A stretch of 64,000 bases of DNA from Theocolax elegans (Eukaryota > Arthropoda > Insecta > Hymenoptera > Cerocephalidae). The DNA lies in the NCBI GenBank assembly GCA_026168455.1, contig CM047431.1, forward strand, positions 2,528,598 through 2,592,597. Reading direction: 5' to 3'. Both the position numbers and the translations under genes were made by a program. Below the pieces are notes generated by a model, which was not told where the DNA came from, did not search any database, and saw only the letters and a program-made list of their open reading frames with translations. Positions 1-64,000 of this stretch are shown here, in pieces (the stretch's first letter is position 1; each line of letters starts with the position of its first letter).

Positions 1-3000
1 TATATTCTAGCCAATGATTATAGGATATTTTAAAAACTTTCTACCTTGAGTTATTTTTATCCATTTTTAAGTATTACAATAACATCTTAAAAACATCTCA
101 TAATCGTTTTGTACATAATTTATTGGAAAGGTTGATTAATTATTTACGCAAATGTTCCAGCAAATGTTTTTAAAAGGTTATATAAATGGTTTTATGCGAG
201 ATTCTTTCTGTCGAAAAAACATTTGTAGAAATGTTATTAAACCGTCATCGAAAATATTGAAAAATATTTTCGTAAACATTTTTAGAAGAATCAAAGATAT
301 ATTCTAGCCAATGATTATAGGATATTTTAAAAACTTTCTACCTTGAGTTATTTTTATCCATTTTTAAGTGTTACAATAACATCTTAAAAACATCTCATAA
401 TCGTTTTGTACATAATTTATTGGAAAGGTTGATTAATTATTTACGCAAATGTTCCAGCAAATGTTTTTAAAAGGTTATATAAATGGTTTTATGCGAGATT
501 CTTTCTGTCGAAAAAACATTTGTAGAAATGTTATTAAAACGTCTACGAAAAATATTGAAAAATATTTTCGTAAACATTTTTAGAAGAATCAAAGATATAT
601 TCTTGCCAGTGATTATATGATATTTTAAAAACTTTTTACCTTGAGTTATTTTTCTCCATTTTTCAGTTTTACAAAAACATCTTAAAAACTTCTCATAATC
701 GTTTTGTACATAATTTATTGGAAAGGTTGATTAATTATTTACGCAAATGTTCCAGCAAATGTTTTTATAAGGTTATATAAATGGTTTTATGCGAGATTCT
801 TTCTATCGAAAAAAAATTTGTAGAAATGGTATTAAAACGTCATCGAAAACTATTGAAAAATATTTTCGTAAACATTTTTAGAAGAATCAAAGATATATTC
901 TAGCCAATGATTATAGGATATTTTAAAAACTTTTTACCTTGAGTTATTTTTCTCCATTTTTCAGTTTTACAAAAATATCTTAAAAACTTCTCATAATCGT
1001 TTTGTACATAATTTATTGGAAGGTTTATTAATCACTTACGCAAATGTTCCTGCAAATGTTTTTAAAAGGTTATATAAATGGTTTTATGCGAGATTCATTC
1101 TATCGAAAAAACATTTGTAGAAATGGTATTAAAACGTAATCGAAAATATTGAAAAATATTTTCGTAAACATTTTTAGAAGAATCAAAGATATATTCTAGC
1201 CAATGATTATAGGATATTTTAAAAACTTTTTACCTTGAGTTATTTTTCTCCATTTTTCAGTTTTACAAAAATATCTTAAAAACTTCTCATAATCGTTTTG
1301 TACATAATTTATTGGAAGGTTTATTAATCACTTACGCAAATGTTCCTGCAAATGTTTTTAAAAGGTTATATAAATATTTCCATGCGAGATTCTTTCTATC
1401 GAAAAAACATTTGTAGAAATGGTATTAAAACGTCATCGAAAATATTGAAAAATATTTTCGTAAACATTTTTAGAAGAATCAAAGATATATTCTAGCCAAT
1501 GATTATAGGATATTTTAAAAACTTTTTACCTTGAGTTATTTTTCTCCATTTTTCAGTTTTACAAAAATATCTTAAAAACTTCTCATAATCGTTTTGTACA
1601 TAATTTATTGGAAGGTTTATTAATCACTTACGCAAATGTTCCTGCAAATGTTTTTAAAAGGTTATATAAATATTTCCATGCGAGATTCTTTCTATCGAAA
1701 AAACATTTGTAGAAATGGTATTAAAACGTCATCGAAAACTATTGAAAAATATTTTCGTAAACATTTTTAGAAGAATCAAAGATATATTCTAGCCAATGAT
1801 TATAGGATATTTTAAAAACTTTTTACCTTGAGTTATTTTTCTCCATTTTTCAGTTTTACAAAAATATCTTAAAAACTTCTCATAATCGTTTTGTACATAA
1901 TTTATTGGAAGGTTTATTAATCACTTACGCAAATGTTCCTGCAAATGTTTTTAAAAGGTTATATAAATGGTTTTATGCGAGATTCATTCTATCGAAAAAA
2001 CATTTGTAGAAATGGTATTAAAACGTCATCGAAAATATTGAAAAATATTTTCGTAAACATTTTTAGAAGAATCAAAGATATATTCTAGCCAATGATTATA
2101 GGATATTTTAAAAACTTTTTACCTTGAGTTATTTTTCTCCATTTTTCAGTTTTACAAAAATATCTTAAAAACTTCTCATAATCGTTTTGTACATAATTTA
2201 TTGGAAGGTTTATTAATCACTTACGCAAATGTTCCTGCAAATGTTTTTAAAAGGTTATATAAATGGTTTTATGCGAGATTCATTCTATCGAAAAAACATT
2301 TGTAGAAATGGTATTAAAACGTAATCGAAAATATTGAAAAATATTTTCGTAAACATTTTTAGAAGAATCAAAGATATATTCTAGCCAATGATTATAGGAT
2401 ATTTTAAAAACTTTTTACCTTGAGTTATTTTTCTCCATTTTTCAGTTTTACAAAAATATCTTAAAAACTTCTCATAATCGTTTTGTACATAACTTATTGG
2501 AAGGTTTATTAATCACTTACGCAAATGTTCCTGCAAACGTTTTTAAAAGGTTATATAAATGTTTCCATGTGAGATTCATTCTATCGAAAAAACATTTGTA
2601 GAAATGGTATTAAAACGTCAATCGAAAAATATTGAAAAAATATTTTCGTAAACATTTTTAGAAGAATCAAAGATATATTCTAGCCAATGATTATAGGATA
2701 TTTTAAAAACTTTTTACCTGAGTTATTTTTATTCCATTTTTAAGTGTTACAATAACATCTTAAAAACATCTCATAATCGTTTTTGTACATAATTTATGGA
2801 AAGGTTGATTAATTATTTACGCAAATGTTCCAGCAAAGGGTTTGTATAAGGTTATATAGGATTTGTACATAACTTATTGGAAGGTTTATTAATCACTTAC
2901 GCAAATGTTCCTGCAAACGTTTTTAAAAGGTTATATAAATGTTTCCATGTGAGATTCATTCTATCGAAAAAACATTTGTAGAAATGGTATTAAAACGTCA

Positions 3001-3830
3001 TCGAAATATTGAAAAATATTTTCGTAAACATTTTTAGAAGAATCAAAGATATATTCTAGCCAATGATTATAGGATATTTAAAAACTTTTTACCTTGAGTT
3101 ATTTTTATCCATTTTTAAGTGTTACAATAACATCTTAAAAACATCTCATAATCGTTTTGTACATAATTTATTGGAAAGGTTGATTAATTATTTACGCAAA
3201 TGTTCCAGCAAATGTTTTTATAAGGTTATATAAATGGTTTTATGCGAGATTCTTTCTATCGAAAAAAAATTTGTAGAAATGGTATTAAAACGTCATCGAA
3301 AACTATTGAAAAATATTTTCGTAAACATTTTTAGAAGAATCAAAGATATATTCTAGCCAATGATTATAGGATATTTTAAAAACTTTTTACCTTGAGTTAT
3401 TTTTCTCCATTTTTCAGTTTTACAAAAACATCTTAAAAACATCTCATAATCGTTTTGTACATAATTTATTGGAAAGGTTGATTAATTATTTACGCAAATG
3501 TTCCTGCAAATGTTTTTAAAAGGTTATATAAATGGTTTTATGCGAGATTCATTCTATCGAAAAAACATATGTAGAAATGGTATTAAAACGTCATCGAAAA
3601 CTATTGAAAAATATTTTCGTAAACATTTTTAGAAGAATCAAAGATATATTCTAGCCAATGATTATAGGATATTTTAAAAACTTTTTACCTTGAGTTATTT
3701 TTCTCCATTTTTAAGTGTTACAAAAACATCTTAAAACATCTCATAATCGTTTTGTACATATTTTATTGGAAAGGTTTATTAATCATTTACGCAAATGTTC
3801 CTGCAAATGTTTTTAAAAGTTTATATTCAT
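1..3830. repeat. Satellite array, ~297-bp monomer, 13 units
   Basis: Head-to-tail copies begin at 1, 298, 596, 894, 1190, 1486, 1783, 2079, 2375, 2674, 3050, 3347 and 3645, giving a period of 296-299 bp except for one 376-bp unit. That unit (2674-3049) carries a duplicated piece, with a junction near 2845-2865. Units differ by point changes and 1-2 base indels and fall into two subtypes at one site, 'gattaattatttacgc' and 'tattaatcacttacgc'. The subtypes lie in blocks: units 1-3 and 11-12 are the first type and 4-9 the second. Each unit is about 75% A+T and holds recurrent AAACATTTTT-like words. The array starts at the window edge, so its full size is unknown. No coding potential is seen. Confidence 0.97.
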
Positions 3831-4320
3831 ATTTTTGATAATTGTTTTTGGTCTGAAATAGTTCTGCGGAGAAATATTAATATGACCTTTCAAAAACATT
3901 TGGATAAACATTTGCATAAAAATTTATTTAACTTTTGGACCCATTTTTTTTAGGAACATTTTTAAGTCCTTCTAAAAATCTTCTGACTTCATGTAAATTT
4001 TTCATAAAAAGAACTGTTACAAAGTCATCTTAAAAACATTTATCAAAACTTTTAATGTTTCACACATAAAAGGTTTTTGAGAATATTTATTTAAATATTT
4101 TTAAAATGTTCTTTTAATCTTTTGAAAAAGATTAAATGATCAGATTAATTGACATTTTTTATAATATTATTAGGATGTTTTTAGGAGGTTACGAAATATA
4201 TATTTGTTAATCGTTTCTAGGAAGTTTTTTTAATATTTTTATAATGTTTATAAGAGGTTTATTAAAACATTTCTGAAAAACATTTTTTAAAAACGTTTTG
4301 TGTTATGTGGGAATACTTGC
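3831..4320. repeat. Degenerate satellite-like flank
   Basis: The 297-bp periodicity stops near 3830. The following ~490 bp keeps the same vocabulary (AAACATTTTTA, AGGTTTATTAA, TTATAAT words) without a clear period. It ends at about 4310 in TTTTGTGTTATGTGGG, which looks like a transposon end, but no matching inverted partner was found. It may be the ancestral element from which the satellite unit was amplified. Confidence 0.4.
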
Positions 4321-6290
4321 GGGTTTTGACACCTTCTTGGAAGGTGTTTTTTATGGAATATAAGTTACATATAAAAAAGGTTATTATTCTATAAAATTGT
4401 TTATCTACTGATGTAAAGCACGGGAAGGATAGGCATTGTTTATTTACAGAAAATTAAAAAAAAAGAAGTTTCCTTTTTATCAGTTTTGTGGAAATTAATT
4501 AAAACTTTTTATAAAGTATAAGCAAAATATATAAAAGTTTAATTAAAAAAAATTCTGTGTATGGTATGGTAAAAAATACTTGTCGATTATTCCGCTTTGA
4601 TTTCAGTACTTTCTGTTGCAGAAACTTTTTGGAGTTTAAGCAAAAAAAATATATAATTCAATTAAAATATAAATATTCAATTAAAATTACTTGTCGATAT
4701 TTGATTTCAGTACTTTTTATTGCAGAAACTTTTTATGGAGTTTAAGCAAAATATAAGCAGAAATAGGATGGGAGTAATAATTAAAGATTTTTTTATCAGA
4801 TAACATTTTTCAAAGTGTGATTGGAAACCATACTTGCAAATGTTGACATTTTCGTAGAAGGTGTTTTTATTAATACATCAGTGTATAATTTTAATAAATT
4901 AATAAAAAAGAAAAATAAAATAAAAATATTTAATTATCATTTCATTTATGCGTTAAAAAAATGGTTATTTCTTACGAAACAGTAAAATGAAACATTTCCT
5001 AGTTGCATTGTATTCATTTTACAAACAAATTTGTGTATTATGACATATCTAATAATCATTTATTCAAAGAAAAATACAACTGCGGTTAACAGTGAATTAC
5101 GCCACCATACCATATATCCATTAGATAATATGTACAATGTATTTTTTCTCTTCTTGACAAGTCACAATTAAACTTGCCTAGAATAAAGGTTCATCGATTT
5201 ATTCCTTAAATATAATTATGTAAATCTAAATATATACTATATAGTTTAGATTACAACTGGACTGGCACATGTAATAGAAAGTTTCTTCTCGAAGCGACTA
5301 AAATTTGCCCATTATTATATTATAACACATTTGTTTATGCTATATGTGGGACTATATATATTTCAGTTTATAGTTAGACTTAAGACAGAACCACAATTAT
5401 TTACTTACACAAAATTTGTTTCTTTAATTAAATCAATGACTCAATTACAGAATTATCCTATGTTGGTACTTTCAATTCTTTCAATTCTTATATCAATGCA
5501 GCTCTCAGTACATATTGTTTTTGAATCATGTATAAGCTGCACTTATACAAATACAAGTAATTAACCAGAGTCCAATGAACAACTCCAGCGAATGAATACC
5601 ATTAAACAAATAAGAAAAATCCTATGATATATATATATATATATATATTTACATACTCATAATAGTGCACTTTTTAGGTAGCCTCTCGTCACTTAAATTT
5701 AAATTTGTTTTGCTGTACCTTTAGAGATTTATGATAATATTTACAAGGTAAAATGTTCCTCACAGCAAATTTGCTTTAATTTTACTTTGTACCAATAATT
5801 TTTCATTTCAGAGACGTTATTTGCTTAAAATTAATATACTTTAAAAATAACCCTTTCTTATTCAGTGAATTTATTATGATACACTTATAGTTTTAATTAA
5901 GCTAAATTTATTTATAACAAATTAAATTCTATATTATTGGGTTGCTATAATAATTGATGACAACAGTACAATTTAATATTATAATTTTAGTACAACACAA
6001 GAAATTCTATTTAATTACTTAACTGTATATGTTAGTGTCACTATCAAACATTTTATAGGCATGTGAAAGTTACAAAATTATTAAATGCCTTTTTCACTTA
6101 CCAAACAACTGACACATTGATTTTATTTAAATATTAAAAAAAGTATTCAATAAATATATGTAAAGAGAACAATAACTTATCAACATTCTTTTAAATTATA
6201 ATTTTAATTAGGATAGAGAACGATAAAGCATCCACTTAATTATAATCTATTGTTTTTTAAATTATTTTGGTCAATGTGGAAAACATTGAG
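4321..6290. other. AT-rich intergenic stretch, no gene recognised
   Basis: Contents seen: an 8-bp-stem hairpin ACACCTTC/GAAGGTGT at 4328-4346 followed by T6; a degenerate ~110-bp duplication (segments starting at 4581 and 4692, both reading TGTCGAT..GATTTCAGTACTTT..GCAGAAACTTTTT); a related ACTTGC...GAAGGTGTTTTT segment at about 4830-4870; and an (AT)n run at 5626-5650. An open frame at 5331-5564 (+) would encode 77 hydrophobic residues. It has no family I recognise, and in DNA of this composition it is probably a chance frame. Confidence 0.5.
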
Positions 6291-6303
6291 ATATCATGAG
6301 GGA

Positions 6304-6749
6304 AGAGCCGCGGTGGCTCATGGGTAGAGCTCCCGACTCTCACACCGAGGGTCGTGGGTTCGATCCCAGACGTGTACCTCTGAAAATTTTTTTCATGTGC
6401 ATTTTTCGAACACCGCGACTCAGTGGCTCGGCGTGTCACTATAATGTGACGCCAGTTCAGGTGCGCGTGCGTTTCGTGCATTTTTCAGTGCATGAGAGGC
6501 ACGGGCATCTGAACTATAGGGAACGTTAGGGACGCGAAGATGTAAAGAGGATCGCGGTGGTTCCATCGGGAGGACAGGAAACTGTAATTATTAGACTAAT
6601 TACAGTGACCGATGATATCTTCCGATGGACACAAGCACCACTGTTTTCAACTACATGTGCTTTGTTTACAGACACACCGTTCACCTCCGTCGCTGATTAG
6701 CCCTGGCAGCATAAATAGAGCGACGTTAAATAACATAAAAAAAAAAAAA
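6304..6749 (+). mobile_element. tRNA-derived SINE with 13-bp target-site duplication
   Basis: The 5' end folds like a tRNA. An A-box-like GTGGCTCATGGGTAGAGC lies at about 6311-6328 and a B box GGGTTCGATCCC at 6357-6368, together an internal RNA polymerase III promoter. A ~370-bp tRNA-unrelated body follows, ending in an A-rich tail (about 6737-6750). The element is bracketed by a perfect 13-bp direct repeat ATATCATGAGGGA at 6291-6303 and 6750-6762, which fixes both ends and the orientation. The body has an inverted TGTAATTA..TAATTACA hairpin at about 6582-6607. The body end (..GCGACGTTAAATAAC) resembles LINE 3' tails that SINEs share with their partner LINE; that link is inference. The short open frames inside it are not genes. 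Confidence 0.93.
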
Positions 6750-6762
6750 ATATCATGAGGGA

Positions 6763-7919
6763 TTCATTATAAAAATACAAGCATAAGTCCCTTCAAATAA
6801 TATAAACTTAAAGCAAACACATCAAATTATATAAATAAAATGAATTAATAATATAATAAATATAATTAAAATAATGTAATAATATACATTTATTTTGTGT
6901 GCAATTCTTATTAATATTATACTTTAAGATTAAAAAAAGTTATACCATCACTTGCATGGAAATGAAAACATTGTTTTCATGGTTAGAATTTTATCAAAGT
7001 TTGTCTTTCTCTCTCTCTCTCTCTCTCTCACTCTTTCTCTCGTCGAGATGTCAAAGGTCGACATGCTAGTATAGAATATGGGCGAATATGAAATCTTCAC
7101 CTTGCAATAGTATATATCTGCATTGCACTACAATAAAAAATACCGAAACGGAATAATGTGAGGTATTGGAAATAATTACGTAAATAAATAATTTAATTCA
7201 TAACTTTTCACACAAAATCAGCCAAATGATTCAGCTGTGACAAAAGTATTCACCTGAAACTAGCTCCCTCTCGTGGCCACGTTTGAACTTCTTCTATAAG
7301 TTTTTACTTCTGTACGCGCTCTCTCACGGGCTGGAAAGCATTGTTTCTCTTTCTATCTCATGCCTTTCCTATACTATCTCTATCTCATTTTGTTTGAAGT
7401 TGACTATATATATCAAAAGGGAGAAGACGAAAATTGAGGAAAGGAAATCAGCAAGCAATATCTTTGGCATTGATTTTCTTGATTGTGCGTAAATGAATTC
7501 GTGTAAAACTTGTTGTACAGTAAAGATTAATAAATAAGGAACGTAATGCGTGGCCAATAGCACAAATAAATAATGTAATATTGAAGTGATTAAAAAGTAA
7601 AAATTTGGGGGGGCTAGTTAGCTGTATATAATGGCTCTCGCGCCTATACTTGCGTCAGGCGCTATCGCGCCTTTTGATATATATAACAATTAATAGTTCA
7701 TAATATACTATTTTATAATTTCAAGATGTAAACTTTAATAACAGATATTTAAGGACATTCGACAATATAAGATTATTTTGTATTTTATAATTATAATATA
7801 TATTAATATTATATTTTACTTAACTACTAAAAAATTTACTTATATAGGACTATTTGGTATTCGAATATATATACTTACTTTTTTTAATAAATTGTTGTTC
7901 TATACGTTTACAATTTTGA
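6763..7919. other. AT-rich intergenic stretch with (CT)n microsatellite
   Basis: Contains a (CT/TC)n tract at about 7007-7042 and a short GC-richer inverted segment around 7630-7675 (GCGCC..GGCGC). Open frames at 7283-7492 and 7369-7563 overlap on opposite strands, are low-complexity and show no recognisable domain, so I do not call them genes. Confidence 0.5.
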
Positions 7920-8148
7920 TAAGTGGTCCTAAAAAGGACCGATCGTCTCCTTCTTCCTCATGCTCCTCCGCTTTTACATAGAACTACTCTGGGAAGATCG
8001 GCTATTATACGTTTGACGCGAGCAATCGCGCATAATCAGCCCACAAGTCAGTGTTGGTGGCGGTGGTGATGGTGATAAGTACACTATTGGCCTGTGAGTC
8101 AGTGGTGGTAGTAGTGATGATAGTGGGGAGTGCTTCTCCCATCGAAAG

Positions 8149-8157
8149 CATAAAAGG
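8149..8157 (+). promoter_or_regulatory. Possible TATA-type core promoter
   Basis: CATAAAAGG sits in a locally GC-rich island (about 7930-8300) that stands out from the AT-rich surroundings. About 30 bp downstream is GCAGACCATT, a plausible initiation region. The island leads directly into the tandem hairpin-bearing units at 8304-9055, so it could drive a non-coding transcript. This is motif-level evidence only; no transcript is visible from sequence. Confidence 0.3.
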
Positions 8158-8303
8158 AGCCTGCTCTCGCGGACGCAGACCATTTCCTGCTATATCTTCG
8201 CCGCGTGCGCATGGAGCCGCTTAGTCGGTTTCGCGCGCACGCAGCGAATACATCGGCAGTGAGTTTAGGGCGGTCTCGCGGTGTTGTTTGTTAATTTATT
8301 ACG

Positions 8304-9055
8304 ATGAAGGGGGAATCATCGTATTTAATTGACGATTTGCTGCACTGTCGCTCGATACTCTAAGTACTTTGAGCTGACGTGTGGGTAGCTTCTGGAGAAT
8401 CAGCTTTCTAAAAAATTTACTAGGTACATATGTACGCCTTTCTCTCTATTTCTATAAATCATATTCAAATGCATTGGGAAAGAGAGAGAAAAACAGAATT
8501 ATATGTGCGCGCGATCTATATTAGAAAAATAATAATATATAGTCGGGATAAAGGAGTGGGATGTGCAAACGATTGTTATCAAGGTGCAATCGATTGCAAT
8601 CAAGGTGCAAACGATTTGAATAAAGTGCAAATCATTTACTTAAGGTAGGTGAGGTTGCGCGGGGCAGTCTGTGTATTTATCATGTGTAATTCATGTGCGG
8701 TAAATTTAGATGGTTAATATATTCTATGAAGGGGGAATCATCGTCTATAATCGACGATGTGCTGCGCAGTTGCTACGGTACTAAGTACTGTGAGCTGACG
8801 AATGGTTAGTTCCCGGAGAATCAGCTGTCCCAAAACCTTACCATAAGCATATGTATGTCCTTGTTTCTCTTTTATCTCTAAATAAAGTTGAACGCATCAC
8901 AAAAGAGATACAAAGACTGAATTACATGTGCACGCAATTTCCAATTGAAAAAACAATATACACAGCAGATTTAGGAGACATTAAATTTGAATGATGAGGG
9001 AATTATTGTATCAAATTACGATGTGCTGCAATGTCGCTGCGATACATTCGTGTAG
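8304..9055 (+). repeat. Tandem diverged units with conserved hairpins (candidate ncRNA)
   Basis: Three diverged head-to-tail copies start at 8304, 8726 and 8994, the third cut off by the next repeat. Aligned positions conserve the sequence ATGAAGGGGGAATCATCGT. They also conserve several self-complementary pairs: CGATGA/TCATCG or ATGA/TCAT around the G-run, ATCGT(C)/(G)ACGAT just after it, and AGCTGA/TCAGCT enclosing GGAGAA some 65 bp further on. The intervening sequence has changed more than the stems. Unit 1 also carries four 20-21-bp direct repeats (8563-8644, consensus GTGCAAACGATT..TCAAG) that unit 2 lacks. No long open frame spans the units. A structured non-coding RNA is one reading; a decayed tandem duplication of unknown origin is the other. 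Confidence 0.5.
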
Positions 9056-9119
9056 ATTTGCAGCAGATGATCTGCGTCGCCAGCAAGATGTTTTGCGGCT
9101 ATATATATAAAAACATACG

Positions 9120-9192
9120 AAAGGCGTCTAAGGTAAGATCTCTAGTTTCTTACTCAGGAGTCCAAGCTGGAGATCGAGGACGAAACGCCTTT
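9120..9192 (+). ncRNA. Type III hammerhead ribozyme-like core, copy A (mutated core)
   Basis: Stem III pairs 9120-9127 with 9185-9192 (8 bp). The cleavage-site triplet GTC is 9126-9128. Stem I is TAAGG (9129-9133) with TCTTA (9148-9152). The core reads CTCAGGA at 9153-9159, where CTGANGA is expected. Stem II is GTCC/GGAC (9160-9163 with 9178-9181), and GAAA follows at 9182-9185. Everything fits a type III hammerhead except G5, which is C here. G5 is known to be essential for hammerhead catalysis, so this copy should be inactive although its fold is intact. Confidence 0.72.
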
Positions 9193-9509
9193 AATTATTT
9201 TAAAAGGCCGTGCTCTGGGAAATTCCACCAACCACAGTGGACAAAGAGTACAATAGGCTTGCTTTATTCTAAAGTAAAGCATTTAGTTCGGAGAGACCGA
9301 TATTATATATACATATACATATTACCGAACGATAAAATTTTGTATCAAATAACTCGCGACACGGTCTAACACGTCGCACTCTGGCTGGTGGCTTTTCCCA
9401 CGACCAGAGGGAGACGACTATCTCTCTACACTCGTTGGAGAGATCGTCGTCTCTTTTCTATATATATAGCCGCAGAACATCTTGCTGGCGTCGCAGATCA
9501 TCTTGTGAC

Positions 9510-9578
9510 AGGCGTCTAAAGTAAGATCTCCAGTTCCTTACTAAGGATTCCAAGCTGGAGATCGAGGACGAAACGCCT
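9510..9578 (+). ncRNA. Type III hammerhead-like core, copy B (degenerate)
   Basis: Same layout as the copy 388 bp upstream: stem III 9510-9515 with 9573-9578 (6 bp), GTC at 9514-9516, core CTAAGGA at 9541-9547, GAAA at 9570-9573. G5 is A, stem I has a mismatch (TAAAG/CCTTA) and stem II has one mismatch (TTCC/GGAC). It is presumably inactive. Independent lesions in copies A and B imply a common ancestor carrying the canonical core. Confidence 0.65.
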
Positions 9579-9792
9579 TTAATTATTTTAAAAGGCCGTG
9601 CTTTGGGAAATTCCACCAACCATAGTGGACAAAGAGTACGATAGGCTTGCTTTATTGTAAAGTAAAGCATTTAGTTCGGAGAGACCAATATTATTATATA
9701 CATATGCATATTACCGAACGATAAAATTTTGTATCAAATAACTCGCGACACGGTCTAACACGTCGCACTCTGGCTGATGGCTTTTCCCACCA

Positions 9793-10877
9793 CCAGAGGG
9801 ATCACATAAATTGTTTATTCATTATTACTAAAAATATTATTCTTTCTTTAAAAAATCAATACTTCAGATCCTCCCTTATATTTTAAGCTATCCATACGAA
9901 TTTTTTCAGACTTTTAGTTTAATATTTTGGATATAATGTTTTAATTAAAAGGTGCATATCCCTGTAATTTGGATCCGATACCCCCTTAATTTCTGGTAAA
10001 AATGAGAAATGCGAAGGACGGGTAGGGAAATGGGGGGCGGAACTTCGGCCTCCTTTTAATCTTGTAATATTAGTAAAATAAAATCCCTTGATTTTTCGTT
10101 TTCTTCTAATTCGTTATATAACTTTCATGTAAATACTCACACTTTTTCCATTTTCAGACTTATACCATTCTGTGAAATCGGCATGACTAGATTCGGGAAA
10201 ATCAATTGCCTCATATTCGTTATCGCTTTTTCGTTTAAATTTTTTTTCTTCTTTTCTTTTTCTTTCCGATCATTCGGGGAAAATTTATTTTTACGTTTTA
10301 ATTTTTTCTTTTTGGAAACATCACATTGATTTTCTTTTGCGCTTTTTGAACCTATAGAAGAAATTGATAATAAAAATAAATTGTTTAGTAAGTGATAAAA
10401 GTATTAAGTTCTAAATATTAAGTAATTAAATTAGATAAGAAATTTGCTATTTTTATAAAAATCTATAACATCTTTTTACAATATTTTAGTTCACATATAT
10501 TTTTTCTTTCAATGGTACTTTATTGGTAATTTAAATAAGAATTACTTTTCATAATAGTACATTTCGATAGAAGTGCGAAAGTATTGATTTTCTTACGAGT
10601 GCGGGTAATACTCGCTCGAGATGATATGTAGATTGTTTGATACTGCTCATAAATGGCATTTAAAGAATATGAAAAATGCGTGAAGTGCCATTTCACGCAC
10701 ATTCTATCAAAAAACATATACATTGCTCAATCAAAATATAAGGAATAGAAAATTATATCGTAAATAATCGTTTTGTAACGCGCGTACTATATAGTTTCAT
10801 TGATAAAACTATATAACAAAATTAATCTAGTTTTATGTAGTTAATAAAATATTACTTACGTCGACTGTAGTATAACG
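9793..10877. other. AT-rich interval with one possible exon remnant
   Basis: Mostly low-complexity AT sequence. The only organised part is the minus-strand exon-like segment listed at 10114-10351. The open frame at 10520-10723 (-) has no recognisable features and is likely chance. Confidence 0.5.
10114..10351 (-). pseudogene. Possible exon remnant, Lys/Glu-rich, unknown
   Basis: Read on the minus strand, a splice-acceptor-like CTTCTATAG ends at 10352. It is followed by an open stretch rich in Lys and Glu, then after an A-run by a more complex segment (SDNEYEAIDFPESSHADF, then TEWYKSENGKSV) ending in a stop at 10114-10116. The two halves are in different frames, so an indel in the A-run would be needed to join them. 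The acidic/aromatic second half looks more like real coding sequence than the surrounding DNA, but I recognise no family. It could be a terminal exon of a decayed host or transposon gene, or chance. Confidence 0.25.
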
Positions 10878-11159
10878 AAATTAATTAATATTTTTATCGG
10901 TCTGATCAGTCCCTGATGAGGAGCAGCAGCGAGCTCGAAACGTCGGACATCATATTTGGGGTTAGTAGATTTTTGGTGCAGGGGGGCAGTCAGATTGCTT
11001 TATTAATAATTTGTTTTTATGTTTAGTTAGTGTTTTTATTTTTTATATTTTATATTTTTTATTTTTATTTTTATAGATTCTTCGGGGGTGATTATAAGTA
11101 GGGGCAATCTGATTGCCCATATAATTGACTGTAAGACCGATAAAAATATTAATTAATTT
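10878..11159. mobile_element. Small foldback element carrying a hammerhead
   Basis: A perfect 26-bp inverted repeat (10878-10903 with 11134-11159, containing TTAATATTTTTATCGGTCT on the left arm) encloses about 230 bp. Just inside the left arm is the hammerhead at 10909-10948. Near the right arm is the palindrome GGGCAATC/GATTGCCC (11102-11118). A 20-bp direct repeat (ATTAAT(C/T)TAGTTTTATGTAG at 10829 and 11151) also touches the element. It is probably a Penelope terminal-repeat derivative, by analogy with the terminal repeats at 34356-34607 and 35422-35674. Confidence 0.6.
10909..10948 (+). ncRNA. Hammerhead ribozyme, short stem III (Penelope-type)
   Basis: Stem I GTCC (10909-10912) pairs with GGAC (10945-10948). 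The core CTGATGA (10913-10919) is canonical. Stem II GAGC/GCTC (10921-10924 with 10933-10936) closes an 8-nt loop with one extra G (10920) before it. GAAA is 10937-10940 and the cleavage triplet CGTC is 10941-10944. Stem III is only the self-complementary ACGT, too short to fold within one molecule. Such minimal stem III hammerheads are known from Penelope-like retroelements and are thought to act as dimers. All conserved core bases are present, so of the seven cores in the window this is among the best preserved. Confidence 0.82.
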
Positions 11160-11256
11160 AGTTTTATGTAGGGCAACTATGATAACCTATATAGTATTGT
11201 GTAGTATTATTTTTACGCAAAAATTTCTAACCTAACTATTATAAAATAAATAATAT

Positions 11257-12038
11257 TGTAACGAATCAATATAATATTTGATTATACTATATTGCTCGTT
11301 ACATTCTCTCTCTCTGTCTAGCCTGTGTATTAATCTCTACAGATGTTACAGGTCGACGTTCGACGATTTTCGGCGATTTTCGCGGACCTTCGTAAAGGTA
11401 AAAGTAGGGAAAGAGAGAGAGAGTTTTCGGTTCGTAAGTGCGAGAGCACTGAGACTAATCTCAACCGTCGAGAGATTGAATTCAACCGTGTGATTAATCT
11501 CAACCGTCGTGAGAAACCTTGTTGTTTATTCTTCTCTCCATATTTTGATCGTCCCGTGCTTGTGATCCCGGTGCTGTGCTGGTGATCCAGTGGAGTTATA
11601 CTAGTTTGTTTGGCGACGACGCAGCCCAGGAAGCTAAAGAGTAGCGACTACGCAGACTTCGCTTGGTTGTTTAATTATCGATCGCGGCTCACGCACTGTA
11701 AGTGCCAGTTTTGTAGTCTCTCTCTCTCTCTCTTTCTCTCTTTATTTATTTTGCGTATATATCGACCTGCGTTTCGCGCGCTACGACGCGCCTGTATTAC
11801 TTTTCCCGAAAACATTTATTTTAGTTATTAATTAAATATTGCATTGTTGCTTATTTGATTGTTAACCCTCTTTTCTCGCGTTTCGCTAAATAAAGTTTAC
11901 CGCCGCCTCCGCCTATACGGCTTATTATAGTCGTATTATTACTGAGCGGCTGATCGCGTAAATGAGACTATTATTTTAACGGTTCTAAATTGTTATTATT
12001 TTATTGCATTTATTATTAAAAATAGCAAAACCGTTACA
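11257..12038 (+). repeat. 5' LTR of Ty3/gypsy element
   Basis: The 782-bp terminal repeat begins TGTAACG and ends CGTTACA, a 7-bp inverted TG..CA end pair. Its first 70 bp are repeated at 21032-21101 (TGTAACGAATCAAT(A/G)TAATA ...), directly after a polypurine tract, which confirms the 5' boundary. Its 3' boundary is set by the inverted end and the primer site that follows. It contains CT microsatellite tracts and a TATATA word (about 11755) that might serve transcription. Confidence 0.9.
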
Positions 12039-12056
12039 TGGCGCCCATCGTGCATG
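12039..12056 (+). other. Primer-binding site of the gypsy element
   Basis: TGGCGCCCATCGTGCATG abuts the LTR end with no spacer. A TGG start directly after the LTR is the normal position and form for a tRNA 3'-end complement. The tRNA species was not identified. Confidence 0.75.
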
Positions 12057-12993
12057 GTAATTAGCGTTACGCGTAATAGTTATAATTAATAGTCTCAAAA
12101 TTTAATTTCTAATATTTAAAAATTTTTAATTTAGTCGATATACGTGTTAAATTAAGAGATCTAATTTCGAGCATTTCGAGAGCGGTGTTTACGCTACAAA
12201 TAATATTTGAATATTGTAACTTCTATACATTTCGAAAATATTCTTTTGAATCCTATATTATTTGAATTTTAAATCGAATTTTCTTTTCGTTTAATTTTAG
12301 CGTATTGCGAATTTGATTATTTCGTGTTTTTTTTTTTTTATATTTATTTGTTTATTTAAATAATTATTAGCGACACCGCGGAAAATATAATTATTGCTTT
12401 TCTAATAATTTTTCGTAAACTGTATAATCGCAATTTAGGTTGAGTTAGTCTATTTCGCGTGCGTGCATGTAAGTGTGTGTGTGATTTACGCGGTAAATAT
12501 AAGTATTGTAGCGTATCACGGTACATGTATGTATGTGTATGTTAGCGTGTGCGCAAATAAAGTAAATTGATTTATTTTTTTTTAAATTTGAATTCAATTT
12601 AATTTTTTTTTGTTGTTATTATAAATTATTAAAATATCTTTTATAGCGTTTCTTCGCAATTTAAAATTTTGTTTTTTTTTTTAATAATTATTATCTTTAA
12701 ACAATTCGTTTTAATTTCTTTCAAATTTCTTTGTATACTAAATTTGTTAATTCAATTTAATTCTATTTTTCGTGAACAATTGGAAAATTTATTTTAACAA
12801 GTTGCAGATTTGTGAGACTTTGTTTTTTTTTTACAAATTAGTTGTTTTTTATTAAATTTAAGCGAATTTGCATATAATTTGATAGCGATTTGCAATTATT
12901 TTGTAATTTGTTCGATAAATTTTTTTAACTGTGAGAATTTATTTTGCTAATAAGGCCTAAAATTTACATTTTATTTAATTTTTATAATTCAAA
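12057..12993 (+). other. Gypsy untranslated leader
   Basis: About 940 bp of T/A-rich sequence between the primer site and the first gag ATG. No open frame or recognisable motif was seen. Its length and position fit an LTR-retrotransposon leader that would carry packaging signals. Confidence 0.55.
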
Positions 12994-14229
12994 ATGGCGT
13001 GTATGAACGAGTGTGATTTCGATCAAACGTACGGAGTCGAGATCCAAGGATGGATTTTGAATCTAACAAGCGATCAATTCGATTCTGTACTTGATCAGCT
13101 AGAATTGACGCGCGACGGTACGCCCTTTGTACGTGTAGATAGGTTATATAGGCGTTTACGCGGCGATTATACAGCCGCGGATTTCGTCCAGTCAACTAGT
13201 GACGATGATTTAGTTTCGCGGACTCGTCGTGAACAAAGACTCTGCACCGTTTTGAAACATGCGAAATTTAGCGAAGAAGCGCAAGCACAGATTGCGCACA
13301 GACAATTTGAAATCTTAATCAAGCGGATGAGAGCGGATTCTCTCCGCTTGCCAATAGCTCGAAGTCAAATGACGATCAACTTGCCGATTCCGATGCGGAA
13401 TCGCAGCATAGCGAGGTTAACGCGGGAAATATCGCGGGGAACTTTGCGGAAAAACGCGGCGGAAAACACCGCCGAAATAATTTAAATCAAATCTTTGAAT
13501 ACTTCGAAATAATAGCGCAGTCTACAACGCTCCAAGGGGTTTAGCCCTGGAGTTCAGTAGAACGCAATCGCTTGCCTTTCAACAAGAGAAGGTGTTGAAT
13601 TATCTAAGGCAGCAATTAGCGGATTTTGCGACGAGTACGCAGCTTCCAACGCAAACGTCAATTGCGGCGGAAAAGCAGCGGAAAAATCGCAAAAGTGTAA
13701 ATTTTCAGGATACGTTTAATTTAAATTACTTTAAAGCTGATAAGTATCCGCAAGCAACCTCAGACGTCAACGCAACACACAATCGGAAATTAATTCGGAT
13801 CCACGTTTGAACGCAAACGCTCCGTGTTGTTCCGACTCCCACGTCTAGCGACATACGTCAATTTTCGTCTCTGCCAGCTCCTGCGGATTGGCCATGAGTC
13901 TGGAAGGGGGGGAAATGTGCCTGTAGTTATGAGTGAATCAACTTACACAACTCTTGTCGAATATGTCGACGAAAGCGCTTACGCAGTCACATGACGTAGG
14001 TCGCACTGTTCGCCAGTGGAATATTAAGTTTTCCGGCGAAAAACGCGAAAGCATCGAGGAATTTATTCAGCGCATAGAAGAATGTCGCAAGTTAGCGCAT
14101 ATTTCCGACGCGGATTTACTGAATGCTTTCTCGGAGCTGTTAACTGGCGTAGCGCTACATTGGTATCGCCAATCGCGGAAAGATTGGAATACTTGGGCTG
14201 ATTTTTGCAATGCTGCTCGACGATGTTAT
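12994..14229 (+). pseudogene. gag: gag, first (5') copy, broken
   Basis: Starts at the ATG after TTCAAAATGG. The N-terminal part (MACMNECDFDQTYG...) is unique, but from about 13151 on the sequence is a near copy of 14230-15506. This copy has lost one A at about 13312, shifting the frame. It also lacks ~200 bp that the second copy keeps (the Thr-rich linker at about 14578-14790) and has other single-base changes. It carries the conserved capsid-like segment (REQRLCTVLKHAKF; later IKFSGEKRESIEEFIQRIEE and LLTGVALHWYRQSRKDW), typical of gypsy capsid. It cannot make a full Gag. Confidence 0.85.
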
Positions 14230-15506
14230 GGCGTTTACGCGGCGATTATACAGCCGCGGATTTCGTCCAGTCAACTAGTGACGATGATTTAGTTTCGCGG
14301 ACTCGTCGTGAACAAAGACTCTGCACCGTTTTGAAACATGCGAAATTTAGCGAAGAAGCGCAAGCACAGATTGCGCACAGACAATTTGAAAATCTTAATC
14401 AAGCGGATGAGAGCGGATTCTCTCCGCTTGCCAATAGCTCGAAGTCAAATGACGATCAACTTGCCGATTCCGATGCGGAATCGCAGCATAGCGAGGTTAA
14501 CGCGGGAAATATCGCGGGGAACTTTGCGGAAAACGCGGCGGAAAACACCGCCGAAAATAATTTTAAATCAAATTTTGAATTGACTTCGATAAAAACGCTT
14601 AACACAACTATACCGGTAAGACCAATTCCTACCATTTCGACCGCGATGATAACGACCGCTACTACAACTACGTACTCGACGACGCAAGCAGCGAGTACTC
14701 ATTCACAATCAAGAGGTGCGATACCAAAAACGGTATTTTCTTCAAAAGAAAATAATAAAATAGATAATGATATCGTTTTATGTGCATTAGCTAATAGCGC
14801 AGTCTACAACGCTCCAAGGGGTTTAGCCCTGGAGTTCAGTAGAACGCAATCGCTTGCCTTTCAACAAGAGAAGGTGTTGAATTATCTAAGGCAGCAATTA
14901 GCGGATTTTGCGACGAGTACGCAGCTTCCAACGCAAACGTCAATTGCGGCGGAAAAGCAGCGGAAAAATCGCAAAAGTGTAAATTTTCAGGATACGTTTA
15001 ATTTAAATTACTTTAAAGCTGATAAGTATCCGCAAGCACCTCAGACGTCAACGCACACACAATCGGAAATTAATTCGGATCCACGTTTGAACGCAAACGC
15101 TCCGTGTTTTCCGACTCCCACGTCTAGCGACATACGTCAATTTTCGTCTCTGCCAGCTCCTGCGGATTGGCATGAGTCTGGAAGGGGGGGAAATGTGCCT
15201 GTAGTTATGAGTGATCAACTTACACAACTCTTGTCGAATATGTCGACGAAAGCGCTTACGCAGTCACATGACGTAGGTCGCACTGTTCGCCAGTGGAATA
15301 TTAAGTTTCCCGGCGAAAAACGCGAAAGCATCGAGGAATTTATTCAGCGCATAGAAGAATGTCGCAAGTTAGCGCATATTTCCGAAGCGGATTTACTGAA
15401 TGCTTTCTCGGAGCTGTTAACTGGCGTAGCGCTACATTGGTATCGCCAATCGCGGAAAGATTGGAATACTTGGGCTGATTTTTGCAATGCTGCTCGACGA
15501 TGTTAG
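14230..15506 (+). pseudogene. gag: gag, duplicated second copy, ends at a stop
   Basis: A 1.08-1.28-kb tandem duplication of gag. This copy is open from the junction to a TAG at 15504-15506 and retains a Thr/Ser-rich linker, a polar region and the capsid core with FPGEKRESIEEFIQRIEE and LHWYRQSRKDW. The first copy joins the second at GGCGTT, a 6-bp match also present just after this copy's end (GTTAGGGCGTTGAGC). That points to a microhomology-mediated or unequal event. The in-frame stop separates it from the downstream nucleocapsid part, so the Gag reading frame is interrupted. Confidence 0.85.
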
Positions 15507-16265
15507 GGCGTTGAGCAGAACTTTCAGCAGCGCTTAATGGCGGAAACGCAAGCACGCAAGCAGGGTAGAGAAGAGCCTGCTCGTGATTACATTTTCTGCT
15601 TGCTAACCATATTTAGCAGAATGGATGCGCCTCCAAGTACGCAGTTTCAGCTAATCATGTTGTATGCTAACATGTTGCCGTCTGTTCGGAAGTTAGTTCC
15701 GAAAGAAAAAGTTACAAGCGTCGATAGGCTTGTGCAGCTAGCTCGTCAGGCGGAAGAGCTTATCAAGGAAGAGCGGAATTTTCCCGCGCCTCCGCCGCCA
15801 GAAAAGAGCGTTCTGCCTTCTGTGGCTTATAAGCAGCCAGATGCCAGAGGTAAGAAGGGCGGCAAAGCTGCTAGCGATGATGCTACGGTAAAAGTAGCGA
15901 GTATCGCAGAACCTACAATGGAAAATTTGGCCAAACTCTTAGAGAAGATGCTAGATGAAAGATGTAGCAAATATGCGAATTCTTTTGCGAATTCCGCCAA
16001 TAAGAAAGGCCAAAACGCGCGTAATTCTAGTAAACCAGGTGTGCCGAAAGGAGCAAAGAATGTCTCTGGTAAGCCGTCCGGCGTGACTATTATAGAAGTC
16101 AAGGATGACCAATCATCTAAGGCTCATACGAAATCCGCGTGTAGTCGCAACCGCGATAAGAAAGCAGGTCCCAAAGAGCGTGTGTACTGCTATCGCTGCG
16201 GTTGGCCCGGGTATATCAAGACGGATTGTCCTGAGTGCTCGGGAAACGAGAAAAGGGGCGAATAG
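15507..16265 (+). CDS. gag: gag C-terminal part with zinc knuckle
   Basis: Open frame continuing Gag after the stop at 15504-15506, with the first ATG at 15537. It contains a helical capsid-like part, a Lys-rich linker and one zinc knuckle close to the C-terminus (CYRCGWPGYIKTDC). The knuckle has the C-X2-C-X4-H-X4-C spacing but Tyr where His should be, so metal binding is probably impaired. The frame ends at 16263-16265 and overlaps the start of the pol frame by 31 bp, with pol in the -1 frame. Confidence 0.85.
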   Translation, partial: GVEQNFQQRLMAETQARKQGREEPARDYIFCLLTIFSRMDAPPSTQFQLIMLYANMLPSVRKLVPKEKVTSVDRLVQLARQAEELIKEERNFPAPPPPEKSVLPSVAYKQPDARGKKGGKAASDDATVKVASIAEPTMENLAKLLEKMLDERCSKYANSFANSANKKGQNARNSSKPGVPKGAKNVSGKPSGVTIIEVKDDQSSKAHTKSACSRNRDKKAGPKERVYCYRCGWPGYIKTDCPECSGNEKRGE

Positions 16266-18736
16266 ATAAGGTCCCTATCGCCCCAATTATTAGTGCGACC
16301 TCTGATGTGGATGAAATTCCATCAGTAATTGCGCAAACGGAGAAAATGCCCTCGCTTTTGCCTGTCGGAATTGACAGACAATCAGCGGAAAAAGGTGTTT
16401 GCGATTCTCGCGCTGGAACGCCAGTTGAGGAAGGAACTCTACAGTCTATTCGCTGGTGGCTGCAGATCGGAATCGGTGGATTCCGCGTACGCGCTTTGTA
16501 CGATTCAGGGGCGGCTCGCACGGTTATTAATTCCTTAGGCTTGCAAATAGCATCAGCCATAGGAAAATCGTTAACTCCTTACATTGGACCAGGTGCACGA
16601 CTCGCTAACGGCCAACGCGCTCCAATACTTGGACGTTTAGAGCTGCCGTTTGATTTAGCGAATGAACGCCATTACTTAGATGTTTTAGTACTGAGCGATC
16701 TCGACGCCGATTGTATACTCGGTGCCGATTTTATTCGTGCGTTTAACGCTGTTTTGTTGCCGCGTGAAAATCAGTTGCTGATTGAAAATGTGGTTGACGC
16801 AATTCAGCTTGAAGTATCTGCTATCGGCATTGGTGAGGCCTGCTCACTTACTGCTGTTGGCTTAGCAGATATTGACGAAGCGCAACGCAAACAACTCAAT
16901 GAGTTGTTAGAAAAGCGTTTGACTGCTCCGAATGCAAAGCTAGGTTGCACTAACTTAGCTGAGCATGAAATTGATGTGGGAGGTTTGCGTCCCATCAAAC
17001 AGCGCTATTATCCGGTATCTCAGAAGATCGAGCAAGAGATGCACGCTCAAGTGCAAGAGATGCTTGACGCGGGGATAATTCGCCCGTCGACGAGCGAGTG
17101 GTCGAGTCCAGTAGTCATGGTGCGTAAATCTAATGGATCCTACAGGTTTTGCATCGACTACCGAAAGCTTAATTCCGTCTCGAAGACCTGCGCTTATCCG
17201 CTTCCCTATATGGAGATTATTTTGCGTAAACTCCAAAGGGCACGCTACATAAGCACGCTGGATTTAAGCAGCGCATACCATCAGATTCTGATGAAAAAGG
17301 GATCGGAACATGTGACGGCTTTCACGGTGCCTGGCTTAGGCTTATATGAGTTTACTCGGATGCCGTACGGTGTGGCGGGGGGGCCCGCTACGTTTCAACA
17401 GCTGATAGATATGGTGATAGGTCCTGATCTTGAACCGTACGCGTTTTCGTATCTCGATGACGTCATTATAGTCACCGAGACGTTCGAAGAGCATCTCAAA
17501 TGGCTTGAGCATGTCATAAAGCGGATTTCCGCCGCGGGACTTACGATAAACCGTGGGAAAAGCGAATTTTGCCGCAACGAGGTTAAGTATCTTGGCGTGT
17601 TGGTGAATCGCGATGGATTTCGCCCTGATCCGGACAAGATAGCGCCGATCGTGGATTATCCTGCGCCAACTAACCTCAAAAAGCTACGCTCTTTCTTCGG
17701 CATGGCTCCGTGGTATAGAAAGTTTCTAGAGGATTTTGCTACGCTTGCGGAACCGCTTACCAAGTTAACCAAGAAAAATGTTAAATTTGAGTGGGGCGAG
17801 GAACAACAGTTTGCTTTTGAACAAATCAAAGCGTTGATAGCATCTGCGCCTATCCTCCATCGGCCATCTTTCGAGCATCAGTTCGTGATCCAGACTGACG
17901 CTAGCGACACTGGCTTAGGAGCGGTTTTAACGCAAATTATCGACGGAGAAGAGAGAGTACTTAGTTTCGCCAGTCGTACGTTAAACGCGGCGGAACGGAA
18001 CTACTCGGTTACCGAACGAGAGTGCTTGGCTGTATTATGGGCCGTGGAAAAATTCCGCTCATATGTAGAGGGCTATCGCTTTAAGGTTACAACTGACCAC
18101 AGCAGTTTGAAATGGCTGTGCAACTTACGTAACCCTACTGGACGCTTAGCGCGTTTGGCACTTAAGCTCCAAAGCTATGATTACGAGATCGAGCACCGCA
18201 AAGGATCTCTTGATGCCCTCTCTCGTGCATTCGAAGACGACTCGGATTGCGACATCGCTGTCGTTAGTTTGCCGTACAATACACAAGATGAGTGGTATAC
18301 GCAAAAACTTGCAAATGTCAGCGGAAATCCGGAAAAATACCAAGACTGGAAGGTGTTTGGAGGCAGACAGTATCATTATAAGCCTGACCCTTCCATAGAT
18401 GACTATTTTGAAGACGAAGATGCTTGGAAACTAGCGATACCGCAGGATAAACGCCAACAAATTCTCTGCAAGAATCATGATGAGCCAACTGCTGGACATC
18501 TTGGCCGAAACAAGACATATCAGCGGATAGCGCGATACTATTATTGGCTTTTACGATGCTTAAAGATATCGCCGAATTTGTGCGGAATTGCTCGATTTGC
18601 CAGCAATGTAAAGTGCCAGAGCATGCTCCTGCAGGTTTCATGGGAAAACGTGTTATTTCGCATCCATGGGAAATTGTTGCAGGTGATATCATGGGACCGT
18701 TTCCGCGTTCTTCGCATAGATTTGAATATCTTTTAA
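16235..18736 (+). CDS. pol: pol: protease, reverse transcriptase, RNase H, integrase zinc domain
   Basis: 833-residue frame of a Ty3/gypsy polyprotein. In order: aspartic protease with LYDSGAA (residues ~88-94); reverse transcriptase with RFCIDYRKLNSV (~303), STLDLSSAYHQI and the catalytic YLDDV (~407); RNase H with TDASDTGLGAVL (~552), the TEREC segment and TTDHSSLKWL; then the start of the integrase HHCC zinc domain (GHLGRNKTYQRIARYYYW). Catalytic residues of protease, RT and RNase H look intact. The frame shifts at about 18555, inside the zinc domain, after which the last ~60 residues are out of frame. It follows gag in the -1 frame. Family assignment is firm; the clade within Ty3/gypsy was not determined. 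Confidence 0.95.
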   Translation: MLGKREKGRIDKVPIAPIISATSDVDEIPSVIAQTEKMPSLLPVGIDRQSAEKGVCDSRAGTPVEEGTLQSIRWWLQIGIGGFRVRALYDSGAARTVINSLGLQIASAIGKSLTPYIGPGARLANGQRAPILGRLELPFDLANERHYLDVLVLSDLDADCILGADFIRAFNAVLLPRENQLLIENVVDAIQLEVSAIGIGEACSLTAVGLADIDEAQRKQLNELLEKRLTAPNAKLGCTNLAEHEIDVGGLRPIKQRYYPVSQKIEQEMHAQVQEMLDAGIIRPSTSEWSSPVVMVRKSNGSYRFCIDYRKLNSVSKTCAYPLPYMEIILRKLQRARYISTLDLSSAYHQILMKKGSEHVTAFTVPGLGLYEFTRMPYGVAGGPATFQQLIDMVIGPDLEPYAFSYLDDVIIVTETFEEHLKWLEHVIKRISAAGLTINRGKSEFCRNEVKYLGVLVNRDGFRPDPDKIAPIVDYPAPTNLKKLRSFFGMAPWYRKFLEDFATLAEPLTKLTKKNVKFEWGEEQQFAFEQIKALIASAPILHRPSFEHQFVIQTDASDTGLGAVLTQIIDGEERVLSFASRTLNAAERNYSVTERECLAVLWAVEKFRSYVEGYRFKVTTDHSSLKWLCNLRNPTGRLARLALKLQSYDYEIEHRKGSLDALSRAFEDDSDCDIAVVSLPYNTQDEWYTQKLANVSGNPEKYQDWKVFGGRQYHYKPDPSIDDYFEDEDAWKLAIPQDKRQQILCKNHDEPTAGHLGRNKTYQRIARYYYWLLRCLKISPNLCGIARFASNVKCQSMLLQVSWENVLFRIHGKLLQVISWDRFRVLRIDLNIF
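16241..16247 (+). promoter_or_regulatory. -1 frameshift slippery site G GGA AAC
   Basis: GGGAAAC lies in the gag/pol overlap. In the gag frame it is read as (tc)G GGA AAC, exactly the X XXY YYZ arrangement of -1 programmed frameshift sites. Slipping back one base enters the pol frame (REKGRIDK...). The overlap is 31 bp and gag terminates 16 bp after the heptamer. A downstream pseudoknot or stem-loop was not worked out. Confidence 0.75.
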
Positions 18737-19870
18737 TATTCATGGACTTATTCACTCGTTGGATAGAGTGTATCCCTATACGGAAAGCGAACTCGCATAC
18801 CATTCGGCGCGAGCTGAATGAACGCGTTTTCTAGCGTTTCGGCGTGCCTGATGTTTTTCATTCCGACAATGGCACGGAGTTTAAGAATGCTGCTATGGAG
18901 CAATTCTTAACTGAACATGGCGTGGTGCATTCTACGATTCCGCCATTACCATGCACAGGCGAATCCTGTAGAGCGTGTTAATCGCACGATAAAAACGATG
19001 ATTACTTCGTTTATCAAGGCGAACCATAAAACATGGAATGCTCATATCTCTGAGCTCATGTTTGCGTACAATACCGCCGTGCAAGATTCTACCGGCGCAA
19101 GTCCTGCTTTCCTAAATATGGGAAGAAACCCTGTTCCGCCGAAAAGCTTGCGGAAAACAGAAGATCAAGCCGTCGCCGACAGCGAAGCCGCAGCAGCTGT
19201 TCAAAATTGGCAACAGCGTATGCAAACGTTGGCAGAGCTGCAAGCTCAAGCTGCTGAACGAGCGACATGCGCACAAGCCCGTCAGGCCGAATATTATAAT
19301 TCAAAACGCCGCGATGTACAATTTGCCGTGGGACAAAAAGTTTCTAAGCGAAATCGTATACTTTCGTCCGCTGCCCAAGGCATAGCTGTTAAGCTAGCTC
19401 CGAAGTATATCGAACCTTTTATCGTTTCGGCGTTACTCGGCTCAAACGTGGTAGAGCTCATCAGCAATGATGGAAAAGAAGCAGGTAAATGCCACATCAA
19501 TGACCTGAAACCGTATTATGAAGACCAGACAGACGTAACTGAGGAGAGTAAATTAAATCGAGAGGATGCGACGAGGAACAGCGAGGGATTAAACGCAGAG
19601 CAAAGAGCTAGCGACGAGTCCAACGTTAATGATCCTGTGAGCGCGAACGCACTGCGTAAGCGAGGTAGGACGCGCAAAACTCGGGTAGTTGTTAGTCGTA
19701 TGACCGCGGTTGATCGTGCCCTTTCTAACGAGCGATTGAAGGCGAACGCTTATATACACGCGAATCCTTCGACGACGGAAAATAGGCGCGGAAGACCGAA
19801 AGGGGTGAAGAACAGGCCCGTATCCCCGGTGGAAACGATCGAACGGCGCACTCGGTCGCGAAAACCGTAA
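18544..19870 (+). pseudogene. pol: Integrase, broken, with C-terminal extension
   Basis: Continues pol in another frame. It has CSICQQC (zinc-domain cysteines), GDIMGPFP (first catalytic Asp), a stop at 18832-18834, then HSDNGTEFKN (second Asp). After a frameshift near 18945 comes ANPVERVNRTIK (catalytic Glu), followed by the remaining core and C-terminal domain to 19870. All three DDE residues are present but spread over three frames, so the enzyme is dead. The tail is basic and ends with an AT-hook-like RRGRPKGVKNRP, which could bias integration to AT-rich DNA in relatives with an intact gene (inference). Confidence 0.9.
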
Positions 19871-19974
19871 AATTCCCTTCGAGCGATTGATGTATTTACG
19901 CGTACTGTTCTCTGAATCTGTAATTTTTATAATCTTTTTCATTCTGTCATTCGTATTAAACATGGCCTGATATT

Positions 19975-19990
19975 TACTAACCTGTTCCAG
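19975..19990 (+). promoter_or_regulatory. Branch point and 3' splice site before ORF3
   Basis: TACTAAC at 19975-19981 is the optimal branch-point sequence and is followed by CTGTTCCAG, ending in AG at 19989-19990. The ORF3 frame opens immediately after it without an ATG. This suggests ORF3 is read from a spliced subgenomic RNA, as env-position ORFs of gypsy elements are. The donor was not located. Confidence 0.6.
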
Positions 19991-20824
19991 AATTGTGTCT
20001 GATGAACTGCGCAAGTCGCTTATTGATGCGGATATTGCTGGAGACGCCGTGTTAAGCTCAGGCACGTTAACGCCTGAAACGGTAATCGAGGTGACCGCCT
20101 CCGATCAGTCAGGCCCTTCCGACCTGCAAGGTTGGTGGACTCAGTTGGAGGCCAAATTGCAGCAACTTCGCCAAGCCTCACGGGAACTTCGTCGGATGGA
20201 GACGGAGGTACTAGCAGAGTACGACCGCTTCTGCGAGCAATTTGGCGACGACGCAACTCAAGCGTCTGGCAATTGGCCTAGATCAATTGAGGTGCGAAGA
20301 CGCTGCCAAATGGCCTATGACGCAGAGAGACAGCGAATTCGCGAAGAGAATGACCTCTCAGAGGCTGAAACTGAACTGAATTCGCTGTCTCTCTGCGTCA
20401 TAGGCCATTTGGCAGCGTCTTCGCACCTCAATTGAGAAAGCGCGAGAAGCCATTAGTCGCTTCCAACGCGATTCATAGCTCGAAGTTGCTCCCCTCTTAA
20501 AAAGAGTATATGGGGAAACGATCCGCTGAAGCGCGATGGACGGCGCTAGCGGAAGGATCCGCTTCTGACGGAGAGCAACCGGCGGGGTCAGACTCGGCAA
20601 TTCAAGAAGCTGAGGAAGCACTTGCGACGTTCCGACGACAGAAGGAACGACAGGTGGTCTACCTTCAGCAGCAGCTCGATGCGGTGTTAGCTCGGAAAGC
20701 TCAGGCAGAGGGCAAAACAGTGCGTAGTCGCAAGTGCTACGTCTGTGGGTTGCCAGGTGTAGCGCGTGGACGCAAATGCCCGAATCGGGTAAACCATAGC
20801 ACCTATGAGCGACCACGCCAATAA
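19991..20824 (+). pseudogene. Third ORF (env position), coiled coil plus Cys-rich tail, broken
   Basis: Lies between pol and the polypurine tract, where retroviral-like elements carry env. The first part (to 20435) is charged and helical, with heptad-like LQQLRQASRELRRMETEVL. The second part (20510-20824) has another coiled-coil-like stretch (RRQKERQVVYLQQQLDAVL) and ends with CYVCGLPG..CPNRVNH, a zinc-finger-like cluster. No signal peptide or membrane segment is visible, so it does not look like an envelope protein. A 58-bp inverted duplication (20283-20435) interrupts it. Function unknown. Confidence 0.7.
20283..20435. repeat. Perfect 58-bp inverted duplication in gypsy ORF3
   Basis: 20283-20340 and 20378-20435 are exact reverse complements, separated by 37 bp. 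The arm begins TCAATTGAGGTGCG and ends CAGCGAATTC. The right arm ends the reading frame, then the expected coding continues (GAGAAAGCGCGAGAAGCC). A recent template-switch or snap-back event in this copy is the simplest explanation. Confidence 0.95.
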
Positions 20825-21020
20825 TTTTTATAGATTGGTTTTTTTATGATTCTTATATGCATCGCCTAATATGTACAATAAAGAGAGAAAAATCCATACT
20901 GGGCTTTATTTTATTTATTTATAAATATTATTTATGTTAATTACCTTTTTCATTTTGTCTTCTGGCCTAGAGAGAGAGTAGAAATGCAGAGCTGGTACGT
21001 CTTCGGCTACCCAGCGCCTG

Positions 21021-21101
21021 GAAGGGGGGAGTGTAACGAATCAATGTAATATTTGATTATATTATATTGCTCGTTACATTCTCTCTCTCTGTCTAGCCTG
21101 T
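21021..21101 (+). repeat. Polypurine tract and truncated 3' LTR
   Basis: GAAGGGGGGAG (21021-21031) is the polypurine tract for plus-strand priming. The 3' LTR begins at 21032 with TGTAACG, matches the 5' LTR for 70 bp with a few substitutions, and stops abruptly at 21101. There it abuts an unrelated minus-strand LINE fragment. About 710 bp of LTR are missing. Confidence 0.9.
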
Positions 21102-21460
21102 TTGTCCCAACCTAACGAACTAGATATCCAAAGGCCCAGGCTAAGAACTTCAGTTGAATATTCTATAGGCGTATCAGTGATAGCAAGCCTTTGTAGTGTA
21201 TCAATATTAAGACCAGTGACATATTGCTGACTACCTAACAAAATAACTTTCGTTTTCTGAGCATTCAAGAGAAGCCCGTTTTCAACAGCCCAATTACTAA
21301 CCGCATCGATGTCTCTCTGTAAGGATTTAATATCTTGCGCAATATCACAAGGGGCAATATGGGAATAGATCTGAGTATCGTCAGCAAAAATCATGTATTT
21401 GCTGGAGGTTAGAACATTAGGAAGGTCGTTGATAAATACTGAGCATAATAATGGTCCCAA
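21102..21460 (-). pseudogene. LINE reverse-transcriptase fragment
   Basis: Minus-strand frame with GPLLCSVFINDLP, the catalytic FADD motif (YMIFADDTQIY) and the following AVENGLLLNAQKTKVILLG. This is the palm/thumb region of a non-LTR reverse transcriptase. Only about 110 residues remain and the frame runs into the truncated gypsy LTR. The rest of ORF2 is missing: the upstream neighbour is ORF1 of a similar LINE, so the element is internally deleted. Confidence 0.85.
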
Positions 21461-21470
21461 TACACAACCC

Positions 21471-22598
21471 TCAGGAAATCCAGTGAGAGTTTTCCTCCAC
21501 TGAATCTAACGTACCATGACTCTGGGTGCTAGGGTGTAATTCTGAACGCATTGAAGGGAGGGAAGTGAGGTCTTCCTGACAATGAATCGGAATAAAGGAC
21601 GACTTGACAGATTTGCGCATACATACGGTCAAATTCCTAACAGTGGGTCTAAGATAGCCCTTTTCTTTTGCGACCTGCCTAGCAGCCTTTTCAAGTATAT
21701 AAACTTCACGTGGCCAGATCGGGGAGACAAAAATCCTCGTGCCTCCTCCGCACCCAAATACAGAGGCGGCCGTTTGGTTTTTTAGGGCAGCTGTTTTTGA
21801 AATAATCAAGTCTTTCACCGTGGGTGAGGACAACTTGATGACAATCGCTGTATCACGCTTAATTATTACAGGATTACTAGTCGAAGCCTCGGCATTTTCG
21901 GTTTTATTCTCCTAAAGACGGGCCAGCATAACGTGAGAAAAAACAGAAGCTAGCCCCAACAACTGCAGTATGCGGTGTACAATTTGCTCGGGCGTGTGAT
22001 CAAGCCCTGCCGGGATGCCGGATATTTTTATTTCGCACGCATCAATCATAAATTTAGACTCGGAATACAAATCTTGACGGAGTGAAGCAATTTCCCTTTG
22101 TGTGGCATCTCGAGTATCCGTGATGAGTTCGCGTAGAGAAGAGACTTCGTTATTAAATGGAGTTTGAAAATTAGCAAACCAACGCTGCACAATCGAGTCA
22201 TCGTATTGATTTTCCATAATAGATTTGTTAAATTGCACAGTTTTAGATTTAAGATTGTCGAGGCGTGCTAAGTGACTCGCGGGACTGGCTTGGACCAGTG
22301 CGATTTAGCAGTATGAATAATTGACGGCGAGAAAGGCGAGGCACTATGCTTTTCAATTGCGATCGCAGATGTTTGAGGTCACGTTGACCGAGAGCAACTT
22401 GTTTTGATGCGACGTCTCATTCACCGAGAGACAAGCACAGAGTGGATCGTTACAAAGAATTAAAGTCGCGTCTACGGAACCAAGAGGATTAATACAGGTC
22501 AAGTGTAATAGCCTGCCGTATCTAGTACAATCTATACAGTCGCTTGTGTCCAGATTGATGTTTTCACCGCATAACAAGCATTTACTAACATTCATAGT
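21471..22598 (-). pseudogene. LINE ORF1 remnant (PHD-like finger, coiled coil, FP25K-type domain)
   Basis: Minus-strand pieces in order: a zinc finger (CLLCGENINLDTSDCIDC ... LHLTC, 22353-22598), a helical segment (21912-22238) ending in KISGIPAGLDHTPEQIV, and an FP25K-like C-terminal domain (IFVSPIWPREVYILEKAARQ ... LTVCMRKSVKSSFIPIH, 21471-21833). This order matches the ORF1 at 30859-32068 but the sequence is clearly different. Several stops and frameshifts break it. Its 5' end was interrupted by the transposon at 22607, and its leader may continue after 26977. Confidence 0.75.
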
Positions 22599-22606
22599 AC
22601 GTATAT

Positions 22607-25600
22607 TAGGGTGCTTCATAATTTCCCGACTATTCCGAATCCTGGAAGTAAGCCCTCTAAAAGTTAATATATGTAAAAATATTGGTTTTCCGCGCTGACT
22701 GCATTTATATAAATGAGATTTAATGGTAGCAACTTTAGTTTAAAGATTTTTTAAAAGTAGATGCTATTTAGGCAAAAACTCGGCTTAGCGCAGTGTAGAA
22801 TTGCTTACATTTTTCTCAACCAAATCGAACCTAATCACTCACGATTGATTTCTTTTACAAATACATAAACTTTTTCCTATAAATTTTACTAAATAAGGTC
22901 TTCATTCTATTTTGTACCCGTAAATAACGAATTTTTTAAAAGTATTATTATCATTTTCTCACAAAATTTTTTATATATCGGGATACAAAATATAAACTAA
23001 GATATTTTATAAAAAAAAAGTTATTAGCAAAGTTGTAGTACTTAATAAAAGCAACAAAAGTAGAGTAATATTTCAAGAATAAGAATTACTTTACGCGCCC
23101 GATTCAAAGCTTTGCACTATTTTTGACTGAATTATTTTTACTTCTTTCTTTCTTTTTATTTAATGGCCGTGGTTCTCAACCTTTGACGCCGATATGCGAA
23201 TTTATTTTTACGTGTCATTAAAATAGCCTTAAATTTTATAAAATTAAATTGTTCTCTATGCTTATGAAACATGTGCGCATTCGCAGAACACAACCGTTAA
23301 AAAATTTGAGTAGCCATAGTTTGCATTAGTATGTCTTAAATTTTTAAGTAATTTAATTTTATATTTTCTGTGAGTAATTATTAGTATTATTATTATTATT
23401 ATATCAACTCAGTAAAGATAAAATATTGATTATAAAAAAACAATCTACATTCATTACATATATTGAAATAAAATTATTTATCCGATTTTTTCAGTTAGTT
23501 ATAAATAAATTTACAAATGCCGAAGTCTAAACGTGCTAATATTTTCTACCTGGTTGGATCAGAAATAAATTCTTTATCAACAACGAATTTACCTAATAAA
23601 GGTGATGCTTAAAATCTTTTTTTACATTATCATTTAGCAGAACATAAAACTATTAAACAGAGTGCAATTCTGGCTGCGAATGCAGTTTTAGAAATATGGA
23701 AAAAATATTCTATTTCAACCATTTATAAAGGTCATTTAGTGATTAAGATAAAAAAATTATTTACAAAGTGGAAAAGCTTAAAGAAACGTAAAAGTGTGAA
23801 AAGCAAAATATCAAAAAAATTTATTGCAGATCAAACTAATTTTCAAAAAGAATTGTTCAGTTTATTTGATATAGCTCATCAAAAGTCTTTGGAAACTGAT
23901 AGTATAGAGGCATCTATGTTTTTAGAATTGCAAAGAGAGTGTCCTCGAAACAAAAATAAATGCACTTCTAGAATTCAAGATAATATAAAAAATAATATTC
24001 TTAATAAATCAGATGTTTCTTGTAAGCGCAAAACAAATAACTTGAAAGAAGATTCATCAGAAATGTGTAATTCACAAAGTTCAATTGATTCTTCTAATGA
24101 AATAACAAATAAAAGTGATTCAGAATTTATCGTAAAAGCATCAGGTAGGCATTATAAAAAAAAGTTTAAACCACTGATTAATGAAATGGTAGCGTCAACA
24201 TTAGATAAGACAAATATTAGTGATAGAAAAGCAAGTATAGTAGTGTCATCCATAGCTAGTTCAATGAATGCGAATATCTCAAATATTCCATTAAGTCATT
24301 CCAGTATAAGAAGACAACGTATGAAAAACCGGGAAAACATGTACTTAAAAATTAAGAATACGTTTAAGTCAAAAAAAAAGTAGAACGTCTACCCATAGTT
24401 GTTACCAGAGGGAAAGAAGAACAACTTTTAGCGGTTCCCAAATTAACTTTAGGAACTGGATTAAAAATAGCTAATGAAGTTACTACAGCATTGATTGAAT
24501 GGAATTTAGAAGAAAAAATTAAAGCTATGTGTTATGACACGACAGCTTCAAACACAGGTAACAAAAAAGGAGCCTCTGTTTGTATTGAACAAACGTTAAA
24601 TACTGAATTACTCCATTGTAGTTGTAGGCATCACATATTTGAAATAATTCTAGAAGCTGTTTTCAAAGTTTGTATTGGTGTAAATTCTACAAGTCCTGAT
24701 ATCCAAATATTTATCACTTTCAAAAATCATTGGAGCACTATAAATAAAAGTAAATTTATCACTGCACTAAATGACCACAATATTTCTTCAACTATTTTAT
24801 TGATGCGCAAACAGATTATTCAATTTGCTGAAGAAATGTTACAGATGTACCAACCTCGAGATAATTATAAGGAATTATTAGAACTCGTAATAATGTTTTT
24901 AGGTGGTCAACATTTCACATTTAAAGCTCCTGGTGCAACACACAGAGCTAGATAGATGAGTAAAGCAATATATTCGTTGAAGATATATATGTTTCAAAAA
25001 CAGCTAACTTTTAATCCATATGAACTAGAGGGTATACAAAGAATTTGTATATTTCTATGTTTTGCATATGTAATTCCATGGTTTACTGCTCCTAAGTCAG
25101 TTGTACCACCACAAAATGATTTAAATTTTTTAAAGAAATTATATTCTTATAAAAATATTGATCCAGCAGTCGCTAATAGTGCTTTGGATAAATTAAAGCG
25201 ACATTTGTGGTACCTTTCAGAAGAATTAGTCTGCTTATCATTCTTTGATAATAATGTTTCAATAAGCGTCAAACAAGAAATGGTAAAAGCACTCAAAACA
25301 CCTGGAAAAAAGAACCGTAAAATTAGAGCAACTATAGATGAAATAAATATACCTAATCAAGGATTACCAGATTTTATAACAAGCAATAGCTATAAATTTT
25401 CTGACATACTTGGCCTCGACAAATCCTTTCTATTAGAAGATCCAAGTAAATGCAACGAAAACGATAGTTACATTGTCTCTTCAGAACTATGCAAATCTTT
25501 AAGAGTCGTTAATGATGTAGCAGAACGTGGTGTTGCTCTCATACAAGATTATAATAATTCAATCACTTACAATGAAGAGCAGAAACAATATCTTTTGTTA

Positions 25601-26969
25601 GTTGTAAGCCAACATCGGCAAGAATTTCCCAGTTGTTCAAAAAGTAACATTCAAAAATCATTTGTACACTGATAAATCAATTTGTAATTAATATAATGTA
25701 GATTCCAAATCAAATACATTTTTCTTATAAATTATTATGTCTACTCCTTTCATCAGACAATGATATATGATGACATATGACATATGATTCAAATGACTAT
25801 GATTCAATGACATATGATTCAAATTTTTGCTGATTGTTTGATTCCCTGAAATAAAAAAAAATACACAAATTATCTGAATTTTAAACTAAAACTTAAAGAA
25901 AATTTTGAGGTTAATTGGTAAATACTTATCTAAATTATAACATTAAACTTTATTATATTGATGAACTTTGAAAAAATAATATAAATTTATAAAATCTTGT
26001 AATTTTGTTGATATTATAAACTGAAAAAGTTAGTTAAACGCGTTAAAAACTCAAGATGTACTTCCAATAGCAGAAGAGCACGCACGCGGCACGCGACACA
26101 TTTGCGAGCGGCAATGGTAACCAGCGCCAAACACTTTCACATTTTCGCGGTAAATTCAAATAGTTATACAAATTTTTTTATACAGTACAATTATTATTTA
26201 TAATAAGTAACAAATATTTATTTAGCAATAAATATATTTTAAATATAATTTTTTGCAAAAGTTGTTAACACAATTTAAAAAAATCATTAGATATTTTAAA
26301 TATATATAATAGACATACGTACATGCATTTTCAATTCAAGATACGTTTATTAAATGACAGGTTAACTATAAGACAAGAGTAAGCCTGAGATGATATTGAA
26401 CTTTGAATTGTGTGCGTAGATTAATTCTTATTCTTGAAATAGCTTCCTTTTTTAAACAATTTCACACGGTAAGCTACTCACGTTTATGTGCACCAAATCT
26501 AACGTAATTACTCTACTTTCGTTGCTTTTATTAAGTACTACAACTTTGCTAATAACTTTTTTTTATAAAATATCTTAGTTTACATTTAGTGTCCCGATAT
26601 ATAAAAAATTTTGTGAAAAAATGATAATAATACTTTTAAAAAATTCGTTATTTACGGGTACAAAATAGAATGAAGACCTTATTTAGTAAAATTTATAGGA
26701 AAAAGTTTAAGTATTTGTAAAAAGAAATCAATCGCGAGTGATTAGGTTCGATTTGGTTGAGAAAAATGTGAGCAATTCTACACTGCGCTAAGCCGATTTT
26801 CTGCCTAAATAGCATATGCTTTTAAAAAATCTTTAAACTAAAGTTGCTACCATTAAATCTCATTTATATAAATGCAGTCAGCGCGGAAAACCAATATTTT
26901 TACATATATTAACTTTTAGGGGGCTTACTTCAACGTTTCGGAATAGTCGGGAAATTATGAAGCACCCTA
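22607..26969 (+). mobile_element. 4.36-kb DNA transposon with long inverted ends, 8-bp duplication
   Basis: The ends TAGGGTGCTTC and GAAGCACCCTA are flanked by the 8-bp direct repeat ACGTATAT (22599-22606 and 26970-26977). The inverted ends are long: about 22607-23085 matches 26405-26969 in reverse, with a ~75-bp insert in the right arm near 26440-26510. An 8-bp duplication is the hAT signature, but ~0.5-kb inverted ends are unusual for that superfamily. It encodes a broken ~715-residue protein (23517-25672). The stretch 25673-26404 is AT-rich with no gene. The element split LINE sequence that lies on its left. A truncated second copy is at 53165-56685. Confidence 0.88.
23517..25672 (+). pseudogene. 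Transposase-like protein of the 4.36-kb element
   Basis: Starts at ATG 23517 (MPKSKRANIFYLVG) and is broken by a stop at about 23610, a frameshift at about 24380 and a stop at 24953-24955. The N-terminal third is Lys/Ser-rich. The central part has AMCYDTTASNTGNKKGA and, about 28 residues on, CSCRHHIFEIILEAVF. These are a D plus C..HH arrangement like the second catalytic Asp and zinc residues of hAT-type RNase H transposases. The C-terminal part has NDVAERGVALIQDYNN, in the position of the last catalytic Glu, then a short helical tail. I recall similar uncharacterised proteins in insects and cnidarians but cannot name the family. The transposase role is inferred from context. Confidence 0.65.
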
Positions 26970-26977
26970 ACGTATAT

Positions 26978-27589
26978 ACAAAAGCAGGCAAAATCTTGCA
27001 TCGACCTGACATCTAGCGGTAAAATTAGAAAATATTTTGTGGGATAGCTTGACTCAATCGGTAATATGCACGTGTCTAATTAACCTTAAAAAATAAAATT
27101 ATTTGCGCAAAACTACAATAAACTAATGACTCACTGTAAATAATACACTAAAAAACGTTTGTAACAAGTTTAAAACGTTGCTATTGTAGAGGCGTAGAAG
27201 TAGATCGTTGTAGACCAAAATATTGTCGCTCCAACAGCACGAGTACAACAGGCATCTCTCCAGGGTTTAACCTCAAAATGTCAAGACTGCATCCAGAAAA
27301 GTCACTCGCGGCCAAATAAATGCAAGAAAATGAGATGCAGATTAGCAGAAAGCTTCAGGGCCGCATTGAGGACTCTTCTGTGGACAATTTACTCCAAGGA
27401 GTATGAAAAATCAAAATTAGTGTTACAGAAGAAACAGAGCTTTCAAAGGAGCTGCGTATAGCTTACCAGAGAGAGAGAGAGAGAGAGAGATATTCATTTG
27501 TACATTACAAAAAAGAGAGAGATAGAGAGAGAAAAACAGACAGAGAGAGAGAGAGAGAGAGAGACAGATAGAGAGAGGGATTGATTAAT
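26978..27589. other. Interval between transposon and LINE; (GA)n tracts
   Basis: 26978-27170 may be the displaced leader of the LINE at 21102-22598. On the plus strand 27180-27470 reads as semi-coherent coding (CYCRGVEVDRCRPKYC, then GISPGFNLKMSRLHPEKS) with two stops. It could be an eroded exon, but I cannot name it. 27473-27580 holds (GA)n microsatellites interrupted by ATTCATTTGTACATTAC. Confidence 0.4.
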
Positions 27590-27989
27590 TGATGTACTTT
27601 TATTTGTTCTTTGGAGTTGAAACCCCGTAGGCACTTGAAATGATTTATACATTATGATTTTACAGTAAAAAGTGTAAAATAATATAAAATAACAATAATA
27701 ATAACAAAATTCCTAATATAATTTAACTACTTAAAAACTAAATTGCGCATTTGCCAGTAGAACACTGCTCTCAGTGGATAAAACTGTATAAATAATAACA
27801 TGACAATAGAATCGATATAATAAAATAGAGTTAATTAAATAAAATAACATAATATAAAATAAATTAATTGTCACATTAAGAATTACAAAAATGCAATAAT
27901 TACACAAATAAATAAATACACATCAGACGCTGAGAACAATTATCACAGTACGATATGCTTATATTCTAGTCGAGGTGAGGGATTTGAGG

Positions 27990-29495
27990 TTATGTTATGC
28001 CCTCATTACACATTCTATTTTCCCAGGCAGTTTGGTCGAGTCCAAACAGGTGATTAAATAATGAACTTTTGAAATGACTGATAGATGAAAATGGTGGAAG
28101 TTCATTTATGATTTTAGATGCAGTAATGATAAATGATTTATTGAATGCCTCGGTACGAGGGGGAAGATAATTTAGCGATTTTGATGGATGACGAGAGAAG
28201 ATGCGGGGGTTATGTTGGAGAGTATTAATTTGATACAATGATTTGCCAGATAAATGGGAGAGTTATGAGCGATGATGCCGTATGCAAGTGAGTCAATGAG
28301 GTATGAGCGTCTGGACTCGACTGACAACCACCTGAGACTTAACCTATATGGAGTTACATGCTCCCTCCTTGCTATGTCCCCCCACACAAATCGGACACAA
28401 GCATTCAGTAGCCCTTGAAGCTACAAATTTTTGGTTTGATCGACGTCATTATATACCGCACACGCATAGTCGAAATGCGGAAAAACTAGTGCTTCAACCA
28501 GACTCTTCCTAAGACCTCGTGACAAAGTCTTCTTATAGTAGCGCAATGAGTGTAAAACCCCATGTACGCGATTCGAGATAGATAGCACCTGTTTTGTCCA
28601 ATCGAGAGAGGGAGAGATCATGACCCTAAACGATTTAACCTCACATTCATAATTCAAGAGATTCGCTCCCAATCCAACCTTCGGGGCAGTGTTCAAGTCG
28701 ATACGCGATAAAAAAGCCTGACTACCCAGAATCATAACATTCGTTTTTTTACATTTAGCTTCAGGCTGTTCGTGTGATACGTTGCACCCCTAATTCAAAT
28801 TCTGACGGAAAAAACGAATGATAGACCTGTGCATCATCGGCAAACAGCATACAATCGCTGTGTAAAAGAACTTTCGGCAGATCGTTAATATAAATAGAAA
28901 AAAGTATTGGGCCAAGAACACTGCCCTGAGGCACTCCCGCATTTATCTCGAGCCAGTCCGATAACACGCCCGTCTCACACTCTACTGCATGCATGCGGCC
29001 TACAAGATACCGATAAAACCAATTTAATACGTTATCAGAGCAACCAATTTCACACAATTTTTGCATAATTTTGTCATCAGGCACTGTATCAAATGCCTTG
29101 GAGAAGTCGAACAGGACGAGAATCGTGATCTTTCTGGCATCAATGGCTCTCCTAACATCATCTAAAACACCCAGGAGTGCTGTCTGGGTACTACGTCCCT
29201 TACAAAACCCTGCCTGTCTATCAACAAGAATATGATTCTTCTCAAGGTATTCTGACAACTGATTGTGTATAAGTGTCTCTAAAATTTTCGAAAGCTCACA
29301 AAGCTTCGCAATCGGCCTTGTATCTGAACATGATTCTACCCTGGTCGACTTCGCCAATGGAAACAGTAGTACCTTTTTCCAGCTCTCTGGAAAATAGTCA
29401 GCTGAGAGCATGTTATTAAAAAGATCAACAAGGTGCAGTGTTAATTGAGACTCCATTAACTTTATCATTTCTACAGATATGCCATCAATCCCCAC
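27990..29495 (-). pseudogene. LINE ORF2 reverse transcriptase and C-terminus
   Basis: The frame at 28761-29495 runs from GIDGISVEMIKLM through SDTRPIAKLCELSKILE (RT block 2), GFCKGRSTQTALLG, VLFDFSKAFDTV (catalytic Asp), GVPQGSVLGPILFSIYIND and MLFADDAQVY (FADD catalytic box). The thumb region and a connector follow in other frames (28421-28735, 28172-28387), and the conserved C-terminal tail ends at 27990. The catalytic residues are intact, but at least three frame breaks separate the blocks, so no functional ORF2 can be made here. Confidence 0.9.
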
Positions 29496-30071
29496 TGTTC
29501 TTGAGGAAGATGAGGGTGATGTAGGACAAGAATTGCATGATATAGTTGAAAATGTTTGTATGGAAAGTGGTTGAACATGATTTGAGACTGAAGCATAGTG
29601 ACAATTTTACTGTTGAGACGTGAACAATTTAAGCGGTGATGGATATGTCTTTGAACTAAGGCCCATGTTTTTTAGGCATTTCCAGGATTTCTTTGGATCT
29701 TTCGTGCTACTAAGTTTTTTTGCCAGGAAGTGAAACTTACTTGAGTTGACAGCATTTGAGACATGATTTTGAAGACCCTTGTATACGTTATAATCATCAA
29801 CTGAACCTGTAGCTCGAAATCTACTAAAAGCTGCGTTTCTGTCTTTAATGCTTTCTTTGATTTACCGAGAAATCCATAGTTTGTGATTTATCTTAATGGA
29901 GTAAAATGTCATAGAAGCTAGCATGTCAAATGTAGATAAAATTGTATTACATATAATGGTAATGTAGATAAAATAGTGCTGTGATTGGTATTAGATGAAT
30001 GAACCTGATGTGAATGCGGACTAGATTGATAATTACATGGAGACATATCCATAGATACAGATTGATCAGGC

Positions 30072-30618
30072 CTAGGTTGGGTGAATTATTGAGATGAGGA
30101 AGAGGAAGTAGGTGATGAATGAATCGAATGTAGTTGCAAGATTATGAAGGTTGATCTCCCCCAAATTTCGTCTCCCAAATACTTTCACTTGAGACTGCTC
30201 GTTATCTATCCGAAAGGTAATACTTATGGCATCGTGTCCAGCTGCGAAAGGAGCTGACGTTTTAACATATTCATGCTCAGGTACTGGTTCACGAATAAGG
30301 AAGAGATCCAACCACGTGTGAGATGGCCCACCCGATGTCATTGCATGATGCGTTAGCTCTGACTGGATGAGTGAAAGTCCCCGTGCCGTTAAATTCCCCA
30401 GTGACCATGACATACTTGTATCGTGGTAGTATGTCCGACAAGACATCAAAAAACTCTGTAGGGTAAGCGGCCGATGGCCTACGGTATACCACTACTAACA
30501 CCATGGAAACTGATTTGCATGTCATACATAGTACCAGAAATTCCGGAGCATTCAAAAAGATAGGTTCAGAGTGCGCGATGACCCTTACCTCAAAATTTTC
30601 GCGTACATAGGCCGCCAC
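30072..30618 (-). pseudogene. LINE ORF2 endonuclease domain fragment
   Basis: Apurinic-like endonuclease remnants in two overlapping frames. The first (30289-30618) has VVVYRRPSAAYPTEFFDVLS and YVMVTGEFNGTG, where LINE endonucleases usually have GDFN, so Glu replaces the metal-binding Asp. The second (30072-30449) has SHTWLDLFLIREP and GHDAISITFRI, the SDH-like block with Gly for Ser. The start of the domain is lost before 30618. Confidence 0.75.
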
Positions 30619-30858
30619 ACCACCCCCTCCTTACCCTCACGATCCAATCGATGCAATGTATAGCCCGGTAGTCGTATAATCTCAGAAGAATCATGACTTG
30701 TAAGGAAGGTTTCTGTGATCTCAATCATGAGAGGCTGGATGAACTAATGCTTCAATAGATGCGAATTGCGTTTTGAGACGATTTATATTTGAATGAAAAA
30801 TGGAGAGTGACTTCGATGATTTTAATGATTTTGATGATTTGGCCCGACCAGCCCTATC

Positions 30859-32068
30859 TCATTTGGTGTGAAGAGAGAAAGGAGGAAAGTTTGGAAAATC
30901 AGCTTCCGAGTTAGCACGCTTCAACGGTCTATACCTCACCTCACGCATAAAAACAACTAAGTCTAAAACTATGGGCCTCGCGTAGCCCAGCTCGCTCGAT
31001 TTACGAATAACTGCCTGCCATAATTCAAAGACAGATTTCGGCCAAAGAGGCCTGATAAATAAAGCATTTTCTCCACCTTCACCGAAGATATCTCGCGCTT
31101 TACGTCCTTTTAGGAGTCGAGCTTTCTCGATGACTGCGTCCCTGGATGTTACTGACGACATTTTTAAAACCAGACCTCGCGTGTGTATCCAAGCAGGGGG
31201 ACAACCCGTTGAGTTTGTTTTCAACCGCGGGGTCCAAGAACGAAGGTCAATTATTTGACTGATCAATTTGGGCAACTTCAGCTCATTGAAAACCTTGATT
31301 AAGAGTTCGTTGTCGGATTTCCCGGTTACTTTGGGTAGCCCGGTAATGAGTAGCTCGCATGTGTCCTTTAATGTTGGAGGTTGTGACACTGTATTTATGT
31401 CCTTGCTAACCATTTCCAAACTGCTAACCCGGTTTTCCATTTTATCCATGCGCACATCTATAGCCGTGAACTTTATCTCGATCTCTTCCTCGATCAAGCT
31501 AACCTTCGCTTTCAAGTCTTTGATTTCGGCTTTCACCTCATCCACCTTACCCTCAACACGATTTACTACGTCTAGAACCGATTTGAGATCGCTCCGTAAG
31601 TTTTCCTGCAAGCTCCGGGTAAACACTTCTAGCCACGGTGGCCTGATTGGGCACAGCGGGCGGAGCGCCGCGAGGTTGCTTAGCAACCTGCAACGTTGAT
31701 GGCGACGGAGGCGAAGCCACACGTTTAGCGCAAGAGGTGGTAGGAGTAGGCGTGGTCGCCGGCGTGGCACTGTCGATCGCGATAGACTGGCGCGGTAACC
31801 CGGGCGGTGTCGCCGTCATATCGTTTAAAGTTGGGACTAACGCCTTCGATCGAGTTTTCGCGAGAACTGAACAGCGCCGCTCGGACGAGCCCGGCACAAC
31901 CTCAAAACAATTTGTGTGGGCAATGTTATTACATAGATTACACACCTCCATATAATCCTTGCGCGTCAGCCGTGTTCCGCAAACAAAACAGCCTCGCGGT
32001 GTTGCCATATTCGCAAGGGGAGTTCCGCAACGTTGGTCTGGACTCCGATCGCTGAATTTATCGCCCAA
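30859..32068 (-). pseudogene. LINE ORF1: PHD-like finger, coiled coil, FP25K-type domain
   Basis: Minus strand. The N-terminal finger CFVCGTRL..CNLCNNIAHTNCF is followed by a Pro/Ser/Thr-rich linker (31553-32068). Then in another frame (30859-31770) come a coiled coil (VDEVKAEIKDLKAKVSLIEE and EIEIKFTAIDVRMDKMENRV), the segment LLITGLPKVTGKSDNELL and an FP25K-like C-terminal domain (ALFIRPLWPKSVFELWQAV). One frameshift at about 31560-31770 separates finger and coil. Such ORF1 proteins bind the LINE RNA. A second, different member is at 21471-22598. Confidence 0.85.
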
Positions 32069-32290
32069 CCTTCGCCGCTCGCAAATACCTCCAGCTAACC
32101 TCCAAAGTTTTGCAATTTATTTATGCGAGTTGCGGACAACTGACTACAGTAAAAGTGCATCTACTTTAATAGTTACAGACTGTAGACAGCGGGCGTCCAA
32201 TTTGCCTTGCACTGAAACTCGAGTTGGTTGCGTGAGTACAATAATCACATAAGTAATACGGATAAGTAAACAAGTGTCTTAGTACTCACC

Positions 32291-32472
32291 GCGCCAGAGA
32301 GAGAGAGAGGGACAGAGAAGAAGAGAGAGAGAAAGAGACAAAGAGATATATTTATTTGGAAAATTGGAATGTTTTCACCCCCACACATAGGTGGTAGGGG
32401 TGTCCCTGTAAAAACCCGTTAAATAATGGGTATACGGGGTGATGAGAAAAGAGAATAAAAAAAATAAAAGAA

Positions 32473-32521
<49 letters not shown>
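32291..32521. repeat. (GA)n and (TA)n microsatellites
   Basis: (GA)n-rich DNA at 32297-32345 and a long (AT)n tract at about 32476-32520. The hAT terminus begins at 32522 directly at the end of the (AT)n tract. Confidence 0.85.
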
Positions 32522-33194
32522 TGGGAGATTCCATGTGAAGTGATCCAGTTAAAAAATAGAATTTTGTTTTAATGTATGGTATCAGTAAAAAAACTACTCG
32601 AATAGAGTGTAGCTAAATTTTTAGACCTGAATTTCAATTAATACCAGAGCTGTAGCCAATTAAAAAATCGAATTTTTTGCAAAAAAATGACTTTTTGGCC
32701 AATTTTATCACTTAATAACTCAAAATCTATCAATTTTTTCTAATATACATTAAATTTGAAAAACTTTATAAATTTCTAGAAGAATCTGTTTAAATATTTC
32801 ATTTATATTATTTTTAAACTTTGAATATAGTTATAATCAATAAAAACCTTTATAGTCAAAAAAAAGGGTTGTACGATCATAAATATTTTATCCATCCAAA
32901 AATCTAATTCATCGATGATTAATTACCTTCAAAATGATGCAAAGTTTGAGTGCGGCAGAGCATTTCAGATAAAGTTATGGTGTTTTTAGGCAAATTTCTT
33001 TAAAAAAAAAGAGAGCAAATGCATTATATGAAAAATTGCATTCAAACAATATGGCACTATTATTCCTCAGTAATACTGAAATATACTATTTATTGTTAGT
33101 CACTGATACTTTTCAATCTCTAAGCTGCTTAAAAACACAAAACAGTAGGTATAAACAGTTATATGTATTTATTAGAATTATAAAAAGTTTCAGG

Positions 33195-34336
33195 TATTTT
33201 ACACTAGAGAAAACTCTTTCTGAACTTGCTGAGTTTGCTGGTATTGCAAGATATTTTTTAGCTAGCCGTCCAATGATAGGATACCTCTTTTCTTGCTCTT
33301 TCCACCAACATTTGCATCAAAATTATGGTTTATTTGGGGCTCTGCAATATAGTTTTCAAACTCGTTCTGCATATCAATGATATTATTACTACCAAGTAGA
33401 ATATCCATTACTGTTGGCGCTTCTGGTGTATTTGTAATTGATACTTCGTTTTTGAAAGTACAATAGAATTCTTTTACCGCCGTGATAATACTTATTCTTA
33501 TTTCTACCGCATTTTCAAACTGTAAATTCTTATATCGAGGATCCAAAGAAGCTGCAATATGGTATGGATTTACAATACATAATTCTCGAAAATCATAAAC
33601 TTCAAAACGTTGACATAAATCAGATGTAATTGCTGTTTTGCAGTCTTTTATAAATTTAGAATTACTATAGTTGATGATGAGGTGTTTACTTAATATACTA
33701 TTCACGATAGGTAGTACTAATGAAATTGTAATTTTAGATTCTGAACATAAAACCGTAGTTGCACTTTCCAAAGGCTTTAGCAAATTAACAATGGCGTTTA
33801 ATTTAAACCACTCATCCTCAAATATTTCCAATTTTTGAGCTATGCGACTATGAAAATATTATGATCTGCAAGTACTGCTACCAATGATGGTCTTAATTTC
33901 AATAATCGCTCAATCATATAAAATGTTGAATTCCATCTTGTCGGGCAACTTTGTATTAAAGACAGTGCGGGTTTTCCCATTTGTTGCAAATGTTTTTTAA
34001 GTGCATGACTTCTTTTTATTGAGTGATTAAATGCACTTACTAAAGATGATACCTTTTTTAGAATTTTATCACACTCGGGCAACTCTATTCCTCTTTTAAT
34101 ACTTAATTGCAATGTATGTGCAGCGCAAGATACATAACTAATTTGATAATTTCTTACGGCATTCGAAATATTTCTAGCATTGTCATGCACCACAGCAGAT
34201 ACTTTACCAGTTATATTCCACTCTTCTATCGAATCCAGAATAAAATTTTCTAAGTTTTCTACTGTGTGGTTCATACTGAATTCTTCTATTTTCAAATTGA
34301 ATGATTGTAAATCCCAATTACAATTTAAGTAATGCC
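33195..34336 (-). pseudogene. hAT transposase, exon 2
   Basis: Begins at 34336 after the acceptor TTTGTAG, reading GHYLNCNWDLQSFNLK. It continues through AVVHDNARNISNAVR (second catalytic Asp), YVSCAAHTLQLSIKRG, SCPTRWNSTFYMIERLL, a helical insertion domain and LDPRYKNL. After a frame break near 33275 comes KKYLAIPANSASSERVFSS, the hAT C-terminal dimerisation motif with the catalytic Glu. A second frame break lies at about 33835. It belongs with BED-finger hAT transposases; the DNA-binding N-terminus is not in this exon. DDE residues are conserved but the protein is broken. Confidence 0.88.
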
Positions 34337-34422
34337 CTACAAATAAATCGTTGTTTAGTAGGAATTTGTCGATCTGACGGAGGCGAAGGAAAAGAAAAAA
34401 AACACAAAAAGTTTTTCTTCCA

Positions 34423-34463
34423 AGCGACGTTTCGTTGGCTTGGTCTGCCAACCTCTTCAGGCT
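34423..34463 (-). ncRNA. Hammerhead ribozyme in left Penelope terminal repeat
   Basis: The minus-strand mirror of the copy at 35567-35607. The core CTGAAGA is the complement of 34454-34460, followed by a GTTGGC/GCCAAC stem II, GAAA and CGTC. All conserved core bases are present. Stem III is the minimal ACGT, as in other Penelope hammerheads. Confidence 0.85.
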
Positions 34464-34668
34464 ATTTTTTATTGATAACACACAAATAACAAATTAACAG
34501 AACGCACAAACAATATTGAAAAACTTAGATATAAAAAAATACCTTTTTTTATAATCGGATAACCGATTCGTCAAGCGGTTAGATAAACAGTCAACATAAG
34601 CAAAACTCGGTGTATTTATATATATATCGCTAAAGGTAGTGTAACGTAAACATTGTACAACTGTCAAA

Positions 34669-35376
34669 TCAGGCATTTAAATTTCTGAGAACTGGGAAAT
34701 AAGAGCTATTTAAAAATCTAATATCGTCTTTCTTATTAATATTATTAACATCAAGTTTAATGTGTAACATTTCCGAAATAAGACGCTTTTTATAATTGAT
34801 CTCCCTATCGACAATTTTTACACCATCCCAATCAAATTCATGTTTATTTAAAAACATATGTTGATTAATAACTGAATCAGTATTGTTATTCTTTTTGTGT
34901 TCATTAATCCTCGTTTTTAGTAAACGTTTAGTTTCACCAACGTAAGATGCAGGACAGTCTTTACAATTTAATTTATAAACAACATTCATCTGTTCAAACT
35001 TTTTTGTACCATCTTTACCCAGTTTAATAATAGAATTCAAACTTTTTTGAACTAATGGTAGAGTTTGAATATTAACAGACCTTAATATGCGAGATAATTT
35101 ATCAAAATTCTGAGAAAAAGGTAATGGTAAATAGGCAAGACGTTTAATTCTGGAAGTAGAATGAATATTTTTTTTAAATTTTAACTTATTTAGACGGAAG
35201 TGAATATTTTGTTTAATAAATTTGATATTGTAGTCATTGTCGATAAGTAGATTTTTTACAATATTTAAATTAGTTGTATGATATCGTACATCTGATAATA
35301 AAAAAGCTCTGTCTACTAAATTATAAATAACATTCTTTTTTTGTTGAGTTGGATGATTTGAAAAATAATTAATCAA
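34669..35376 (-). pseudogene. Penelope RT C-terminus plus GIY-YIG endonuclease
   Basis: 235-residue frame. The N-terminal part (NYFSNHPTQQKKNVIYNLVD, then RAFLLSD) is the thumb region of Penelope RT. A basic linker follows, then the GIY-YIG module: VVYKLNCKDCPASYVGETK (~residues 129-147, with the CX2C characteristic of Penelope enzymes), LLKTRINEHKK with the catalytic Arg, a His (INQHMFLNKHEFDW), and the Glu in RLISEMLHIK. The endonuclease nicks target DNA to prime reverse transcription. The domain itself appears uninterrupted, but the RT palm is absent, so this is a truncated gene. Confidence 0.88.
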
Positions 35377-35566
35377 TCGACCAGAAGCTATGTATTATAA
35401 CAAATTGGTACCAAAAACCCATAGTTTTGCTTATGTTGACTGTTTATCTAACCGCTTGACGAATCGGTTATCCGATTATAAAAAAAGGTATTTTTTTATA
35501 TCTAAGTTTTTCAATATTGTTTGTGCGTTCTGTTAATTTGTTATTTGTGTGTTATCAATAAAAAAT

Positions 35567-35607
35567 AGCCTGAAGAGGTTGGCAGACCAAGCCAACGAAA
35601 CGTCGCT
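35567..35607 (+). ncRNA. Hammerhead ribozyme in right Penelope terminal repeat
   Basis: Stem I AGC (35567-35569) pairs with GCT (35605-35607). Core CTGAAGA 35570-35576, extra G 35577, stem II GTTGGC/GCCAAC (35578-35583 with 35591-35596) with a 7-nt loop, GAAA 35597-35600, CGTC 35601-35604 with cleavage expected after C35604. The very short stem III matches Penelope-type hammerheads. Confidence 0.88.
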
Positions 35608-35760
35608 TGGAAGAAAAACTTTTTGTGTTTTTTTTCTTTTCCTTCGCCTCCGTCAGATCGACAAATTCCTACTAATTACCATGGAGAGCGCTCATCATAT
35701 TTATGAAATCGTTGTTTAATTTATTATTATTATTATTTTTATTAATATTATTATTATTAT

Positions 35761-36457
35761 TTTTTTGTGGGAAACTGGAGAAATCTTACATAAGATGACG
35801 ACGAGGGTCCGCACTCGTCGCCAGTGCCGGATTCTTACCGACTAAAACTCCAAACCCAACGCTTTCACCTGTGCAGACCAAAAACTTTATCTAGGGCTGC
35901 CACCACTTCGTCCCTCGTTGTGAAAGCGTCCAGGTCTCTGATCACCCTTCGATCTCGGATCCTAACTTCTCCCACACCTTTAGTAGCCATGCAGACTTTC
36001 TCCGCGAATGCTGCTGCGTCCGTCTTCTTGCTCAGCTGAAGCAGGACATTTCCCCGCCCTGTCGGCCGTACGCTCAGAACCTGGGCGCCGCTGTCGTCCG
36101 GATTGACTTCCTTTCGGAGCTTCCCTAAGACTTCAGCAAACGTACGGTCCCTCGCGACAGTGGCCACCAGGGTGGATACCGGCGCCATCTGGCGCTTTCT
36201 CCTATCAAGAGGCGCCTGTCCCAACTTGACTGTCAGCTTTTTTCCCGACACTCAGCGGACTTGGATGGCTCCTTGTTTATGCCACGTGGTGGTACCTCCT
36301 TTCGAGGCTTCTTCTTCTTGCTCATCATTCTTTTTCAACTGTTTGGTCCACGGAGGCTAATTTGTTTCACCTCTACCCTTCACGCAAGCGTGACGAGCTT
36401 TCCCCCATCCACCACCCGGGGGACGCGCCACATACGGGAACAGGACATCCCACGCGG
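35761..36457 (-). mobile_element. R1-type LINE, internally deleted copy, in an ATT microsatellite
   Basis: Its 5' end (CCGCGTGGGATGTCC on the minus strand, at 36457) and its 3' end (TTTCTCCAGTTTCCCAC then A6, at 35761) match both ends of the copy at 53995-55898. The middle is deleted from within ORF1 to the 3' UTR. ATT repeats flank both sides (about 35721-35760 and 36458-36546). ORF1 remains from the GKKLTVKLGQAPLDRRKR segment to about VAALDKVFG (35865-36251), then reads into the 3' UTR. It lies inside the hAT intron. Confidence 0.88.
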
Positions 36458-36528
<71 letters not shown>

Positions 36529-36546
36529 TATTACTATTATTATTAT
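36458..36546. repeat. (ATT)n microsatellite
   Basis: About 28 ATT triplets with a few ACT interruptions at the 5' end of the inserted LINE. The poly-Ile/poly-Leu open frames across it are artefacts. Confidence 0.95.
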
Positions 36547-37639
36547 TTTAATTTATTCATTTTTATTATTAATTGATAATTATAAATATAGCTTACACTG
36601 AAAAAAAGAAATATTTTGCCGTCCTGAAAAATAAAGTCTACATCTGCATTTACGATAAAATCGAGAAATCAAGCAAAACACAATTTTTAACTTATTTTAT
36701 CAAAACCTTTACAAAAAATTGATTCCGATATTATTTTTTTGAAAATTTAATTATCAATATAATTTTAATCTTTGTTATACAATAGTCGACATTATTAGGC
36801 GTAATTAGGCTCTAAATTTAACATACTGAAACAAATTTAAAATTTCAACGAATTTGAAAACAAATTTAAGTTTATAGGTATTACTCGAGATTTTGTTACA
36901 TCAGTAATATTGAGACAACATTGTTTTTGTTTTGATCAAGATATTTGAGGCACTATTATACTTGTACTGTAAATTCTGCAAACAAAGTTAAAACTATACG
37001 ATACATATATTTTATTAGAAGCTATTTTATTATAATAATTTTTCCATGAAAATATAAAAATAGCTGAAATGTTACCTATTTCGATTAAATGATACCTTCT
37101 TTCATAACGAAAAATACTTATAAATTAAGGTTTGTTTATTATAATTTATAAGTGACAATTTTTATTTTAATAATTTTCTAAATAAATTTTTTTTTTAAAG
37201 AACAATACATTTAAATATTTTACTACTATTATTTTATCGTTAATAGTCTAACATTTATGCTTCAATAACTTCAAATAAACTAAACATTTTTTAAAAATAC
37301 GTACTACTGTTTATATAGATAAAATTTCCTGAATTCAAATCAAAATTATATATTAATTACATACCGATACGTCAAAATAAAAGTAAGTTGCTATTCCTTG
37401 TACATAAATAATAAATCGAAATATCAACGCTAATGTTATACTTAATTACTTTAATTTAATCTCTTAGTACAAAAGTAATTATTATTTAAACCTAAGTTTA
37501 ATAAGTAAGTAGAAAAGTATTATTAATTTAAAACAAAAAGAATTAACATGTTTGCAACCCTGATTACAATATATCTCAACAATAAAATTTCTTTTTTCTC
37601 AGTGTAATGAAATATATAAATTTTTATAATAACAAATAC

Positions 37640-37803
37640 CTGTTATAGTGACGTAAGAATCTAAAGACCTTGAAGACCAACCATCTGTTGTTAAAGCTAT
37701 ATTAGTCGCTACTTCGTCATTAGTGATTTGCAGTTTCGTTACTTCATCGGCATATAACGCCTCAATCCGTTTTCTTATTGTTTTGCGACAAGGGACATTT
37801 GGA
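37640..37803 (-). pseudogene. hAT transposase, upstream exon
   Basis: Minus-strand reading NVPCRKTIRKRIEALYADEV, then IALTTDGWSSRSLDSYVTIT, the segment that carries the first catalytic Asp (TTDGW) of hAT transposases. It ends at the donor G|GTATTT. In frame, upstream of NPNVP, is a stop, so the 5' boundary near 37803 is either an acceptor or a lesion. The BED finger and N-terminus were not found. Confidence 0.8.
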
Positions 37804-38263
37804 TTTTATAGCCAAAATTAAAATAATTTAATCGTTGCGAATTAACAAATTGAATTAACAAAAGTTTGTAAACAGTAAACAGCACTTAATCAACAGTTAT
37901 AAGGTTCGCAACTTTCTGAAGGCGCTTGCTCACTAACCCAAGCAATATTAGTAATCATAATATTAAAGATCCGCCAGGCAAGATAAGTAGGAATCTACCT
38001 AATTTTTCAAACTTTTCTCGATCAATTTTCAATAATCACTATAAACAATAGTTGAGCGCTCTTCGTAAGTATAATGAAGGGCGCTCAACTTTTATTTTTA
38101 ATTATAATTCATTTAATTATACACACGCACACGCATACGCATATTTGAGTTATTCGAATAATTGAAAATTATTATTCGAATATTCGAATTATTTCATCGC
38201 GAATAGTGCTATTCGATTATTCGAATAATTCGAATAGCCGAATAATTTGAAAATAATCCCACC
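37804..38263. other. AT-rich interval with ATTCGAAT palindromes
   Basis: No gene seen. About 38146-38262 is a run of overlapping ATTCGAATA/ATTATTCGAAT words, almost entirely self-complementary, broken by ATCGCGAATAGTGC. It could extrude as a hairpin. Confidence 0.6.
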
Positions 38264-38866
38264 CCTTCTAAACACACATACACATTTCCCTGGTAGCGAC
38301 TAATCAGCCTACCTAACTGAATTTTAATTTCACTAGCATCTTATCTACTTTTTACAAGCCCATACCCAGCCACCACCCGAATACACCCAGGTAAGGAAGG
38401 TCCAAGGACCAAACATACCATCAGGAACTCTCCGGCTCTAATGCGATGACAGCTATATGTAGAAAGGCATCTCTAAATTCATCGTCCAATTTTCACAGCT
38501 TCTAGCAATGTCAAGTAGAAATCCTGAGTTGCTTCCGATGAATATGCCAGCCTATCCTGTGTCCACTGGGAACGCCAGCAGCAAGAGTCTGAGAGATAGA
38601 CAATGTTTCCATCACCCATATGTGTGGCATACTAGTGTTTGCAGTGGGCGCAGTGTAAAATTGTCATATTCATCGGAAGCTAGCTGCTCAGGATATTTAC
38701 TTCAAATTGCTAGAATCTGTGAAAATTGGACGATAAATTTAAACATGGTAGTGACTGGGTACGGACTTGTAAAAAGTAAATGGGATGCTGGTGAAATTAG
38801 CATTCGGGTAAGAAGGCTAGTTAGTTACTGCCATAAAAATGTGTGTGTGTGTTTAGGGAAAAGACA
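38264..38866. mobile_element. Degenerate foldback (MITE-like) element, ~600 bp
   Basis: The left half (38264-38545) and right half (about 38595-38866) are diverged reverse complements. Paired examples are CATCGTCCAATTTTCACAG with CTGTGAAAATTGGACGATA, GCTTCCGATGAATATG with CATATTCATCGGAAGC, and outer AACACACATACACATTT with AAATGTGTGTGTGTGTTT. The 147-residue open frame at 38508-38951 lies within it and is not a gene. No target duplication was confirmed. Confidence 0.8.
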
Positions 38867-40692
38867 CAGTGGAAAATACTATTCAGTGCTCGCTCATAAA
38901 ACTTATGCATTGCATGTCACACTCTTTTTGTATTTTCTATTAAAATTTTAAAACTCGAATGCTAATTTACTGCCAATTCCAAATCTTAACGTACTATCTC
39001 AAGCTATTATTTAATTTTATGTCCATTTAGATTAGACATGACGTGGTCACTTAAATCAAATTTTGAATGTTTAACTTACATGTCAAATTGCATAAATTTT
39101 GAAAAATTATAACGGTTTATTACCTTTTCTAAAGTTACTTTAAAAATATAGTGAAATAAATACGTCACTTTTAGTACTTATGTAAATGTGCCTAATGCCT
39201 CTATATAAAGTTAAACCTATTATTTCTACAAATGTTGGTTTTTCTACGTAGTTGCCTTCCAAAAACTTTGACACTGTAAGGAGTGTTTTTAATAAAAGCT
39301 GTTGTGTATGCATTTGTGCAATAACTTGATATATTATCAAGTTTGTAAGCTAAAATTTTACAAAAATGTTTTTTTATGAATGTTATTAATCTATAAATTT
39401 TTATTACTCTACAAATATTAAATATTTTGTTTAAATTTCTATTTTCCGGAAGACATTTCCGACCTACACTTAAAATTCGGTGCAGTTCAATTGACACAAA
39501 ACCTAAACTTTTTTTTTTACTTTGGAAAATATTTCCAGCTTGAACCCAAAATTTAGTGCATTGTAAAATTTTTTCGTATTATACATTTTACAGTAAAAGA
39601 ATACTTTTACAAAATGTATACCAGAGTTAACAAGCTTACTCGCCAAATTCAAATATAAAAATCATTGAGTTTCTTAAATAAAAAAAAATCAATTAAATCA
39701 TATAAATTATGAAATCTTACTTTATTGTCCATTGAACCTATCTACTGCAACTGTTTTAAAGTGGTTGAATCATTTGGTTCTTCATTACAATCTTCTTTAC
39801 GATTATCTGCTGTTAGTATACATTCGGCTACAGCATCCAAAACCCGTATTTCCATTGGTCTCATTCGACTTTCTGAATTCTGTAAATCTTCCAATGAATC
39901 TAAAATATAAATTCAACTAATGAAATAAAAAAGTTTTATCCAATATTTATTGAATTAAGTATCATTAACAAAACTACTATTAACAGAAATAAAAGACAAA
40001 TGATAACAAATTAGCGAATTAGTTATGTGACACTTAAAATAGCTAAACGTTTAAACAATGCACTTACTAGATATTTATTTTTTTTTAATTTTATTTAATT
40101 CAAGAGTCTACTGAAAATAGATAATGCATACGTTTTGTAAATTATTTCATAACAATACAATCTACTTACCAGATATCGATGTATACTTGTGCAAGTGCAT
40201 CTTCTTTTAAATCATTAAATCATGAAAATGGTGAAAATAGATACTTTGTGGTTTTTTAAATTTCTTCTTTCAGGTTATGTCTTCAAAACTAAGGAAATGG
40301 ACAACACTTTTTAGTGACGGATTCGAATTTTTTGGAATATATCTCCGTTTTTCTAACCGATGTATTCTTACTGATGTCAGTTAAAGCAGATTTTAAAAAT
40401 TTTTCTTTGGGTATGTTGATATCAACATTATATGACTTTATAAACCTGAACTTGCTATCACGTTAATATTGAGTTCAGCTAAACTTAGTATAAACTATAT
40501 TTTATTTGTCAGTAATTGTAAAAAAACTTTATAAAAACTTTATATGAATTTCAGCTGAACATTTGATATACTTTCACCAAACTTGAACAGTCAATTGCAC
40601 AAGTTCGGCTCTGTCTCGTTGGCGAACCCCATATCAAGTTTAGCCAAACCTAAAGTTTATATAAAGTTCATATAAACTTTAATTTTTTTTCG
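38867..40692. other. AT-rich interval, nothing recognised
   Basis: No coding or RNA gene identified. There is a diverged ~85-bp duplication (39445-39486 with 39528-39570; ACATTTCCGACCT..AAAATTCGGTGCA versus ATATTTCCAGCTT..AAAATTTAGTGCA) and repeated AACTTTATATAAA-like words at 40480-40690. Open frames at 39140-39497 and 39725-39920 overlap on the same or opposite strand, are low-complexity, and are not called. Confidence 0.5.
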
Positions 40693-41250
40693 CGGGTATT
40701 TATTATTTGTATTATCAATATATTGACAAAGTATTGTCAATATATTGCCTATATGTTGCCAAAGTATTGTCAATATATTACCAACATATTGCCAAAGTAT
40801 TATCAATATATCGCCAATATGTTTCGTGTCTTCCAAATTGTCAATACTACCGACGAATCGATGATCTTTTATTACCTCAAGTGGATGAAAACGTGAATGA
40901 AATTCTCTTTGGTCATCCGAATAATTACTAAGATGCGTGACATAAATCCACAATTGCTCATAATACCGATTTTTAGTAAAGATATGATCCAATTAATTTT
41001 AATGATATCGATTTGTTCAGCATATACTAATATATTATAAAAAATCAGTTTAAAAATATTTGGTAAACGTAAACATATTATAGATATACTATAGCTAGAT
41101 GATTCCCAGACTATTATAAAACTTCATCGAGGGTTCAGCTAGATTTTATTTTACACGGACTCGGAATTAACTTACTAGCAATATTATTGCTAATATATTA
41201 CCAATATATTGCGAATTTATGGTAGTTATTCATTGGCATTTTGTATATTG
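40693..41250. repeat. ATATTG(C/T)CAATAT-type degenerate tandem repeat
   Basis: 40707-40830 is built of ~20-23-bp units such as TTGCCAAAGTATTGTCAATA. Related words recur at 41180-41215 (GCAATATTATTGCTAATATA), 41610-41675 and 61998-62165. A CGCGGGTA word at 40691-40698 resembles the CGCGGGA end of the MITE at 61997-62476, so this may be a decayed relative of that element. Confidence 0.6.
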
Positions 41251-41396
41251 AACACTCAATTCAATTCAATAGCCAGACTATTGCAATTATTATCCTAAAC
41301 ATTTGGAACGAGTTTTCCAAAATATTTATTAAGTCTGAAACACAATGAATTGTAATTTCAACGAAGTAACTTTATTCGAGCACGTTTGCTCTTGCA

Positions 41397-41545
41397 GTGC
41401 GGACGTCGGAGAGCGTCCGCGGCGGGCTTACTCCGCGAGTACAAAATTTGATGAGTGCGAACGTCGGAGAGCGCCCGCGGCGGGCTTACTCCGCGAACAC
41501 AAAATTTGATGTGCGCGAACATCGGAGAGCGCTCGCGGTAGCATT
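41397..41545. repeat. GC-rich 58-bp tandem repeat, 2.5 copies
   Basis: Units start at 41397, 41455 and 41513 and contain GACGTCGGAGAGCG, the palindromic CCGCGG and GGGCTTACTCCGCGA. At over 60% G+C the island contrasts sharply with flanks near 30%. No domain is recognised in the short frame across it. Confidence 0.85.
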
Positions 41546-42481
41546 ATGTTTTTTAAACGGAGAATTGAGGCTTGAGCTAAATTTCATTTTACACGGACTA
41601 GGAATTATTTACCTAGCAATATTTTTTGCCAATATACTTGCAAAAATAATTAATATATTTCCAATATGTAGCGATATATCTTTATGGTAAACGTATTTAT
41701 ATTTGTATTTTTAGCAGCTTACAGGGGATTAGATGGATACTGAAACAAGTGGAGATACTTTTCTACCATTCCAAGGTAAGTGCATAAATTTTTTTGCAAT
41801 GATCATGCTACTAGATTCATCGTTATAAGGCAACAAATATACATTTCTATTAATATTTCGGGCACTTTTCCCGGATATTTTGATCATAAGTGATCTTAAT
41901 GATTTAGACCCACTCTGGAAATATTTAGGCAGTTTCTGACTATAAAAAGACATCTTTTAGACAGTATTAGGTTACCAGAGTCCGGAGCAAAATTGCTGAT
42001 TTTCACTATTTAAGGTTTAAATGGCTTACAAGAGTGTGACAGCATACATTTATGTCTTTAAAAGTATTTTTAATGAAAAGTTCGGAAAATTTTACAAAAA
42101 AAGTCATACTTATGGTTTTAGTGAAAAATGCATCCCCTGGGAGCTAAAAATTCATGAAAATGGGCATATAATGCAAAAAAGTGCTAAAATGTCAACTTTG
42201 ACTCTCTGTAACTTAAAATAATGGCCCAGAAAAATCTGAAAAAATTCAGGAGAACTACTGGATACCTCTAAAACATATTCCCACAGTTATAGCAATATTT
42301 ATTTTTTTCATCTTCGATGTCACAGAGAACCACCCATATGTATGTTACCTATGTTTCTGGATCACCCTGTATATAATTATCGGTCTTTCCGAACTAAATG
42401 CTTTATTTTTGGAATGAAGTCGTCCTCCTCTATATATATAGTCGCATAACATCTTGCTGGCGTCGCAGTTCATCTTGCGAC

Positions 42482-42550
42482 AGGACTCTAAGGTATGATC
42501 TCCAGTTCCTTACTGAGGAGTCCAAACTGGGGATCGAGGACGAAACGCCT
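42482..42550 (+). ncRNA. Type III hammerhead-like core, copy C
   Basis: Stem I TAAGG/CCTTA (42489-42493 with 42508-42512), intact core CTGAGGA (42513-42519), stem II GTCC/GGAC (42520-42523 with 42538-42541), GAAA (42542-42545). Stem III is damaged: GGACT opposite ACGCC gives two central mismatches, where the 9-kb copies have GGCGT. Catalytic core bases are complete, but folding is probably compromised. Confidence 0.65.
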
Positions 42551-43259
42551 TTAATTTTTGTTTTAATTTTTTTTCAATGATCATGCTACTAGATTCATCG
42601 TTATAAGGCAACAAATATACATTTCTATTAAATTTCGGGCACTTTTCCCGGATATTTTGATCATAAGTGATCTTAATGATTTAGACCCACTCTGGAAATA
42701 TTTAGGCAGTTTCTGACTATAAAAAGACATCTTTTAGACAGTATTAGGTTACCAGAGTCCGGAGCAAAATTGCTGATTTTCACTATTTAAGGTTTAAATG
42801 GCTTACAAGAGTGTGACAGCATACATTTATGTCTTTAAAAGTATTTTTAATGAAAAGTTCGGAAAATTTTACAAAAAAAGTCATACTTATGGTTTTAGTG
42901 AAAAATGCATCCCCTGGGAGCTAAAAATTCATGAAAATGGGCATATAATGCAAAAAAGTGCTAAAATGTCAACTTTGACTCTCTGTAACTTAAAATAATG
43001 GCCCAGAAAAAATCTGAAAAAATTCAGGAGAACTACTGGATACCTCTAAAACATATTCCCACAGTTATAGCAATATTTATTTTTTTCATCTTCGATGTCA
43101 CAGAGAACCACCCATATGTATGTTACCTATGTTTCTGGATCACCCTGTATATAATTATCGGTCTTTCCGAACTAAATGCTTTATTTTTGGAATGAAGTCG
43201 TCCTCCTCTATATATATAGTCGCATAACATCTTGCTGGCGTCGCAGTTCATCTTGCGAC

Positions 43260-43328
43260 AGGACTCTAAGGTATGATCTCCAGTTCCTTACTGAGGAGTC
43301 CAAACTGGGGATCGAGGACGAAACGCCT
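43260..43328 (+). ncRNA. Type III hammerhead-like core, copy D
   Basis: Duplicate of copy C within the second 777-bp unit: core CTGAGGA at 43291-43297, GAAA at 43320-43323, and the same two stem III mismatches. The 3' side continues through the repeat to CACCGAACG at about 43490. Confidence 0.65.
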
Positions 43329-43351
43329 TTAATTTTTGTTTTAATTTTTGA

Positions 43352-44033
43352 AAAAGGCCGTTACCCTGAGAAATTCTACCAACCATAGTGGACAAAGGGT
43401 ATAATGGGCCTGCTTTATTCCAAAAATAAAGCATTTAGTTCGGAAAGACCGATAATTATATATATATTTAAATATATTATCACCGAACGTTTAAATTCAT
43501 TTTGTTTTAAATTTTTAGGTCTAGGTTTTATGTTTCATTTTATGATTGTTTTACATGCAGTAGTAGTATATACTTTAACAAAAGATTTGCTTCATACAAA
43601 TGTCATAAGTAGTGATTGGCGTAATAATTAGTAAATTAGTGATTGGCCAGTAGAACAATTCACTAGCAGTTTATAATGTTGATCATAAAAGTAACCAAAA
43701 AAATATTTTTTGAAAAAAACAAATCAAAGAAATTCTTGGCATTTGATTATACTTAATTTAATAATAGCAGATCCGCTAAATTGATAATATATTATGTTTT
43801 ACAAAAAGTGGCCAATCACTGTAGAATGGTCTACAACTATATGGCTTACCCCTACTCTGCGTATTATTGATATAGACAACATAAGAATGCTGTGCAATCT
43901 TTATGTGCTTTTTAATAAGGTATCATGTTCGTATTTTTGTAGCACACTAAAAAAATAATTCACGCAAGTTAATTATTATTTATAATGTATTAAATTATAT
44001 TCAATTTATACATAAAAACTCATTTAAGGAGGT
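43352..44033. other. End of hammerhead repeat, then AT-rich sequence
   Basis: 43352-43490 completes the dispersed hammerhead repeat (GGCCGTTACCCTGAG ... AGCATTTAGTTCGGAAAG ... ACCGAACG). 43490-44033 is AT-rich with no recognised gene. The open frame 43404-43631 spans the repeat boundary and is spurious. Confidence 0.6.
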
Positions 44034-46014
44034 GGTATACCTGATTGGTTACCGACAGAGCTAAAAAGATTAATTATTGCAATTATTCAACAACACTATT
44101 TTATGCAAATCCCTAATACAAAAGAGTAGTCATAATACCTATATGGGGAGACCCAAACAAACCCCCTCTCCCACTTCCGGTACACGTGGATGTCTGGGAC
44201 CCCCCTGGGATTATCTCCCTCTCCAATCTTTACGCATCAGTGACCATAGCTGTCTGGTCTAGGACTCCTTTTTAGTAGGGGTGTCTTATCTTCCCCTCAG
44301 ATCTTTACGCGTCGGTGACCATAGACGACTCGTCTAGGACCCAATTTTATTATATTTTGCAGTGATTTAAAATCACTACATGATTGAATATGAGTATAAT
44401 GTATATATATGGGAGATTCCATGTGAAGTGATCCAGTTAAAAAAATGGAATTTTGTTTTAATGTATGGAATCAGTAAAAAACTACTTGAATAGAGTGTAG
44501 CTAAATTTTTAGACCTCAATTTCAATTAGTACCAAAGCTGTAGCCAATCAAAAAATCGAATTTTTTGAAAAAATTGACTTTTTGGCCATTTTTATCACTT
44601 AATAACTCAAAATCTAACAATTTTTTCTTATATACATTAAATTTGAAAAAGTTTATTAATTTCAAGAAGATTCAGTTGAAATATGTCATTTATATTATTT
44701 TAAAAATTTGAATATAGTTATAATCAATAAAAACCTTTATAGTAAAAAAAAGGGTTGTACGATCAAAAATATTTTATCCATCCAAAAATCTATTTCATCG
44801 ATGACTGATTACCTTCAAATAAATGCAAAGTTTGAGTGCGGCAGAGCATTTCAGACAAAGTTATGGTGTTTTTAGGCAAATTTCTTAAAAAAGAGAGCGA
44901 ATGCATTTTATGAAAAAAACAGACTAACCGTATACTTGCATTCAAACAATATGACACTATTATTCCTCAATATTACTAAAATATACTATTTATTGTTAGT
45001 CACTGATACTTTTTAATCTCTAAGTTGCTTACAAACACAAAACAGTAGGTATAAGCAGTTATACCTGTTATATAATTGGATAAATACCTGAAACTTTTTA
45101 TAATTCCAATAAATCCAATTATATAACAGGTATAACTAAAAGTATCAGACTTAAATAACAACTAAATAAAAGTATCAGTAACTAACAATAAATAGTATAT
45201 TTTAGTAATATTGAGGAATAATAGTGTCATATTGTTTGAATGCAAGTATACGGTTAGTCTGTTTTCTTCATAAAATGCATTTGCTCTCTTTTTTTAAGAA
45301 ATTTGCCTAAAAACACCATAACTTTGTCTAAAATGCTCTGCCGCACTCAAACTTTGCATTATTTTGAAGGTAATTAATCATCGATGAATTAGATTTTTGG
45401 ATAGATAAAATATTTTTGATCGTACAACCCTTTTTTTTACTATAAAGGTTTTTATTGATTATAACTATATTCAAATTTTTAAAAAAATATAAATGAAATA
45501 TTTTAACTGATTCTTCTTAAAATTAATAAACTTTTTCAAATTTAATGTATATAAGAAGAAATTGTTAGATTTTGAGTTATTAAGTGATAAAAATGGCCAA
45601 AAAGTCAATTTTTTCAAAAAATTCGATTTTTTGATTGGCTACAGCTTTGGTACTAATTGAAATTGAGGTCTAAAAATTTAGCTACACTCTATTCAAGTAG
45701 TTTTTTACTGATTCCATACATTAAAACAGAATTCTATTTTTTAACTGGATTACTTCACATGGAATTTCCCATATATATATATTGCAGTGATTTAAAATCA
45801 CTACATGGTTGAGTATATTTATAATATATATGTGTGTATGTGAGCGAGCACGTGCTTCTCGCCTGAAATTTTTAAAACGACCGATATTTTGGTTATAGGG
45901 TATTCACGTGGTTCTTGGATATATATATATATATTGTACGTTACTACGGGAGAGTCTAACGCACGATCGATATTTCGAAGATAGTGCGACCGAGTGTTTC
46001 TTACCTTGAATTTT
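44034..46014. mobile_element. Unclassified repeat (GGTATACC..TTCTTACC), split by a foldback
   Basis: Starts GGTATACCTGATTGGTTACC and ends GTGTTTCTTACC. The same sequence lies inverted at 60459-61421. Inside are CCACTTCCGGTACACGTGG, GGGACCCCCCTGGGATTA and two TCTTTACGC(A/G)TC(A/G)GTGACCATAG segments, then a semi-palindrome GCAGTGATTTAAAATCACTA present on both sides of the nested foldback (44363, 45784). The right part (45784-46014) has GAGCACGTGCTTCTC and ATATTTTGGTTATAGGGTAT. It encodes no protein, and I cannot place it in a superfamily. Confidence 0.6.
44410..45771. mobile_element. hAT-derived foldback, 1.36 kb, ~680-bp arms
   Basis: The left arm 44410-45085 and the right arm about 45100-45771 are near-perfect reverse complements. 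The ends are TGGGAGATTCC/GGAATTTCCCA. It is flanked by TATATATA on both sides (44402-44409, 45772-45779), consistent with an 8-bp hAT duplication in a TA tract. The arm sequence matches the terminal ~590 bp of the hAT element at 32522-33110. It has no coding capacity; transcripts would form very long hairpin RNA. Confidence 0.92.
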
Positions 46015-46100
46015 TATTATTTGAAAAGTTTTGTAATAGTTTGTATACGTATGCAAATTATTCTGGCCCTGAAAAGGGCCGTTTGTAAAGTAATTAAATA

Positions 46101-46286
46101 TTAAAATCTCTTGTACTCGTATTGTTTGGGTATAGAGTAAGATTTGATAGAAATTTTTTCAGTGTATTTTTTCCAAAACGACTTAGATTTTTCCCCTTCT
46201 TCTTTTTTATCGTTTTTGTCAATCAATGGTTTTCTGTCCTCGCTGCGAAGATCTCTAAGTGTTCGTTCCATCTTGAACGAATACAA
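46101..46286 (-). CDS. Short charged ORF at Polinton end, unknown
   Basis: 61 residues, rich in Lys/Glu/Asp (RSEDRKPLIDKNDKKEEGEK). It lies downstream of the 46407-47228 gene on the same strand. The composition is less random than the surroundings, but no family is recognised; it may be chance. Confidence 0.25.
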   Translation of the reverse strand: MYSFKMERTLRDLRSEDRKPLIDKNDKKEEGEKSKSFWKKYTEKISIKSYSIPKQYEYKRF

Positions 46287-46406
46287 AATGTCGAATGATT
46301 TAAAATTGGGAATCGTCTAATATTTATAGAAGAATAGTGATAAGTAAAATTATTAAGCAGAAAGTTTGATTATAAATATTTATTGAATCTTTTGTATAAA
46401 ATGTGT

Positions 46407-47228
46407 TTAATTAGTAAGCATAATTTCTTGTAAATATTTAGCGATAATAGGTAAGTAAAATGTAAACATTCCGATTAATACAATTTTTAAACTGTGTTTG
46501 TTATAAACATCGTCGTCGATATATTTTTCATTGATGATCCCTTCCATATCGGCATTGTATACTGAACAATACTGCTTAAATGCGTTGGCTTCTTTTAATA
46601 TATTTTTAATTTCTTCAATGTCTTCCTTCTGTAGTTTCTCTTTCAAATATTCCGTCACGTGGTGTACAGTTTGATTGACATTATCCACTTGATTTTCGAG
46701 AATGTCTAGATGTAGATCTATTAGACTGCTTTGATTGTAAAGACCCGTGAACGTTGATTCTTGCATGGCTATGCCAGGAATCGCCATTTTTCTTTTTCTG
46801 CACGTTTGATCATTTGTTTCGGTATCCTCTCCTTGGTTAACGTTGTGACACATACCTGGCCGGTCATCAATCATAATAGATTTACATCCGTACGTTAACG
46901 TGAAGCTTATTTCGTGGTTTTCGAGAAAGATTTTAGTCGGACGTCCAAAATCCTGATAAAAAGAGTAGCTATTTTTGAAATAAGCTAAAATGACTTCGAA
47001 TTGACTCTTGAAATCGTTCCATTCAGCTTTATTCAGTGTAACACTTTTGTGCGAAGGTCCACTGCTTATGAGTTTTACGACGTGCCGATAATTTCCATCA
47101 ACGTAGTCAAGGCCGATACAAGCCCTCTTGGTATTGGAATTGTTGAGAGCGTACGTCGTCGACAACAGTATGTTTGGCAAATGAGCGTGCGAATCAAACT
47201 TTCCGCGTGACACGGAATAATTAGCCAT
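46407..47228 (-). CDS. Polinton-associated protein, uncharacterised, C-terminal membrane segment
   Basis: 273 residues, uninterrupted, starting MANYSVSRGKFDSHAHLPN. There is a mixed alpha/beta-looking first half (IGLDYVDGNYRHVVKLISSG, then EWNDFKSQFEVILAYFK). A basic RKRK motif lies near the middle, followed by a long helical segment (DLHLDILENQVDNVNQTVHH) that could be a coiled coil. Near the C-terminus is a hydrophobic stretch IVLIGMFTFYLPIIAKYL that could span a membrane. It is the only long intact frame of the Polinton. I recall related ORFs in insect Mavericks but know no function. Confidence 0.7.
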   Translation of the reverse strand: MANYSVSRGKFDSHAHLPNILLSTTYALNNSNTKRACIGLDYVDGNYRHVVKLISSGPSHKSVTLNKAEWNDFKSQFEVILAYFKNSYSFYQDFGRPTKIFLENHEISFTLTYGCKSIMIDDRPGMCHNVNQGEDTETNDQTCRKRKMAIPGIAMQESTFTGLYNQSSLIDLHLDILENQVDNVNQTVHHVTEYLKEKLQKEDIEEIKNILKEANAFKQYCSVYNADMEGIINEKYIDDDVYNKHSLKIVLIGMFTFYLPIIAKYLQEIMLTN

Positions 47229-47649
47229 TTTTCACTTTTGAAACAACTATTTTAACTCACTACGAGAGGTTGATACGATCTCTTCAGATTTTTTACTGTT
47301 AATGGTGCGTCGTTGAGCACTATCCTTTTATATATACATGGAGTCATAAATACGTTATACGTGGTATACCAGGTGAAAATATTCGAAGAAAAGAAATGCA
47401 CCAGGTGTTACTTGCTCTTAAGGAGCACCTTTATTTAAGAAAAAATATGAAAAGGGAAAACTGTTAGTTCAAGGAAAACGACGTCTAATTTGATACATTA
47501 AATTTTATTTGGTGCAAATTACAAATATAATTTTTTAAAAGTACAACATTGATTATTGATGCTTAATCCTAGAGAGCGCTCGCTGGCAAATGTTTCTGCC
47601 TTGTTACATTTTTTATTCTTAATTTTATTGTTAATACTTTAATAAAATT

Positions 47650-48045
47650 TCACAACTGCCAAGTCGTTTTTTTTGGTATCGAGCGAAATAAATTACAAAA
47701 AGAATTGAGATCAAGACCGTTACACATGTGATAAAGAAACGTTATAGTGTACTGTCCGCAACACGTAGAATCATCACTTTGCAGTTTTTTTGTGTTCCAT
47801 TGAATATTTTTACAATTTCCTTGCAGGCGTTCAATATGATGCTTTGATATCGGTGGAAATCCATAACTGTCAAAATACGTTCCAAATCTATCTTTGTGTA
47901 TGTAAATAGCTATCCAATGCGAACCAGGTTTCGTGTGATCGTCGATGTTGCATACGATAGCGGTCGGCGTCGTCATAGCGCGTGGAATTCTGTCCGCAGC
48001 GTATACCCCTACCGTATTTGCCTCTAGGCCTTCTAAAACTCTCAT
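47650..48045 (-). CDS. PRO: Adenain-like cysteine protease of Polinton
   Basis: 131 residues. The catalytic triad layout of adenovirus-type/Ulp1-like proteases is visible: His in GSHWIAIYI, Asp in GTYFDSYGFPP, and Cys in DDSTCCGQYTITFLYHMC. In Polintons this enzyme is thought to mature capsid proteins. The frame is open from MRVLEGLEANTVGVYAADRI, whose first residues could be preceded by a lost N-terminus. The neighbours are capsid and the unnamed proteins on the same strand. Confidence 0.88.
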   Translation of the reverse strand: MRVLEGLEANTVGVYAADRIPRAMTTPTAIVCNIDDHTKPGSHWIAIYIHKDRFGTYFDSYGFPPISKHHIERLQGNCKNIQWNTKKLQSDDSTCCGQYTITFLYHMCNGLDLNSFCNLFRSIPKKTTWQL

Positions 48046-48069
48046 TATTTGCCTAGTATTAATAACAAT

Positions 48070-48718
48070 TTATTTGCTGCTCTCCTCTTCCTCGTCCGTT
48101 ACGTAGTCTAAGTCGTCTGTTTCGTCCGTTCCTTCAAATTCCGTTTTGAAATTTATGAGATTGTTTTCCTTCCTTCTCTTCCACAAAATATTTTGTAAAG
48201 CGTTGTCGAAAATTTCAGTGCTGTTCTTTGGTAATTCTAGACGTATCTTTTCAGGTAGTAGTGAGTGAAGCCATGCCTTCACCATGTATGATCTCTGTAG
48301 AGCGCAAAATGTACTTTTATATCGATTTTCCATAAATTTGTGCGTAGTGCACAATTGTTGGCAATCGAATCGTTTCTGCAATTCCGTAAAGCTTTCACAG
48401 CTATACTCCTCTATGTTAACGACGACCCGAGTCATGATGGATTGAATGAATGGAACTTTTTCGAGACCTTTGACGTATACTCTAGAAGCGCTTCTCGCAA
48501 TATTGTACAAATGTCGACGTAATTTGCGCAATGAAGCTGGGATGATACGTAATCGTTGGACGCCTTGATTTCATTTGGTAATTTATCAAACTCGTGGGGT
48601 GATGAAATCAATGACCGAAAACGTCACCCTGTAGTGAAATTATTGAAACTTCTTTGGAAACGAATTCGCGATTTTTGTCTCTGAGACCTTGAATATCTAT
48701 AACGTAATCCATTGTACG
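48070..48718 (-). pseudogene. Polinton-associated MDYV-type protein, uncharacterised
   Basis: Starts at ATG 48718 (MDYVIDIQGLRDKNREFVSK) in the same frame as the end of the capsid gene. After a stop and frameshift at about 48530-48605 it continues as 48070-48531 with RVYVKGLEKVPFIQ, VVNIEEYSCESFTELQKRF and CTTHKFMENRYKSTFCAL. It then has a charged tail ending in DEEEESSK. From memory, this resembles a recurrent insect protein family beginning MDYV.D.QGF, with a predicted nuclease-like fold, often next to Mavericks. Function unproven. Confidence 0.6.
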
Positions 48719-50135
48719 GTGTTGATCGTTTAATTCGACTAACTTGTTTGGAACTCGTCGGCAGCTTATATTCTCTCGTGCCCCACCATCGGTAAAAGAT
48801 GACGCGGTAACCAAAGAAGCCAGGTGCATTTCCTTTGACGGTTGTCTTTTTTGACAAGAATCTATTTCTAGAATGTTGTCGAATTCAGCGTAAACGATAC
48901 AATTGATGGTTTCCGAAAGTGCCTCCTCGAAACGAACCTCGATACGCAGAGCACCCGAGTGTACGAGACTCCAATGAGACGAAAAGTGCGCCGACATGTC
49001 GGGTGTCAAGTCAAAGGCAAACAGGCAGAATTCCAACGGATAAGTAATGCGTGATACATCGATACCTTCGTTTAGATAATGTATACCTGTGCCGGAAAAG
49101 AGTGTATGAAAGGCCTCGATAAAGAGTCTGTTGTTTCCGGTGAAACGTGGTTACATCGATTTACTCGGAATTTGCACTCCGTCCACGTAAAGAGACAGAA
49201 AATTTATGGAAAAATGATGAAAGTTGAAAGGGTTCATACGTCGATTACCGTTAAACGCACGGTTTCGTACGAAGCCCAAAATAATTCTTTTAGGTAATTG
49301 ACCCAATATCACGTTATCTAGAGTATCGCCCAAAATACCACTGTGCATGGTAAACGACTTAACTTCCACCCTTATAATTGGGTACTTTGCTGTGGTTTTA
49401 ATACCAGGGCTTATCTTTGCTCGATGCACAATCAACGTTGCCTCTTTTATGTGAACGGAAAATTTACCGTCGTCAGACCAATCCATGAGACAAAAAGCGT
49501 CTTTACTGCACACCAATCTCACTCTTATTTCTACCCTGTTGAGCAAAAATTTTGGTTGATTGAAGACGTCGCAATGCAAATGTCCAATCATGTCGACCGG
49601 TTTGCCACCGTGAGTAAAATACTGTCGATTTAAGAGTCCAGCATTGGTTCCTGGCGTGTTGGCAGGTGCGTTGGGTGGTGCATCCATGCAACCGGCAGTA
49701 TCAGCATAGCAGAGACCGGCAGTTAGATGAGAAGTCAATGAAGGGGCTGAGATTCAACAGCGTTTCTATGTAGGCTCGATAAGGATAAGCATTGTTTGGT
49801 GGTGACACCAGTTTCTGATTAAAAAATATATCCACTTGATCAAACATCGAGTGAATAAAATTGTTTATCGGCGCAACTTATGCATTTTCAACGTCGTTTT
49901 TTACGGGTAGTATTTGAACCGTAACGTGCAACATTGTGTGCGCGAGATCCAAGTAGTGTTCCGTAGAACTTGGTACCAAAAATTCCAGAGGTGAATCGCT
50001 TTCATTGCTGAGAGACGACACGGGTTTGTAGTAGAGATAAGAGCTGCTCTCTATCGACGTCTGCGTGAGAGGAACGGTGAATAGGTCCAGTTCGTTCTTC
50101 ATACCCTCACCGCTACAGGCGTGTAAGTACGCCAT
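48719..50135 (-). pseudogene. MCP: Polinton major capsid protein (double jelly-roll)
   Basis: Starts at ATG 50135 (MAYLHACSGEGMKNELDLF). Conserved blocks follow in order: SSYLYYKPVSSLS, YLDLAHTMLHVTVQI, then after a break FDQVDIFFNQKLVSPPNNAY (about 49750-49870), GKPVDMIGHLHCDVFNQPKF, NPFNFHHFSINFLSLYVDGV, and after another break FAFDLTPDMS and INCIVYAEFDNILEID. The order and spacing fit the Polinton/adintovirus capsid fold. At least three frame disruptions occur (about 49875, 49740, 49070). After DNILEID the frame reads on without a stop into the next gene, which is unusual. Confidence 0.88.
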
Positions 50136-50210
50136 TTTTCTACGATTATTTTGGTCCAAAAATGTCTGTTCTACTTCTGACTGGTTTTCTTTTTCGATAT
50201 CTGCGTTTTC

Positions 50211-50390
50211 GAGCAACGGATTTATGCTTTTTTGCGTTTTCTAATGCGTACAGTGCCGCGCCTACGTTTCAACTGTCGTTTTATATCTTCGACAGATGTG
50301 CCAAAAATCGTTTGACGAAAATCGATTTGCCAGACATTGCATATGCAGATAAACGGATGTTTCCATCGTGTATCCATAACGAGTATTGAT
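50211..50390 (-). pseudogene. Packaging ATPase (A32-like) N-terminal remnant
   Basis: A minus-strand segment reads HPFICIC in one frame and, shifted, SGKSIFVKRFLAHL in the next. Together these match the N-terminal strand and Walker A loop expected of Polinton FtsK/HerA-type packaging ATPases. It is immediately followed by a very basic stretch (VEDIKRQLKRRRGTVRIRKR). It lies where Polintons carry small genes next to capsid. Only ~60 codons are left, so the call rests on the Walker A-like motif and context. Confidence 0.45.
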
Positions 50391-50479
50391 TGAAAAAAGC
50401 TATAAATACGGTATTTTATTATGAAAAGTATTCCGAAAAAGTAGGAAACTATCTACTCTATCGCACTCACCCCCGGCGG

Positions 50480-50735
50480 CGGCGGCGGTGGGAACTAGCG
50501 GAACCCCCGCGGGAATTTATTAAAATCTCGCGAGGGTTGTAGGTAAACTCCCCTAGCGGGGAAACTAATTCCTCGTGGGGGACTAGCAAATTCTCGCGGT
50601 AAACTAGCTAAATCCGCGCGAGGATCCTGCAGACCCTCGCGAGGATCCAGCAAACCCTGGCGAGGGTCCAGCATACCCTCGCGAGGAGCCAGCAAACACT
50701 CGCGAGGATCTGATCGACGTGCTTCGAGGGTGTCA
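50480..50735 (-). repeat. 21-bp GC-rich minisatellite encoding heptapeptides
   Basis: Between polB and the capsid gene. The clearest units (about 50622-50715) are CCCTCGCGAGGATCCAGCAAA-like 21-mers; more diverged units extend to about 50495. Because 21 is divisible by three, the minus strand has an open frame (50495-50695) of imperfect heptads such as LLDPREG and MLDPRQG. The TCGCGA core makes each unit partly palindromic. A GGCGGC run at about 50473-50488 borders it. It may be remnants of a disordered repeat protein or simply non-coding expansion. Confidence 0.8.
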
Positions 50736-50902
50736 CCAATAATCGCATATTTGTAAGAGAATAATTTGGGTAAGGAATTATAAGTGAAAAAATACGATAA
50801 AATAATGCAATATTATTGTAAACGTTTGCGAACATAGTTTATTAAAAATATTATATATTAATACATTCATTCTTTATAACCAAACGGCAAAGACAAACTT
50901 TT

Positions 50903-53164
50903 CTAAACGTACCGTCTTTTCTTTAAAACTACGCTACAAGTTTTAAATTCGTTACAGGTTACGATCTCGTGGTGTAACGTGCTCTTGATAGCGGGAAAGT
51001 TAAGTTTAATTTCAAAAGGATTACCCGTTGTAGAATTATCTCTGTTTTCTTCGTCAAAAGTACATTTGGGCATGTTTTTAATACTGTCAAAATTTATTTT
51101 TAACGAATTTTTTAAATTTAGGCTTACACCCTTGACTTTACAACATTCAACAATCTCACCCGATTCTTCTATGGCTCTGTAGGCATAAAACTTTGGAGCT
51201 ACCGCAACCATTGTATTTATGTAGGTACCTTTACCGTGAGCTGCCAGTTCGTCCCCATTGAACCCAAGAGACTACCCAAAGGTGGGTTGTACTGTTCGGG
51301 GTCATTATCATTTTTTACAAAAATACAAGAGTCCGTGTCGCAATACAACAAACGTCTACCTAGGCGCTGCACATGCTCGTAAAGTACGAGTCTCGCTTGA
51401 GCTGTGGTGTATGCCGCGATAACGACATTTGCAAGCGGAACTTGTCGTACGCTATCTTCCTTAAATCGCCAAGTTACATATAAAATTTCATCGTTGATCG
51501 GTAGAACATTTAAAACTTCCTTGTCGCAGCTAGTCAAGAGGGTTAAAAAGTTTTCGCGAGCCTTAACGATCGTTGTTTGCTGTAAATTTGTTCGCTGTCC
51601 AAATTTACCCCACAAAGAGTTTAAACACAATTTAGCAACGGTCCGTAAACCGTTATTCTTTTTAACCCTTTTATAGTCCAATACGATTCCCTCGTCTCGT
51701 TTGTAGTCTTCCAAATATTAAAGTTTACTCGCGTTATCCGTACACCATTCGGGCCAACCGTTTGCCTTCTGCTTAATTTTTAAAAACGTTTCGACGTAGC
51801 CGGCGAAAAGACCACCTTGATTACCATCGAACGTTCGTATTGCCAAATAATGTAAAAGTTCGACACACGATAGCAAACCTCGATGGCTTTGCGGATTTCG
51901 TCGACCACCCACGTAGCAATAAATTCGCGTTCAATTGGATCCTCGTGGTTGCAATCGTCCTAACGCGTTTGTTCGCAGCAAGAACGGCATAGTGCAAATA
52001 GCAAACGACCGTACATTTTGATTGGTAACACCGGTAAATACAAGTTACGGGGCGGCAATATTTTACACTTGATCAAACCTTCCACGCGAGAGAGATCGTT
52101 ATTGTTACCGCGCGTCAGTTCGAGACACACGTCGCCTACCAAGATGCGCGGACGGCCCAATGGATATTTACCTCTTTTACACACGTACGGATACAACGAG
52201 CATATATTCGTATATTTTATTTCTTCACCTTCGTTTTCCACAGCGTAATACGGTATAATGTTCTCCGTGCGTCCTCCGAAAAACGCGTCGCGAGGGTTTA
52301 ATGTGATTTGACTCATCAACGGGTGGTTGGATACATAATTTGCAATCTCCGGATTATCGCGTTTCACTTTGTCAAATTCACACTCCCACATACATCATAC
52401 ATCGTAGCCGCATTTGCGCATCTTTCTTAATTTCACAACTGTATTTTCGTACGCTTCGTCAAACGTTCTTCCAAAAGCGAATCGCTTTTTACGATCTTTA
52501 GGGAAACATGTTGAACACCCGTGAGTGAAACAACCCTTGTACTCACGCTCACGCTCGCACTGACGCAACCATTCTATTGATTTTTGAGAATGTTTGTTGC
52601 AACGCCGATAACCGTTAGTTGGTATTATACCTATATTTTGACTTCAAAAAGTTCTTTCTGTAAATTAACGAGCACGCACTTGCTATAATCGTAGCATCAG
52701 CGAAAGGACATGTATTTCCAACATTTAAAAAAATTTTCCTGAGAGCTACACACGAACGTCTTAAAATCTCCACAGCCATATGACAATATTCTACAATTTC
52801 TTTTTGAAAATCAAACACGCTATCGCGGTCGACTTCGGTGTTGCACCATTCGAAAAATAATGCTCAATCTTTGCTCGACATGGAATCGGGGCAGTAGAAA
52901 TGCGATTCTGGTAAGAGACCAACGTAATTATCGTTTTCAACGGAATTAAAGAAATGCGGAAAATAGCCTTTCTTCGACGAATCGGGTAAATCAAACGTTT
53001 TCGGTAATAAACTTAATTTCATGTGAAAATAATTTAAGCTGTCAATAAATCGTGTTTTTCCGAAATCGAGTAATACGATATTTCTACCGTTTAAAATAAC
53101 AAAAGGTAATAAGTTTTTACTTTCTGCTAGTTCTCGCACTATAAATTGAGCGTCGAATCCACAG
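50903..53164 (-). pseudogene. POLB: Protein-primed DNA polymerase B (Polinton), 5'-truncated
   Basis: Family-B, protein-primed type. From the truncated start: exonuclease segment with GFDAQFIVRELA and RFIDSLNYFHMKLSLLPKTF; a stop; exo III-like EYCHMAVEILRR, where Asp is expected instead of Ala; GYRRCNKHSQKSIEWL; motif A NICSLYPYVCKRGKYPLGRP; GYVETFLKIKQKANGWPEW; motif B KLCLNSLWGKFGQR; motif C YCDTDSC; and the C-terminal KVKGVSLNLK. Four or five stops or frameshifts occur (about 52861, 52395, 51962, 51850, 51716, 51225). The N-terminal third is missing because the sequence switches to a different transposon at 53164/53165. Confidence 0.9.
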
Positions 53165-53823
53165 TGGTTTAAACTTTTTTTTTTTATAATTCCTACCTGA
53201 TACTTTTACGATAAATTCTGAATCACTTTTATTTGTTATTTCATTAGAAGAATCAATTGAACTTTGTGAATTACACATTTCTGATGAATCTTGTTTTAAG
53301 TTATTTGCTTTGCGCTTACAAGAAACATCTGATTTATTAAGAATATTATTTTTTATATTATCTTGAATTCTAGAAATGCATTTATTTTTGTTTCGAGGAC
53401 ACTCTCTTTGCAATTCTGAAAACGTAGATGCCTCTATACTATCAGTTTCCAAAGACTTTTGATAAGCTATATCAAATAAACTGAACAATTCTTTTTGAAA
53501 ATTAGTTTGATCTGCAATAAATTTTTTTGATATTTTGCTTTTCACACTTTTACGTTTCTTTAAGTTTTTCCACTTTGTAAATAATTTTTTTATCTTAATC
53601 ACTAAATGACCTTTATAAATGGTTGAAATAGAATGTTTTTTCCATATTTCTAAAACTGCATTCGCAGCCAGAATTGCACTCTGTTTAATAGTTTTATGTT
53701 CTGCTAACTGATAATGTAAAAAAGATTTTAAGCATCACCTTTATTAGGTAAATTCGTTGTTGATAAAGAATTTATTTCTGATCCAACCAGGTAGAAAATA
53801 TTAGCACGTTTAGACTTCGGCAT
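53165..53823 (-). pseudogene. N-terminal part of the transposase-like protein, copy 2
   Basis: Matches 23517-24180 closely (MIKIKKLFTKWKNLKKRKS; DQTNFQKELFSLFDIAYQ; NNILNKSDVSCKRKANNLK). A stop near 53730 corresponds to the stop in copy 1, so that stop predates the split of the two copies. The last residues are fused by chance to a polB-derived reading (WIRRSIYSARTSRK). Confidence 0.85.
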
Positions 53824-53941
53824 TTGTAAATTTATTTATAACTAACTGAAAAAATCGGATAAATAATTTTATTTCAATATATGTAATGAATGTAGATTGT
53901 TTTTTTTTTTTATAATCAATATTTTATATTTCTGAGTTGAT

Positions 53942-53994
<53 letters not shown>

Positions 53995-55898
53995 CCGCGC
54001 GGGGTTTCCTGTTCCCGTATGCGGCGCGTCCCCCAGGTGGCGGATGGGGGAAAGCTCGTCACGCTTGCGTGAAGGGTAGAGGTGAAACAAAATAGCCTCC
54101 GTGGACCAAACAGTTGAAGAAGGATGATGAGCAAGCGAATGGAATACCTACTACCCCAAGCGGGCAGCTCCAAACTAGGAGTCAATCCCGCCGTCGGTTC
54201 CGATCGGGTGAAAGCCCAGGTGGCCGGCGCTGGTCTCACGGATTTTGGGGGAGGCCACCAAGCGCTTCGTTCTACGAACACGTCAGAGGTGGGGCCCTCG
54301 AAAGAAAACCCCCAACAGCAGCCATCGTTACAGATGTTAAGTGTTGCATCCGCAAACAGGTTACGGAGCGGCAGCGTTACCAGCCTTGGTAGTGCCATCA
54401 GTGGCATCTCTGCCTATAGTAAGGAATCTCAAGAGGAGATCGAAATATTCCGCAAGGAATACGAGAAGGTAGAGAAGGCGCAGGAGGACATCGACTCCAC
54501 TTACGACCATCTAAAGAACGAACTCCAGGCTATGTTGGCTGCTTGTGCAAAGCAGCCTAACATCTCCATGGTCATCAAGACAGGGCTGAAGACCGTAGAA
54601 ACTCTTGTACAAGAGTTCTACGGAAAAACCAAAAAGATGTTTTCAGCAGTCGACGATTACAAATGCCAAGTCGAGGATTATTGAGTTGGTCACGAGAATC
54701 GTCGGCGGCCTAAGAGAAGAGGCATAATAGCTAAAGCCGTCTTTACGGCTACAGCTAGAATGCAGGCTCAAAAGAGAAGTAGAGAGGGTCCCCAAAGCCC
54801 CCCCGAGGTCTCTAAGAGCCGCAAGAAGAAGAAGCCTCGAAAGGAGGTACCACCACGTGGCATGGACAAGGAGCAATCCAAGTCCGCGTCAGTGGCGGGA
54901 AAAAAGCCGAAAGTCAAGTCGGGTCAGGCGCCTCTTGATAGGAGAAAGCGCCAGATGGCGCCGGTATCCACCCTGGTGGTCACTGTCGCGAGGGACTGTA
55001 CGTTTGCTGAAGTCTTGGGGAAGCTCCGGAAGGAAGTCAACCCGGACGACAGCGGCACCCAGGTTCTGAGCGTCCGGCCGACAGGGCGGGGAGATGTCCT
55101 GCTCCGGCTGGGCAAGAAGACGGACGCAGCAGCATTCGCGGAGAAAGTGCGTACTGCTACCCAAGGAATGGGAGAAGTTCGAGTCCGAGATCGAAGGGTG
55201 ACCCTGGAGATCAGAGACCTGGACGCTCTCACAACGAGGGACGAAGTGGTGGCGGCCCTAAACAAAGTTCTCGCGTCTCCGTCTGAGAGCCGAGAGGTGA
55301 CGCTTTTGGGCCTAAACCGCAGTCAACAGAAGACAGCCATTGTGAAGCTGGATCACGAGAGCGCTGACAGGCTGAAGTCGATGCGGCATCTCTGCGTCGG
55401 CTTCGTGAGCTGTCGCGTTCGGGATCGAGTCTTGGTCGAGAGGTGCTATCGGTGCCTAGACTTCGGCCACACGAAACGGAATTGTAAGGGAGTGGACAGG
55501 TCCTCGTCGGGCTACAAGTGCGGCGAGCCTGGACACAACCTTAAGAATTGCAAGAGCGCTCCCAAATGCTTTCTTTGTCCATCAAAGGATGCTGAGGGAG
55601 TGTCTCACGTGGCGGGGTCCGGAGCCTGTGCCACCTTTAGGCGCGCGCTCGATACCGCCAGAAAGGCCGCTTCACGATAAGTGGCAGTCTCAACGTGGGA
55701 GGATAGAATAAGGAACGAATGACGCATGTCACAAGACACGCCTCCCAGTTGAAGTAATGTGAAAAACAGTTCCGGGCTGGGCAGGTGAAAGCGTTGGGTT
55801 TGGAGTTTTAGCCGGTAAGAATCCGGCACTGGCGACGAGTGCGGACCCTCGTCGTCGTCTTATGTAAGATTTCTCCAGTTTCCCACGAAAAAAAAAAA
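53995..55898 (+). mobile_element. R1-type LINE, ORF1-only, in a TAA microsatellite
   Basis: The 5' end CCGCGCGGGGTTTCCTG follows (TAA)n (about 53942-53994). The 3' end TTTCTCCAGTTTCCCACG is followed by A11 and (TAA)n (55899-55920). The element carries ORF1 (54124-55680) then directly a ~200-bp 3' UTR; ORF2 is absent. Both ends match the other copy at 35761-36457, so the loss of ORF2 is not simple 5' truncation. The same host sequence without the LINE is visible at 23378-23404 as a short TTA run. Confidence 0.9.
54124..55680 (+). pseudogene. R1-clade LINE ORF1 (Gag-like, zinc knuckles)
   Basis: First part 54124-54684: Ser/Gln-rich, then the coiled coil EEIEIFRKEYEKVEKAQED. Stops at 54682-54760 split it from 54760-55680. 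The second part has a basic region (SKSRKKKKPRKEV), a core domain (TFAEVLGKLRKEVNPDDSG; VLSVRPTGRGDVLLRLGKK; TTRDEVVAALNKV) and three C-terminal knuckles. CYRCLDFGHTKRNC is intact, the second (YKCGEPGHNLKNC) has lost its first Cys, and the third is CFLCPSKDAEGVSH...C. R1-clade ORF1 proteins have this three-knuckle tail and guide target choice. Confidence 0.88.
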
Positions 55899-56694
55899 TA
55901 ATAATAATAATAATAATAATTACAGAAAATATAAAATGAAATTACTTAAAAATTTAAGACATACTAATGCAAACTATGGCTACTCAAATTTTTTAACGGT
56001 TGTGTTCTGCGCATGCGCACATGTTTCATAAGCATAGAGAACAATTTAATTTTATAAAATTTAAGGCTATTTTAATGACACATAAAAATAAATTCGCATA
56101 TCGGCGTCAAAGGTTGAGAACCACGGCCATTAAATAAAAAGAAAGAAAGAAGTAAAAATAATTCAGTCAAAAATAGTGCAAAGCTTTGAATCGGGCGCGT
56201 AAAGTAATTCTTATTCTTGAAATATTACTCTACTTTTGTTGCTTTTATTAAGTACTACAACTTTGCTAATAACTTTTTTTTTATAAAATATCTTAGTTTA
56301 TATTTTGTATTCCAATATATAAAAGATTTTGTGAGAAAATGATAATAATACTTTTAAAAAATTCGTTATTTACGGGTACAAAATAGAATAAAGACCTTAT
56401 TTAGTAAAATTTATAGGAAAAAGTTTAAGTATTTGTAAAAGAAATCAATCGCGAGTGATTAGGTTCGATTTGGTTGAGAAAAATGTAAGCAATTCTACAC
56501 TGCGCGAAGCCGATTTTTTGCCTAAATAGCATCTACTTTTAAAAAATCTTTAAACTAAAGTTGCTACCATTAAATCTCATTTATATAAATGCAGTCAGCG
56601 CGGAAAACCAATATTTTTACATATATTAACTTTTTAGGGCTTACTTCCAGGATTCGGAATAGTCGGGAAATTATGAAGCACCCTAATGTGTACA

Positions 56695-57020
56695 AACCGA
56701 CACGGTGGCGGAGTGGCGGAAACGCACCTCGGCCGGTCATGAAAGTTAAGCAGCACCGAGCGCGGTTGGCACTTGGATGGGTGACCGTTTTCGGGCTTAG
56801 CTTAAATGAACGGTTAGGTGTTTTTTCACATTCCACAACGTGAGCGGGAGGTGTGAGGCATTCGGTTTCGGTGTTAAAGTCTACGCAATGTGACCTTGCC
56901 ACCCAAACAGAATTGTTCTCGAATACACCGCCCTTCTCGGAGGAGGTTTTCTTAAATGGCATTTATCCCAACGGGTTTGGCCACAGGTTTTCCCTCTCTC
57001 CACGGGCATAACCCCGGGCG
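56695..57020 (+). mobile_element. 5S rRNA-derived SINE-like sequence
   Basis: 56726-56787 matches the middle and 3' part of 5S rRNA, including the internal promoter: AAGTTAAGCAGCACCGAGC (A box) and TTGGATGGGTGACCG (C box) are intact. The preceding 5S 5' third is absent. In its place stands GGTGGCGGAGTGGCGGAAACG, which fits a tRNA A-box pattern (TGGCNNAGTGG). After the 5S part is ~230 bp of unrelated GC-richer body (e.g. CGGAGGAGGTTTTCTTAAAT). No poly-A tail or target duplication was found, so whether it is a 5S-SINE or a 5S pseudogene fusion is open. Confidence 0.55.
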
Positions 57021-57301
57021 AATGCGAGAAGGTGTGGTAAAGGGGGGGTAAAATTGGAAATGGAATAAAGGTGTAGGGGATACGTAAAAAACCTGTAAAA
57101 AGGTGTACGTGGAAACTATATATGTGTACAATTTTTATGTGTACAATATTTATGTGCACAAAATAAACGATTATTTTTATTAATTTAAGTTACTTTCTAA
57201 AAACATTTTTGCACCATGAATAAAAATAATGTGCACTATTTTCATGCACAAACATTATGTGTTTAATTCTTGGGTGTACAAATCTACCATTTTTATTTAT
57301 A

Positions 57302-58298
57302 TGGGGTATTCCCGTGAAGTGGTCCGATCAAAATTTTAAAATGCACCAAATTTTGAGTACACATTGCAAATGTTTTTCAGAATACAGAAAAAAATTTTTA
57401 GGTACTGGAATTTATTAGCTCAAAAGTTATTATAACCTCAAAAAGTGAACTTTTTCCAGTTTTTTTCAACACCAGCTGGGTTTATCGCTATTTAACTCAA
57501 AATCTATCAACTTTTAATATACAACATTATTTGTAACATTCGTTGCTAATTATGTGTAGAATTTATCCTTCTGGGTTAGAATTTCTAATCTTAAGGTCAA
57601 TGTTACATAAACTACATGTTAATATTCAACTTAAAAAAAGTGTAAGTTTGCCACAATTGATTTTTTTATCCAAAAGTCTAAAAGAAAGCTTGGAGCAATA
57701 CCTTTCAAATGGTCTGTAGCATTTTTATGGCCTTCAATTCTGTACAAAGTTATGATAATTTAAAGAAAGACAAAAAATTCACAAAAATTAACATGGTATT
57801 TCCCATTTAAATTTTTAAAAAAATTTGGTGTTTCTTTAAATTATCATAACTTTTTACGGAATTCAAGGCCATAAAAATGCTACAGACCATTTGAAATGTA
57901 TTGCTCTAAGCTTTTTTTTAGACTTTTGGATAAAAAAATCAATTGTGGCGCACTTACACTTTTTTTAAGTTGAATATTGACATGTAGTTTAAGTAATATT
58001 GACCTTGAGATTAGAAATTCTAATCCAGAAGAATAAATTCTACACATAATTAGCAACGAATGTTACATATAATGTTGTATAGTAAAAGTTGATAGATTTT
58101 GGGTTAAATAGCGATGAACCCAGCTGTTGTTGAAAAAAACTGGAAAAAGTTCACTTTTTGAGGTTAGAATAACTTTTGAGCAAATAAATACCAGTACCTA
58201 AAAATTTTTTTCTGTATTCTGAAAAACATTTGCAATGTGTACCCAACATTTGGTGCATTTTAAAATTTTGATCGGACCACTTCACGTGGAATACCCCA
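57302..58298. mobile_element. Foldback element, ~1 kb, second family
   Basis: The arms 57302-57776 and about 57831-58298 are near-perfect reverse complements around a ~55-bp centre. The ends are TGGGGTATTCC/GGAATACCCCA; the next bases GTGAAGTGGTCCGATCA resemble GTGAAGTGATCCAGTTA of the hAT-derived foldback, so the two families share terminal design. The flanks are TATTTATA and TATATATA, an 8-bp duplication with one mismatch. No coding capacity. Confidence 0.92.
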
Positions 58299-59702
58299 TA
58301 TATATATATATTTAAAGAAAAATTGCATCCGCACGACTACGCAATCCAAATATAAATGAAAAATATAACACAGAAAAACTAGGTTAATTGAAAAAATAAC
58401 GATTCATTATATTTAACTATATAAAAATTCAATACAAATATATATGATGAATGGAATGCAAGTTCTGCATTTGCCGTCGAATTATAAAATTCGCATCTAT
58501 TCTCACAGCCACTTCATTTCCACGGAAAAATCGCCAATACAAGCGTCCGATTTGCCGAAATGAACAAACACTTAACATTAAATTAAATTCTCTATCGAGT
58601 TGTACATAAACCATTCGTTGCACTCTTTGACGGCACTCAAAGTCGCACCGCCGCCAAAGAGTAGGTTGCTGCAATGCAACCCTTAAGTACATTACGACTT
58701 ATTTCCATCTGTATATTCTTATGCTTTACAAGATATAACACACGTACCTACAAGATGTCGATATCTACAAAAATAGTCGGAAGGACCAGCTGCATCTAAT
58801 TTCCGATAGTAAGCGGTCTCTCACCTAATATATTGTTGAAATAGGTGCAAAGTATCCTAGTATAAGAGGTATATTTTTAAATCATTTATCATCGTATCTT
58901 CAGTTGTGCTTCATCGTTTCAGATATTCATTTCGATACTTACTCTACAATTACCTTTAAAAAAATTTTTCACTCATACACTTTGTTTGTGTCTAAAATAA
59001 TTTATCACTTATATTGCTAAAAGTAAAGTTCTAAAGAAATTTTTAAGTGATACTATAAGTGTGTGTTATGTGTGCAGTGCAAAAAAAGTTTCGTGGCCAA
59101 TTATATGGCATTGGATCACGAATATGCCTTATGTAACAATATTCTGACGATTAAGACATTAGTTCTATGTAAGTGCGTTAGGGAGCTGCCTGTTAATATG
59201 TGGCACTTATTAAAGTTTGCTATCGGTAGGGCATATATACCCCATGTCTTCCTCGTCAGGTTTTCAAAAATTTTTATCTGTCATTTGTATCTAGAGACGA
59301 GATGCCTGGACTCTACTGATGAGCACACCAAGCATACTCAGGGCGAAATACAAAATTTTTTAATTTTTTTTTTCCGTCTTATTAAGCTTTAATTAATTTT
59401 ATACTACAATCAATTAAATTTTACATTTTTGTTGACTTAGCTTGTCTTAGTCTTTTTTCGAACACTCATCCTGTGAGGTTTCTAAAGTGGCTGGTATTAA
59501 TACAGTCCGCCTTACTTGAGATGTGAGGAATGTTTCTTTGGCTTGTAAAGATCAATAAATTCATTTATCATATAAAAAAAAGTTTCGGTTTAACCACTAA
59601 AAATTTAAAAATTACAGTTAAAAGTTAAATAATAGTTTGCAAGTTTTCGGATATATTAATCAGTTACATCAGTTATTCGTACACAACAATTTTTATTAGA
59701 AA
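58299..59702. other. AT-rich interval with two unassigned open frames
   Basis: An 87-residue frame at 58429-58692 (-) (LQQPTLWRRCDFECRQRVQR) and a 109-residue frame at 59063-59392 (+) (CVRELPVNMWHLLKFAIGRA) are more complex than typical chance frames here. I recognise no family, and no splice context was established. Otherwise nothing seen. Confidence 0.35.
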
Positions 59703-60361
59703 ATGACATTCAGTGAAATCGATTTTAATTTGTTAGATTCTTTTAAATCTTGTGCAAAATTACCAATAACAGAAATCAGCGAAATAGAAAAGAATGCTGC
59801 TATTGACCATATTTTATTGTCATTGCTTGAAGTTACATCGACTCCACAAGACATAAGCAACATAGCTTCAACATCCTCTTGAAGCATGTGAAAAAATTAC
59901 ACTATTAGCCACTGTTAATGAGAATTTAAACGCATGTATTAAACGTTTACACGTAGGAATCGAAAATAGAAATGGCCCAGTATTTCAAGACTATATATTA
60001 TTATTGGGTAGAGAAAATGTGTAGTGTATATGAGTGTATCATTAATACACCTAATTTTAAATTGGACGCTAAACATTTTTTAACTCAATTGTCCGTGTTG
60101 AAATTATACACAAAAGTGACATTGATTTTAAAATAAAATTGACACGGAACGATGCAATTAAACAAGTTTGGAAAGCAACCCAATTACAAGGAATTTTAGT
60201 CGCATAGTAAGTAATTTATTATTATTTTTTATTACGTATTTACTATTGTTCAATTTTTGTTTGATTTTTATTATAGTATGAGTATACACTCGAAAGAATT
60301 ATTTCAAACTGTGTTAAAGAAGAACCTATTAAAGGCTGCGTGGCGTTTAAAAGCGGCGCAA
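59703..60361 (+). pseudogene. Unrecognised spliced coding locus, broken
   Basis: Starts at ATG 59703 (MTFSEIDFNLLDSFKSCAKL ... EIEKNAAIDHILLSLLEVTS). One extra T at about 59880 shifts the frame, after which EACEKITLLATVNENLNACI, then KRLHVGIENRNGPVFQDYIL, continues to about 60020. A later open stretch (VEIIHKSDIDFKIKLTRNDA, then IKQVWKATQLQGILVA) runs to a donor ATA|GTAAGT (60206/60207). An acceptor TTTTTATTATAG ends at 60277. Joining them continues in frame as YMSIHSKELFQTVLKKNLLK with a stop at 60359-60361. The coherent codon use across a canonical intron suggests a real gene of ~170 residues, now with at least one frameshift. The link between the 60020 and 60080 parts is unresolved. No family is recognised. 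Confidence 0.45.
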
Positions 60362-60458
60362 TTTGCCAAAGAAACAGATTCTTGACGAACACGTGTTTGT
60401 TTGCAGAGGATACCTTACTGTCGAAGCAGGTCTTCAAAATAACGCATAAGAATTCCAG

Positions 60459-60797
60459 GTAAGAAACACTTGGTCGCGCTATCTCTGAAATATCGATCCT
60501 ACGTTAAACTATCCCGTAGTATATATATAGATATATATCTATATCGTGAATACCCTATAACCAAAATATCGATCGTTTTAAAAATTTCAGGTGTGAAGCA
60601 CGTGCTCGCTCACACAAACATATATATTATAAATATACTCAACCATGTCGTGATTTTAAATCACTGCAATATATATATATATATGGTATACCTGATTGGT
60701 TCCCGAAGCAGCCAAGAAGGTTAACCGTTACATTACACGTGGATGTCTGGAACCCCCCTGGGATTAATAATATATATATATATATTTATATATACAT

Positions 60798-60862
<65 letters not shown>

Positions 60863-61421
60863 TATAATCATATTCAATCATGTAGTGATTTTAAATCGCT
60901 GCAAAATATAATAAAAATGGGTCCTAGGCGAGACGTCTATGATTACTGACGCGTAAAGATCTGAGGGGAAGATAAGACACCCCTTTTAAAAAGGGTCCTA
61001 GACCAGACATCTATGGTCACTGATGCGTAAAGATTGGAGGGGGAGATAATCCCAGGGGGGTTCCAGACATCCACGTGTACCGGAAGTGGGGGAGGGGGTT
61101 TGTTTGGGTCTCCCCATATAGGTATTATGACTACTCAAAAGCACTAAATAATTAAATAATTAATCGATCTACAGTGTAACAGGTCAATACATCAGGGACA
61201 TCTTAAAAAATTGCTGCGCCAAAAATTTGTGGAATATCGTACATTTTCATGCAGAAAGTGTTTAAGGTGATGGTGATGTAATAACTTGAAACTTTGTAAA
61301 TCGAATAATTATTCAATTATCTAGTGCTTGTGTATTCAGGATTTGCATAAAATAGTATATTTTCTTAAAGAAATGTAATGGTTAACCTTCTTGGCTGCTT
61401 CGGGAACCAATCAGGTATACC
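60459..61421. mobile_element. Inverted relative of the 44-kb repeat, rearranged
   Basis: Begins GGTAAGAAACACTTGGTCGC (inverse of the 45995-46014 end) and ends CCAATCAGGTATACC (inverse of the 44034 start). Between them it adds a second, internal GGTATACCTGATTGGTTCCC at 60685, forming a 42-bp inverted pair with the right end (61380-61421). It also has two copies of the GATTTTAAATC(A/G)CTGCAA motif (60653, 60887) and long (TA)n tracts (60669-60684, 60768-60880). A CCCCCCTGGGATTA/TAATCCCAGGGGGG inverted pair lies at about 60753 and 61045. The TA-tract position corresponds to the place where the 44-kb copy took its foldback insertion. Confidence 0.65.
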
Positions 61422-61996
61422 ACTCACTTAAGTTATATAAAATTTATACAAAAAAGCAAAGTCCATAAAATGTGCCATAAAAATTTTTTTTTAACTCAAA
61501 AGTTTAAGACTGTACAAATTTTCCCATATTCATAATATAAAGTGTGTTAAGAATTAAATGTTTTTAAACCTAATTTTTTAACTTTAAATACTTGGTATTA
61601 TCTCAATTATCTAATTTTATTTGTCAATATGAACTGTTAATTTTGTTAATAATTAAAGTATATTAAATTTTATTTAAATATTATGGGTCTACAGATTGAC
61701 CGTTGCACCGCCACAAATTTTTCAATTGCTTCAAAATCAAAATGTAACCATCAGAATAGCTAAAAACGGGTGGAGTCCGATTTGTCGAATGCTCAATCAA
61801 ATTATGTTCATTTTTTCTAATTTCGAATATTAGAAGTATATGTATTATAATTAACATGAAGTAAAATAGATTGCTCAATGTTTAGAAAATTTACAAATCT
61901 AAGTACGAATAAACTTTATTAAATATTTAGAATTGAAATCAGTAATATAAATTTTAGACGATATTCTTTTTATTTATTAAAGAACACTCAGTGCAA
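61422..61996. other. AT-rich interval, nothing recognised
   Basis: No open frame of note; the 65-residue frame at 61681-61878 (-) has no recognisable domain. No repeat structure was detected by eye. Confidence 0.5.
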
Positions 61997-62476
61997 TCCC
62001 GCGTAAAAATATAAACTATTGCCAAGATATTGCAGAGATATTGGAAATGGCTATTGCAAACATATTGTCAATATATTGCTGCTTGATAGGAATAAATTCG
62101 AAATACATTGCTAATATAGCGCTAAAGCACACTTACCCATAGGTTCCCAATATATTGGCAATAGTTGATAAATTATTTATTTATTATTATAGTGATAAAT
62201 AAGGTTTAAATTTATAACTTAACTTAGCTAGAATCGGGTAAAATAAAAAAAAATAAAAAAAAATGTTTGCCAGATCCGGGAATTAATCCTTCAATCTTTA
62301 GATCCGGATGCTTGCTCTGTACCACTGAGCTATTTTGTTATTTTGATTTTTAGCAGTGAATTTCAGGCTATAAACACCAATTGAGAAAACGTTTGATAAA
62401 GTCCAAACTTTATAAATACAAATTCAAATTAAATTCAAATTAAATTCAAATAAATAGTTTACATTTTTACGCGGGA
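61997..62476. mobile_element. MITE, 480 bp, 24-bp terminal inverted repeats
   Basis: TCCCGCGTAAAAATATAAAC at 61997 is the reverse complement of the end at 62453-62476, with one mismatch over 24 bp. The left part contains ATATTGC(C/A)A repeats like those at 40707-40830. The right part contains a tRNA-like sequence (62266-62336) and (TCAAATTAAAT)n short repeats at 62423-62455. No target duplication was recognised. Confidence 0.75.
62266..62336 (-). tRNA. tRNA-like sequence (pseudo-tRNA) inside the MITE
   Basis: On the minus strand, TAGCTCAGTGGTACAGAGC gives a perfect A box (TRGCNNAGYGG) and a GCTC/GAGC D-stem. The B-box position has GGATTAATTCCC, a weak match to GGTTCGANTCC. An anticodon stem is not convincing, and the acceptor ends (AAAATAG.../...GGCAAA) do not pair well. 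T-rich sequence follows on the minus strand, as for a Pol III terminator. It is probably a degenerate tRNA or tRNA-derived SINE head captured by the MITE, not a working tRNA gene. Confidence 0.5.
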
Positions 62477-63010
62477 TACGAGCACATAAAATCGAAGGCG
62501 CAAACATTATTAAATGCAAAACATTTATATCCAATATATAAAACTGAAAACAATATTTGTGTTATAAAATAACACATCATATTTCCAATGATAATTTAGT
62601 CGAATACATTTTAGCGTAGATGTATATATCGACTATCGAAAAATTAGTTATATAACGTTCTTTAAGTGACCTCTAGCGGTGAAAAATTCTTTATAAGATC
62701 AGGAAAAAGCACGAAAACAGAGATTCTTTATATTTTTGAACATAAATTGCAAACTTTTCTTGAGAAATTAATAAAATAAATCCAATTCCTGCATATTTTT
62801 ATATTAATCCGAGATATATATATATATATATATTCATAACTTTAAAATAACAATATTAATGTTTGTAACATTTATAATTGCAATTTTAGATTACAATATA
62901 CTTATGTTTTCAACTTTAAAACTACTTGTTTACTTTAGTAGCCCATTTTCTATTGAGTATGCCTGCAAGAGTCTCGTACTGTTTAAAATTTTAAGTCCCT
63001 ACTAAAAGAA
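62477..63010. other. AT-rich interval with (TA)n
   Basis: A (TA)n tract at about 62814-62833. Nothing else recognised. Confidence 0.5.
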
Positions 63011-63205
63011 ATCACTTAAAATCTCATATGATGAATCACGTAAAATTGCATATGAGATCTCAAATGAGATATCATATGAGATCTCATATGATTTATCATA
63101 TAAAATATCATATGATGTATCATATGAGATCCCATACGAGTTCTCGTGCCAAAACGTCATATGATTTCTCACATGAGATCTCATATGATATCTCATTTGA
63201 GATCA
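63011..63205. repeat. Palindromic CATATGAGATCTC minisatellite
   Basis: Built of ~10-11-bp units such as ATCATATGAG and ATCTCATATG, nearly all self-complementary. A perfect 31-bp inverted pair (63056-63086 with 63174-63204) brackets the array. Restriction-site-like palindromes CATATG and AGATCT recur every ~10 bp. Open frames on both strands (63002-63196 -, 63028-63228 +) reflect the repeat, not genes. Confidence 0.85.
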
Positions 63206-64000
63206 GCGTTTCTAAAATGAATGTATAATTTTTGGTTAATTTATTTAATTATTATAATATTATCAAATTATTCTTTTAATATAAGATTACTTTTAAAAAA
63301 TATTAAATGGGATGTAAATAGGTACTGTTTTAAAAATAAATTTGAATATTTGAAATAGAGATAGTTGATAAGTAATACAATTTAGTGTTGCAATTTAAAT
63401 TATTTATTTTTTTTAAGTACATTTGTAGCATAAATACAAATTAATTAACATCTTCATATGTTGATGGCTTCTGTGCACAAAGAAGTAACTCATTTTAACA
63501 AAATAAAACCAATTTTAAATTTTCAAATGCATTTTTAAGTGGCTAAATGTCAAGGCTTTTTGTTTTTGCTTAAACGAGTTGGGTCGTTGTACATAGAAGA
63601 CGATGAATCTTATTTCTATTCAAACAAGTAATATATAAAGCATTTGATTAGAAAACAAAAAATATACTTTTTTTATGGTTGATAACTATAACTAAACTCA
63701 CGTGTTTCTTATTTTTTATGAACAATTGTTGAAATTTTTTAAAGATGAAAAAATTGTTTTGCTCTAATAATAAGTATTTAAATTCTTCTATAGAAATAAA
63801 TCATTTAATTGAAGAAAATTAAATAATACGTCATTTCATGATTGATATTAAAATTACGAGCTTCTTATTTTTTTACGAACATTTGTTTATATTTTTTAAA
63901 CCGAAAAAAAACATTTTCTTGAATAAAAATAATATCCTATTACATAATCTCGTGAGATTTTGTAATAGGATATGAAACAATTGAATACATTGTAAACAAT
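63206..64000. other. AT-rich right end with duplication and hairpin
   Basis: A diverged ~160-bp direct duplication (63695-63790 with 63852-63930; shared TTCTTATTTTTTA(T/C)GAACA). A strong hairpin lies at 63932-63973: ATATCCTATTACA/TGTAATAGGATAT plus AATCTC/GAGATT with a 2-nt loop and one mismatch. No gene. Confidence 0.6.

Follow-up and report, generated by a model that had tools for sequence, protein, structure and literature searches.

Hammerhead motifs and mobile elements in the window

The window, a stretch of 64,000 nucleotides from contig CM047431.1 of Theocolax elegans (C7:2528598-2592597 in the coordinates used here), contains four hammerhead-like motifs, A to D (Table 1). All of them are present where a preceding sequence-only reading of this DNA had located them. 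They belong to a repeat family termed F1. A and B are located in a 388-bp direct repeat with 94-97% identity, in agreement with the spacing proposed for them. C and D, which had been read as a tandem pair, are not a tandem RNA template; both are contained in a 785-bp tandem duplication with the halves 41787-42571 and 42565-43349. The duplication took in host DNA along with the element, which is why C and D do not differ; the four copies represent three distinct sequences.

Neither an intact hammerhead nor a complete core combined with all three stems is found among the four copies (0/4 in both cases). The lesion named for each of them was confirmed, G5>C in A, G5>A in B and two stem III mismatches in C and D, but B carries further lesions, its stem I being broken after 3 bp. 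An 8-bp stem III attributed to copy A was dropped because the extra pairs come from the junction with the inverted piece 9065-9113, just upstream; the repeat's own stem III measures 6 bp. The inverted piece copies the segment that immediately precedes the hammerhead, and in copies other than A the sequence at this place is ACAGGCGTC.

A strict descriptor was applied that tolerated no more than 1 core mismatch and required at least 4 bp in stem I, 4 in stem II and 5 in stem III; it matched only copy A in the real window and gave 1 match in 30 first-order Markov windows. Copy B is missed by this one-mismatch descriptor. Taken alone, the descriptor is only moderately improbable by chance. Rfam hammerhead models yielded no match in the window, neither at the gathering threshold nor at E<=10, a caution that the model overlooks degraded copies whose loops are long.

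Table 1. Hammerhead repeats and related elements in the window, and genomic loci of the second family
Feature	Position	Strand	Remarks
F1 insertion 1: inverted segment, unit A, partial unit B	9065..9801	+	Outer ends at unit positions 375 and 284
Inverted unit piece, left arm of head-to-head insertion 1	9065..9113	-	94% complementary to 9455-9503
Hammerhead copy A, type III	9122..9190	+	G5>C; predicted cut after 9128
One 388-nt unit, predicted cut site to predicted cut site	9129..9516	+	Direct repeat; circular fold
Hairpin and AT-rich stretch with both outer-end sites, about 9316 and 9348	9286..9348	+	Unit positions ~188 and ~220; predicted fold
Hammerhead copy B	9510..9578	+	G5>A, mismatch at pair 10.1-11.1, stem I broken; predicted cut after 9516
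Penelope-like remnant, head-to-head, GIY-YIG C-terminal frame 34669-35394	34355..35708	-	Pfam GIY-YIG, E 6.1e-5
Tandem duplication of 785 bp: host DNA and left part of F1 insertion 2	41787..43349		99.6% identical
Hammerhead copy C, identical to D	42482..42550	+	Core intact, two stem III mismatches
F1 insertion 2: inverted segment 43148-43197, hammerhead D, unit to second end site	43146..43497	+	Outer ends at unit positions 185 and 211
Hammerhead copy D	43260..43328	+	Core intact, two stem III mismatches
F2 loci	L034-L043 and L064-L066		Found with RF00008

Several other elements surround these repeats. A tandem array of units of about 296-298 bp occupies positions 1-3826, and partial direct repeats about 421 bp apart are located at 8304-8872, to the left of the insertion with A and B. 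The plus strand at 16235-18736 encodes a retroelement polyprotein frame with reverse transcriptase, RNase H and integrase zinc-binding domains. The left neighbour frame of the Penelope-like remnant (33262-34493) has no Pfam match; by eye, a motif in it resembles that of a hAT transposase. On the minus strand at 46407-52394, several frames resemble, on inspection, a Polinton/adintovirus-type element (DNA polymerase B, protease); the six of them that were scanned or listed have no Pfam match where tested.

Intact hammerheads of family F1 in the host genome

In the host genome (658 Mb, 1277 contigs), the F1 unit has at least 287 matches, among those listed mostly with 91-96% identity. The copies are scattered across the genome, and the description as a dispersed repeat was correct. 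One intact 69-nt type III F1 hammerhead is present in 567 exact copies (271 and 296 on the two strands), and the reversed pattern used as control in 0. This 69-mer comprises GUC, a 5-bp stem I, CUGAGGA, a 4-bp stem II, GAAA and a 6-bp stem III. Since the motif is repeated, its loops are complementary to each other (see below) and 567 exact intact copies contrast with 0 for the reversed pattern, chance is excluded.

Complete core and all three stems were found in 121 of the 137 F1 copies from 20 fetched stretches and the window. This means that the intact parent forecast from the damaged window copies exists, and genomic copies with complete core and stem III are not lacking. The type III architecture (stems I and II closed by loops, stem III open) also holds. 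The core features CUGANGA and GAAA, A15.1-U16.1 and a cleavage site of the form NUH are present in the same 121 copies and not in the four window copies. Against the Rfam model RF00008, intact F1 copies reached at best 36.5 bits (E 6.9e-5), below the gathering score of 48.5. The F1 unit measures 388-390 nt (about 388 nt), has a GC content of 0.43 and is non-coding, its longest ATG frame comprising 38-42 aa.

Viral, bacterial and archaeal collections, which contain no insects, were searched too. In viral contigs, an 18-mer has 3 chance matches without hammerhead context, and longer F1 and F2 pieces have 0; an F1 piece has 0 matches in bacterial and archaeal genomes.

A second family, F2

The RF00008 search of the genome gave 14 matches. 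The 10 that were inspected all belong to a second family, F2, whose best score is 42.9 bits against the gathering score of 48.5; the Rfam hammerhead model is without the long loops of F1 and F2. One intact F2 hammerhead form occurs in 329 exact copies (reversed pattern: 0), and its sequence is unrelated to that of F1. As drawn, stem I comprises 6 bp, stem II 3-4 bp and stem III 5 bp, and the core is complete in the listed copies. The F2 unit is about 512 nt long, has a GC content of 0.37 and is non-coding (longest ATG frame 93 aa). From their sequence and stems, F1 and F2 classify as type III hammerheads with predicted self-cleavage. Across the genome, the type I model RF00163 found a single match (G000:C7:60521257-60521309), which with 32.4 bits is below the cut-off of 34.

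Insertion anatomy

In 15 of the 20 F1 stretches, the units form head-to-head arms; the remaining 5 have a single orientation. Among 100 listed of the 567 intact copies, neighbours on opposite strands at a distance of at most 1200 bp are head-to-head in 15 cases and tail-to-tail in 0. F2 insertions are likewise head-to-head. The outer ends of the arms, corresponding to RNA 3' ends, are not scattered: 33 of 38 F1 ends are located at unit positions 180-198 or 208-228 (about 188 and about 220, i.e. about 32 nt apart), in bins that were drawn after seeing the data, and 12 of 19 F1 insertions have one outer end at each site. This end table leaves out L051b, a partial duplicate with its left end at 60, and the single-orientation stretches L046, L049, L050, L055 and L063. 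F2 ends are found at 289-294 and 327-333 (about 291 and about 328, about 37 nt apart), and 4 of the 5 insertions whose two ends are visible have one at each site; in L036, both ends (289/291) are at one site. The ribozyme cut is more than 10 nt away from every one of the 38 F1 ends, and no poly(A) tail was seen at the insertion ends inspected. The outer-end sites are probably start sites of reverse transcription.

Inner junctions of F1 are variable. At C6:31789535-31790601 (L053, the same locus as L029), the F1 arms meet inside the hammerhead and form a near-perfect palindrome.

In 13 of 23 F1 insertions, compared to 1 of 500 mispaired flanks, the array as a whole is bordered on both sides by a common word of at least 10 nt; the other 10 have no such word, and among the 13 positives, that of L052 is a TA repeat. 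In F2, shared flank words of 11-13 nt were found in 4 of 4 insertions tested (L035, L039, L040 and L065, which have both ends inside the fetched piece). The true target-site duplications will be somewhat shorter, since the shared words may include element bases. The AT content of the flanks is 0.766 versus 0.667 farther out.

The two end sites were placed on the window unit from 19 F1 insertions (Table 1). The outer ends of window insertion 1 are off these usual sites. At neither window insertion was a target-site duplication found, i.e. there is no shared word of at least 10 nt at insertion 1 or 2. Because of these missing duplications, a retrozyme reading would be unsafe from the window alone; it rests on the genome.

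The units within an insertion usually resemble each other more than units elsewhere. Among 88 full F1 units, 68 of them distinct, pairs from the same arm differ on average by 4.2 changes (371 pairs) and pairs from opposite arms by 3.6 (median 2; 91 pairs), compared to 11.4 for pairs from different loci (3366 pairs). L061 is an exception, with 8.8 differences between the arms versus 6.4 within an arm. Of the 68 distinct units, 2 recur at other loci. One monomer copied repeatedly in both directions would be the simplest source of such insertions, and a circle made by the hammerhead would supply it.

RNA folding and loop-loop complementarity

Complementarity between loops I and II extends over 9-12 nt in the two families. 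The longest Watson-Crick run comprises 9 nt in F1, reached by 21 of 100000 shuffles, and 12 nt in F2, reached by 0 of 100000. The minimum free energy (MFE) structure predicted for either hammerhead is a long hairpin in which stem III encloses the loop-loop helix (-28.3 kcal/mol for F1, -32.9 kcal/mol for F2). The hammerhead helices without the loop-loop helix, at -12.9 (F1) and -10.0 (F2) kcal/mol, are far above it. Stem III is common to both folds, and stems I and II are excluded by the hairpin unless a pseudoknot forms. The alifold consensus also gives the long hairpin.

Folded as a circle, F1 unit A has an MFE of -126.9 kcal/mol compared to -87.2 +/- 5.4 for 100 shuffles (z -7.4) and a z of -5.0 for the minus strand. 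For F2, the circular fold yields z -4.2 on the plus and -1.4 on the minus strand, and for copy D, z -5.1 and -2.8, respectively; copy B shows no strand asymmetry (-4.2 on plus versus -4.3 on minus). To assess covariation, A, B and D were aligned with adjustment by hand. The plus strand of this alignment folds at -56.6, compared to -29.3 +/- 4.2 for column shuffles. Among 14 varying pairs on this strand, 10 are kept by one-sided and 1 by two-sided changes, and 3 are broken, two of which correspond to D's lesions in stem III; on the minus strand, 8 of 10 varying pairs are broken and 2 kept. With three sequences only, this pair conservation is support rather than proof.

Relation to Penelope elements

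The sequence-only reading had also noted Penelope hammerheads in the window. This holds in so far as a Penelope remnant is present (Table 1) and its genomic relatives carry the minimal Penelope core. Aligned with a genomic Penelope locus (L067), the outer ends of the window remnant fall at 612 and 645, i.e. 33 nt apart, and a 13-nt word is shared by both flanks (1 of 1 tested). Open Penelope frames in the genome reach 897 aa. The window Penelope protein has 66 relatives; the 10 with a named organism are from the hymenopteran genera Leptopilina, Trachymyrmex and Ooceraea. Folding predictions for the Penelope locus, F1 and F2 place the first end site in a hairpin loop and the second beyond the 3' strand of the hairpin.

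The behaviour of a Penelope protein has been studied in vitro. This protein cleaves and extends both target strands and prefers AT-rich DNA (Frangieh et al. 2024; PMC11167929). It begins reverse transcription at two neighbouring internal positions of the RNA, and the distance between them corresponds to the 30-40-bp tail (PMC11167929). The available part of Arkhipova et al. (2013; PMC3846280) describes Penelope copies with inverted pLTR, mostly head-to-head, a 31-bp tail at one inverted end and duplications of 8-10 bp. F1 and F2 insertions bear these Penelope marks: head-to-head arms, ends spaced by 30-40 nt, short duplications and an AT-rich target. As far as the accessible Penelope literature goes, the likeness comprises head-to-head copies, a tail of about 31-40 bp between the start sites, 8-10-bp duplications, AT-rich targets and a hammerhead. 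In contrast to the non-coding F1 and F2 with their full type III hammerheads, Penelope elements encode reverse transcriptase and GIY-YIG domains and have a minimal hammerhead.

Shared sequence of retrozymes and Penelope RNA was considered and dropped. Local alignments of F1 and F2 with two Penelope loci are at noise level (53, 38, 24 and 148 of 200 shuffles as good). The best alignment of F1 with F2 puts their two end sites in register, a score that 11 of 100 shuffles reach. The word AGAYCRA near the first site is kept in 5 of 6 Penelope loci inspected, and F1 and F2 each contain a match to it at the corresponding position; tested against random places, this is not significant (33 of 150). A common mobiliser is thus suggested by the anatomy, since sequence similarity near the end sites is not significant. 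The sequence-only reading had noted neither the head-to-head arms, the two fixed ends and the target-site duplications nor the Penelope link and the second family.

Proposed cycle and alternatives

F1 and F2 are probably non-autonomous type III retrozymes copied by Penelope machinery, with circular RNA as the probable template. The putative cycle, with self-cleavage, RNA circles, use of a Penelope protein and twin priming, would run as follows. Tandem units would be transcribed, and the hammerhead would cut the RNA to units of about 388 nt (F1) or about 512 nt (F2), which would be ligated into circles. A Penelope-like protein would then bind the unit hairpin and make staggered cuts in both strands of an AT-rich target. 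Reverse transcription would be primed from both DNA ends at the two internal sites about 32-37 nt apart. Each cDNA would circle the small template, often for several turns, and the joining of the two cDNA ends would leave head-to-head multi-unit arms within a target-site duplication. The least certain part concerns the loops: the loop I-loop II helix may be part of the active hammerhead fold and, after circle closure, might rearrange to the long hairpin and silence the ribozyme.

A more specific version, which we consider evenly balanced between right and wrong, depicts F1 and F2 as circular-RNA parasites of Penelope that imitate its start hairpin. Rolling-circle reverse transcription from both ends of the break would create the paired head-to-head concatemers in a single step, and the ribozyme would act as a switch: the loop-loop helix would aid cleavage of the nascent RNA, and the same 9-12 bp would later protect the closed circle.

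Alternatively, the same elements could use the Penelope machinery with an uncut multimeric linear RNA as template, the hammerhead serving another step or none. The published assay argues for this: hammerhead mutants had no effect on insertion, unprocessed RNA was the dominant substrate of the Penelope protein in vitro, and no reads were found to end at the hammerhead cut (PMC11167929). Homogeneous daughters would also be expected from a homogeneous parent array. However, intact ribozymes have been retained in two families, and unit variants differ between insertions but usually number one per insertion, both arms included, an outcome that a circle gives directly. An uncut template therefore appears rather unlikely.

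It is improbable that a LINE moves the copies by ordinary twin priming, with no role for Penelope. A LINE-like reverse transcriptase frame (RVT_1) is present in the window at 28761-29606 on the minus strand, and LINE twin priming also generates 5' inversions with target-site duplications, as the available part of PMC2837659 states. Against this, two fixed internal sites 32-37 nt apart with one end each are the Penelope signature, common to the window Penelope, and no poly(A) tail is seen at the ends inspected.

One could also regard the long hairpin of stem III and loop-loop helix as the conserved structure and the hammerhead core as incidental, given that the hairpin is the predicted MFE structure by 15-23 kcal/mol. 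The hairpin needs neither GUC, CUGANGA and GAAA nor stems I and II; yet, two families with unrelated sequences have kept them all, so this view is very improbable. Spread as a satellite by DNA processes (unequal crossing-over, DNA circles), with the hammerhead as a relic, would fit the tandem arrays of near-identical units and the later duplications at some loci (C/D, L056) but is hardly credible, as duplications enclose whole arrays, the end sites are fixed, individual insertions are scattered, and most of the copies sampled have an intact ribozyme.

Relation to known retrozymes and hammerheads

The reading of F1 and F2 as Penelope-copied retrozymes has its closest precedent in the non-LTR retrozymes of metazoans (Cervera and de la Pena 2020; PMC7229834). 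According to the available part of that paper, these have type I hammerheads, and Penelope elements were proposed as their mobiliser. F1 and F2 share with them small non-coding tandem units (170-400 nt there), a GC content below 50%, one hammerhead per unit, duplications of more than 4 bp and the presence of Penelope elements (same excerpt). They differ from the type I elements described there by their type III hammerheads with loop-loop complementarity over 9-12 nt. Neither head-to-head arms nor two end sites are mentioned in the accessible text of PMC7229834, where the word 'inverted' occurs 0 times. Being type III rather than type I, F1 and F2 are a variant and not a member of metazoan non-LTR retrozymes as defined.

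Self-cutting RNA of type III is ordinarily linked to plants. With plant LTR retrozymes, F1 and F2 have the type III hammerhead and a proposed circular RNA intermediate in common, as far as the available sections of PMC7229834 and PMC11722881 describe these. The LTRs, primer-binding site (PBS), polypurine tract (PPT), 4-bp duplications and spans of 600-1000 nt reported in the same sections do not fit units of 388 and 512 nt. The plant class was rejected: with units of this size in a tandem layout, there is no LTR-internal-LTR plan, and the shared words exceed 4 bp.

Termites, flies and Drosophila pseudoobscura have yielded type III hammerheads that form loop-loop pseudoknots, and type III hammerheads with loop-loop pairing are also known from HDV-like RNAs; none is reported from hymenopterans in the portion of PMC7936874 at hand. 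The sequence-only reading had called the repeat unrecognised; this is true for F1 itself, but not for type III hammerheads with such pseudoknots, which the same portion already reports. F1 and F2 resemble these motifs in being type III, of animal origin and paired between loops I and II. In the excerpted text of PMC7936874, the pairing is a short GCCR/YGGC contact made by an internal loop within a long helix I, and the motifs are isolated; in F1 and F2, it joins two terminal loops over 9-12 nt within a mobile repeat. The Dolichopoda repeat pDo500 is likewise an insect repeat with one hammerhead per unit. It is a satellite of about 500 bp with its own 49/68-bp motif, compared here by description only, as given in the available part of PMC2837043.

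In the open-access PMC literature searched, no report was found of animal type III retrozymes or of an insertion signature like that of F1 and F2 for any retrozyme. One review mentions type III hammerhead elements in insects as work in preparation (PMC7761336).

Conclusions

Perreault et al. (2011) asked whether the spread of hammerhead repeats might require the type I form (PMC3088659, available part). Two type III families with hundreds of intact copies each would answer that type I is not required, if they cleave. Because their insertion anatomy is that of Penelope, the question of the mobiliser is directly testable with the published in vitro assay. The two families are an unusually clear lead on the insertion route of such elements, and the finding suggests who copies such RNA parasites in animals: the Penelope machinery.
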